Assembly: GCA_013824615.1 (NCBI GenBank) | Contig: PNOC01000036.1 | Span: forward strand, 1 to 37,311 | DNA: 37,311 bases | Reading direction: 5' to 3' | Source of the DNA: Thermodesulfovibrio sp. | GTDB taxonomy: Bacteria; Nitrospirota; Thermodesulfovibrionia; Thermodesulfovibrionales; UBA6898 | Shown: positions 1 to 37,311 of the stretch, piece by piece | Position numbering within the stretch: the stretch's first letter is position 1 | Layout of the letters: every line of letters begins with the position of its first letter | Program-made: the position numbers and the translations under genes | Notes under the pieces: model-generated | Databases searched by the model: none | Told to the model about the DNA's origin: nothing | The model's input: the letters and a program-made list of their open reading frames with translations, nothing else

Positions 1-1
1 C

Positions 2-604
2 CTGGTGCCGGTCATAGCTGAAGAGTCCTGGATAGAAAAGATCAGGGCCTCGCTGCCGGAACTGCCTGATGCAAAGAGACAGCGTTTTATCTCTGACTAC
101 GGATTGCCGGAGCATGACGCGTTCCTGCTGACAGAAGAGCAGGCTGTGGCTGACTGGTTCGAAGAGGCGGTCAGGGCCGGAGGTCAGGCCAAGGCTGTTT
201 CGAACTGGATGATGGGCGACCTGATGCGGTCACTCAATGAAGATAACAGAACGATCGGCGAATGCCCCTTGAAACCTCAACAGCTTGCCGGCATGATCAG
301 CCTGATCGACAACGGCACCATCAGCGGCAAGATTGCCAAAACAGTCTTCGACGACATGTACCGGACCGGCCGGGATGCTGATGCAATTGTGAAAGAAAAA
401 GGACTGGTGCAGATATCCGACTCCTCTGAAATCGAGAAGGCAGTGGATGATATCCTCGCCCGGAGCCAGAAAGAGCTTGAGCGATACCGTGCCGGAGATG
501 AAAAGCTTCTGAGTTTCTTTGTCGGCCAGGTGATGAAGGTGACCAAAGGCAAGGCCAACCCGCAGATGCTGAACGAGCTGCTGAAGAAAAAGCTTTCTTC
601 GTAA
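2..604 (+). CDS. gatB: Asp/Glu-tRNA amidotransferase subunit B, C-terminal part (partial)
   Basis: This is the last ~200 residues of GatB, the subunit of the GatCAB amidotransferase that binds the misacylated tRNA and supplies the kinase-type activation used to convert Glu-tRNA(Gln) or Asp-tRNA(Asn) to the amidated form. The reading frame is open to the left edge of the window, so the gene is cut by the window rather than truncated; the GTG at base 5 is an internal valine. The visible part is the helical GatB linker and YqeY-like C-terminal domain, with typical features such as SNWMMGDL, the DNGTISGKIAK stretch and the GQVMKVTKGKANP stretch close to the C-terminus. The catalytic cradle domain lies outside the window. 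Confident from family resemblance. Confidence 0.95.
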   Translation: MVPVIAEESWIEKIRASLPELPDAKRQRFISDYGLPEHDAFLLTEEQAVADWFEEAVRAGGQAKAVSNWMMGDLMRSLNEDNRTIGECPLKPQQLAGMISLIDNGTISGKIAKTVFDDMYRTGRDADAIVKEKGLVQISDSSEIEKAVDDILARSQKELERYRAGDEKLLSFFVGQVMKVTKGKANPQMLNELLKKKLSS

Positions 605-606
605 GT

Positions 607-636
607 TTGCTTTAAGATTCTTTTATCGGTTAAAAT
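607..636 (+). promoter_or_regulatory. Possible sigma70 promoter for tRNA-Ser
   Basis: TTGCTT and TAAAAT hexamers are separated by 18 bases and lie in the short gap between gatB and the tRNA. The expected start would fall about 10 bases before the mature tRNA 5' end. The match is moderate and unsupported by any other signal. Confidence 0.3.
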
Positions 637-652
637 TTGTGGTTGTTGATGC

Positions 653-742
653 GGAGAGATGGCCGAGCGGCTGAAGGCGCACGCCTGGAAAGCGTGTGTG
701 GGATAAAACTCACCGAGAGTTCGAATCTCTCTCTCTCCGCCA
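653..742 (+). tRNA. tRNA-Ser (anticodon GGA)
   Basis: A complete cloverleaf can be folded by eye. The acceptor stem GGAGAGA pairs with TCTCTCC (732-738), followed by discriminator G and an encoded CCA (740-742). The anticodon stem CACGC/GCGTG encloses the loop CTGGAAA, with GGA at 687-689. A long class II variable arm (GTGGG..CTCAC type) precedes a T arm GAGAG-TTCGAAT-CTCTC. The long variable arm together with GGA gives serine decoding UCC/UCU. A run of six T follows directly at 743-748 and may help termination. Confidence 0.97.
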
Positions 743-793
743 TTTTTTCCGGCAGCTGGGTTTCAGCAAATAACTGCCGAAAGGGGAGATTCG

Positions 794-3328
794 TTGGGTA
801 ATGATATTCTGAGGGAACAGGTACGGCTTGTATTCAGGCAACTGCCGACCATGCAGATATCAACGCTGATCGTTGCACTCATTCTCTGCTTTATAGTACG
901 CAATAACGTCTCCGGAGCAAACATTCTGCTGTGGCTTCTGATGATTTCTGCTGTTGTTATCAGTAGAATTATACTGCATGTCAGATTTTTGAAAGTGCGC
1001 GAAAGCCCCTTTTCCGGAGAGCAATGGGCAAAGGCTTACCTTATACTTGCCTTCTTTTCGGGAATAATATGGGGCTCGTCGGCCTTTATAATATTCCCGG
1101 TCTACGATCTGAGCTATGTGGCGGTGTTTGTCCTGGTGATTGCGAGCCTTTCCGCCTCCACCACCATCTCCCATTCTTCCATCCGATGGGCCCCGGCAGC
1201 ATGGTCGGCCCCGGCCCTGCTGCTCTATGCTGCACGGTCTGCAGGAGAAGGCACCGAACTGAATTATGCCTTAAGCCTGCTGATCGTTATTTACCTTTTT
1301 ACCACAGCTCATTACTCTTTGCAGCATAACGATACGATAACCGAGGCCATAACGCTGAAGTTCGCCAAAATGAAACTGCTCGACGAAATCCGTGAGGCCA
1401 ATGACCGGCTGAGCAGGGACCTTGACGAGCGCCGTCAGGGAGAGGAAAAACTGCGTGCCAGCGAAAGCAAATTTCGCATACTCTTTGAAAAAAGCCTGGA
1501 TGCCATACTGTTGCTGGACGGAAATTTCTTCATTGAATGCAACCCAGCTGCCGCCGACATGATGGGCTGTAATAAACCGGAACTGCTGCTTGCCCATCCA
1601 TGGGAACTGTCCCCGCCTGTTCAGCCTGACGGTCGCCAAAGCGCCGAAAAGGCGATGGAGATGATCAATATCGCCCTGGACCGGGGAAGCAACAGATTTG
1701 AATGGGTACACCGCCGCCTCAACGGCCGCGACTTTCCCGTTGAAGTAACTCTCATACCGATTCCCTTATACGGACGCACCATTCTCTATACCACCTGGCG
1801 CGATATTTCCGAGAGAAAAATGGCTGACGAGGCGCTCCATGCCAGTGAGGACAAATATCGCACATTGTTTGAAGAGTCCCGGGACATGATTTTTATCAGC
1901 GACCTTACCGGGCGGCTGCTCGATGTTAATGAAGCAGGAGTAGCCCTGCTCGGATATCCTTCAAGAGAGTCGCTGCTCATGACACCGGTGCGGGATACCT
2001 ACGCTGACCCTGATGAAAGAGACCGTTTTCTCGCCGCGCTGGCAGCCGAGGGGTTTACCAAAGACTTTACGACGAAGCTCAGGAGATACGATGGACAACA
2101 GATACATGTCCTGATTACGGCGTCCGCGATAAAGGATTCGGAGGGGATAATCTCCTCGGTCCGGGGAAATATCAGGGACATAACAGATCGGCTTAAAATG
2201 GAGGAGCAGGCCAGGCAGACGCAGAAGATGGAGTCTATCGGAACTCTGGCCGGAGGCATAGCCCACGACTTCAATAATCTGCTTCAGGGCATCTTTGGCT
2301 ACCTGTCCATGGCAAGAATCAGTATCCGGGACCAGGACAAAACAATGGACATGATAGGTCAGGCAGAAAAGGCCCTGCATCTCTCGGTGAACCTATCCTC
2401 CCAACTGCTGACCTTTTCAAAAGGGGGAAGGCCGGTGAAGAGACTGATCAGCCTCGCCCCCCTGCTGGATAATGCAGTAAAATTTGCCCTGAGCGGCTCC
2501 CCGTGCGCCTACCGCATGAGCATCGAAGAGGAACTCTGGCCTGTGCTGGCCGATGAAGGCCAGATCAGTCAGGTGGTACAAAATCTTGCCCTTAATGCTG
2601 ATCAGGCGATGCCGCAGGGAGGCACCATCGAGATTAGGGCGCGCAATATCGAGGCCCCGCAGCAGGGCCTGCCGTCACTGCTGAATAAGGGAACGTACGT
2701 GGCTGTTGCAGTGCAGGACACAGGAAGCGGCATCTCCGAAGAAAACCTGCCTAAGATATTTGATCCATACTTCACGACAAAAGAGAAGGGAAGCGGACTG
2801 GGGCTCGCAACGTCCTATTCAATAATAAAAAATCACGAGGGGCTGATCGACCTGAAGTCGGAGCAGGGGAAAGGAACAACCTTTACCATCTATATCCCGG
2901 CTGTTGACACCTGCCTGCCGGAGCAGAAAATTCCGGAAGTAATTGTCGAATCCAGATCAGCAAAGATACTGGTTATGGACGATGAGCTGCTCGTCAGAAA
3001 TGTGGCCGGAGAGTTACTGCAGGTGCTGGGGCATCAGGTCACCACCGCAGAGCGTGGAGAGGAGGCTATTGAGCTCTACAAAAAAGCAAAAACCTCCGGC
3101 AGCCCGTTTGAAGCCATAATTCTCGATCTTACCATCCGCGGCGGGATGGGAGGAACTGAAACACTGAAGAATATAATAGACTATGACCCGGCAGTTAAGG
3201 CCATTGTCTCAAGCGGTTATTCGGACGACACCACAAGAGCGGACTACCGGGAACAGGGGTTCATTGCGTCTCTCAGCAAACCCTACTCAGTCGAGGCACT
3301 GAAAGAGGTGCTCCATGCCATCCTGTAG
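794..3328 (+). CDS. Membrane PAS-PAS hybrid histidine kinase with receiver domain
   Basis: 844-residue sensor kinase that would autophosphorylate on His and pass the phosphate to its own receiver domain. Residues ~15-180 form about six hydrophobic segments. They are followed by a short coiled coil, PAS 1 (~222-340) and PAS 2 (~350-470), a HisKA helix with the phospho-acceptor His491 in GGIAHDFNNLL, a HATPase domain ending in the KGSGLGLA lid, and a C-terminal REC domain (~728-844) with acceptor Asp778 in ILDLTIRGG and the conserved SSGYS and KPY positions. The start is TTG with a GGGGAG ribosome site 5-6 bases upstream. No output domain or separate response regulator is adjacent, so the downstream partner is not known. 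It shares its kinase-receiver architecture with the kinase at 8155-11034. Confidence 0.9.
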   Translation: MGNDILREQVRLVFRQLPTMQISTLIVALILCFIVRNNVSGANILLWLLMISAVVISRIILHVRFLKVRESPFSGEQWAKAYLILAFFSGIIWGSSAFIIFPVYDLSYVAVFVLVIASLSASTTISHSSIRWAPAAWSAPALLLYAARSAGEGTELNYALSLLIVIYLFTTAHYSLQHNDTITEAITLKFAKMKLLDEIREANDRLSRDLDERRQGEEKLRASESKFRILFEKSLDAILLLDGNFFIECNPAAADMMGCNKPELLLAHPWELSPPVQPDGRQSAEKAMEMINIALDRGSNRFEWVHRRLNGRDFPVEVTLIPIPLYGRTILYTTWRDISERKMADEALHASEDKYRTLFEESRDMIFISDLTGRLLDVNEAGVALLGYPSRESLLMTPVRDTYADPDERDRFLAALAAEGFTKDFTTKLRRYDGQQIHVLITASAIKDSEGIISSVRGNIRDITDRLKMEEQARQTQKMESIGTLAGGIAHDFNNLLQGIFGYLSMARISIRDQDKTMDMIGQAEKALHLSVNLSSQLLTFSKGGRPVKRLISLAPLLDNAVKFALSGSPCAYRMSIEEELWPVLADEGQISQVVQNLALNADQAMPQGGTIEIRARNIEAPQQGLPSLLNKGTYVAVAVQDTGSGISEENLPKIFDPYFTTKEKGSGLGLATSYSIIKNHEGLIDLKSEQGKGTTFTIYIPAVDTCLPEQKIPEVIVESRSAKILVMDDELLVRNVAGELLQVLGHQVTTAERGEEAIELYKKAKTSGSPFEAIILDLTIRGGMGGTETLKNIIDYDPAVKAIVSSGYSDDTTRADYREQGFIASLSKPYSVEALKEVLHAIL

Positions 3329-3459
3329 GAGCAGGAATCTGTCCTGCAGAATCTGCCGGTAATCTCCTCATTTTGGATTGCATTCCTCCTCATTACCTGA
3401 CAAAATGGAAAAATAACATATCTGTTCATGACGAGCTCAATAAAACAGGGAGGTTCTCA

Positions 3460-4386
3460 ATGTTAAGGAAGATATTCCTGCTTCTGCTTGTACTCTCAGC
3501 TGCCGGACTTCCCGGCTGCAGGAACGGTGCCGAACCGAAAAAAATAAATCTCGAGAAAAGAGAGCCGGTTTCAGTAGCAACGGGCGGCGACCATGGAAAG
3601 CATCTGAGGATCGCGGTAGGTGGCATGATCACCCCAAAAGAGGGACTTGCCTATTACCGCCGCTTTCTGGACTATGTTGAGGATAAGCTGGAAACCAAGG
3701 TCGATTTTGTAGACAGGGAAGACTATGCTGAGATCAATGAGATGATAAAAAAAGAAGAACTGGATGCCGCCTTTGTCTGCAGCGGTCCCTACGTAGACGG
3801 ACATCGGGATTTCGGTATGGAACTTCTGGTTGCTCCGCAGGCCTATGGGGAAACGGTTTACTATTCGTACATTATTGTAGCCGGAGACAGCCCGATAAAA
3901 AGCTTCGAAGAGCTGAGGGGAAAGAGCTTTGCCTTTGCCGATCCTCTGTCCAATACCGGAAAGCTGGTGCCGACCTACATGCTGGCTCAAATACAGGAGA
4001 CCCCGGACACCTTCTTCAGCAAATATATATTCACCAGCGCCCATGACAAATCAATAAAGGCGGTTGCCCAGGGTATAGTCGCCGGTGCTGCCGTCGACAG
4101 TCTGATCTGGGAGTATGCCAACCGTATGAACCCCGAATTTACCTCGAAGACAAAGATCATCAGGAAATCAGCTCCCTATGCAATCCCCCCTCTGGTCGTC
4201 TCGCGCAGTTTAGCTCCAAAGACCAAAGAAAAACTCCGGCAGATATTTCTGCAGGCCCACGAGGACCCGAAGGGCAAAGAGATTCTCAATAAAATGATGA
4301 TAGAAAAATTTGTTGTTATTGATGACAGCGCATACAATTCCATCAGGGATATGAAGGCCTGGATCAGGAAGAATAAGACGCGTTGA
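3460..4386 (+). CDS. PhnD-like phosphate/phosphonate-type solute-binding lipoprotein
   Basis: 308-residue periplasmic binding protein of the PhnD / phosphate-phosphite-phosphonate family. The chosen ATG is preceded by AGGGAGG with 6 bases spacing, and it puts a signal peptide at the N-terminus ending in the lipobox LPGC (Cys20), so the protein is probably lipid-anchored. An in-frame ATG at 3373 would add 29 residues without a ribosome site. Recognisable family traits are the IAVGGMITPKEG start of domain 1, the region DAAFVCSGPYVDG, and the FADPLSNTGKLVP segment. Only 4 bases separate it from a membrane diguanylate cyclase, and no ABC permease or ATPase is nearby. It may therefore act as a sensory ligand-binding partner rather than a transporter subunit; that is inference. 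The true ligand cannot be told from sequence. Confidence 0.85.
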   Translation: MLRKIFLLLLVLSAAGLPGCRNGAEPKKINLEKREPVSVATGGDHGKHLRIAVGGMITPKEGLAYYRRFLDYVEDKLETKVDFVDREDYAEINEMIKKEELDAAFVCSGPYVDGHRDFGMELLVAPQAYGETVYYSYIIVAGDSPIKSFEELRGKSFAFADPLSNTGKLVPTYMLAQIQETPDTFFSKYIFTSAHDKSIKAVAQGIVAGAAVDSLIWEYANRMNPEFTSKTKIIRKSAPYAIPPLVVSRSLAPKTKEKLRQIFLQAHEDPKGKEILNKMMIEKFVVIDDSAYNSIRDMKAWIRKNKTR

Positions 4387-4390
4387 TCGC

Positions 4391-5968
4391 ATGTTGAACA
4401 GAATCGGCTTTCGGAATAAAATATTACTTTCTATTGCCGGATTGGTGATACTGCTCGGAATAACTGCGATCATATTTGCCAATACCGTTCTCCGCGCAAA
4501 ACTCGTCGAGAAACTTGAAGACCGGGGAATATCCATTGCCCGTCACCTGGCCTCCAACAGTATAACCCCGATACTGACTGAAAAATACTTTGAGCTTGAA
4601 ATGATTGCCAAAGATTTCATGAAGAGCGAAGAGGATATAGAATATATTTTTGCACTCGACCGGCATGGGGATGTTCTGATGCATACATTTGAGGGCGGGT
4701 TTCCGACCGAGCTGAAAAATATCAATAGACCTGAACCCAATCAAAACTATACCCGGCAGGACATCAGCACGGCAAAAGGGGAACATGTTGATATGGCTGT
4801 CCCCCTGCAGCATGGCCAGGCCGGGGTTATTCATATCGGGTTTTCCAAAAAGCATATCACAGAAGATATTCGCTCTATCACAAAACTTATTCTCTGGACC
4901 ATTCTGGGGCTCTCTGCCGTGGGGATCGGCCTGGCTATACTGCTTACCCAGGTCATCATGAAACCCGTTTCAGAACTTGTCAAAGCTGTTGAAAAGGTTG
5001 GCAGGGGGGAGTTGGATCAAAGGGTTGCTATTTACTCGGAGGACGAAATAGGACAACTGGGACGCACCTTCAATGCCATGATAGAAAGACGAAAGGAAAT
5101 CGAACAGGCTTTGCACAAAAGCGAAGGGAAATACAGATCCCTGGTCGAGTCAACGGTCGATTCCATATACCTTGTTGATACGGAATGTAACTATCTCTTC
5201 ATTAACAGGAACCATTTGGAGCGGATGGGGCTTTCCGGAGGCGAATATCAGGGGAGAGCCTACGGTGACTTTCATTCTGATGATGAGACAAGATGGTTTA
5301 TAGAAAATGTCAATACGGTTATCACAACAGATACTTCGGTCCAGCACAGACATCAAAGCAGCAGAGACGGAAGTTATTTTCTTCAGACATTAAGCCCCGT
5401 TCGGGATGTTAACGGAAAAGTTATAGCGGTCACTGTTGTATCAAAGGATATAACTGAACTGGAACTGCTTGAAGAAAAGCTCAAGACCCTCTCCGTTACC
5501 GATGAACTGACAGGACTCTACAACAGGCGAGGATTCCTGACCCTTGCAGAACAGGGGCTCAGGCTTGCAAACCGCAATAAAACTGGGGCCTATATGCTCT
5601 ATGTTGACCTTGACGGGCTCAAGAACATCAATGATACCTTCGGCCATAAAGCAGGAGACCTGGCCTTGGTAGAGATGGCCACTATCCTGAAAAACAGTTT
5701 TCGGGATTCTGATGCCATCGGCCGTATCGGTGGTGATGAGTTTGTAGTTTATCCGGCAGGAACTACAGAGGCCACTGCTGAACTTGTTTCCATCCGCCTT
5801 TATGAGAACCTTAAAATCTTCAACGATACATCTCCTCATGCATTTAAATTAGCTGCAAGCGTCGGGATATCCTACTACGATCCATCGAACCCCTCTTCTC
5901 TGGATGAGCTTCTGATGGAAGCCGACAAGAATATGTACGTTCAAAAAAATGGCAAACGCGCGTCGTAA
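4391..5968 (+). CDS. Membrane diguanylate cyclase (sensor-HAMP-PAS-GGDEF)
   Basis: 525-residue protein that should make cyclic di-GMP from two GTP. A transmembrane helix (~9-30) starts a periplasmic sensory domain of about 130 residues, a second helix follows (~160-185), then a HAMP domain, a PAS domain (~245-360) and a C-terminal GGDEF domain (~365-525). The active-site motif is an intact GGDEF at residues 447-451. An RxxD product-inhibition site (Arg438, Asp441) sits exactly five residues before it, so feedback inhibition is expected. It follows the PhnD-like lipoprotein gene by 4 bases and is surely cotranscribed with it, suggesting that the lipoprotein presents a ligand to this cyclase (inference). 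Confidence 0.93.
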   Translation: MLNRIGFRNKILLSIAGLVILLGITAIIFANTVLRAKLVEKLEDRGISIARHLASNSITPILTEKYFELEMIAKDFMKSEEDIEYIFALDRHGDVLMHTFEGGFPTELKNINRPEPNQNYTRQDISTAKGEHVDMAVPLQHGQAGVIHIGFSKKHITEDIRSITKLILWTILGLSAVGIGLAILLTQVIMKPVSELVKAVEKVGRGELDQRVAIYSEDEIGQLGRTFNAMIERRKEIEQALHKSEGKYRSLVESTVDSIYLVDTECNYLFINRNHLERMGLSGGEYQGRAYGDFHSDDETRWFIENVNTVITTDTSVQHRHQSSRDGSYFLQTLSPVRDVNGKVIAVTVVSKDITELELLEEKLKTLSVTDELTGLYNRRGFLTLAEQGLRLANRNKTGAYMLYVDLDGLKNINDTFGHKAGDLALVEMATILKNSFRDSDAIGRIGGDEFVVYPAGTTEATAELVSIRLYENLKIFNDTSPHAFKLAASVGISYYDPSNPSSLDELLMEADKNMYVQKNGKRAS

Positions 5969-6005
5969 CCCGAAGGGTTCATCCCGCATCAGCGGATCTT
6001 CAGGC

Positions 6006-6791
6006 TCACCTGTTGCGGTACGCTGGCGGTGATTTTTCCAGAAAGGCCCTTGTCCCTTCCCTGAAATCCTCTGAGGAAGCCAGCAGTCCGAAATAGTCTG
6101 CGCCAAGGGCAGCAGACCCGGCCACCGTCAGATCAAGCCCCCGGTGTATCGCCTCCCAGGTCATCGTTACGGAGAGAGGTGCCTGCGCCAGAATCTTCTT
6201 AACCAGGGTCCCGGCCTCCTGAAGCAGCAGCTCTTTCTCACAGACCACATTGATAAGCCCGATACGCTCACCCTCTTCTGCCCCGACCTGGTCGCCGGTC
6301 AGCAGCAGTGCGGTGGCTCGTCCCTTGCCGATCAGACGGGGCAGCCTTGTGGTTCCGCCCCACCCGGCAATAACCCCTATGCGCACCTCCGGGTGTCCCA
6401 GGCGCGCATGCCGGGCCGCTATCCTGAGCATGCAGGACTCTGCCAGCTCAAGTCCGCCGCCAAGGGCATATCCATTAATCGCCGCAATAACGGGTTTACC
6501 CAGATTTTCTATCTGCTCATTTACTGAAACAGCCATCAGTGCCATTTCTCTAACCTCAAGAGGCGCGGCCTTATGCAGAAACTCAATGTCAGCACCTGCT
6601 GAAAAAGCCTTGTCCCCGGCACCGGTAATTATCACCGCCTTAATCGCATCGTCCAGCCGGATTGTCTTGAGAAGGCCTGACAGCCTCTCCAGCATTTCAT
6701 AGTTCAGCGCATTCAGGACATGCGGTCTGTTCAGGGTAATCAGGCCAATACCCTCCTGGTGCCCAAATGTAATACACGGTGAATCTGTCAT
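6006..6791 (-). CDS. Enoyl-CoA hydratase/isomerase family protein (crotonase)
   Basis: 261-residue cytoplasmic crotonase of standard length. The oxyanion-hole segments are present (FSAGADIEFL and the NGYALGGGLEL block). Both glutamates that define true hydratases are kept: one in GGGLELA and one in GHPEVRIG. Hydration of trans-2-enoyl-CoA is therefore more likely than a pure isomerase or hydrolase role; the chain-length preference cannot be read. The start ATG has AGAGGGA upstream with suitable spacing. It stands alone, converging with the cyclase gene, with no other beta-oxidation gene in view. Confidence 0.92.
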   Translation of the reverse strand: MTDSPCITFGHQEGIGLITLNRPHVLNALNYEMLERLSGLLKTIRLDDAIKAVIITGAGDKAFSAGADIEFLHKAAPLEVREMALMAVSVNEQIENLGKPVIAAINGYALGGGLELAESCMLRIAARHARLGHPEVRIGVIAGWGGTTRLPRLIGKGRATALLLTGDQVGAEEGERIGLINVVCEKELLLQEAGTLVKKILAQAPLSVTMTWEAIHRGLDLTVAGSAALGADYFGLLASSEDFREGTRAFLEKSPPAYRNR

Positions 6792-7115
6792 AAGTGTTCC
6801 CTCTTTTGAATGTGGTTTCTTTGCGTAAATATATTAGGCAATTCTGAAGCGGATGCGCAATAGCGGCTGCGGCCGGAATGCAAAAGGTATCAGGATAAGA
6901 AACCGGAAGGGAACCTTCTTCAGGCTTCGCACATTTTGGCATGGCCCTTGTCCTGTACCCCTTCGATATTGTAAATTAACTGTAGCAATTGAATTCCGGC
7001 AGCAGCAGAAAGCGCTCTGCGGGCTCAAAGACAACAGGATTATCTGCGCAGTACTTTTCAACTGTCATCCGAGGAAGACAGGAAACTATTTCAGAACGAT
7101 AAAAGGAGAAAAAAG
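6792..7115. other. 324 bp divergent intergenic region
   Basis: This region separates the divergent crotonase and ACT-domain genes. It contains the ribosome sites of both (AGAGGGA near 6795-6801 on the minus strand, AAGGAG near 7103 on the plus strand). An open frame crosses it on the plus strand but has no ribosome site or family resemblance. AT-rich stretches near 6825-6840 and 6965-6990 could hold promoters, but I see no convincing -35/-10 pair and no RNA structure I recognise. Confidence 0.5.
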
Positions 7116-7631
7116 ATGGCTACTGCTACGAAGAAACAGCCCCCGAAAAAAACAAAGACAACTGCCGCAAAACCCGCGGCAAAAAAAATCACGCTGACAA
7201 AGAAGGCAGCAACTCCGGCCTTTACTGCCAGGCCGGGAAAAGAGATTACGGCAACCTTTAACGACAGTATGGGGTTGACCGCTAAAGTAGCTGCAGCCCT
7301 CGCTGCGGCTAATGTAAATATTCTTGCCGGCACCGGCTACTCGGCCAGCGGCACCCGCCGGAAGGCAACGTTCAACCTGATCGTGGACGATCTGGTCAAG
7401 GCCGAGAGAGCTCTCGAAAAAATCGGGGCAGACGATATCCAGGATGCCTCTATAATCCTGGTCGAGATCGCCAACAAGGTCGGAGCACTGGAAAATATTT
7501 CCAGAACTATTGCCGAGGCCGGGATCAATATCTACTATTTTTATTCCACCACCAGTTCCGGGAAAACAGCGACCTGCGTATTTAAGACCGCTGACGACAA
7601 GAAGACTATCAAGGTCCTGAGCAAGGCATAG
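7116..7631 (+). CDS. Tandem ACT-domain protein with basic Lys/Ala/Pro N-terminal tail
   Basis: 171-residue protein. Residues 1-37 are a low-complexity Lys-, Ala-, Thr- and Pro-rich tail resembling the tails of histone H1-like or DNA-binding proteins. Residues ~42-105 and ~108-171 look like two ACT domains: both contain the typical D..G..A.....L...NI/VNI pattern, including SMGLTAKVAAALAAANVNI in the first and NKVGALENISRTIAEAGINI in the second. ACT pairs usually bind small ligands such as amino acids and regulate an enzyme or transcription, but no catalytic domain is attached here. The gene has a good AAGGAG ribosome site and lies 17 bases before cheD. The function is unknown; the ACT assignment is fairly sure, the nucleic-acid-binding idea is speculative. 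Confidence 0.8.
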   Translation: MATATKKQPPKKTKTTAAKPAAKKITLTKKAATPAFTARPGKEITATFNDSMGLTAKVAAALAAANVNILAGTGYSASGTRRKATFNLIVDDLVKAERALEKIGADDIQDASIILVEIANKVGALENISRTIAEAGINIYYFYSTTSSGKTATCVFKTADDKKTIKVLSKA

Positions 7632-7648
7632 CAGTTGGAGGGAAAGCA

Positions 7649-8170
7649 GTGGAGCGCAGTGGAGGCAGAAGTGATCATGAGGCTGGCAGGGCAATCGTCG
7701 AAGTGTCCACCGGTGAGGTGAAGACCGGAGATGCCGCAACGGTCTTCTCAGTTAGTGCACTGGGGTCCTGCATTGCGGTCATCGCGTATGATCCCTTCCG
7801 GCTGGTCGGAGGCATCGCGCATGTCATGCTCCCCGGAAAATCGGGGAAAAAACCTTGCGACGAAAAACTCCGCTATGCCGATGATGCAATAGCCGAACTG
7901 CTGGCAAGGATGGAGGCACACGGGTCCCCCAGGTCAGAACTGGTTGTCTGCCTTGCCGGCGGAGGCAATGTGCTGCAGCGTTCTGATGACTCGATATGCA
8001 CCATGAACATCGGGTCGGTGCTCGAGGTGCTTTCACTCAGGGGTATTCCTGTTGCAGCGCAGTCTCTCGGTGGGAATCGACGGCGGCGAGTAAAACTTGA
8101 TATCACAAAAGGTTGTATACTCTGCGCCGAAGGTAATGAAAAAGAGACCATTCTATGGCAGAATACCTAG
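7649..8170 (+). CDS. cheD: Chemoreceptor glutamine deamidase CheD
   Basis: 173-residue CheD family protein, which deamidates specific glutamines of chemoreceptors and can bind CheC. The catalytic Cys and His are visible in ALGSCIAVIAYDP and GGIAHVMLP, with the expected spacing. The later LAGGGNVL, IGSVLEVL and SLGGNRRRRVKLDITKG motifs match the family. The GTG start is supported by GGAGGGA five bases upstream. No receptor, cheA, cheW or cheC occurs in the window, so this is an orphan copy. Its last 16 bases overlap the start of the following hybrid kinase, which implies cotranslation and perhaps a role in tuning that sensor instead of a classical receptor. Confidence 0.92.
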   Translation: MERSGGRSDHEAGRAIVEVSTGEVKTGDAATVFSVSALGSCIAVIAYDPFRLVGGIAHVMLPGKSGKKPCDEKLRYADDAIAELLARMEAHGSPRSELVVCLAGGGNVLQRSDDSICTMNIGSVLEVLSLRGIPVAAQSLGGNRRRRVKLDITKGCILCAEGNEKETILWQNT

Positions 8171-11034
8171 ATCAGAATCTGAATCCGGCTGCGGTGCGGC
8201 CTTTCCCCCGGACCCTGTACTCCCTCGTTGCTGCGGTCGCACTGGCACTATCAGCCATAATCGGCTATACCACATACCTCGGCATCAGTACCCAGAAGGT
8301 GCTGATGCCTCTTCTCAATGCAGTCCACACGATCAGGACTGAGGCCACCATGGCCCATCTCTGGTCTGAAGAGGTCCTGGAAAAAGATCCGGACGCCAGC
8401 ATTGAAGAAGTATGGGGCCACTATGACCGCGCTGCCTCGTCGGTCGCGTTTCTGATCAACAGGACCGCAAATCGCAATACCCTCGGAATTCCGATCAATG
8501 ACCCGGAGCTGATCAGAACACTAAAGCTCCTGCAAGCGCAGCTTACAGCTGCCCGGGAGATTACCATAAAACGTTTTGAATTACGGGGCAGTGCAGGAAT
8601 CGGAACTGAGATTGATCATGCCTATGACAAGGCATATCGGGAGCTGATCAGGACCTCGGTCGGCGCAGAGACCCGCCTGGACCGTTTTATTGAAAAATAT
8701 ATGCGGACATTCTATACCATCCAGATCTTTCTGGTCCTTATAAGCCTGTTGCTCTTCCTCATCTCAGGGGTGGCCATCTTCCGGTTCGACCGCCGCCGCA
8801 TGCGGGATGCCGGAACGATCGGCGACCAGAACCGTCAGCTCATTGCAGCAAATCAGCAACTCTATGCAACGGAACAGCAACTGAGAGCCTCAAATCAGCA
8901 ACTGGTCGCCGGAGAACAACAGCTCCGGGCCAGCAATCAGCAGCTTATTGCAGGGGAGCAGCAACTGCGGGCTACCAACCAGCAACTGATGGCAAGTGAA
9001 CAGGCTTTAAGCGCAAGTGAAGCCCGTTACCGGAGTCTCTTTGCGGATATGGCTGAGGGGGTTGCACTTCACCATCTGATTTACGATGCAGAGGGAAGAC
9101 CTGCCGACTATGTGATCATCGATGTAAACCTTCAGTATGAAAAAATACTCGGCATCAACCGTGACACCGTTATCGGGAAAACAGCCACCGAAATATATGG
9201 CACCACCGAGGCCCCCTATCTTGCTGACTTCACCCGGGTAGCCGAAACCGGTGTCCCTTACCGGTTCGAGACCTATTTTCCCCCGATGAAGAAGCATTTT
9301 TCGATTTCGGTTTCTCCCATCGAAAAAGGACACTTTGCCACAATATTTACTGACATTACCAACCAGAAAAAGGCTGCCGACCTGATCATGCTGAATCAGG
9401 AGCGGCTGGCTGCACTCTGGGAAATATCGCAGTACAAGGCCGCCTCTGAAATGGAGCTGCTGGATTTTGCCCTTGAAAAAGCGATCCGGCTCACCAACAG
9501 CAAAATCGGCTACATCTACCATTACAACGAGGAACGCAGAGAATTTGTTCTTAACACCTGGTCCAAAGGGGTGATGAAAGAGTGCCAGATCCTTGAAAAA
9601 AAGACCATATATTCCCTTGACAAGACCGGTATCTGGGGCGAGGCGGTCCGTCAGGGGAAGCCGATTATACTGAATGATTACCAGTCGCCTCACCCGCTCA
9701 AGAAAGGCTGCCCTGAAGGACATGCACCGCTCTCCCGCTATATGACTATCCCGGTGAAAATCAATGACCGGATCGTTGCCGTCGTGGGCGTTGCAAACAG
9801 TGATAATGACTACGACGATGCAGATGTAACCCAATTGTCCCTGCTTATGCACTCTGTCTGGCAGATCCTTGCGAGGATGACGGCCGAAGATGAGCGCCAG
9901 TACATGGAGACCCAGATGCAGAAACTTGAAAGTCTCGGGGTCCTGGCCGGAGGCATCGCCCATGACTTCAACAACCTGCTCACCGCCATCATGGCAAATG
10001 TAAACCTGGCCTCGCTCCAGATGAAACCGGGCGACCGGCTTACTGAAAGGATGACCGAGGCGGAGAAAGCCTGTCTGCGAGCGCAGGACCTGACGCAGCA
10101 GTTGCTCACCTTTGCACGGGGAGGGGCACCAATCAAGAAAATTACACCTCTCGTCAATATCATAACTGAGGCAGCACAGTTCGCCCTACGCGGCACCAAT
10201 GTAAAGTCTGAACTCATCCTGTGCAGTGATCTTGCGGCGGTTGAAGCTGACCCGGGACAGATAAGTCAGGTAATCAATAACCTTATGCTCAACGCTGCAC
10301 AGGCAATGCCCGAGGGTGGCCTTATCACCGTCAGCGCAGAAAACACCCGGGTGGTACCGGAGAACCTGCTGCCTCTTTCTGAGGGTGACTATGTAAAAAT
10401 CAGCATTCAGGACCGCGGAATCGGTATGCCGAAGGAGCTGCTCCGGAAGATATTCGATCCCTATTTCACGACCAAGCAGAAGGGAAGCGGCCTGGGTCTG
10501 GCAGTCACATATTCAATCATAAACCGCCATAACGGGCATATCACAGTTGACTCAGCGCCGGGGGCCGGCGCCTGTTTTCAGCTGTTTCTTCCGGCGGCAG
10601 CAGGTCAGCAGGCTTTACAGGAACATAGTGCAGAACCCCTCATCCGTGGCAAGGGCAGAGTACTCGTGATGGACGATGAGGAGATGGTATGCAATATCGC
10701 CAGGGAGATCCTCAGCGAGATCGGATATGAGATATCCATTGCCTGTGACGGACAGGAGGCCCTGGAGCTTTATGGTACTGCACAGACGAGTGGTATAAAA
10801 TTTGACCTGGTGATTATGGACCTGACGATACCCGGCGGCATAGGCGGCAGGGAAGCGGTCAAAAAACTGCTGGCCTTAGACCCTGAAGCCAGGGTGATAG
10901 TCTCGAGCGGGTATTCGAACGACCCGATCATGTCCGACTATCAGGACTACGGGTTCAGGGGCGTCATAACAAAGCCCTACCGGGTTGCGGACCTTGCTGC
11001 CGCCGTACACAGGGCTTTGCACCGCAACCCCTGA
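8155..11034 (+). CDS. Hybrid histidine kinase with PAS, GAF and receiver domains
   Basis: 959-residue membrane sensor. Transmembrane helices at ~22-44 and ~187-208 bracket a ~140-residue periplasmic domain. Next comes a long coiled coil (~223-290) made of a 14-residue repeat, a PAS domain (~290-400), a GAF domain (~412-582), HisKA with phospho-acceptor His603 in GGIAHDFNNLL, a HATPase domain with KGSGLGLA, and a REC domain (~834-955) with Asp889 in MDLTIPGG. It overlaps cheD by 16 bases and must be cotranslated with it. The kinase-receiver half closely parallels that of the kinase at 794-3328. No dedicated response regulator follows. Confidence 0.92.
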   Translation: MAEYLDQNLNPAAVRPFPRTLYSLVAAVALALSAIIGYTTYLGISTQKVLMPLLNAVHTIRTEATMAHLWSEEVLEKDPDASIEEVWGHYDRAASSVAFLINRTANRNTLGIPINDPELIRTLKLLQAQLTAAREITIKRFELRGSAGIGTEIDHAYDKAYRELIRTSVGAETRLDRFIEKYMRTFYTIQIFLVLISLLLFLISGVAIFRFDRRRMRDAGTIGDQNRQLIAANQQLYATEQQLRASNQQLVAGEQQLRASNQQLIAGEQQLRATNQQLMASEQALSASEARYRSLFADMAEGVALHHLIYDAEGRPADYVIIDVNLQYEKILGINRDTVIGKTATEIYGTTEAPYLADFTRVAETGVPYRFETYFPPMKKHFSISVSPIEKGHFATIFTDITNQKKAADLIMLNQERLAALWEISQYKAASEMELLDFALEKAIRLTNSKIGYIYHYNEERREFVLNTWSKGVMKECQILEKKTIYSLDKTGIWGEAVRQGKPIILNDYQSPHPLKKGCPEGHAPLSRYMTIPVKINDRIVAVVGVANSDNDYDDADVTQLSLLMHSVWQILARMTAEDERQYMETQMQKLESLGVLAGGIAHDFNNLLTAIMANVNLASLQMKPGDRLTERMTEAEKACLRAQDLTQQLLTFARGGAPIKKITPLVNIITEAAQFALRGTNVKSELILCSDLAAVEADPGQISQVINNLMLNAAQAMPEGGLITVSAENTRVVPENLLPLSEGDYVKISIQDRGIGMPKELLRKIFDPYFTTKQKGSGLGLAVTYSIINRHNGHITVDSAPGAGACFQLFLPAAAGQQALQEHSAEPLIRGKGRVLVMDDEEMVCNIAREILSEIGYEISIACDGQEALELYGTAQTSGIKFDLVIMDLTIPGGIGGREAVKKLLALDPEARVIVSSGYSNDPIMSDYQDYGFRGVITKPYRVADLAAAVHRALHRNP
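8835..9011 (+). repeat. Coding tandem repeat, ~42 bp (14 residues) per unit
   Basis: The linker of the hybrid kinase repeats a unit of the form NQQLxAxEQQLRAS about four to five times, with the DNA also repeating (many CAGCAACTG and AATCAGCA blocks). The hydrophobic Leu every seven residues fits a two-heptad coiled coil that transmits signal from membrane to PAS domain. Repeat number is likely to vary between strains. Confidence 0.8.
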
Positions 11035-11040
11035 GCGCAC

Positions 11041-12366
11041 CTACTTCTTCTGAAAAACCAGATTGTCCCCTTCCTTGACCGTAAAGGGCTTCATTTTGCC
11101 TTCCAGCTCCACAGTATATTCCCCCGGCGGCAACGGAATGGTCTGCATCGTGTGACTGACCGTCTCGATCAGATCACCGCGCAGCGTCCTAATCCTGTGT
11201 CCCTGAGCGCTGGCACCTTTGACAGTTACCAGTCCCGGATTCAGCGTTATCTTCGCACCCGGCATGGCAGCCACCGGCCATGAAGCATTACCAAAATAAA
11301 TCTCATATTCTCCGGGAATCAGAACAACGCTCTCCCTGGCCTGACTGATCGTGTCTACCTCTTCACCGGTCTCGTTGTCCACAACCTTGTGACCACGAAC
11401 ACTGGCCCGCTCCACCTTCACAACCGCAGGCTTCAGAACTGTTCTGGCCCCGGGGGGCACCTCCACACTCTTCCAGAACATCTTGCCGACGCCAACATTA
11501 TAGATGCCAGCCGGTAGCTTCAGGCCAGACTGGGTCTGGCTGAGCACCCCCATTTTCTCCCCTGTCTCGGCATTGATCACCGCATGTCCCGGAAGGTCGG
11601 CGCCCTCCATGCTCAGCATGCCGTCCCCGATCTTTCTGACGATCATGCCGCGCGAGGTCGAGGCAGCCAGCATCAGGGCCTTTGCCAGTTGCGCTGCATC
11701 ATCGGCCAGCAAATATTTTCCTCCCGTCACCTTGGCTATGCATTCCAATTGCTGGCGCGCGAGGGAATCTGCATTAAACCCGATGGTATGAATAACCAGC
11801 CTGCCTTTTTCTCTCGCCAGACTCTGGGCCAGCACACAGGGATCACCCTTGCAGGTCTCTCTGCCGTCGCTCACCAGGACAATGATCATGTCTCCCCTGA
11901 AATCCGCGGGAAAGTCCTTCACCGCTTCGGTGAGGGTAGCGGTGATTGGCGCATGCCCCAGGGCCTTAAGTCCACCCATCTGCAGCATAATTTTTTCCCG
12001 CTGGTTCTGCAGAGAACCAAACCCGACCAGTAGTCTTGTATCAGCACAATCATGCCTGTCCCTGGAGGACTGCTGACCATAGGCCCTCAGCGCAATCACG
12101 GAACCGGGGTCAGCAGACCGGACGAACTCTTCAACCGCCCTCTTCGACAGATTGAGCCTGGTTTCCCCGCTCCGGAGTTTGCTGTTCATACTGCCCGAGG
12201 CATCAAGGATAATTTCGGTCAGCCGGTCTTCCCGGGCAAGGCATTCATCCGCCGGATACGCCGAGAAACAGAACAGAACAACACAGAACAGGAGATGCAT
12301 AACGGGAAATACGGGCGCTGCAGGTTCTGTTGAATCATCAGGCCGCGAAATTTTTTCCTTAACCAC
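11041..12366 (-). CDS. Exported VWA-domain protein with three C-terminal repeats
   Basis: Secreted or periplasmic protein with a signal-like hydrophobic stretch (HLLFCVVLFCFSAYPA), then a von Willebrand A domain of about 190 residues with the metal-binding motif DASGSM and the later VSDGRET segment. The C-terminal half carries three related ~75-residue beta-rich units, each with a GHxVxxxETGE-like or GHRIRTLRGD core followed by P(A/G)xYxV/I. The frame is open up to 12429 and several starts are possible. I prefer the GTG at 12366 because AAGGAG stands exactly six bases upstream; an ATG at 12396 also has an AAGGGA site. VWA proteins usually mediate metal-dependent protein binding; the partner is unknown. 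It converges on the preceding kinase with a 6-base gap. Confidence 0.82.
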   Translation of the reverse strand: MVKEKISRPDDSTEPAAPVFPVMHLLFCVVLFCFSAYPADECLAREDRLTEIILDASGSMNSKLRSGETRLNLSKRAVEEFVRSADPGSVIALRAYGQQSSRDRHDCADTRLLVGFGSLQNQREKIMLQMGGLKALGHAPITATLTEAVKDFPADFRGDMIIVLVSDGRETCKGDPCVLAQSLAREKGRLVIHTIGFNADSLARQQLECIAKVTGGKYLLADDAAQLAKALMLAASTSRGMIVRKIGDGMLSMEGADLPGHAVINAETGEKMGVLSQTQSGLKLPAGIYNVGVGKMFWKSVEVPPGARTVLKPAVVKVERASVRGHKVVDNETGEEVDTISQARESVVLIPGEYEIYFGNASWPVAAMPGAKITLNPGLVTVKGASAQGHRIRTLRGDLIETVSHTMQTIPLPPGEYTVELEGKMKPFTVKEGDNLVFQKK

Positions 12367-12503
12367 GTAATACTCCTTCATACGTAATGTCTGCATATAC
12401 ATACTTCCCTTCGTCCTACCCTTCGTCAATCTGCCGTCATGAATAAAACACGAAAGATACTATCTCTCTATTTATAACACGGACTCGTCATCATGTAAAC
12501 CGC

Positions 12504-12533
12504 TTGACAGATAATACTAAAATTTCTTACGCT
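12504..12533 (+). promoter_or_regulatory. Possible sigma70 promoter for the secreted protease
   Basis: A perfect TTGACA at 12504-12509 is followed after 18 bases by TACGCT, a weak -10. It lies in the 280-base divergent gap between the VWA gene and the protease gene, leaving a leader of about 110 bases. Confidence 0.3.
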
Positions 12534-12648
12534 AATCTAATTTCATGAGGACTAACCTGTGAGTTTTTAGTTTCCAGACAGTAATGACTGCCATAAAACA
12601 CCCTTTAAACACCATATATCGCAAAATGTATCGCAAAAGGAGACGGGC

Positions 12649-14835
12649 ATGAAGCGGATTCTTTCACTATTGACAGCACTCTGTATCCTGAGTATCTTCC
12701 TGGTTGGAGCTCTAATGGTCAACACTACAGAGGCTGCAACATTGAAACAGGGGGGCAAACTATCCTCGCGGCTCAGCACCCTGGAGGGATCAGCATCTCT
12801 CCGCAGTTCCAGCCCCGTGACACAGGCAAAAAGCATCAGCCTTCCTGCCTCCGGCCCGGGAAGCCTGATGCGCGGAAAAAAAGGCCACCTCCTTGTTTCC
12901 GTCCGTATGACCGATGTTTCCGCAGCAGAGCAACAGGCGCTGACCGGCGCAGGGGTTGAGATTACGCATGTATCCGAACGCTATATGACGATCACAGGAT
13001 ATCTGGATCCAGCCAATGCATTGCAGGTTGCAGGCCTTCCTTCTGTTATCAGTATCAGCGAGGTCCTGGCACCTGCACGTAACCGGAGATACTCGACTCT
13101 CCTTTCCCGGGCATATTCCTTTATAACACCGCTCTCAACCTGCCCATCCGGCACCGCAGTATCCGAGGGATACAACCAGCTACGAGTTAACTTGACCGGG
13201 TTAATCGGCAGCGGTGTTCAGGTGGGTGTTCTGTCCGACTCTTATGATCTCGACACCACAGCAGCCACGAATGCTACCGGGGACGCACTGTCCGGAGATC
13301 TGCCGGGAACCGGGAATACCTGTGGCCATACTACTGCAGTAAACGTACTGGAAGACTACCTTGGCCCTGCCTCGGATATAATCGACGAGGGACGGGGTAT
13401 GCTTCAGATCGTGCATGATATGGCACCGGCTGCGACTTTATCTTTTGCGAGCGCTTTTAACGGGCTTACCTCTTTTGCCGATAATATCAGGGACCTGCGC
13501 AACACTGCCGGGGCTGATATTATTGTTGACGACGTTTACTGGTATGAAGAACCTTTTTTTCAGGAAGGCCCGGTAAATGTGGCGATCAGTGATGTGGTGG
13601 CCAGTGGCGCGGCCTATTTCACCTCAGCCGGAAACGCCAACTACACGCTGGCCGGCAAACACATCGCTTCCTACGAAGCCCCGAGTTACCGTCCGGTAGC
13701 CTGTCCTGAAGTTTCATATACGTATACTGTTCTTGATTGCCATAACTTCCAGCCTGTATCAGGGACAAGCAATTCGAGCTGGTTCACCCTGGCAAATAAT
13801 GGTGTACTAGAGGTCAATTTTCAATGGGCTGAGCCTTGGTATGGCGTAACCTCTGACCTGGACGTATATCTCGTCAACAGCAGCAATGAAATAGTTGCCT
13901 CTGCTACAGGTGACAATGCTGCTTCTCAGCAGCCATTTGAATATCTGTCCTATACAAACAACACCGGCAGCGCCCAGCAGGTCAGGATGATTATCGCCAG
14001 ATACTCTGGTGCTGCGCCGCGCATAAAATACGTACTGCCTCAAAGCACAAACTTAATAACCGCTGTCCAGTTCGACACGTCCTCAGGCGGCGATATATAC
14101 GGTCCCACCCTGACCGGCCACAGTGCGACGCATGACGGCCTGAGTGTGGCTGCAGTGCCCTACAGCAACTCAAATATTCCGGAGAGCTACACCTCCCGAG
14201 GCCTTGCAACACATTATTTCGGGCCTGTTTCCGGGACAACAGCTGCGGCAGCCATATCACCGGATGTCCTCAATCAGCCCGACTTCGCCGCCACAGACGG
14301 AGGATGCACCACCTTTTTTGGCTCCGTATCCGCCGGGTGTCACCGTTTCTATGGAACCTCAGCCGCCGCGCCCCATGCAGCAGGAGTTGCAGCCCTGCTG
14401 AAGCAGAGGGCCAACTTTCTCGGCTACTCTTTTGACCAGGGAATAGCAAAATACCTGCTTCAGACCACACCTCAGACAGTCAGCGGGGGAGACATCTATT
14501 CCGTGGGTCCGGGACTCATAGACGCCAATGCCGCAGCGGCAAGGCTTTCTTCAAATGACCGTTTCCCGGTCGCAAGATATACGTCCGGCGGTTCTTTTGC
14601 CTCGACCTACTCCTCTCTGCAGGCAGGATATGATTCAGCATCAGACGGTCAGCATCTGAGGGTAAGAGATGCATACGTCGGCGGAAATATTGACTTCAAT
14701 TCGAACAAGAATATCACCATTACCGGAGGATACAATGCCAGCTTCAATATCTACAGCGGGATATCAACGCTCCACGGAGTCATGACCATATCCGGAGCAG
14801 GTGCTGTCACGGTTGAATATCTGGAGCTTATTTAG
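12649..14835 (+). CDS. Secreted subtilisin-fold (S8/S53-like) serine peptidase with Glu at the His position
   Basis: 728-residue exported protein with a clear signal peptide (~1-29). The peptidase core shows Asp197 in GVLSDSYD, the oxyanion Asn329 in TSAGNAN, and the nucleophile Ser571 in YGTSAAAPHAAGVAALL. The stretch DEGRGMLQIVHDMAP aligns without gaps with the usual GHGTHVAGIIAGVAP of subtilisins, putting Glu247 where the catalytic His should be; a nearby His256 may or may not compensate. An extra domain of ~200 residues between Asn329 and Ser571 contains a beta-sandwich of the pre-peptidase type (~376-465). After ~650 there is a C-terminal beta-helix-like module ending in TISGAGAVTVEYLEL. 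I recall a sedolisin-like S53 subgroup with such sequences. A degraded cousin of the C-terminal module is at 34719-35009. Confidence 0.85.
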   Translation: MKRILSLLTALCILSIFLVGALMVNTTEAATLKQGGKLSSRLSTLEGSASLRSSSPVTQAKSISLPASGPGSLMRGKKGHLLVSVRMTDVSAAEQQALTGAGVEITHVSERYMTITGYLDPANALQVAGLPSVISISEVLAPARNRRYSTLLSRAYSFITPLSTCPSGTAVSEGYNQLRVNLTGLIGSGVQVGVLSDSYDLDTTAATNATGDALSGDLPGTGNTCGHTTAVNVLEDYLGPASDIIDEGRGMLQIVHDMAPAATLSFASAFNGLTSFADNIRDLRNTAGADIIVDDVYWYEEPFFQEGPVNVAISDVVASGAAYFTSAGNANYTLAGKHIASYEAPSYRPVACPEVSYTYTVLDCHNFQPVSGTSNSSWFTLANNGVLEVNFQWAEPWYGVTSDLDVYLVNSSNEIVASATGDNAASQQPFEYLSYTNNTGSAQQVRMIIARYSGAAPRIKYVLPQSTNLITAVQFDTSSGGDIYGPTLTGHSATHDGLSVAAVPYSNSNIPESYTSRGLATHYFGPVSGTTAAAAISPDVLNQPDFAATDGGCTTFFGSVSAGCHRFYGTSAAAPHAAGVAALLKQRANFLGYSFDQGIAKYLLQTTPQTVSGGDIYSVGPGLIDANAAAARLSSNDRFPVARYTSGGSFASTYSSLQAGYDSASDGQHLRVRDAYVGGNIDFNSNKNITITGGYNASFNIYSGISTLHGVMTISGAGAVTVEYLELI

Positions 14836-14857
14836 TGTCTGTGTATAAAGTAAGAAG

Positions 14858-14958
14858 TCGTCATCCTCGGGCTTGACCCGGGGATCCAGAACTGTTTAAA
14901 AACAATGGATTCTCGCGAAGGCGAGTCTCTGAAGAGACCCGCCTTCGCGAGAATGACA
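14858..14958. repeat. REP/MITE-like palindromic intergenic element
   Basis: About 100 bp with near-matching inverted ends GTCATCCTCG and CGAGAATGAC. The left half holds a small palindrome CCTCGGGC-TTGA-CCCGGGG. The right half (14909-14955) forms a very stable hairpin with a 15 bp outer stem ATTCTCGCGAAGGCG pairing with CGCCTTCGCGAGAAT and an inner GTCTCT/AGAGAC stem. Outside it, TGTATAAA (14842-14849) and TTTATACA (14979-14986) form another inverted pair. Such elements are dispersed in many bacterial genomes; no coding capacity. It may also stop transcription from the protease gene. Confidence 0.7.
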
Positions 14959-15109
14959 GCCAATAACAAAAATGGCAGTTTATACAAAGGCTCTATCTTC
15001 GACATACTGCAGATCAGGGCAGATGCCCCGGGTCATGGTCGGTTGTAGTATAATAAGTACAATAAGCGGGTACAAATAAACATTCTCTATTCGGGGAGCA
15101 TAATAAACC

Positions 15110-15370
15110 ATGTCACATTCATTCACGGTAACAGTCACTGATGAAGGGGTCGCCCTCCTCGATCACACGGCAGCCGCGATAACAAAGAACGGCGGAAAAT
15201 TCGAAGGCGATAAGAACGCCGGATCGTTCAAGGGAAATTCTGTCCTCGGCCCGGTCGGAGGGCAGTACTGCCGCATTTCCGAAACCGAGATCAGGTTTAC
15301 GATTACCGAGAAGCCCTTTCTGGTGCCTTACAGCATCATTGAGGCTGAAATAACGAAATATTTTGTTTAG
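15110..15370 (+). CDS. Small conserved-type hypothetical protein (possibly PHA-system-like)
   Basis: 86-residue cytoplasmic-type protein with no signal peptide or membrane segment. It starts with an alternating beta-strand (HSFTVTVTDEG), then a helix, a GKFEGDKNAGSFKGNS segment, a GPVGGQYCRI strand and a final FLVPYSIIEAEITKYF helix. That order of strand, helix, W/F-x-GD and a C-terminal amphipathic helix weakly resembles the small polyhydroxyalkanoic-acid-system family; the match is by eye only. The ATG has a modest GGGGAGC ribosome site about 11 bases upstream. It stands alone between the repeat element and the kinase operon. Real gene likely; function not known. Confidence 0.65.
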   Translation: MSHSFTVTVTDEGVALLDHTAAAITKNGGKFEGDKNAGSFKGNSVLGPVGGQYCRISETEIRFTITEKPFLVPYSIIEAEITKYFV

Positions 15371-15456
15371 CAGATACTTTTTTCGCTGCGCAGAGAAGAG
15401 GTTGATGCCTTATATGAAAACTGAGAGCTCGCGCACAATCAAACTATAATTTGACT

Positions 15457-15486
15457 TTGACCGCAAGGAGATATTACTGCTAAAAT
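15457..15486 (+). promoter_or_regulatory. Likely sigma70 promoter of the kinase/NtrC pair
   Basis: TTGACC (15457-15462) is followed after 18 bases by TAAAAT (15481-15486), with a TGC just before the -10, i.e. an extended -10 element. An overlapping TTGACT starts at 15451. The predicted start near 15493 leaves a 110-base leader before the TTG start codon of the kinase. Confidence 0.45.
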
Positions 15487-15602
15487 TATGCTAACAGAGT
15501 GTCGAGAGAGGTTTCTTCACGGGTAGAGAGGAGAGTTTCCTGGCTAAAGCCGGCACAAGATCCCTGCAGCCTGGCGGTTACCGCTACATCAGGGAAAAAC
15601 TA

Positions 15603-17402
15603 TTGCATACAGGCAAATACTTTGGTGATTGGTTGCGGCATCTATGGAACGTACTTCCTCCGCAAGATGATCTTCCTCTGCTGAAATATGTCGTCTACCG
15701 GCTCGAAGAATCTGAAGATCTTTCACTGGCAGCAGCTAAGAAAAAGGCCTTGTTCTCTGTCACTGCTGTTTTTATCTCTGTCGCAGTAATATCTCTGGCC
15801 ATACTATTAACCAAGAAATTATTTTTTCCGGACGACATATATTGGATAAATGCTGAACTCCATACCCTTTTCGAGGCCTTTAGTGGTTTGATTTCAATCA
15901 TAATCGGCATGATATTGACCTGGGAATATTCCAGGTCAGGGAAAGTAAATATCCTTTTTCTGGTCTATTCTTTTTTTTCATTTGGCATTCTCAGTTTTTT
16001 TCATGCTTTCTCGAATTATTCTCACAATCTGGTCGTCTGGTTTCATTCATTAAGCGCCCTGCTGAGTTCCTTATTCTTACTTGTTTCAATATTAGTGCAT
16101 CGAACCGATGAAGCCTATCCTGTCCAGTTAATATGGGTAAGAAGATTCTCGGTTTTTTCCGCAACCTTTTTGATCCTTGTCTTGGCAGTTTTGTCCCATG
16201 CATTTTATACATATATTCCCGACGTTCTCTCCGTATCTTTTCAACACCATACCCATGTTTCCATGGCAAAAGGCCAATTCAGCATATATATATATGGCAT
16301 TAATCATATTTCCGCCTTGATTTATTTTATTGCGGGTATCCTGTTTATCAGGGGGTTTTTGAGAACCTATGATATTATTTATCTGATTTTTGGGACCTCG
16401 GCGCTGCTCTTTTTCATCAGTGAGCTTTTTTTCGGTTTGTCGAATTTATGGAATCCCCTGTGGTGGTATTGGCATATCATAAAAGCACTCATATTTGCAG
16501 GTCTTATCTCAGGTCTTGCCTACGGTTTCACGAGGAGCTTCTACCGGCTCAATACGTCCAGGATCCAGATGGCAACTCTGCTCGAGAACATCGGGAAGAA
16601 GAATATAGAAATTGAGAAGGCGTATGTAACCTTAAAAGAGACCCAGAAATACCTTAACGAATCCGAGAAACTTGCCTCTATCGGCAAAATGGCTGCTATG
16701 ATGGCCCACGAAATAAGGAACCCGCTCGGCGCAATCTCAAATTCAGTTGGTGTTCTAAAGAAATATAGTTTGCGTCCGGACGAAACCAGTGAACTCCTTA
16801 CCCTGGTAGAAGATGAGATGGAGAGATTAAATAAATTAACAGAAGATTTTCTGAGTTTTGCCAAACCTTCACGTCTCAGAAGAGATAAAACAGACCTGAA
16901 CACGGTCCTTGACGAAACGCTCTTTTTTTTGAACACTGAAAAGATACAATCCTCCGGTATCACCTTTCAAAAGCTGTTCGCTCCTGATATCCCGCTGCTC
17001 ATGCTGGACAGAAATCATATGAAGCAGGTTTTTATCAACATCCTGATGAATTCCATACAGGCGATGCCTGAGGGCGGAGTGATAGCGATTCAGACAATAT
17101 ACAGAAACAAAGAAGATGAGGTTCAGATTACTTTTGCTGATACGGGGATAGGAATGACCGAGGATGAACTTTCGCTGGTATTTCAACCTTTTTATACGAC
17201 AAAGGATAAGGGCTTGGGGTTGGGGTTCAATATTATTCATAAGATTGTTAAAGAACATGGAGGATACCTTCTTCTGTCGAGCAAAAAAAATGAAGGCACT
17301 GAAATAACGTTGAGCTTTACCGTACCCCCTAAATCTGCCGACCTGGATACGCAAAATGACGTTATTGCACCATCTGGCTATCGTAATGGACGACTAGAAT
17401 GA
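15603..17402 (+). CDS. Membrane histidine kinase, NtrB-type output, MASE3-like sensor
   Basis: 599-residue sensor kinase. Residues ~50-310 contain seven to eight hydrophobic helices. The segments HTLFEAFSGLISIIIGM and ILSFFHAFS resemble the MASE3 integral-membrane sensory domain. A short coiled coil leads to HisKA with phospho-acceptor His369 in MMAHEIRNPLGAISNS, typical of kinases that pair with NtrC regulators. The HATPase domain has NSIQAMPEGG, DTGIGM and KGLGLGF motifs. The TTG start is chosen because AGGGA lies seven bases upstream; the frame stays open upstream to 15495 but has no better start codon. Its TGA overlaps the ATG of the regulator (ATGA), so the two are translationally coupled. 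The signal is unknown. Confidence 0.88.
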   Translation: MHTGKYFGDWLRHLWNVLPPQDDLPLLKYVVYRLEESEDLSLAAAKKKALFSVTAVFISVAVISLAILLTKKLFFPDDIYWINAELHTLFEAFSGLISIIIGMILTWEYSRSGKVNILFLVYSFFSFGILSFFHAFSNYSHNLVVWFHSLSALLSSLFLLVSILVHRTDEAYPVQLIWVRRFSVFSATFLILVLAVLSHAFYTYIPDVLSVSFQHHTHVSMAKGQFSIYIYGINHISALIYFIAGILFIRGFLRTYDIIYLIFGTSALLFFISELFFGLSNLWNPLWWYWHIIKALIFAGLISGLAYGFTRSFYRLNTSRIQMATLLENIGKKNIEIEKAYVTLKETQKYLNESEKLASIGKMAAMMAHEIRNPLGAISNSVGVLKKYSLRPDETSELLTLVEDEMERLNKLTEDFLSFAKPSRLRRDKTDLNTVLDETLFFLNTEKIQSSGITFQKLFAPDIPLLMLDRNHMKQVFINILMNSIQAMPEGGVIAIQTIYRNKEDEVQITFADTGIGMTEDELSLVFQPFYTTKDKGLGLGFNIIHKIVKEHGGYLLLSSKKNEGTEITLSFTVPPKSADLDTQNDVIAPSGYRNGRLE

Positions 17403-18757
17403 TGAAGATACTCGTTATCGATGACCAGATAGGAATGAGAAAAAGCCTCGGTATATTATTGAGGAAGGAGGGTTTTTCAACTGACGAGGCCGAGAACGGG
17501 ACGCAAGCCATTTCATATCTTGAAAAAGGTTTTTACGATCTTGTCATTACAGATATGAAGATGTCTCCGGGGACAGGACTGGACGTTCTTTACTATATAA
17601 AAGAGCGGCTCCCCAAAACCGACGTTATAATCATGACCGGATACGGTACGGTAGACTCTGCCGTACTGGCCATGAAGATGGGAGCTTTCGATTACATTTC
17701 GAAACCGTTCAAAAACGAGGAAATACTGCACAGAGTCAGAAAATCAATGAATCATCTGGAAACAGCAAAAGAGCTGTCTTCATTGCAGAAGGCAGTAACA
17801 TCCGAAAACAACAAAATCCCCCTTTTAGGTACCAGTGCCGCTATCAAAGAGATCGTGGCCGTCATGCATAAGATTTCGAATCTGGATATAGCGATATTGA
17901 TTACGGGAGAGACCGGGACCGGGAAGAGTCTTATCGCAAAGACAATCCACAGCCTCAGCTCTAGAGCCGACAAGCCCTTTGTCTCGATTAACTGCGCTTC
18001 TGTTCCCGAACAGCTGCTCGAAAGTGAGCTTTTCGGGCATGAAAAGGGCGCCTTTACCGGGGCACTCCTCGAAAGGAGGGGACTATTCGAGGCGGCAGAG
18101 GGAGGGACAATACTGCTCGATGAAATAGGCAGTATGCCTTTTGCGATGCAGGCGAAATTACTGGACGTTCTTCAGGACCGGGCGGTCCGGAGGATTGGCA
18201 GTAATAAGAGTAAAGCAATACATGCAAGAGTTATTGCCGCCACGAATACAGACCTTGTCAGCGCAATTGATAACGGCTCCTTTCGCAGCGACCTGTATTA
18301 TCGGATAAAGGTAGCCCATATCCATGTCCCGCCACTGCGGAACCATGCCGAAGATATACCTTTTCTTGCAGAGCATTTTCTGGAATCAACAAGAAAAGAT
18401 ATGGACAACACCGGTGTTCATTTCTCTCCGGAGGCCCTCGACTTCCTGCAGCAGTATAAATTCCCGGGGAATGTGAGAGAGCTCGCCAATGCAATCTCCG
18501 GCGTTGCAGCCGTTGCAGCAGGCAATATTATTTCGGCCCAGGATTTGGCACTCACGCTCACGAGCAGTCTTTTTGAAATTCACTCCCCGGTCCCTGCAGA
18601 TAAAGAGACGCAGCCCAACAGTCTCGATGAATGGGAAAAGGAACTAATCGTTGAAAGCCTCAGGAAAAATCCGGGCAATCTCACCAAGGTATGCAGTGAG
18701 TTGAAAATCGGCAGGACAACGCTCTGGAGAAAAATGAAGAAATATAATATTCAATAA
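17399..18757 (+). CDS. NtrC-family sigma54-dependent response regulator
   Basis: 452-residue enhancer-binding protein of full domain order. The receiver domain has phospho-acceptor Asp52 in VITDMKMSPGTG. The AAA+ domain has Walker A GETGTGKS (from Gly170), the sigma54-contact loop GAFTGA at 217-222 and Walker B LLDEIGS. The C-terminal Fis-type helix-turn-helix is NLTKVCSELKIGRTTLWRKM. It should activate sigma54 promoters after phosphorylation by the coupled kinase. It converges, with a 20-base gap, on the end of the copper-enzyme operon, whose divergent promoter region carries two sigma54 promoters and paired enhancer-like sites. It is the only sigma54 activator in the window and thus the best candidate regulator of that operon (inference). 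Confidence 0.95.
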   Translation: MMKILVIDDQIGMRKSLGILLRKEGFSTDEAENGTQAISYLEKGFYDLVITDMKMSPGTGLDVLYYIKERLPKTDVIIMTGYGTVDSAVLAMKMGAFDYISKPFKNEEILHRVRKSMNHLETAKELSSLQKAVTSENNKIPLLGTSAAIKEIVAVMHKISNLDIAILITGETGTGKSLIAKTIHSLSSRADKPFVSINCASVPEQLLESELFGHEKGAFTGALLERRGLFEAAEGGTILLDEIGSMPFAMQAKLLDVLQDRAVRRIGSNKSKAIHARVIAATNTDLVSAIDNGSFRSDLYYRIKVAHIHVPPLRNHAEDIPFLAEHFLESTRKDMDNTGVHFSPEALDFLQQYKFPGNVRELANAISGVAAVAAGNIISAQDLALTLTSSLFEIHSPVPADKETQPNSLDEWEKELIVESLRKNPGNLTKVCSELKIGRTTLWRKMKKYNIQ

Positions 18758-18777
18758 GGCCGCTTGCTCTGTAAGCC

Positions 18778-19074
18778 CTACTTAAGCCACTGAATCAGAT
18801 CTATCGTAATCAGGAAATTCGCCCCCTCCTCTTCCCTGACCCTCTGATAAAATTCACAGGTTCTGCAGTCTACATACTTCTTTGCAAAGCTGCCCTGGAT
18901 TTCACCACCACACATCGTCCCGGCAACCACCCAGCATACCCTGCCGGCATTCTTGCCTCCATGCGCAGAATCAAGCTTCGTATAGCTTGCAGCAGGACAA
19001 ACGCCGAGTTCTTCGGCCTTCTCTCCGCCAAATTGCCTGCCGCAATTCTTAATATCCCAACAGTTTTTTTTCAT
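18778..19074 (-). CDS. Two-CW domain-containing protein
   Basis: 98-residue soluble Cys-rich protein with two related Cys-Trp motifs, KKNCWDIKNCG at the N-terminus and GRVCWVVAGTMCGG in the middle, plus CPAA and a CRTCEF pair. This matches the small two-CW family seen in anaerobic bacteria, of unknown biochemical role; the cysteines suggest metal or Fe-S binding. The ribosome site GGAG is 6 bases before the ATG. It is the last gene of the long minus-strand operon, 55 bases after the NosL-barrel fusion. Confidence 0.85.
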   Translation of the reverse strand: MKKNCWDIKNCGRQFGGEKAEELGVCPAASYTKLDSAHGGKNAGRVCWVVAGTMCGGEIQGSFAKKYVDCRTCEFYQRVREEEGANFLITIDLIQWLK

Positions 19075-19129
19075 TGCAGTCTCCGTTTAAGCATTCTATA
19101 GTAACAAATTATTCGGAAAAGCCCAGCTC

Positions 19130-20590
19130 TTAAAACATGAACTGTATACCTGCGTTGAGGAACCATGTGGTTTTCAATTGCAGACCGTTCAGGTTCTGGT
19201 AGATTGGCACGCCGCCTTCAACCCCAATGCTGAAGGCGCCTTTCTGATAGCTCACACCGATCGCGCCATCGAGGCGCCGACCGCCATAGTTGAGGGGGTC
19301 AGCGTCAGGAGTAGGCACCCCCATCCCCGTTACGGGATGTATGAGCTTCTCAATCTCAGAGTCTTTGCCCTTTATCCGTGACGCATCAGTATAGGCAAAA
19401 CGCATCCAGGAGGCGGCACGGCTGAAGGTTCTCTGGATCCAGCTGTTCGCCTTTAAACTGTCACCAAAACTCCAGCCGTTCTTGTTTTTTGCAGTGTGCC
19501 ATGTGTACATGGCCTGCGCGCCCCAGTTCCATTTTGCGTCGTTGCTGAGAACGTTATAGGTAAGAGCAGGTTTGAGGTCATATGAGCCCGAACCAAGTTG
19601 CATGTCATAGGGTGCGCGGTATTCCTTCCGCATCATAGTTATTGTCTCACGTACACTACCGGTAGGAAGGCTGAGCCCAAGACTTCCTGTAAAATACTTG
19701 TTGATCTTGCATATCCCTCTCAGCTCAATGTCGCCGAACCCTCTGGTAGTCATGGGGTCCTCTTGCACAATTGGTTTCATCGGGCCCATGTCCATCAGCA
19801 TGTTCATCTTGTTAGATTGATAATTGGCCATGGTCATTATTGTCAGCTGATCGGTAATCCCATACATCAGCATCAGCATATGCATATCCATTGTCATACT
19901 GGTCGGAATCATCATATAGGAATACTGCGTGGGCCTATTGAACCCGACACTGCTTTTGTCGACATTTTTCGTACCGTCGCGCAGCCCCCTCATGTTCACG
20001 TGCATGAATTTGTAATTGACCATCCACATGCCGGCCGGGTGAGTATGGTAGATATCGTCACCAAATGCGGGATTGAACAACATTTGAGAACCCGCCCCCA
20101 TATTGTGACCAGCATGTCCATGCCCCTCGTGGGTGGTCTTCGTGCCCTCAACTGTTTCCCCGTTAGCAGCCCGCATGGCCTCATCGAATTTTATCACAGT
20201 CCCGCCGTTTTCCTTAACAAATGACTGAGCGTCCTTCTCTGCAGCAAAGGCCCATTTTGCAACAGAGGTCATAACGCCATCTTTTCTTCCTCCGTTTACC
20301 CAGATTGCGGTCCGGGCATCAATCAGGTCTCTTGTCGTATAATCAGCAACCAATAGGGACTTGATCGGCTTGCCCTCGTTTTGTTTCAGCTCAGAGGAAG
20401 CACAGTGGAGACTGCAGACCGCTACCGTTGTCCCGTCGTCATAAAGAATAAGCATCCGGCCTTGGGCAAAAACAGTTCGGTCCATCCCGCATTGTTTGCA
20501 GGCCTTGTAATTATCAACCGTGTCAGCTGAGGTTGCGGTTGCAATGACAGACAGCATAAGTATCAACAACAATAAAGTAAATCTTTTCAT
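19130..20590 (-). CDS. NosL copper-chaperone domain fused to an outer-membrane beta-barrel
   Basis: 486-residue exported protein with a signal peptide (~1-22). Residues ~28-142 form a NosL-type domain: CKQCGM (Cys31, Cys34, Met36), a second cluster Cys59-Ser-Leu-His62-Cys63, Met107 in GVMTSVAKWAFA, then the final GGTVIKFDEAM strand. NosL binds Cu(I) and delivers it to the copper centre of N2O reductase. A His/Gly linker (THEGHGHAGHNMG) follows, and residues ~170-486 are a Met-rich beta-barrel of the outer-membrane transporter-like kind, ending in an aromatic Phe as barrel proteins do. The fusion is unusual: NosL is normally a free lipoprotein. In this operon it probably handles copper for the Tat-exported propeller enzyme. 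The ribosome site AAGGAG is 7 bases upstream. Confidence 0.85.
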   Translation of the reverse strand: MKRFTLLLLILMLSVIATATSADTVDNYKACKQCGMDRTVFAQGRMLILYDDGTTVAVCSLHCASSELKQNEGKPIKSLLVADYTTRDLIDARTAIWVNGGRKDGVMTSVAKWAFAAEKDAQSFVKENGGTVIKFDEAMRAANGETVEGTKTTHEGHGHAGHNMGAGSQMLFNPAFGDDIYHTHPAGMWMVNYKFMHVNMRGLRDGTKNVDKSSVGFNRPTQYSYMMIPTSMTMDMHMLMLMYGITDQLTIMTMANYQSNKMNMLMDMGPMKPIVQEDPMTTRGFGDIELRGICKINKYFTGSLGLSLPTGSVRETITMMRKEYRAPYDMQLGSGSYDLKPALTYNVLSNDAKWNWGAQAMYTWHTAKNKNGWSFGDSLKANSWIQRTFSRAASWMRFAYTDASRIKGKDSEIEKLIHPVTGMGVPTPDADPLNYGGRRLDGAIGVSYQKGAFSIGVEGGVPIYQNLNGLQLKTTWFLNAGIQFMF

Positions 20591-20685
20591 GAAAAGCTCC
20601 TTCTTCAGTAACTAAAAATCAACGAGCTGATTATTAACAACGATGACTTTCCGGGAGGCCGCTTTATCCTGTATAAACTCACTAT

Positions 20686-21219
20686 TCACATCCCCTCCCT
20701 GAGGACCCAGGTGTCCGTATTGGGTGTTATCCAGTATAAACTCTCACCGGAATTGCTGCGAAGGCCGGTCTCGGTTCTCAGGAGGAAGCGTACCAGATAC
20801 CTGATCATCATATTAATATCTCCTTCACTGGTAACATACAATGCCGGGATGTTAAGGGGTATGTTCACCATATATTCCACGTTCCGCCCCTCCCGGGGGA
20901 GTAGCACGGTGCCTTCCCCGCCTCCATGGTGGGAAGCGCTCAGTTCCTGCCATTTGCCGAGAATATCTGTCTGAACATAAAAAGTCTCGTTGTTTTCTTT
21001 CAATACTATGGTATTGTTTGACCGGTTATATATAGTGAGGTCTACTCTATAATTGTTATTGCCCTGATAAGAGATCTTCCTTACGCTGACGTCAATATAC
21101 TCAAAAGAGGCATTCGCTGCAAAACAATCACCGGCAGCTATATTCCCGAGTACGAGAGCAGCAAACCAACTCCATCGGGTAAGGACGTGAAGCCGGGCTA
21201 TCCATGCAGGGAATTTCAC
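20686..21219 (-). CDS. Exported beta-rich protein, distant relative of the two anchored operon proteins
   Basis: 177-residue protein with a signal peptide (hydrophobic WFAALVLGNIAAG, cleavage near CFA-AN). The mature part is all-beta in style, with alternating stretches such as YRVDLTIYNRSNNTIVL and YVQTDILGKWQEL. Its order of features (strand pair, xVQT..W.E strand, basic/acidic loop, a VNIPL strand, an IRYLVRF strand) parallels the proteins at 21733-22377 and 22466-23161, so I read it as a third, divergent member lacking their membrane anchor. The start is GTG with a weak ribosome site. No function known; its place suggests enzyme assembly or copper handling. Confidence 0.75.
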   Translation of the reverse strand: MKFPAWIARLHVLTRWSWFAALVLGNIAAGDCFAANASFEYIDVSVRKISYQGNNNYRVDLTIYNRSNNTIVLKENNETFYVQTDILGKWQELSASHHGGGEGTVLLPREGRNVEYMVNIPLNIPALYVTSEGDINMMIRYLVRFLLRTETGLRSNSGESLYWITPNTDTWVLREGM

Positions 21220-21304
21220 CCGAACACCGGCCTCAGGTGATCTTCCGCCTCAAGAAATAATGTCCTGTTCATATCATCATCCTGCGATGCGTTAAGAAAC
21301 TCTC

Positions 21305-21718
21305 TCACTTGACATTAACATTAAACACCGCGGTGTCCTCACCCTTTTTCCCTTTATTTATCCTGACATATATCTCCCATAGTCCGGACATACTGAGGTT
21401 GAGCTGTTCAACTGCATATTCCCCGTTGCCAAGCTCCTTTATGACCGGTAGTGTACTTGTCCCATGCTCATGTGCCGGCATCCAGGTGACTATCTCAATA
21501 TCCAGTTTCTGCTTTAAGGGTGTCTTTGATTTGCGGTCCCCAATGAAGAGTTTAAGGCTGTTGTTTCCAATCTTTGCCGGAGCGCCCTTAAAATCGATCG
21601 AGACAAAATACAACCCCTGTTCCGTTGTATTTTGCTGCACGGCAAAGCCGAACAGAAAGCAACTCAGAAGCATGATGAGTCCCAGGGAAAGCCTTCGTTT
21701 CACGGTATATGTATTCAT
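21305..21718 (-). CDS. YtkA/FixH-like exported protein
   Basis: 137-residue protein with a signal peptide (~1-27) and a single immunoglobulin-like domain. The motifs VTWMPAHEHGTSTLPVIKEL and LNLSMSGLWEIYVRI are characteristic of the YtkA-like domain; its conserved HxHG and Met resemble metal-binding sites seen in periplasmic copper proteins, though binding is not shown. The ribosome site AGGAGG sits 7 bases before the ATG. It lies 14 bases after the second anchored paralogue, clearly in the same operon. Confidence 0.82.
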   Translation of the reverse strand: MNTYTVKRRLSLGLIMLLSCFLFGFAVQQNTTEQGLYFVSIDFKGAPAKIGNNSLKLFIGDRKSKTPLKQKLDIEIVTWMPAHEHGTSTLPVIKELGNGEYAVEQLNLSMSGLWEIYVRINKGKKGEDTAVFNVNVK

Positions 21719-21732
21719 GAGATATCCTCCTG

Positions 21733-22377
21733 TTAGTGGGGTGGCATTGGAATCATGGTGGGAACCTTGTTGTCCGGAAAGCTCACCTGTTTCAGAACTT
21801 CCTTATCACTCATGTAGTATGGCTTGAGATACATATATACATCATTGACCCTCTCGATCACCTCCTCTTCCTTGAAAGCGCTCTGGGGCAGTACGAACAT
21901 CGAAATGTGATATCGCACATGCATATACCCGTACATTTGATAGAACGTGTGTTTGATTTCACGTTTTATGGTAACTATCTTTCTATAGAAGTGTTCTCCT
22001 TTCTCGAGTTTGGCGACCTGTTCACGCTTCTCTGTCTGCTTGTCATGAATCGGCACCTCTGTCCAGTACGTCCCGGTTTGAACATAGGCGGTCACCTCGG
22101 GATAGGTGGCATACACCGGCTCATCGGCAAGATTCTCGATCTTGAGCACTGCCTCGTACTTTTCCGGAGAGCCGGGTATATCCCAGGCGTCCGACACATC
22201 CGGAAAAACCATCTGGAATGCCAGTTTTTCGAGCCGCTGTTTTTTGGCGTTCCTCTCCCTGATGATAGCATCCTGTTTCTGACCTATAATGAAATCAGCA
22301 AGGAAAAAAATCCCAACGATAGCCAGAACCACGGCAATTGGCTTCTTTATTCTCATTATGCCTGAAAAAAAGTTCAC
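21733..22377 (-). CDS. Membrane-anchored periplasmic protein, paralogue 2
   Basis: 214 residues: an N-terminal transmembrane anchor (~14-30), a short basic helix (QKQDAIIRERNAKKQRLEKL), then a ~160-residue beta-rich periplasmic domain. It matches its upstream neighbour at many positions: QxAIIxxRxAK after the anchor, ADEPVYxxYPEV, WxEVPI, EKxEQxxKL, YMHxxxxIxxxVLP, and YxYLKPxxxxxKE. This is a tandem duplication. The GTG start has GAGGA 8 bases upstream. No family name is known to me. Two such proteins beside two ABC ATPases suggest a periplasmic adaptor or substrate-handling role (inference). Confidence 0.78.
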   Translation of the reverse strand: MNFFSGIMRIKKPIAVVLAIVGIFFLADFIIGQKQDAIIRERNAKKQRLEKLAFQMVFPDVSDAWDIPGSPEKYEAVLKIENLADEPVYATYPEVTAYVQTGTYWTEVPIHDKQTEKREQVAKLEKGEHFYRKIVTIKREIKHTFYQMYGYMHVRYHISMFVLPQSAFKEEEVIERVNDVYMYLKPYYMSDKEVLKQVSFPDNKVPTMIPMPPH

Positions 22378-22465
22378 AATATGTCCTCAGCATCGAGCTC
22401 TTTTGGGCCTTTAAAATTGCTTTTCATTAGTTCCTCAGTCCCTCAGGCGCCCTTTTCGTTTTGCA

Positions 22466-23161
22466 TCACTTGTTCCAATTTCTGAAACCGGTAATGGGCA
22501 TATACACCGGCACCTTGGTTTCACCAAAGTCAATCACCGCCGAGATCTCCTTCTCGGTTATCCAGAAAGGCTTGAGGTAAATATAGGTTTCGCTCTTTCT
22601 TTCGACGACCTCCCCTTCCTTGAAGCCGCTCTCCGGCAGCACGGAAAACCTGATAAGAAACTTGATATGCATATATTTAGGGATAAGATAGCGGTTGTAC
22701 GGTGTCTTTGGATCTATCGTCAGTATTCTCTGGAAGGGATGCGTTCCGCTGGGGAGCTTATACATCTGTTCTTTCTTTTCTGCCCTCCCGTGAGCGATAG
22801 GGACCTCCATCCAGGAGATGGTGCCGACCTGCATAAAGGCCCTCACCTCGGGATAGCTTATATACACCGGTTCATCAGCAACGTTGTCTATTCTGATCGT
22901 CACCGCGTACTGCCAGTTCTGTTTTATATCCCCGGTCTCCTCGATATCGCGGACATCAACCGACACCATGCGAAAGGCCTGTGTTTCGAGCGCTTTAATC
23001 TTTGCTTCTCTGTCTTTTATAATGGCTTCCTGTCGTGCGCCCACCACGTAATCAATCGCCGCCCCAATAAGTATAAGCACCAGCAATACGGCCAGGGCCT
23101 TCCGGCTTTTGAGGAGGGACAGTATCTTTCCTATATAAGAAGGGCTCATCGCAGGGTCCAT
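22466..23161 (-). CDS. Membrane-anchored periplasmic protein, paralogue 1
   Basis: 231 residues with a transmembrane anchor (~20-42), a charged helix and a ~170-residue periplasmic beta-rich domain. It aligns along its full length with the next gene (shared DEPVYISYPEV/DEPVYATYPEV, SGFKEGEVVER/SAFKEEEVIER and YLKPFWITEKE/YLKPYYMSDKE). It begins 3 bases after the stop of the ABC ATPase gene, without its own strong ribosome site, so translation is probably coupled. Function unknown; see paralogue 2. Confidence 0.78.
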   Translation of the reverse strand: MDPAMSPSYIGKILSLLKSRKALAVLLVLILIGAAIDYVVGARQEAIIKDREAKIKALETQAFRMVSVDVRDIEETGDIKQNWQYAVTIRIDNVADEPVYISYPEVRAFMQVGTISWMEVPIAHGRAEKKEQMYKLPSGTHPFQRILTIDPKTPYNRYLIPKYMHIKFLIRFSVLPESGFKEGEVVERKSETYIYLKPFWITEKEISAVIDFGETKVPVYMPITGFRNWNK

Positions 23162-23164
23162 GTA

Positions 23165-23893
23165 CTACGCCGCGCAGGGAGTACAGGCCACGACTTCGTC
23201 TTTCAGGAATACGCCGTCTTTCAGATGAATAATTCGGTCTGCCCTGTTCGCGATTTCGAGATCATGTGTGGATATGACGATGGCGATGCCTTTTTCTTTC
23301 GAGAGTTTGCGGAACGTGTCGATCACGAATAACCGGTTGGCACGGTCGAGGTTTGCCGTCGGCTCGTCAGCCAGTATCATTGCAGGATGTGTTATAAGTG
23401 CCCGCGCAATAGCCACCCGCTGTATCTCACCGCCGCTGAGCTGACTGGGCATATGGTATATCCGGTGTCCCAACCCCAGCGACTTGATGATCTCTATCCC
23501 TTCATCCTTTATATTTCCGTTGCGGTTCTTCGGCTTGAAGAAATTAAAGGGCAGCAGGGTATTCTCCAATACATTCAGCATGCGGAGAGGTTTTGCGTCC
23601 TGAAAGATAAAACTGAATTTCTCTCTGCGGAAATGCACAAGATCTTCTTCTGACAACCCGTCTATCCGGATCCCTTCAAGGAGGACCTCTCCCCTGGTCG
23701 GCCGGTCCAGAGAGCCGATGATGTTTAACAACGTTGTCTTGCCGGACCCGCTCGGCCCGACAAGGGCAACCAACTCTCCCTTGTTGATCGATAGGGAGAC
23801 ATGCTCCAATGCAGTCACCTCACCGGAGGCTAAATTAAACGTCTTGTTCACATCCTTCAGCTCTAAGAATGGGGTACCCTTACTCGTGTCCAT
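23165..23893 (-). CDS. LolD/MacB-type ABC transporter ATPase (second set)
   Basis: About 242-residue ABC ATPase with Walker A GPSGSGKTT, Q-loop at FIFQD, signature LSGGE, Walker B MILADEPTANLD and the switch His in VISTHDLE. The family energises FtsX/MacB-type permeases that move lipoproteins or other periplasmic material. I place the start at the ATG at 23893, because GGAGGG lies 7 bases upstream and the permease stop is 2 bases away; an in-frame ATG at 23908 would overlap the permease. The C-terminus ends in a CTPCAA pair of cysteines, unusual for the family. Works with the permease just upstream and probably the one before it. Confidence 0.92.
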   Translation of the reverse strand: MDTSKGTPFLELKDVNKTFNLASGEVTALEHVSLSINKGELVALVGPSGSGKTTLLNIIGSLDRPTRGEVLLEGIRIDGLSEEDLVHFRREKFSFIFQDAKPLRMLNVLENTLLPFNFFKPKNRNGNIKDEGIEIIKSLGLGHRIYHMPSQLSGGEIQRVAIARALITHPAMILADEPTANLDRANRLFVIDTFRKLSKEKGIAIVISTHDLEIANRADRIIHLKDGVFLKDEVVACTPCAA

Positions 23894-23895
23894 AA

Positions 23896-25086
23896 TCAAC
23901 CCTCCCATTGGCTTCTGAAACTGTCTGTGATTTTGATTTTTGATAAGCGGTACGTCGGATAAAAACTCGCGATAAGACTGCAGAATACGCCCACCAGCAG
24001 AGCCACCAGCACATAGAGGATGTTAATTTTTATTCCGGCCCCGAGTTTAAGGAGCAGCGAATCCAGCAGATACGTCATGATAAGGCCGAGCGGATAGCCT
24101 ATCAGGCCGCCCATCAGCCCTATCGACAGATATTCAGAGAGAAATATGGTCAGAAGCTGCGACCGGGACGCCCCGACGGACTTCAGCAGCCCGATTTCCT
24201 TTATCCGGGAATAAAGCACACTTGTCACGATATTAAAGATCGAAAATATACTCACGGCAATAGTGGCCACAACGATCGCCATCAGGAATTTGAGCGATTT
24301 TTTCAGCAGCGCATATTTCATGGTGCTGAATTGCTGTGGCGAAAGGGCCATAATATTCGGAATATTTTTGTTAATCTCCGCAACCGCTGTCTGGAGCATT
24401 TTTTTGTCTTTATCGAGTGATACATTCTGAATGTTGATAACAGACACAAAGCCGCTTTTATTGTAGAGTTTTTGTATCACGGCAAAAGGTGCAAACACCA
24501 TATAATCTTCAGAGGAGTTATAGTTCTGAAGAATCCCGGCAACTTTAAACTCTGACCCGCCAAGGGTAACCGTATCCTGCAACGATACCTTGCGTGAGCT
24601 GGCATACGATCCTCCCAGGACAGCTTCCTGATCGTTTTCCGGCCACCTCCCGCTGGTCAGTTTCCAGGAAGGCTTAGCCTCTAATTCGGTTTTGAAATCA
24701 ATGCCTGCGACGACCGAGCTGACCTTCGCCTTTCCGATGAGCAGATCATCTTCCTGATAGAAGCGCACGACGGTGATGACCTTGTCCTTGGGATTGCGGA
24801 TAGTTTCCCGTACGATCCTTTCAACGTCGGCAATGACGCCCTCCGGAATATATTCCTGCGTATTTACCCCGATCTGGCTGATCTTGTCCACGCGGATATT
24901 CTTGGGCTGGACGATCAGGGTGAACCCAAACTTGGAGGCCAGGGTCGACAGGGAACTGTCTGCATTGTCGAAGGTGAGGAGAATCGTGCTGAGGATGGCG
25001 ACCGGAATGACGATAGCAATCAGCAGATAGAGGCTTTTTCCCTTTCTTCTGAAAATATCCTTTATAGCCAGGACAATAAGTTCCAT
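23896..25086 (-). CDS. FtsX/MacB-type ABC permease (third permease)
   Basis: 396-residue membrane protein: one N-terminal helix (~18-40), a ~220-residue periplasmic MacB-like domain (GRWPENDQEAVLGGSYA motif), then three C-terminal helices with the FtsX coupling region EIGLLKSVGASRSQLLTIF. This is the topology of type VII ABC permeases that act on periplasmic substrates rather than transport across the inner membrane. It resembles the preceding permease (25088-26503) in order and motif. A GGAG site lies 7 bases before the ATG; the gene abuts its neighbours on both sides. Confidence 0.9.
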   Translation of the reverse strand: MELIVLAIKDIFRRKGKSLYLLIAIVIPVAILSTILLTFDNADSSLSTLASKFGFTLIVQPKNIRVDKISQIGVNTQEYIPEGVIADVERIVRETIRNPKDKVITVVRFYQEDDLLIGKAKVSSVVAGIDFKTELEAKPSWKLTSGRWPENDQEAVLGGSYASSRKVSLQDTVTLGGSEFKVAGILQNYNSSEDYMVFAPFAVIQKLYNKSGFVSVINIQNVSLDKDKKMLQTAVAEINKNIPNIMALSPQQFSTMKYALLKKSLKFLMAIVVATIAVSIFSIFNIVTSVLYSRIKEIGLLKSVGASRSQLLTIFLSEYLSIGLMGGLIGYPLGLIMTYLLDSLLLKLGAGIKINILYVLVALLVGVFCSLIASFYPTYRLSKIKITDSFRSQWEG

Positions 25087-25087
25087 A

Positions 25088-26503
25088 TCAGCTCTCCCAT
25101 TGCGTTCTGAAGGTTTCGGTTATTTTAAGTTTCGACAGTTTATACGCCGGATATATAATTGCCACCAGGCTGCAGACGATCCCCAGGGCGAGCGCTCTCC
25201 AGAGAAAAGCAGTGGTTATCAGGATGACGGCGCCTATGTCCAGAAGAGAATTCAGTACGTAAGCCATTCCCAAGCCGAGCACATAGCCGCCGATGCCTGC
25301 TGCCAGGCCGAGGATGAAATGTTCATAAATGAATATTCTGAATAACTGAAATCTGGAGGCGCCTATGGCCTTTAACATGCCTATCTCCCGAATACGCGCA
25401 TACAGAGAGCCGGTGACGATATTGAAGATAGAGAAGATACCGACGGCGATCGTTGAGATAACAACTGCGAGCAAAAATTTATACAACATGCTGAAGAAAT
25501 CAAACTGCACCCCCGCGACATCAAGCTGGGAAACAGCCGTAATACCGGTAACATTTTTATTCAATTCCACCATGGCATCGCCAACCGGGCAGTTGGGACA
25601 CATGGCCCGGACGCTCACCATTGAGACCAGTCCCTCTTTATGAAACAGTCTCTGGGCAGTGCTCATCGGGATGTACACCATATAATCATCGGCTGAGTTC
25701 GTCTCCTCCAGAATCCCCCTGACGGTGAATTCAGTTTTATTGATAGTAAGCTTGTCCCCCAGCTTCAGTCCTTTAGATTTTGCATAGGCCCCCCCCAGAT
25801 ACGCATCATCCCACCCCTTAAGAATCGGCTTCAGCGGTGCCGCCTTGACTTTCTTATCTTGAGCCGCAATAAGTTTACCGCTGGAATCAACGCCATACTC
25901 AGCTTTATCAATCCCGACTTTACCATCGGAGCCTATGGTAAATATTGAAGCAATATTAGTATTGACATCTCTGACATCGGTTTCTGCCGGCCAGTCACCG
26001 CTGGTCAGGTTCCACCAGAACCTGACAAAATACTCTTTCCGTATCTCGATGCCGGTAACGATCACTTCCTGTCCATCCACCTCAGCCTTTTCGAAGAGCC
26101 GGGGCGCCCAGGTGGCAGGTTCCAGGACAATATCCGGAATTCCCGGTGTAGATACCAGGCCACCCTTCTTCTCCCAGCCGGCTTTTATCGCCTTTTCATA
26201 GTTTTTCATGATTTCGGGGACCGCAGCCTCGGGAATATATGAGCCCAGAACTACTTCAGACGTGGTCAATTTATACTCCTGTTTCTGTTCTTCACCACTG
26301 CTGCCTGCGGAGGAGGCCGAAGGCCGCACTGTCAGGGTATGGCCTGTCTTGGCGATAATCTCCATGATCGCCAGATTCGCTGAATTGCTCACAATTGAGA
26401 GGGAGGTGAGGAGGGCGACCGCTATGACGATCGAGGAGGCAATGACCAGATTCTTCTTCGGTCTTCGCAGCAGTTCGAACATGGCGAGTTTCATGATCTT
26501 CAT
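25088..26503 (-). CDS. FtsX/MacB-type ABC permease (second permease)
   Basis: 471-residue type VII permease with an N-terminal helix (~18-40), an enlarged periplasmic domain (~45-345) and three C-terminal helices carrying EIGMLKAIGASRFQLFRIF. The periplasmic part holds the usual SGDWPAETD and LGGAYAKSKGLKLGDKL motifs plus two cysteines in RAMCPNCPVG, a CxxC pair not seen in the other two permeases; it might bind copper or form a disulfide. The ATG overlaps the stop of the upstream ATPase gene by 4 bases. Confidence 0.9.
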   Translation of the reverse strand: MKIMKLAMFELLRRPKKNLVIASSIVIAVALLTSLSIVSNSANLAIMEIIAKTGHTLTVRPSASSAGSSGEEQKQEYKLTTSEVVLGSYIPEAAVPEIMKNYEKAIKAGWEKKGGLVSTPGIPDIVLEPATWAPRLFEKAEVDGQEVIVTGIEIRKEYFVRFWWNLTSGDWPAETDVRDVNTNIASIFTIGSDGKVGIDKAEYGVDSSGKLIAAQDKKVKAAPLKPILKGWDDAYLGGAYAKSKGLKLGDKLTINKTEFTVRGILEETNSADDYMVYIPMSTAQRLFHKEGLVSMVSVRAMCPNCPVGDAMVELNKNVTGITAVSQLDVAGVQFDFFSMLYKFLLAVVISTIAVGIFSIFNIVTGSLYARIREIGMLKAIGASRFQLFRIFIYEHFILGLAAGIGGYVLGLGMAYVLNSLLDIGAVILITTAFLWRALALGIVCSLVAIIYPAYKLSKLKITETFRTQWES

Positions 26504-27234
26504 GATTTGCAGACCCCCTCCATGATTGCCTCAACCGGATCGGCAAGATCTTTAAAAATCAACCCGTCCTTCATGACTATTATTGTCTTCGCTTTTTCGA
26601 GCCAGGTGAGGCTGTGGCTGACAACGATAAGCGTCTTCTGATAGGTCTTGTTTATTTGACAGAATATATCGATAACCTCGCGCTCTGTTCTGATGTCCAG
26701 TTCTCCGGTCGGCTCATCAGCCAGAATGATCTCGGGATCGTTTATGAGCGCCCGGGCTATCGCAACCCTTCTCTGCTCGCCGCCGGAGAGCTCTGAAGGA
26801 AAGGAATTGACCTTTCTCTTCATATCAAGGTCGGTCAATAAGGATATCGCCTTGGACTTAAGGGCCTCGGTGTCTTTTCTCTCTGAATTCGTGCTGAATA
26901 TAGCCGGCATGACAACGTTGTTTAAGACGTTCAGTGTCGGCAATAAACTGAAGGATTGAAACATAAAGCCTATCTTCCTGTTTCTGAAATGTGAGAGCTG
27001 TTTGTCGTTGAGTTTCCAGATATCATTCCCCTCAATCAGGACCGTCCCTTCGGTAGGCCTTGTCAGACCACCGATCGTGCTGACCAGGGTTGTCTTGCCT
27101 GAGCCGGAATGCCCCATAAAAACCACAAAATCGCCCTTGGCTATCTCCAGGTCAACCCCCTTCAGGGCCTCCACCTTCTGGCCGCCTACGTGATAGATCT
27201 TTTTCAAGCCTTTGGTCTCGATGAATTCGCTCAT
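26500..27234 (-). CDS. LolD/MacB-type ABC transporter ATPase (first set)
   Basis: 244-residue ATPase with Walker A GHSGSGKTT, Q-loop FMFQS, signature LSGGEQRR, Walker B IILADEPTGELD and switch His in VVSHSLTWLEKA. The D-loop and switch region differ slightly from the usual HD pair (HS instead of HD). Starts one base after the stop of the first permease and overlaps the next permease by 4 bases, so it belongs to a tightly coupled unit. With two ATPases and three permeases in the operon, two separate transporters or one mixed complex are possible. Confidence 0.92.
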   Translation of the reverse strand: MSEFIETKGLKKIYHVGGQKVEALKGVDLEIAKGDFVVFMGHSGSGKTTLVSTIGGLTRPTEGTVLIEGNDIWKLNDKQLSHFRNRKIGFMFQSFSLLPTLNVLNNVVMPAIFSTNSERKDTEALKSKAISLLTDLDMKRKVNSFPSELSGGEQRRVAIARALINDPEIILADEPTGELDIRTEREVIDIFCQINKTYQKTLIVVSHSLTWLEKAKTIIVMKDGLIFKDLADPVEAIMEGVCKS

Positions 27235-27235
27235 G

Positions 27236-28450
27236 TCATAACCCCTGTTTCATAGTTTCGTGAGGATCGATTCTGACTGCTACAAGAGCAGGATAGGCTG
27301 ACCCGCTGATTCCCATCAGCAACGCCACCAGTATCGCTGCACCGGCCATCTCACCCATAACGCCAAGGGGAGGCAGCATAAAAGGTATATTGAGCAGCCG
27401 GAGATAGAAGACAATCGATCTCTGAAATATCTTCAGCAGACCACCCCCTATGAGCATGCCCAGGAAGCCGCTCATAATGCTGGTCAGCAGGGCCTCGTAG
27501 ATAATGAGCTTGAAGATATCGAGCCTCGTAGCGCCGATGGCTCTGATTATGCCGAGCTCTCTCTTGCGTTCATTGACCACTGCGGAGTAAATAGCATTAA
27601 TCATGAGCACGTTCGAAAGGACCAGGATGATGATCAAGGCTATAATGCCGGAAAAAACGGCAACCGTTGTCTGTCGGGCCGAGGTCGCGATATTTCCTGT
27701 GGTGATGGCCTTGAGTTCCGGATTTTCCTTTAAAATGGAAAAGGTGATAAAGGGTATTTTTGCCCCGACCTCAAGCTGTACCAGGCCGCCGGATATCTTT
27801 CCTTTTAATGAAGCCAGCGGCTTAATCGACTTGTCGGTCTGGGAATAATCCGACATTTCATGGGCCTTGTTGATATTAAAGAAGATCGCATTGTCATACA
27901 ACCCAATCCCTGTTCTTTCGAGCTTTCCCCAGACGGTAAGAGGAATTCCGTAGAACTTCACATTGTCCCCTATCTCCCACGGTGTCATCGCTCCGATAAT
28001 TGCGCCGTCCGCAGGAAAGGCCTTCTCAGCTTTTTTATCGACCCAGGGCATGACCGTAAAATCATCGGCCGGATCGAACCCTATGAGAAAGGAGTTCCCC
28101 AGAACGCAGCATTCCCCGGTTGCGCTGGTGAGAAATATCTGGCCGGACACCCTCTTGACTCCCTTGAGCCCACGTATCTTGCCAAGCACTGCGTTGTCCA
28201 TATAAAAGGCAGACGGCTCACCGGTCAGGAGAGCGGATTTCATATTAACCAGAGAGTCCTTGGGGATGACAAGGAGATCAGCCCCCAGCTTCGAGAGCCC
28301 TTTATCCAGGCTGTGATGGATCCCGGTAATAAGCAGCGAGGATGCGAACAGGGCCCCGATGACGATACTGACACTTATCAGGATTATATAAAACCGCAAG
28401 TGCTTCACCTGCAGATTCTGGTATGCCAATCTGAATAGAGATACGATCAT
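27236..28450 (-). CDS. FtsX-type ABC permease (first permease)
   Basis: 404-residue type VII ABC permease with an N-terminal helix (~20-42), a periplasmic domain with GAIIGAMTPWEIGDNVKFYG, and three C-terminal helices including RELGIIRAIGATRLDIFKLI, the coupling helix that contacts the ATPase. It is the first transporter gene after the propeller enzyme, from which it is separated by 123 bases holding a strong hairpin. Ribosome site GGGAGG is about 11 bases from the ATG. Its periplasmic domain differs most from the other two permeases. Confidence 0.9.
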   Translation of the reverse strand: MIVSLFRLAYQNLQVKHLRFYIILISVSIVIGALFASSLLITGIHHSLDKGLSKLGADLLVIPKDSLVNMKSALLTGEPSAFYMDNAVLGKIRGLKGVKRVSGQIFLTSATGECCVLGNSFLIGFDPADDFTVMPWVDKKAEKAFPADGAIIGAMTPWEIGDNVKFYGIPLTVWGKLERTGIGLYDNAIFFNINKAHEMSDYSQTDKSIKPLASLKGKISGGLVQLEVGAKIPFITFSILKENPELKAITTGNIATSARQTTVAVFSGIIALIIILVLSNVLMINAIYSAVVNERKRELGIIRAIGATRLDIFKLIIYEALLTSIMSGFLGMLIGGGLLKIFQRSIVFYLRLLNIPFMLPPLGVMGEMAGAAILVALLMGISGSAYPALVAVRIDPHETMKQGL

Positions 28451-28525
28451 ATTTTCATTTACCTCCCCTTGCCTATTTATGGACCATAAAGCCTTCAGCT
28501 CAGCTCTCTCTCCTGCATGGAGGGA

Positions 28526-28558
28526 CTCCCCCGTCCCTCAACAACCGGGACGGGGGAG
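28526..28558. terminator. Strong intra-operon hairpin (attenuator or mRNA-stabilising)
   Basis: A perfect 12 bp GC-rich stem, CTCCCCCGTCCC pairing with GGGACGGGGGAG around a 9-base loop, lies between the propeller enzyme gene and the first permease gene. A TTTT follows only on the plus strand; on the minus strand, the direction of transcription, no T-run follows. It may lower or protect the downstream message, making the enzyme more abundant than its assembly genes (inference). Confidence 0.55.
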
Positions 28559-28573
28559 AGTTTTCCTGTATTG

Positions 28574-30115
28574 CTAGGTAGTAGGGCAGCGTGAAATTGC
28601 CAGTCCCTTGATTGAACTGGGGACAATAACATTATCGTGGTGTCCATAGGGACTCGGAAGAAAGCCATACAACTTATCGTCCTTGACCCGTATCATAAAG
28701 GTCCCGGACTTTGTCTTTTGATAGCCGCTATAGACGCTGAATACCCATTTCCCATCATCCGTACACGCCAGGGTATGCACATCAGGGCCGATGTCTATCG
28801 TCTTTGTAATCTTCCAGGTCTTGGTATCAACAACCGCGACGCTGTTCATACTTGGAGAAGGCCACCACAGACTGACATACAGTTTTTTTCCGTCAGGGGT
28901 AAACGCCATATGGAACGGATTGGGATACACACCCCTCCAGCTCGGATCACCCACGCCTGCGATTCTTCGCCAGGTGGTAGGGTCTTTCTGATTGCTGGAG
29001 TCAAAGACGGCCATCTCGTTTTCTCTGGCATTATTCATGAGGACGAAGCGGTCTCCGGTAGGATTAAACCCGGCCTGGTGCGCAGGGGTCGGTACGTTCT
29101 TGAACTTTGCTGTCCATTCACCGTCACCGACCTTGGTTAACGGGACCTGATACCCCTGGTCCTTATGTTTTACAGATCCGACACACACAGCCTTTGGTTC
29201 AAAGGTCGTCGTATCAAAGACAACGCCACAACCGATAACCCTCAGCGCAGCCACCGCATATTTTTTGTTAAACGGGTCCCAGCAGAGGGAATCCAGGGCA
29301 CAGAGGTTCTTCAGACGCGGACCAGGCACCTTCCCCTGCTCGGCAAAGAGTTCGCCTCCGGGGACAAGTTCCCAGTCTATCTTGCAGCCCTTTGTACCTT
29401 TCAGGTCATAGGGAGGCTTCAATTTCTTGATAGTAAGCGTTCCGCCATCAACCCATGCCCGGGCAAGGTCTTTCATATTATTGGGTTCCCAGTCGAACAT
29501 TATGCATGCTTCTACGGTAGACGGCTGGGTGCCTTTACCCCTTTTGAATACGCCGATAATATCTTTCTGTCCGTCAGCCACCGAAAAGCGTTCATTGTCA
29601 GGCGCAACCGTCACATGCACACCAAGACCGATACCAGTCGTTTCAGCAACGTCCTCCAGTATATTCATCTTGGTGCCGTCATAATTTATGCGCCAGATAT
29701 TGAACCCCTCAGCCGGCTCTTTTACCGGGGTTGTGACTCCATAGATAAATAGATTTTTTCCTCCCTGGGAGTCCAGGACGAATTCAAACTCCTTGTAGGG
29801 ATCCGGTGAGGCAAAGGCAGCCAAATGGTGGGTAATCGGAGTTTTATTTCCGGCCCATATGCTCATATTCATCCAGGCCAGGCAATGACCGGTTGACATA
29901 TCATACGCGCCGACTCCGCCGCCGTACTTGCCGGGGACCAGGTGGATATACTTGCCGAACTGCTTGTAGACATCAAAGAGTGTGGGATCGCTAAACATGG
30001 CAGCATCAGCGACGCCTGAAGAACTGATTTTCTCACCAAGACCGAGCTTAGCAAGACCGCCGATTGCGGCTCCGGCAACTGCCCCTTTGAATAAATTGCG
30101 TCTCGAAATAGACAT
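28574..30115 (-). CDS. Tat-exported copper propeller enzyme, thiocyanate dehydrogenase-like (NosZ superfamily)
   Basis: 513-residue protein with a Tat signal (SRRNLFKG, cleavage ~35-40), so it is folded before export to the periplasm. The rest is a seven-bladed beta-propeller of the N2O-reductase superfamily. Candidate copper ligands are His96/His97 (THHLAAF), His167 (LGVHVTV), His346 (PAHQAGF), His402 (PFHMAF), His447 (PDVHTLA) and His492/493 (GHHD). Intervals of 71, 179, 56, 45 and 46 match those I remember for Thioalkalivibrio thiocyanate dehydrogenase, and Glu249 and Asp275 fit its acidic active-site residues. There is no CuA cupredoxin domain, which NosZ always has, so N2O reduction is unlikely. 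The expected reaction is thiocyanate to cyanate and sulfur, but a related substrate cannot be excluded. First gene of the long operon, with a GGGAGG ribosome site and a sigma54 promoter upstream. Confidence 0.8.
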   Translation of the reverse strand: MSISRRNLFKGAVAGAAIGGLAKLGLGEKISSSGVADAAMFSDPTLFDVYKQFGKYIHLVPGKYGGGVGAYDMSTGHCLAWMNMSIWAGNKTPITHHLAAFASPDPYKEFEFVLDSQGGKNLFIYGVTTPVKEPAEGFNIWRINYDGTKMNILEDVAETTGIGLGVHVTVAPDNERFSVADGQKDIIGVFKRGKGTQPSTVEACIMFDWEPNNMKDLARAWVDGGTLTIKKLKPPYDLKGTKGCKIDWELVPGGELFAEQGKVPGPRLKNLCALDSLCWDPFNKKYAVAALRVIGCGVVFDTTTFEPKAVCVGSVKHKDQGYQVPLTKVGDGEWTAKFKNVPTPAHQAGFNPTGDRFVLMNNARENEMAVFDSSNQKDPTTWRRIAGVGDPSWRGVYPNPFHMAFTPDGKKLYVSLWWPSPSMNSVAVVDTKTWKITKTIDIGPDVHTLACTDDGKWVFSVYSGYQKTKSGTFMIRVKDDKLYGFLPSPYGHHDNVIVPSSIKGLAISRCPTT

Positions 30116-30248
30116 TTTCTACCTCCCTTTTGTTTTACTTCTGTCACTGTTTATACCTATCTGCGAAGCCTGCCTGCCAACCTCAATGCCACCTCCTTTT
30201 TTATGTTTCATCCGCCTCGTGCAGCGAGTATCCAATTGCTTCGATGAG

Positions 30249-30264
30249 AGCAATTCGAATGCCA
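30249..30264 (-). promoter_or_regulatory. Sigma54 promoter of the copper-enzyme operon
   Basis: On the minus strand the sequence reads TGGCATTCGAATTGCT, against the consensus TGGCACGNNNNTTGCT: both invariant GG and GC pairs at correct spacing and only two mismatches. Transcription would begin near 30239, giving a leader of ~124 bases before the enzyme gene. The paired enhancer sites are centred ~110 bp upstream. Confidence 0.75.
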
Positions 30265-30324
30265 GGTTGCAAGGCCCCTGTTATCTGGCTTTTACACGCA
30301 CTGTGCACCGTAAAAAGAGCTTAA

Positions 30325-30373
30325 CTTTCCATAATGAAACGTTGGAAGTTTCATTATGTTTCATTATGGAAAG
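30325..30373. promoter_or_regulatory. Paired enhancer (UAS) sites for a sigma54 activator
   Basis: Bases 30325-30340 (CTTTCCATAATGAAAC) and 30358-30373 (GTTTCATTATGGAAAG) are exact reverse complements. Each is itself a dyad TTTC-N6-GAAA, with centres 33 bp apart, about three helical turns, so two dimers would sit on the same face. A partial third copy (GTTTCATTATG) occupies 30348-30358. The block lies between two divergent sigma54 promoters at distances normal for enhancers (~110 and ~190 bp). Confidence 0.75.
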
Positions 30374-30515
30374 TGAGTACCAGCTACGAGCGGTTTGTTT
30401 TGGCAATGAGGTTTATCAATGAAATATTTATGAAATAGCTCGACAGAGGCGTTACCGCGACCCCCGGCGATCTATACAGGTCAGGGCAACACCATGACAG
30501 CATTGCAGAAGCTCC

Positions 30516-30531
30516 TGGCATGAAAATAGCT
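30516..30531 (+). promoter_or_regulatory. Sigma54 promoter of tatA-tatB
   Basis: TGGCATGAAAATAGCT matches the consensus TGGCACGNNNNTTGCT with GG and GC pairs correctly spaced and two mismatches. The expected start at ~30542 leaves ~39 bases before tatA, including its AAGGAGG ribosome site. Confidence 0.7.
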
Positions 30532-30580
30532 TGAGTCAGTGCTAAGAACTTTCGTTAACATAAAAAAAAGGAGGTAACAT

Positions 30581-30775
30581 ATGTTCGGACTAGGGATTCA
30601 GGAATTATTGATTGTCTTGGTGATCGTGATGGTTTTGTTCGGCGCAAAAAGACTGCCGGCGCTTGCAGACGGCGTGGGAAAGGCCATCAGGAATTTCAAA
30701 AAGGCGACTATAGAGGATATTGATAGTACCACTGCGGCTAAAGCAAATTTGGATACCGATAATAAGCGTGCGTGA
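30581..30775 (+). CDS. tatA: Sec-independent translocase protein TatA
   Basis: 64-residue TatA: an N-terminal transmembrane helix (LLIVLVIVMVLF), the FGAKRLP hinge and an amphipathic helix (LADGVGKAIRNFKKA), then a short polar tail. TatA oligomers form the pore-like part of the twin-arginine pathway. An AAGGAGG site lies 6 bases before the ATG. Divergently transcribed from the Tat-substrate enzyme and preceded by its own sigma54 promoter, so it looks like a dedicated, co-regulated copy. No tatC in the window. Confidence 0.93.
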   Translation: MFGLGIQELLIVLVIVMVLFGAKRLPALADGVGKAIRNFKKATIEDIDSTTAAKANLDTDNKRA

Positions 30776-30805
30776 GGAAAAATCCCTCAACTGAAATAAT
30801 ATACT

Positions 30806-31120
30806 ATGTTTGATATCGGCTTTCAGGAATTAGTCATAATTTTTATTGTGGCTCTGTTGGTGATCGGCCCAAAAAAACTTCCTGAGTTCAGCAGAAATCT
30901 CGGGAAATGGATTATGGAGATCAGAAGAGGTATACATATAGCCAAAAGCCGGATAGAGGATGAGATTAATACGATCAAGATTCCTGAAACGACGGCTCAA
31001 GCCTGTCAGGAAGATGATAAAAGTTATGGAGTGATGAGTGAACAGAAAGCTACTGAGGAAAAAACAACCTTGGCTGAAGTTATCGACAACAACGTGCCTG
31101 ATAGTGCCCTGAGTTCCTGA
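30806..31120 (+). CDS. tatB: Sec-independent translocase protein TatB (TatA/B family)
   Basis: 104 residues: a transmembrane helix (ELVIIFIVALLVIG), the PKKLPEFSRNLGKW hinge and amphipathic helix, and a longer charged tail. The longer length, the Glu in the membrane segment and the VIGPKKLPE hinge favour TatB, which with TatC recognises twin-arginine signals, over a second TatA. It starts 30 bases after tatA and shares its promoter. No clear terminator follows, though an imperfect CCGG/CCGG dyad occurs at 31220-31250. Confidence 0.82.
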   Translation: MFDIGFQELVIIFIVALLVIGPKKLPEFSRNLGKWIMEIRRGIHIAKSRIEDEINTIKIPETTAQACQEDDKSYGVMSEQKATEEKTTLAEVIDNNVPDSALSS

Positions 31121-31278
31121 TATTCCGCATATATCCTGCCGTAAAATACAGACGTCCGAACAAAACTGCTCCCAGCCGGTCTGCAACAACTGATTCATAT
31201 TACATGGGGCAATATGTTATTCTCCGGTATCGCGAGGGAGCGCCGGAATAAGACCCTGAATATGAAAATGATGAGAAA

Positions 31279-32466
31279 ATGATAAGAAAATCACTCTTGA
31301 TGAAGGTATTTGACGCTGCCTATATGCAGCGCTGGAACGATAAAATTCGGCCGGTAGAACTCGCAGAACTCGACAAGCAGGCCCACAAGATGTTCATCGC
31401 CTACTTTCTGGGGAAATTCGATGAAAACAGCCGGGGGTTCAGCTGGACCACCATCATCGAGGGAAGCATCTTCGAGCTTCTGCAGCGACTCGTGATCACC
31501 GACCTCAAGCCTCCCATCTTCTACAAGATAAAGGCCGACAGGGCAAAATACCGGGAACTCAATGCATGGATCTATCAGGAACTGGAACCGGTAATCTCAC
31601 CGCTGGGAGAGGGTTTCTGCATGAGGTTCCGGGATTATTTTGGAGACGAACAGGAGGACCTTAACAGGAGAATTCTGAGCGCAGCCCATCTCTATGCAAC
31701 CAAGTGGGAATTCGGGATCATCGAGCGGATGACGCCAAAAGGTTACGAAATCGCATCCATAAAGAAAAGTCTGGAGCAGAAACAGAAGTTGTACCAGGAC
31801 CTCGAGGGAATGGTCCAGTTGCGCAAGAACAGAAAATACCAGGATTTCATCGACCTCTGCGGCCAGCTGCGTTTCCAGTCACGCTGGGCAAACCTCTACA
31901 GGATACCGCGGACCTCGGTAATCGGGCACTCTTTCTTTGTGGCCTTTCTGAGTTATCTGTTTTCTCTTGAAATCAAGGCCTGCGACAAGCGGTGCTTCAA
32001 TAACTACTTTACCGGCCTGTTTCACGACCTGCCGGAGGTACTGACCAGGGACATCATCTCGCCCGTAAAAAGGTCTGTCGAAGGGCTGGAAATGCTCATA
32101 AAAGAATATGAAAAAGAGCAGATGGAAAAAGAGATCTACCGCCTCATCCCAAAGGCCTGGCATGGAGAAGTGCGGACCTTTACTGAGAATGAATTTGACA
32201 GCATCGTCTGTGTCAGAAATAAACAGGCCCGGGTCACCAGTGATGAGATTTCAACCCGGTATAACAGGGACATGTATAACCCACGTGATGGAGAACTGGT
32301 AAAGGCCTCGGACAGCCTGGCTGCCTTTATCGAGGCGACTGCCGCATTGCGACATGGCAGCCCGAACCAGGAGTTTCATGAGGCCAGGCTTAATTTCAAA
32401 CAGCGCTATGAGCGGACCACCATCGCCGGCATAAACTTTGGGGAGATTTATGCAGATTTTGAATAA
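31279..32466 (+). CDS. HD-domain hydrolase (YfbR/HD_3-like)
   Basis: 395-residue cytoplasmic protein with a large helical N-terminal region and an HD-type metal-dependent phosphohydrolase domain in the second half. His217 in IGHSFFVAFLSYLF, the His249-Asp250 pair in LFHDLPEVLTRD and a later Asp in KASDSLAAFIEA supply the metal ligands. The layout resembles the HD_3 nucleotidase group. The substrate is unknown. The ATG has only a weak ribosome site. It precedes the DAC-domain gene by 34 bases and is probably cotranscribed with it. Confidence 0.82.
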   Translation: MIRKSLLMKVFDAAYMQRWNDKIRPVELAELDKQAHKMFIAYFLGKFDENSRGFSWTTIIEGSIFELLQRLVITDLKPPIFYKIKADRAKYRELNAWIYQELEPVISPLGEGFCMRFRDYFGDEQEDLNRRILSAAHLYATKWEFGIIERMTPKGYEIASIKKSLEQKQKLYQDLEGMVQLRKNRKYQDFIDLCGQLRFQSRWANLYRIPRTSVIGHSFFVAFLSYLFSLEIKACDKRCFNNYFTGLFHDLPEVLTRDIISPVKRSVEGLEMLIKEYEKEQMEKEIYRLIPKAWHGEVRTFTENEFDSIVCVRNKQARVTSDEISTRYNRDMYNPRDGELVKASDSLAAFIEATAALRHGSPNQEFHEARLNFKQRYERTTIAGINFGEIYADFE

Positions 32467-32500
32467 GCCTGCACAGACTGTAGTAATATAGAGAAACAAT

Positions 32501-33394
32501 ATGAGCGATCAGAGACTGACGATAATCAAAAATGCCCTGAGCCTTGTCAGAGAAACAGGCTGCCGAAAGCTTCTGCTTTTCCTGAACTCGGATTCGGAAT
32601 GCCGGTGGTTTCTGAAAACAGAGCTTGCCGGCGACCCGGCGATAGCTCTTGTTGTGCCGGGCAGCAGCGGACTGCATACACCGCGGCCTGGCAAAACAGC
32701 GCTGCCGGTCATCAGAAGCTGGTCTGGAAACCAGTCGCGGTTTTCCCGGATCAAATATGCCTTTCTGCATGGCGTGCTTCAGCAGATCATCGAGGTCGAC
32801 AGCAGGGTTGTCTGTGTCCTGGGGCCGTCGGGAAAGGCCCATCTCGACACGATAACCATCCATGACCTCGCCCATTCCTGGAGTGAGGATTTCCCCTTCG
32901 AAGTCCATTCTCTTATAAAAAACAGCGCGTTTCATATCATCATGGCGGTCATCGACATCGCATTGGATATCGGCGCACTCGGCCGGGAAGGAAAACCGGT
33001 CGGCACGACCTTTATTATAGGTGACGAAAAAGCAGTGCTTGAAGCCTCGCACCAGCTGGTCTTCAACCCCTTTAAGGGCTACCCTAAAAAAGAGCGTCTG
33101 ATTACCAGACCGGAGGTTGTGGAAAGCATCAAGGAACTGGCGCAACTGGACGGCGCGATTATCATCTCACGCGAGGGGGTTGTCGAGGCCGCTGGAAGGA
33201 ACCTCAACGCAGAGCGTGCTGCCTCAAAGCAGCTCAGGGGGCTCGGCGCCCGCCACCGCTCTGCAGCCGGCATAACCCGAAAAACAGGGGCCATTGCCGT
33301 CGTTGTTTCCGAAAGCACCGGCAAAATAACCATTTTTGAAAAAGGCAGGATAGTCACGACGCTCGAACCGCTCATCAGCCGCCGTCTGGTCTGA
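32501..33394 (+). CDS. DAC-domain protein, probable diadenylate cyclase
   Basis: 297-residue protein with an N-terminal ~170-residue domain I do not recognise and a C-terminal DAC (DisA_N) domain. The catalytic DGA motif is at 217-219 (LDGAIIISREG) and RHR at 251-253 (GARHRSAAG), both intact, with the expected GAIAVVVSESTGKITIFEKG strands between and after. The predicted reaction is two ATP to cyclic di-AMP. It lacks the DNA-binding part of DisA and the membrane helices of CdaA, so it belongs with the soluble DAC proteins. Follows the HD gene closely. Confidence 0.88.
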   Translation: MSDQRLTIIKNALSLVRETGCRKLLLFLNSDSECRWFLKTELAGDPAIALVVPGSSGLHTPRPGKTALPVIRSWSGNQSRFSRIKYAFLHGVLQQIIEVDSRVVCVLGPSGKAHLDTITIHDLAHSWSEDFPFEVHSLIKNSAFHIIMAVIDIALDIGALGREGKPVGTTFIIGDEKAVLEASHQLVFNPFKGYPKKERLITRPEVVESIKELAQLDGAIIISREGVVEAAGRNLNAERAASKQLRGLGARHRSAAGITRKTGAIAVVVSESTGKITIFEKGRIVTTLEPLISRRLV

Positions 33395-33463
33395 TCCCGC
33401 CGGCTTTCACCTTAGAGATTTTATTGGTACAATAGAACTAGTTTAAACCACAGAGGAGATACT

Positions 33464-33898
33464 ATGAAACTGCCCGAGTATATTACAAAAGAGGAAGTGC
33501 AGCGGGTATGCAGGGAGCTCAAACTTAGGGACTGGACAAAGATCAAAGACCCCAAGGTGACACTGTTAGAGGCAAAAATCATTCTGAAGCAGATAGACAG
33601 CGCCGGGTTGAAGATCGATCCCGAGCAGTTCAGAATCGGCCTTGAGGTGGAACTGGAGCACGGCACGCGGTTCAAAGAAGCAAATATTACGAACAATCAC
33701 CCGGTCATTACCGCCAAAGTAGTTCTGGCCCATATGTTTGAGACGCTGGACTACTACATGCGCCTCGACATAGCCGAACTGGAAGGTGATCTCTTCAGGG
33801 CGATCGCTGCCTCGAATATGCAGAAGATACAGAAATATTCAAAAAAACTGCTGGACGCTCGGATGGTCCTGAACAAGGCTGAAGCCAAAAGACTGTAG
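33464..33898 (+). CDS. DUF5661 family protein
   Basis: 144-residue soluble helical protein. The central block EQFRIGLEVELEHGTRF, followed by TNNHPVITAKVVLAHMFETLDYYMRL, is the signature of the DUF5661 family, whose function is unknown. A GAGGAG site lies 5-6 bases before the ATG, and a TACAAT box at 33428-33433 could be its own -10. Convergent with the next gene. Confidence 0.85.
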   Translation: MKLPEYITKEEVQRVCRELKLRDWTKIKDPKVTLLEAKIILKQIDSAGLKIDPEQFRIGLEVELEHGTRFKEANITNNHPVITAKVVLAHMFETLDYYMRLDIAELEGDLFRAIAASNMQKIQKYSKKLLDARMVLNKAEAKRL

Positions 33899-33983
33899 CA
33901 CCATGGGGATATTTGAAAACAGCGGACATATAAGGAACGGCATGACAGAACTCTGGATCCAATGGCAAAAGTCATGATGTGTA

Positions 33984-34688
33984 CTATGTATCATTTGTTA
34001 TTAGAGTAAACTTCCCCGCCTGGGCCAGACTTGCCCCTGACTGTCCTGATATTGATACGGTTATGGTATACGGATGCATAAAATCCGGCCAGCGGACTAC
34101 GCAGCCCCAGAGTTCGATATGCCAGGTGATCCTGCGTGCGTCATCGCCACCGGTCGGCAATGCGTCCTTTGGAAGCATGAATTCGACGATATGTTCTATC
34201 CTGCCACCCGCCGCAACTGCCGCCGGACCGCAGACCGGTACTCTCTGCTGATAGGGGTAAGTGATTTCATAATAATAAGGGTTCTCACCCGATTTTGTTG
34301 CGACTTTTTTTCTGCGCTCAGTGATCTTGCATAAAAGATTTGCCGTGATCGACGTGAGCCTGACCGGGCCTGGCTGTATCACGCGCAGCCGGACCGTCTC
34401 GCCTCTGCGTACAGGCAGTGTATCAAGGGCAACTTCGCTCTCAGGAACCCGGGAAGCAAACGACTGATGGATTGCCACATAATCAAGTATGAGTCCGACA
34501 AGCCCAAACACACCGCCGATGACGAGCACACCCCACGACTCGGACAAAGGTTCCTGATGCGTATGCGTGAGTGTCATATAAATAAAAAAACCGCCCAGCA
34601 GCGTAAGCAGACCACCGAGAATATACGTCGTGCATACCTGCCCCCGCCAGGGGGTGTCACGCTCCAATATTGTAAACTTTTCAGACAT
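33984..34688 (-). CDS. Membrane protein of unknown function
   Basis: 234 residues with two N-terminal transmembrane helices (~20-42, ~50-70) and a beta-rich soluble part of ~150 residues with a repeated VRLRV, VRLTSITANLL and VEFMLP strand pattern, reminiscent of an arrestin-like or Ig-like fold; no family can be named. It begins with a short charged N-terminus. Upstream neighbours are also minus-strand exported proteins, but spacing does not prove an operon. Confidence 0.7.
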   Translation of the reverse strand: MSEKFTILERDTPWRGQVCTTYILGGLLTLLGGFFIYMTLTHTHQEPLSESWGVLVIGGVFGLVGLILDYVAIHQSFASRVPESEVALDTLPVRRGETVRLRVIQPGPVRLTSITANLLCKITERRKKVATKSGENPYYYEITYPYQQRVPVCGPAAVAAGGRIEHIVEFMLPKDALPTGGDDARRITWHIELWGCVVRWPDFMHPYTITVSISGQSGASLAQAGKFTLITNDT

Positions 34689-34718
34689 GCTGGAGTTTCC
34701 AGGCCCTGAGTGCCCTGA

Positions 34719-35009
34719 CTACCATATAATTATGTTGTCGAAGGTCACTCTTCCGGCACTTATGGTCACGTTCCCCTTCAGGAGCGCATGTGATCCGCTA
34801 TATGCTTCATTGCAGTCCCACCCGCCCTGAAGTATTATGAACTTGTTGGCGGTATTAAATGTTGGCGATTCAATCTGATTTATATTCCTGATCCCTAAAG
34901 TATACTCGAGACATAAGCGGCCGGTGCAATCAGGAATTATGGTGTTATACGCACCCAATGACAAAGAATGTGCCTTTACCACCGGTCTTATTAGTAAGCA
35001 ATTCGCCAC
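34719..35009 (-). pseudogene. Probable remnant of a beta-helix-like C-terminal module
   Basis: 96-residue frame beginning at GTG just after an in-frame stop. It has no signal peptide, yet its content is of the secreted type: Cys-containing beta strands and a C-terminus ILQGGWDCNEAYSGSHALLK..VTISAGRVTFDNIIIW. That end matches the protease C-terminus at 14730-14832 (ITGGYN...YSG...L.G..TISGAG.VTVEYLEL). I therefore read it as a leftover of a longer exported protein, though a small intact gene is possible. Confidence 0.5.
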
Positions 35010-35013
35010 TGTG

Positions 35014-35475
35014 CTATTGATTCTTCACACTGCACTTCTTCTCAGACTTCTTAATTATCACATAGGCCGGAAACTCAGTCCCTGCGCCGCAGTGATAGTG
35101 CGACACCCTGCCGAGATGCACTTTATACCTGCCGGAAAAAAGCATCTCGATCTCGGCAAAAGACTCCTCCCCAGGCTCTTTGTCGATAACCCTGACCTTC
35201 TTCCCTACCCTTACCCACTTTGAATCAGGTTTCCCGTCTGCAAGGTGCAGTTCACAGGAAAAGGCGTTGCCTTCCTGCCCGCTCCATACGCTGTTATTAT
35301 AGTCAAGTGCTGAAACCTGGCCGTTGTTTATTATCAGAGTCAACGTATGCTCAATTCCGCCATCGTTACCGAATCTTTCTTCAGCCTTGCAGGACAAGGT
35401 TTCACCGGCCGCAGTATTGCAGAGCAAAAGAATCAACATAATCACACTTACCCCTATGCCCGGATTCATCTTCAT
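35014..35475 (-). CDS. Small exported protein of unknown function
   Basis: 153 residues from the ATG at 35475, which starts a good signal peptide (VSVIMLILLLCNTAAG-ET); the frame is open to 35562, but the extra 29 residues are hydrophilic and overlap the upstream gene. The mature domain is small and beta-rich with four cysteines (LSC, FSCEL, HYHCGAG, KKCSV) likely to form two disulfides. AGGAGA lies ~11 bases upstream. No family recognised. Confidence 0.72.
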   Translation of the reverse strand: MKMNPGIGVSVIMLILLLCNTAAGETLSCKAEERFGNDGGIEHTLTLIINNGQVSALDYNNSVWSGQEGNAFSCELHLADGKPDSKWVRVGKKVRVIDKEPGEESFAEIEMLFSGRYKVHLGRVSHYHCGAGTEFPAYVIIKKSEKKCSVKNQ

Positions 35476-35482
35476 TACCGAT

Positions 35483-36256
35483 TCACTCTCCTGTTCTCTG
35501 GGGTCGCACCGCCAGAACCCTCCCGTAGTTGTAGCTGTCGGAGTCGATGTTGTACGCAGCATCGCCGCCTCCGGCGTTTCTGAAATAGAAGACCCAGGCT
35601 GTTTTAGCGTCCCTCATCTCCGATGACCAGGCATAACAGCATTTAAACCGGAACGCCGGGTCAATGCCGGAATTTGGATTCCAGGTCTGGTAGTCAACCG
35701 GGCACCCGTGGTGTGCCGAATCATAGAGCCCCTTGAGCTCGGCCCGTGTCGGAAGCCTCCAGCCTCCACCGCCAAGTTTCAGGCCTGCGGCGTATTGATC
35801 CGCCTGCCTCCAGGTCACTGATTCGCCGGGATCAGGCGCCCATTGGAGGCCGGTCCGTGGGTCCGTGATAATGCCGTCCGGGGAAACCCGAAATGCCGAG
35901 AACCTCAAAATGAAGGGATCGTCGAGTGCCTGGGTCTTACCACTTAACATACTCAGGATATTCATCTCCGGGAAATTGCACTGCCCTGCGGCTTCGACGG
36001 ATACATTGTATTCCGAACCCGGATAAAGTCCCCTGAACCGAAAAGTTCCGTCTGCTTCTGTCTTCACTTCAAACCGTACAAACCCTTTATGTTTTCGCTT
36101 TCCTGCTTCATCCGCAATGACACTGACACCCTGCAGCGGCTTGCCGGCGGTACCGACCACCGTTCCCTTAAGAAATGATCCCTGTGGTGCTGCCAGCGCG
36201 TTGCTGCTAAGGAATGGGGCCGCCAGTAAAAATACAATAATATTTATTATGTTCAT
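35483..36256 (-). CDS. Exported carboxypeptidase-regulatory-like + DUF1566 protein
   Basis: About 257 residues. A signal peptide (NIINIIVFLLAAPFLSSNALA) leads to a CarboxypepD-regulatory-like beta-sandwich (~30-105; KGTVVGTAGKPLQGVSVIA, GTFRFRGLYPG). The DUF1566 (Lcl) domain follows (~130-257), with TGLQWAPDPGESVTWRQADQYA, GGWRLPTRAELKGLYD and the Y..GRVLAVRPQR end. DUF1566 occurs in many surface proteins; it folds like a C-type lectin or FGE. I prefer the ATG at 36256 (GGAG 9 bases upstream) over the TTG at 36271. Lies 7 bases before the next gene. Confidence 0.85.
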   Translation of the reverse strand: MNIINIIVFLLAAPFLSSNALAAPQGSFLKGTVVGTAGKPLQGVSVIADEAGKRKHKGFVRFEVKTEADGTFRFRGLYPGSEYNVSVEAAGQCNFPEMNILSMLSGKTQALDDPFILRFSAFRVSPDGIITDPRTGLQWAPDPGESVTWRQADQYAAGLKLGGGGWRLPTRAELKGLYDSAHHGCPVDYQTWNPNSGIDPAFRFKCCYAWSSEMRDAKTAWVFYFRNAGGGDAAYNIDSDSYNYGRVLAVRPQRTGE

Positions 36257-36376
36257 TCCTGCCTTCTCCAAAATGTATCTATATTATAGCCCTGGGAGAT
36301 ATTATGAAATCCTGTTTTGCCCACACACATGAAGGCCTATGTTCAGAGACTCCCAGTATCTTCGAAGCTGAAACTA

Positions 36377-36805
36377 TTAATAACCGCCTGAGGCCCCGCC
36401 GCCTCCGAATGATCCGCCGCCACCCTTAGTGCCTGAAGAGGAGCGGTTATCAGAAGATGAACCACCTCCCAGTACCGCATCTACGGCGGCTATGGCCACC
36501 TCCTTGCCAAGCTCTTCGGCAATATCCAGGGCAACCGCCTTGCCTGAACGCTTCGTGACGATTCCTTTCAGGACCTTATCGACAATAAAGGCATAGACAA
36601 TCACCGGGATCAAAACAGCAAATATAAACCCGAAGAAATACGGGTCAGTGCTGTCTCCGGCACCAAGGGGGAACTTCCCGTCGGATTTTGTGAAAATCAG
36701 AAGAAAGATACCGACCCCGAGAGGCAGCATTGCAAGAATTGAAATTATCCGCCATGACACGGGGACTTTGACTTTTGCTTGAGCACGTCCTTTGTTCTTT
36801 TTCAC
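36377..36805 (-). CDS. Small membrane protein with Gly/Ser-rich tail
   Basis: 142 residues from a GTG at 36805, chosen because GGAGG stands five bases upstream and the GTG overlaps the stop of a preceding mini-gene (GTGA). Two transmembrane helices (~20-40, ~55-78) are followed by a helix (KAVALDIAEELGKEVAIAAVDAVLGGG) and a Gly/Ser tail ending GGGGASGGY. Such tails are common on TPM-type membrane proteins, but no TPM domain is present. Unknown function. Confidence 0.7.
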   Translation of the reverse strand: MKKNKGRAQAKVKVPVSWRIISILAMLPLGVGIFLLIFTKSDGKFPLGAGDSTDPYFFGFIFAVLIPVIVYAFIVDKVLKGIVTKRSGKAVALDIAEELGKEVAIAAVDAVLGGGSSSDNRSSSGTKGGGGSFGGGGASGGY

Positions 36806-36897
36806 AAAAACCTCCATGAATAATTATGCAGAACTGCCAAAAGCATCACAGCCATTATCACAAATGCCATCGTCAACAATATATTATTCTTTAACAC
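36802..36897 (-). CDS. 31-residue single-helix membrane peptide
   Basis: Short frame from GTG at 36897, with AGGAGGG 4-5 bases upstream, to a TGA at 36802-36804. It encodes a short basic start (MLKNN), one hydrophobic helix (ILLTMAFVIMAVMLLAVL) and a short HNYSWRFL tail. The stop overlaps the GTG of the next gene as GTGA, the classic coupled arrangement, and the shared GGAGG lies inside this frame. Supports a real small protein, though conservation is untested. Confidence 0.5.
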   Translation of the reverse strand: MLKNNILLTMAFVIMAVMLLAVLHNYSWRFL

Positions 36898-36940
36898 ATT
36901 CCCTCCTACATGATTGGCAAGATCACGTTACCCTTCTCTA

Positions 36941-37311
36941 TCAATAAATCAGATAGTGCAGAACCTCAGACATCTTTGTGGCGTGTGGAACCACCCGGTG
37001 CGCAGCCCAGGCCGCACCGATCGACGCAATAAGGACGACAATAAACGGGACTGCCGTGGCACGCCGGATACTGCCCACCCAATCCGGGTCCGACATCATT
37101 TTCACGCGCCGGATAAGGCTCGTAGAGAGAAGCGCCTGGAAGGCTGTGTCCGAGAGGATCACCGGGGCCTGATAGATCAGATAAATACCCGCACCACATA
37201 AAATGGCAAGTACAATGCCGAGCAGAATAAGGACCCACACATCGTCACCATCGAAGACGCCCGAAACCGCATCCCCCGCCCCCTCAGCAATGTCCCCTGC
37301 CAGACTCCCGC
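36941..37311 (-). CDS. Membrane protein, C-terminal part (partial at right edge)
   Basis: Frame open to the window edge; the GTG at 37240 is internal. The visible ~123 residues begin with a Gly/Ala/Asp-rich linker, then a transmembrane helix (VLILLGIVLAILCGAGIYLIY), an amphipathic middle (SLIRRVKMMSDPDWVGSIRRAT), a second helix (VPFIVVLIASIGAAWAA) and a short tail. Upstream of the membrane peptide by 43 bases and probably in the same unit. Family not recognised. Confidence 0.7.
   Translation of the reverse strand, partial: GSLAGDIAEGAGDAVSGVFDGDDVWVLILLGIVLAILCGAGIYLIYQAPVILSDTAFQALLSTSLIRRVKMMSDPDWVGSIRRATAVPFIVVLIASIGAAWAAHRVVPHATKMSEVLHYLIY

Follow-up and report, generated by a model that had tools for sequence, protein, structure and literature searches.

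How ionic copper passes the outer membrane to reach copper enzymes in the periplasm is a poorly known step, and a gene of a Thermodesulfovibrio sp. raises the question of whether a channel and a copper chaperone can share this step on a single chain. The gene lies on the minus strand at 19130-20590 of the window (the whole stretch of DNA analysed, 37,311 nucleotides) and encodes 486 amino acids from an ATG that is preceded, 6 bases 5', by a good ribosome-binding site, AAGGAG (20602-20597). It was described in the original prediction as a NosL domain joined to an outer-membrane barrel, with the caution that a frameshift or an assembly error might have fused two genes. This artefact is ruled out, because the same join recurs, without stops, in 18 loci of independent assemblies. 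Among 61 genomes (the genome of the window and 60 relatives), 12, its own included, contain a full-length match without an internal stop, and identity is 57-72% in the other 11. In a genome collection holding one genome per species, the window protein finds 10 loci with best segments 50-68% identical, 8 of them named Nitrospirae or Ca. Magnetominusculus and 2 named Geobacter/Geobacteraceae. Removal of the 4 loci common to both searches leaves 18 distinct fused loci, all aligned, in Nitrospirota and Geobacteraceae at roughly 50-72% identity; the named relatives of the host are uncultured Nitrospirota. All 18 fusions keep the barrel, the NosL motifs C..CGM and C...C with the Met of GxM, and a linker that varies in length but is rich in His and Met. 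The gene is confirmed as one real open frame in which a His/Met linker joins a NosL domain to what is predicted to be an outer-membrane barrel of 12 strands. The literature searches found no paper describing such a protein; it represents known parts in a combination that is new as far as these searches extend.

The N-terminal half of the fusion begins with a putative export signal at residues about 1-22 (20525-20590; boundary placed by eye), within which the AlphaFold2 model contains a helix at residues 3-15. The protein sequence has no lipobox Cys, the first Cys being C31. The NosL domain follows at residues ~25-147 (20150-20518). Pfam NosL (PF05573) matches residues 25-138 with an E value of 2.7e-14 and 54.1 bits against a cut-off of 24, and it is matched at E <=1 by 11 of 11 fusion members. 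A profile built from the 11 homologues retrieves solved NosL chains (best 7og7, 2.4e-10), and VIA-align places 7og7 on the fusion model with Z 12.4 and rmsd 2.9 over 116 aligned residues. The motifs first read from the sequence are all present: C31-x-x-C34-G35-M36 (residues 31-36), C59-SLH-C63 (59-63), and M107. The Cys residues, G35, M36, and M107 are invariant in the 11 aligned homologues. The domain thus contains the CXXCXM copper motif together with a second conserved Met (C31, C34, M36 and M107), the arrangement that PMC6530538, in its available part, gives for clade II NosL, where NosL is a delivering Cu(I) chaperone. In sequence family, CXXCXM motif, second conserved Met, and fold, the domain resembles known NosL (PF05573; 7og7, 7znq). 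However, canonical NosL is a free lipoprotein of about 180 amino acids encoded in a nos cluster next to nosZ, and it is described as lipid-anchored in the accessible text of PMC7558416, whereas the fusion lacks a lipobox, carries a barrel, and has as its copper-enzyme neighbour a homologue of thiocyanate dehydrogenase (TcDH). A separate arrangement, tandem NosL with two adjoining NosL matches in one frame of about 300-370 amino acids, is present in seven genomes of the same family (G008, G014, G018, G020, G024, G025 and G026).

The C-terminal part is connected to the NosL domain by a His/Gly/Met linker, residues 148-170 (20081-20149), which is a low-confidence region of the model, and by a segment preceding strand 1, residues 171-187 (20030-20080), which contains an invariant H182-T-H184-P (HTHP). 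The barrel then occupies residues 188-486 (19133-20029). AlphaFold2 modelling of the whole fusion (11 sequences; pLDDT 69.9, pTM 0.58) yields a NosL-like fold and 12 barrel strands, the latter obtained by grouping the strand list of the model at residues 189-485; modelling of the barrel alone (9 sequences) gives pLDDT 73.7 and pTM 0.75. Confidence in the fusion model is middling. Still, the expectation of a His/Gly linker and a Met-rich barrel with an aromatic C-terminus is borne out in these models and in the sequence, since the linker lies at about 148-170, the chain is Met-rich and ends in ..QFMF, and a barrel is predicted, with 12 strands. The best Foldseek matches to the model are FapF and the COG4313 channel 4rl8. 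The closest fold among the predicted models is that of 4rl8, to which VIA-align gives Z 24.1 and rmsd 2.6 over 241 aligned residues for the whole model, and Z 25.0 and rmsd 2.4 over 246 for the barrel. The likeness to the COG4313/PF13557 channel (Pput2725, 4rl8) includes both the 12 strands and the segment before strand 1, although sequence identity is 14%, and the portion of the COG4313 description at hand (PMC4493636) mentions no Met wall of the kind considered below. The window protein matches PF13557 (Phenol_MetA_deg) weakly (10.5 bits against a cut-off of 22, E 0.61). According to the same partial source, the COG4313 channel is a 12-stranded barrel whose lumen is filled by its first fourteen residues. 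Since the range of 4rl8 that aligns with the model begins at chain residue 2, the invariant HTHP probably sits in a COG4313-type lumen plug. In two fusions (L060:4545-6167 and L061:3-1613), strands 3 and 4 are separated by a long Ser/Gly/Met repeat insert, which probably lies on the cell surface.

The most distinctive portion of the barrel consists of strands 1-3, residues 188-268 (19787-20029). Here 16 Met residues are invariant in 11 fusions: M188, 190, 196, 200, 232, 234, 236, 238, 240, 242, 252, 254, 262, 264, 266 and 268. Overall, the barrel contains 28 Met in 317 residues (8.8%), within a range of 8.8-10.8% over the 18 fused barrels. When each strand is split into its two faces in 24 sequences (18 fused and 6 distant unfused barrels), Met makes up 67% of one face in strand 1, 82% in strand 2, and 41% in strand 3. 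These Met faces are nearly devoid of aliphatic and aromatic residues (0.01-0.07), while the opposite face is of the lipid type (0.51-0.66), and in the remaining nine strands Met does not exceed 12% on either face. These residue patterns suggest that the Met face of strands 1-3 looks into the lumen. The rows of Met and His that were to be located in the barrel are a Met face on strands 1-3 with the invariant HTHP adjoining it. The HTH is also retained in 5 of 6 unfused barrels from other Nitrospirota families.

The genes around the fusion place it in the operon of a putative copper enzyme. The fusion is gene eleven of a run on the minus strand beginning at 30115. The first gene (28574-30115) encodes a TcDH homologue of 513 amino acids with a Tat signal (SRRNLFK near the N-terminus), 54.9% identical to 5f75 over 457 columns; it matches 8q9x with 576 bits and TcDH structures at 1e-160 to 1e-172. 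Each of the 13 active-site residues listed in the consulted portion of PMC6504805 is present (K103, H135, H136, Q156, H206, E288, D314, H381, H437, H482, H528, D529 and R544), and the site is apparently intact. An early guess from the His pattern, that this propeller is a lactonase-type N2O reductase, is rejected; the L-NosZ model gives only 16.8 of 700 bits. There follow an FtsX/MacB-type permease (27236-28450), a LolD-type ABC ATPase (26500-27234), two further FtsX/MacB-type permeases (25088-26503 and 23896-25086), and a LolD/MacB-type ABC ATPase (23165-23908). Next are two conserved cluster proteins of unknown function that are paralogues of each other (22466-23161 and 21733-22377), a YtkA-like protein of 137 amino acids (21305-21718; Pfam YtkA E 7.7e-12), and a third conserved cluster protein of unknown function, 177 amino acids long (20686-21219), with homologues in five other TcDH clusters (L054, L072-L075). 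Directly 3' of the fusion, on the same strand, is a gene for a two-CW domain protein (18778-19074; NCBIfam NF045718, E 1e-31). Convergent with the operon, on the plus strand, are a sensor histidine kinase (15603-17402) and a sigma-54-dependent response regulator (17399-18757). A weak sigma-54-like -24/-12 site with 1 mismatch lies 134 bases 5' of the TcDH homologue (30249-30264, minus strand), where 1.54 such sites are expected by chance in the window.

Thiocyanate dehydrogenase is a copper enzyme, and in Thioalkalivibrio its cluster rises on thiocyanate; the authors of that work state that copper acquisition is still to be worked out (PMC5328954, PMC5744179, both in part). The Thioalkalivibrio clusters have the same core as the window, namely TcDH, two permease/ATPase pairs, unknown proteins, a kinase, and a sigma-54 regulator. 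They differ in that copCD and tatA flank TcDH, and the sections of these descriptions that were available name neither NosL nor a fused barrel, whereas the run in the window contains the YtkA-like protein, an extra permease, and the NosL-barrel fusion. The enzyme is also named for a Thiohalobacteraceae MAG in the accessible part of PMC8906906. No cyanase was found in the genome of the window, so any growth of its host on thiocyanate through the usual pathway is hypothetical. For the copper supply of thiocyanate dehydrogenase, the step missing from the Thioalkalivibrio work, the fusion is a candidate.

The tie between the fusion and TcDH is local, because only a fraction of the TcDH clusters contain the fusion and 16 of the 18 fusions lie away from TcDH. 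Strong TcDH homologues are present in 6 of the 61 genomes, and the fusion is inside the TcDH cluster in two of the six, that of the window (G000) and that of G013. In a third, G017, what stands at this position is a remnant of the barrel, 25 residues long (L072:5554-5628, minus strand), and a full fusion lies on another contig; the clusters of G022, G010 and G053 lack the fusion. The idea that the fusion is a fixed part of TcDH clusters is rejected on this count, as is the grouping of the TcDH-linked fusions of the window and G013 in one clade (p-AU 0.003). Since the TcDH proteins of these two genomes are 91-92% identical despite the separate lineages of their fusions, the slot in the TcDH cluster probably received or regained a fusion on more than one occasion. 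In one Geobacteraceae locus (L059), a MacB-type permease and a LolD-type ATPase (L059:6606-8476) lie directly 5' of the fusion, with no TcDH match in the 20 kb of sequence covered.

Most of the other fusions share a different kind of neighbour. For 13 of the 18 fusions, a small same-strand ORF ending in -PP- stands upstream at a distance of up to about 3 kb, sometimes with at least one gene between. The five fusions outside this count are that of the window, in which no leader ORF matches; L054, which like that of the window is TcDH-linked; the Geobacteraceae fusions L057 and L059, for which a leader was looked for and none found; and L061, which is cut at a contig end, so that the count does not cover its upstream side. 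A leader also lies upstream of 9 of the 9 unfused barrels read (8 and L081), and three relatives, G018, G025 and G026, have the NosL and barrel halves as separate adjacent genes 3' of a leader ORF. Three matches to the loose search expression, judged false by eye (L057, the first row of L077 and the second row of L080), are excluded from these counts. One step of the survey drew on a sample of 148 genomes from the phylum. All 22 aligned leaders have D40, C42, E60, P93 and P94, which follow a hydrophobic start. A profile search yields 76 copies (L112-L187) in 43 of the 61 genomes, for example L053:8462-8749 and G000:C44:26684-26962; the genome of the window has one leader, on another contig, 5' of a 266-amino-acid protein and a stand-alone NosL. 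As a control for chance, the leader motif was sought in loci totalling 958,308 bases, with overlaps counted twice; it matches 88 times there and 0 times in each of five block shuffles.

These ORFs resemble the leaders CruR and CutF (DUF2946) in being small, exported, and positioned at the head of an operon, and in having a Cys motif, a C-terminal PP, and a spacing of 51. The distance from Cys to PP is 51 residues in 49 of 69 leaders and 49-52 in 67 of 69 (7 of the 76 do not fit the search expression and are omitted). CruR, with CXXC at 90-93 and RAPP at 139-142 (PMC9426467, in part), has by arithmetic the same distance, 51, from C90 to its first Pro (P141). The leaders differ in that they have one invariant Cys only in place of CXXC, and the residue before PP is R, H, Q, Y or L, mostly giving [R/H]PP instead of an exact RAPP. 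DUF2946 is matched at E <=1 by 3 of 22 leaders (best 7.7e-4); scores of 18.2 and 18.7 fall below the cut-off of 23.7. The portions consulted of the CruR and CutF papers report that in vitro the RAPP of CruR is a site of ribosome arrest (PMC12992588) and that such leaders can switch genes either way with copper, CutF on and CruR off (PMC9426467, PMC9973294). By analogy, the ORFs described here may be arrest leaders that sense copper. Their downstream genes are mixed. The first gene, scanned for 72 of the 76 leaders, is most commonly a C_GCAxxG_C_C redox protein (30/72), which is no copper protein, followed by a TonB receptor plug (9/72), NosL (5/72), PF13557 (2/72), PCuAC (1/72) and YtkA (1/72); the second gene, scanned for 58, encodes NosL in 13, TatC in 4, and CopC in 2. 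NosL or a barrel is encoded <=5 kb downstream of 29 of the 76.

Taken together, these observations are best read as a copper channel with a tethered NosL chaperone, recruited in this genome to supply a copper enzyme, a reading to which we assign a probability of about 0.5. In this model, the barrel would adopt the COG4313 fold, with a lumen that carries the Met wall of strands 1-3 and, near the periplasmic mouth, the HTHP segment. The NosL half would lie in the periplasm, held by the His/Met linker instead of a lipid anchor. Copper would enter via the barrel and pass from the Met residues to the HxH, then to the His and Met of the linker, and finally to the CxxCGM of NosL, which would hand it to periplasmic copper enzymes. 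For most relatives, a leader ORF that responds to copper would seem to control the gene. The copy in the window lies instead in the operon of the TcDH homologue, where NosL and the FtsX/LolD ABC genes might load the copper site of TcDH, as NosL and NosDFY serve N2O reductase; NosDFY is known as the assembly machine of that enzyme (PMC7558416, in part, and general knowledge). Copper binding, the direction of import, the handover, and the regulation are all inferred. The proposal of the original prediction, that copper entry through the outer membrane is coupled to handover in the periplasm, is now better motivated by the Met face, the HTHP at the plug position, the copper-type leaders of the relatives, and the copper-enzyme operon found here. 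Neither of the two conditions that it named as refuting it applies, since a barrel is predicted and the join recurs; the TcDH operon and the leader ORFs were no part of that prediction. With channel and chaperone in a single polypeptide, point mutants would allow a direct test of the step.

A rather unlikely alternative is that the protein serves efflux or buffering in the manner of PcoB/CopB: NosL would capture periplasmic Cu(I) that is in excess, and the barrel would release it. PcoB (7pge) likewise has 12 barrel strands, an N-terminal part rich in His and Met, and a copper context, and its direction of transport is disputed (PMC9210255, PMC12509749, each in part); moreover, copper can turn genes off as well as on through leaders of the kind found here. 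VIA-align does place the model on 7pge (Z 12.9 for the whole model, 12.7 for the barrel). However, this match is far weaker than that to the COG4313 channel. PcoB came up in VIA-align only and is none of the Foldseek matches listed, and the window protein has no CopB match in Pfam at E <=1. In place of the folded chaperone of the fusion, PcoB/CopB has a disordered tail. An efflux role fits poorly with the position of the fusion in the operon of a homologue of a copper-requiring enzyme, and with the role of NosL as a chaperone that delivers copper.

Less probable again is the view that the barrel is only an anchor, replacing the membrane lipid of NosL and passing no copper. The missing lipobox Cys in a relative of a lipid-anchored protein would agree with this, as would the COG4313 barrel being plugged by its own N-terminus. 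An anchor alone, however, would have no need of 16 invariant Met residues alternating on one face, a pattern that is partly kept in the unfused barrels of other families, and unfused barrels, too, have copper-type leaders. Least probable is that the barrel carries another substrate, whether hydrophobic, a sulfur compound or a complex of copper, with the NosL part only supplying a partner enzyme with copper: COG4313 relatives are tied to the uptake of trichlorophenol, sphingosine and aromatics, with hydrophobic substrates proposed (PMC4493636, in part), and PF13557 is matched at E <=1 by 9 of 11 fusion members (best 8.8e-5), but in the stretches read, Met-rich barrels of this kind are repeatedly accompanied by copper-type leaders and by NosL neighbours.

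The copper-channel reading can be extended, tentatively, to a joint proposal in three parts. A Met-lined barrel with an HxH plug would pass Cu(I) to the NosL of the same chain; this NosL, with the FtsX/LolD ABC genes as a machine of the NosDFY type, would build a TcDH-like copper site; and an undescribed Nitrospirota family of arrest leaders, with one Cys, a distance of 51 residues, and [R/H]PP, would sense copper. This whole is possible, though on balance doubtful. The leaders themselves point to a broad family of peptides in uncultured Nitrospirota that may sense copper.

Upstream of 5 of the 6 distant unfused barrels (L188-L192, from other Nitrospirota families) lies a small ORF that is rich in His, has two Cys close together and ends in RAPP or RGPP; one such ORF has a weak DUF2946 match. 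Downstream of these Met-rich barrels is encoded a protein, perhaps cupredoxin-like, that carries the conserved motif HTLHTY..CDRH.

Follow-up and report, generated by a model that had tools for sequence, protein, structure and literature searches.

A thiocyanate dehydrogenase homologue and its gene cluster in a genome assigned to the Nitrospirota

We asked whether a reading frame on a DNA stretch of 37,311 nucleotides (hereafter the window, which is one entire contig of a 3.6 Mb, 96-contig host genome) encodes a thiocyanate dehydrogenase (TcDH), as a preliminary description of the sequence had proposed, or another member of the propeller superfamily that includes nitrous oxide reductase (NosZ). 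The host, a bacterium of groundwater type, appears to belong to the Nitrospirota, order Thermodesulfovibrionales; of the two affiliations that the preliminary description had considered, Nitrospirota and deltaproteobacterial, only the first held. The gene, tcdh, is single-copy in the host genome; it is real, and its assignment to the TcDH family is right. We place at about 0.8 the probability that it encodes a periplasmic, Tat-exported TcDH; its operon for thiocyanate oxidation appears complete, and the enzyme is likely to oxidise thiocyanate.

The reading frame is open throughout its 513 codons, and direct reading of the translation gives an N-terminus of MSISRRNLFK, a Tat-type signal that includes SRRNLFK, in agreement with the export signal previously claimed. 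A phmmer search against all solved structures returned strong matches to TcDHs only (Pelomicrobium methylotrophicum, E 6.6e-172; Thioalkalivibrio paradoxus, E 2.5e-161), with 54-56% identity to the crystallised enzymes across residues 46-513 of the window protein, and the next match was to an archaeal YVTN surface-layer protein (1.9e-15), the best stretch of which covers about 60 residues. Neither Pfam nor NCBIfam returned a TcDH match, yielding only weak propeller matches to models of hydrazine synthase beta, L-NosZ and cytochrome D1, and consequently family scans alone overlook this protein. A search of viral contigs found no relative.

In an alignment with T. paradoxus TcDH, all 13 of the active-site residues listed for that enzyme (PMC6504805, Fig. 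4) are identical in the window protein (paradoxus/window pairs: K103/K63, H135/H96, H136/H97, Q156/Q117, H206/H167, E288/E249, D314/D275, H381/H346, H437/H402, H482/H447, H528/H493, D529/D494 and R544/R509). The catalytic numbering that the preliminary description had given for T. paradoxus agrees with this list, and the residues it had matched to that numbering (His96, 97, 167, 346, 402, 447 and 493, Glu249 and Asp275) do align one-to-one; the His spacing of 179 residues, as compared to 175 in T. paradoxus, results from small indels between H167 and H346. Tyr164 (T. paradoxus numbering), which has been proposed as part of the electron route to cytochrome c552 (PMC9456337), corresponds to Tyr125 in the window protein. 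An AlphaFold model built with 28 aligned locus proteins reached a pLDDT of 84.8 and a pTM of 0.85 (a single-sequence run reached a pLDDT of only 37.9). When overlaid on TcDH crystal structures, one of the checks that had been suggested for this protein, the model superposes with Z of about 61, TM of about 0.96 by target length and an rmsd of 1.3-1.9 over 458-465 residues, as compared to a Z of 27.9 for the best NosZ row. The protein is a single propeller that continues to approximately residue 500 of 513 and carries no extra C-terminal domain, and no cupredoxin match was obtained from it, such that the claimed lack of a CuA domain stands.

A tree, the other check suggested, places the window protein beside the TcDHs rather than inside NosZ or the non-copper YVTN propellers. 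Together with six further Nitrospirota sequences it forms a clade with Tat signals (N1, support 100/100), the sister (89/92) of a group of five Nitrospirota sequences (N2), the readable N-termini of which look Sec-type, without a twin arginine. At 83/87 support, N1 and N2 join the proteobacterial clade, which includes both solved enzymes; neither includes a characterised member, N1 sits on a long clade stem, and the placement of two long rows (L024 and L041; L numbers denote the loci fetched for comparison) is unsure. N1 is set apart from all other TcDH-group sequences by ten fixed differences and possesses several loops of its own. Position 169, the site mutated by crystallographers in PDB 8p3l, is occupied by Pro in N1, by Lys in N2 and by Thr in Proteobacteria; Arg predominates there in a TcDH-like group in which the copper ligand His482 is Gln throughout (the H482Q group). 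Of 396 Nitrospirota genomes sampled, 13 carry TcDH genes, and the four other genomes from the host's genus have none, a patchy distribution; relatives occur in groundwater, deep-subsurface and sediment genomes. The range initially given for the enzyme, haloalkaliphilic Gammaproteobacteria, was itself too narrow, given that Pelomicrobium enzymes have been solved and that Thiohalobacter and Guyparkeria are neutrophilic halophiles (PMC6504805). A record labelled Nitrospira sp. (Ru_enrich_NS) contains an N2-clade TcDH with ABC genes, kinase and regulator (L031:9935-11413), and should its binning be correct, a thiocyanate enzyme may occur in a genus of nitrifier type. A further Nitrospirota protein (L024:1501-2832), 32-33% identical, retains the full set of 13 active-site residues, but Tyr164 is replaced by Asp and Phe436 by Met; it lies on a very long branch and may be a different enzyme that shares the fold.

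The features of the cluster and its surroundings are summarised in Table 1. Among the accessory genes, hypA is conserved in N1 and in some proteobacterial clusters, and of the loci fetched, only the window and L025 have the NosL-domain protein. The Met/His-rich part of this protein might form an outer-membrane barrel, and the YtkA-like protein is possibly a copper carrier. In our proposal, the ABC permease and ATPase genes, hypA, hypB, hypC and the YtkA-like and NosL-domain proteins would act in copper supply or enzyme maturation, and those that are conserved are candidates for a part in the copper-loading step. The hairpin that follows tcdh may be a partial terminator or an mRNA stabiliser, and could raise tcdh over ABC transcript levels, the pattern observed in expression data for T. 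thiocyanoxidans. Next to the tat genes, positions 31279-33394 encode an HD-domain protein followed by a DacZ-like diadenylate cyclase (DAC domain). In two N2 loci, small ORFs with two CxxCH motifs, candidate dihaem electron acceptors, are located directly upstream of tcdh (L032:8645-8977 and L035:9253-9552).

Table 1 Features of the tcdh region (window coordinates; L039 is the Tv. thiocyanoxidans ARh2 locus, identities to it by tblastn)
Feature	Position	Strand	Description
Membrane histidine kinase	15603..17402	+	HisKA, HATPase_c, MASE3; assigned with synteny
Sigma-54-dependent response regulator	17399..18757	+	Sigma54_activat, Response_reg, HTH_8, GAFTGA motif; 47% to L039
NosL-domain protein	19130..20590	-	PF05573 E 2.7e-14; Met/His-rich C-terminal part
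hypC	20686..21219	-	Secreted protein, weak relative of hypA
YtkA-like secreted protein	21305..21718	-	PF13115 E 7.7e-12
hypB	21733..22377	-	Small, one N-terminal hydrophobic stretch; in nearly all TcDH clusters; 28% to L039
hypA	22466..23161	-	Small, one N-terminal hydrophobic stretch; hypB paralogue
atp2	23165..23908	-	LolD-like ABC ATPase; 45% to L039
perm3	23896..25086	-	Extra permease, perm2 paralogue, present in N1 loci
perm2	25088..26503	-	FtsX/MacB-type ABC permease; 32% to L039
atp1	26500..27234	-	LolD-like ABC ATPase; PF00005; 45% to L039
perm1	27236..28450	-	FtsX/MacB-type ABC permease; PF02687, PF12704; 42% to L039
G+C-rich hairpin	28526..28558	-	Between tcdh and perm1; 12-bp arms, inverted repeat I3
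tcdh	28574..30115	-	TcDH homologue, 513 aa, Tat signal, seven-bladed propeller with predicted tri-copper site
Sigma-54-type promoter	30249..30264	-	TGGCATTCGAATTGCT (GG-N10-GC), 133 bp before the tcdh start codon
Candidate enhancer	30324..30374	.	Two facing GTTTCATTATGGAAA dyads; inverted repeat of 17 perfect bases per arm
Divergent sigma-54-like site	30516..30531	+	TGGCATGAAAATAGCT, before tatA; conserved in L025 and L027
tatA	30581..30775	+	Twin-arginine translocase subunit, 64 aa, divergent from tcdh; homologues at L025 and L027
tatB/tatA-family translocase subunit	30806..31120	+	104 aa; TIGR01410 60.4 bits, above cut-off

Near-consensus sigma-54 sites occur at a similar distance from tcdh in L025, L026 and L027. 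A scan of the window for the sigma-54 consensus revealed no enrichment (5 found, 5.1 expected), and the case for the promoter therefore rests on position and conservation. Between the divergent sites of tcdh and tatA sits the element GTTTCA-N3-TGGAAA, within an inverted repeat longer than any other of short range in the 22 kb searched. This dyad was first noticed when the window was compared with a Sulfuritalea locus (L036), and was then tested: at up to two mismatches, 35 matches lie in the 400 bp preceding TcDH genes, as compared to an expectation of 0.6 based on the remainder of these loci, and 17 of 18 loci carry it. With the window, L036 and the closest kin set aside, the dyad is present in 12 of 13 loci, for 0.44 matches expected. 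Nominal p-values for these counts overstate significance, as the loci share descent and some near-palindromes were counted on both strands; yet the spread of the dyad over Nitrospirota, beta- and gammaproteobacteria makes a chance origin of its conservation unlikely. Of ten loci from the H482Q clade, not one has the dyad at up to one mismatch, and two have a single match each at up to two. The only other match to the half-site pair pattern in the host genome (C3:41597) appears to lie inside a reading frame or at its end, and we take it as chance. We found no published description of the candidate enhancer. The dyad presumably binds the cluster regulator; it links Nitrospirota, beta- and gammaproteobacterial TcDH operons to one kind of regulator, sets the H482Q relatives apart, and provides a sequence-only marker of likely thiocyanate-responsive loci.

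Targeted searches of the host genome, together with a few small regions, revealed genes for a cbb3-type oxidase (CcoN, a haem-binding partner and a CcoG-like gene), an aa3-type oxidase (COX1, COX3 and COX2 with a CuA motif) and an SCO-like gene, identified with PF00115 and by reading translations, in addition to dsrA, dsrB, dsrC and dsrMK-like genes. Cyanase is absent from the genome in a search with a positive control, and is likewise absent from Thioalkalivibrio (PMC6504805). Searches for FCSD and for the nitrile-hydratase/thiocyanate-hydrolase alpha subunit returned no match, with controls that were likewise empty. Given the oxidase and dsr genes, and the absence of cyanase as in Thioalkalivibrio, a route from thiocyanate to cyanate and S0, with electrons passing via cytochrome c to O2, is possible in the host. 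Under the mechanism we propose, coppers at the propeller centre would catalyse SCN- + H2O -> OCN- + S0 + 2H+ + 2e-, and a c-type cytochrome would deliver the electrons to the cbb3- or the aa3-type oxidase. When thiocyanate is present, the kinase and sigma-54 regulator would bind the paired dyads between tcdh and tatA, and both divergent promoters would be switched on.

The reading as TcDH is favoured by the match to a solved TcDH, the full set of active-site residues together with Tyr164, the Z 61 overlay (rmsd about 1.4), a gene order as in the thiocyanate-induced cluster of Tv. thiocyanoxidans, the common dyad and the host oxidases. It is weakened by the moderate level of identity to the solved enzymes, the long stem, the loops, Pro169 and ten fixed differences of N1, by the genes for FccAB, CopCD and a cytochrome not being seen in the window, and by the lack of cyanase in the genome. 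We give almost no credence to the window protein being a NosZ relative or an ordinary non-catalytic YVTN propeller. It does belong to the same superfamily, weakly matches the three models named above (the L-NosZ model at 16.8 bits, for a cut-off of 700), and has a NosL domain in its cluster, but the solved TcDHs match it over their full length at E below 1e-159, no NosZ chain matches in phmmer at E up to 1, and its fold is far closer to TcDH than to NosZ. Indeed, phmmer, the active-site alignment, the tree and the structural overlay all refute this alternative, as the preliminary description had anticipated in preferring a TcDH-like copper propeller. Improbable, though considerably less so, is that N1 comprises tri-copper oxidoreductases of the TcDH fold that have kept the copper site and operon, and shifted their main substrate to other small sulfur or nitrogen species. 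Such a shift would suit a well-separated clade with no characterised member, its fixed substitutions and loops, and the variation at position 169; however, the metal-site and cavity residues are all retained, and N1 has its accessory genes, regulator and dyad in common with thiocyanate oxidisers.

A different alternative concerns physiological role only, and is compatible with TcDH identity: the enzyme may serve in thiocyanate detoxification or in acquiring sulfur or nitrogen, rather than in energy conservation. The patchy distribution of the gene among Nitrospirota and congeners is consistent with this role, as is the absence of fccAB from the cluster and of cyanase from the host. However, by means of its terminal oxidases and dsrABC/MK-like genes the host could use the electrons and S0 for energy conservation, and the regulatory element is the same as in lithotrophs. 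We regard this role as rather unlikely, while giving it more weight than a change of substrate.

Returning to the TcDH reading, the window protein is a taxonomically distant member of the family, and would place a pathway so far studied in a few Proteobacteria in a phylum that is very distant from them and mostly uncultured. Our search of the open-access literature turned up no clear account of a Nitrospirota TcDH. An apparently complete Nitrospirota operon, with relatives from groundwater, the deep subsurface and sediment, suggests a wider distribution for the cyanate pathway of thiocyanate oxidation than that literature describes. More tentatively, and at somewhat below even odds, N1 may represent a lineage of subsurface Nitrospirota that gains energy by oxidising thiocyanate (or a shifted sulfur-nitrogen substrate). 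Its TcDH would have a copper-loading set of its own (perm3, the YtkA-like protein and the NosL-domain protein) and be switched on via a sigma-54 enhancer code in common with Proteobacteria. In that case, operons that respond to thiocyanate could be sought in metagenomes by means of the enhancer.

Among known systems, NosZ shares the propeller fold with the window protein (Z of about 28), which differs in having no CuA domain. The H482Q group, found in Melainabacteria/Obscuribacterales, Planctomycetota and one Nitrospirota genome (L041-L050), with a Methylocella tundrae plasmid gene (L068:7539-9383) of the same residue pattern, is 40-46% identical to the window protein; perm1/atp1 and a hypB-like gene mostly follow, and most of its loci keep most or all of a smaller ABC set. 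Its members are possibly a different copper enzyme; the same His482Gln exchange has been made by crystallographers in two TcDHs (6sji, 8yu5/8yu6). Closer are the TcDH of T. paradoxus (5f75), at 54% identity, and that of Pelomicrobium methylotrophicum (8q9x, 8q9y, 8z75), which at 56% identity has the same active-site residues and fold, whereas the window protein comes from another phylum, and has N1-specific loops and a Thr-to-Pro change at position 169. At the level of the cluster, the preliminary description had seen a different set of neighbours, a view that did not survive comparison. By tblastn, the order in Tv. thiocyanoxidans ARh2 is TcDH, perm1, atp1, perm2, atp2, hypB, histidine kinase and response regulator, and this cluster is induced by thiocyanate, with TcDH changing most (logFC 7.5; PMC5744179). 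The tcdh cluster of Thioalkalivibrio also includes tatA, copCD and fccAB (Berben et al., PMC5328954). No fccAB, copCD or c-type cytochrome gene was seen among the window ORFs, but the ABC pairs, the small anchored proteins such as hypB, the kinase and sigma-54 regulator, and tatA are all homologous between the two clusters and mostly in the same order, to which the window adds perm3, hypA and hypC relatives, the YtkA-like protein and the NosL-domain protein.
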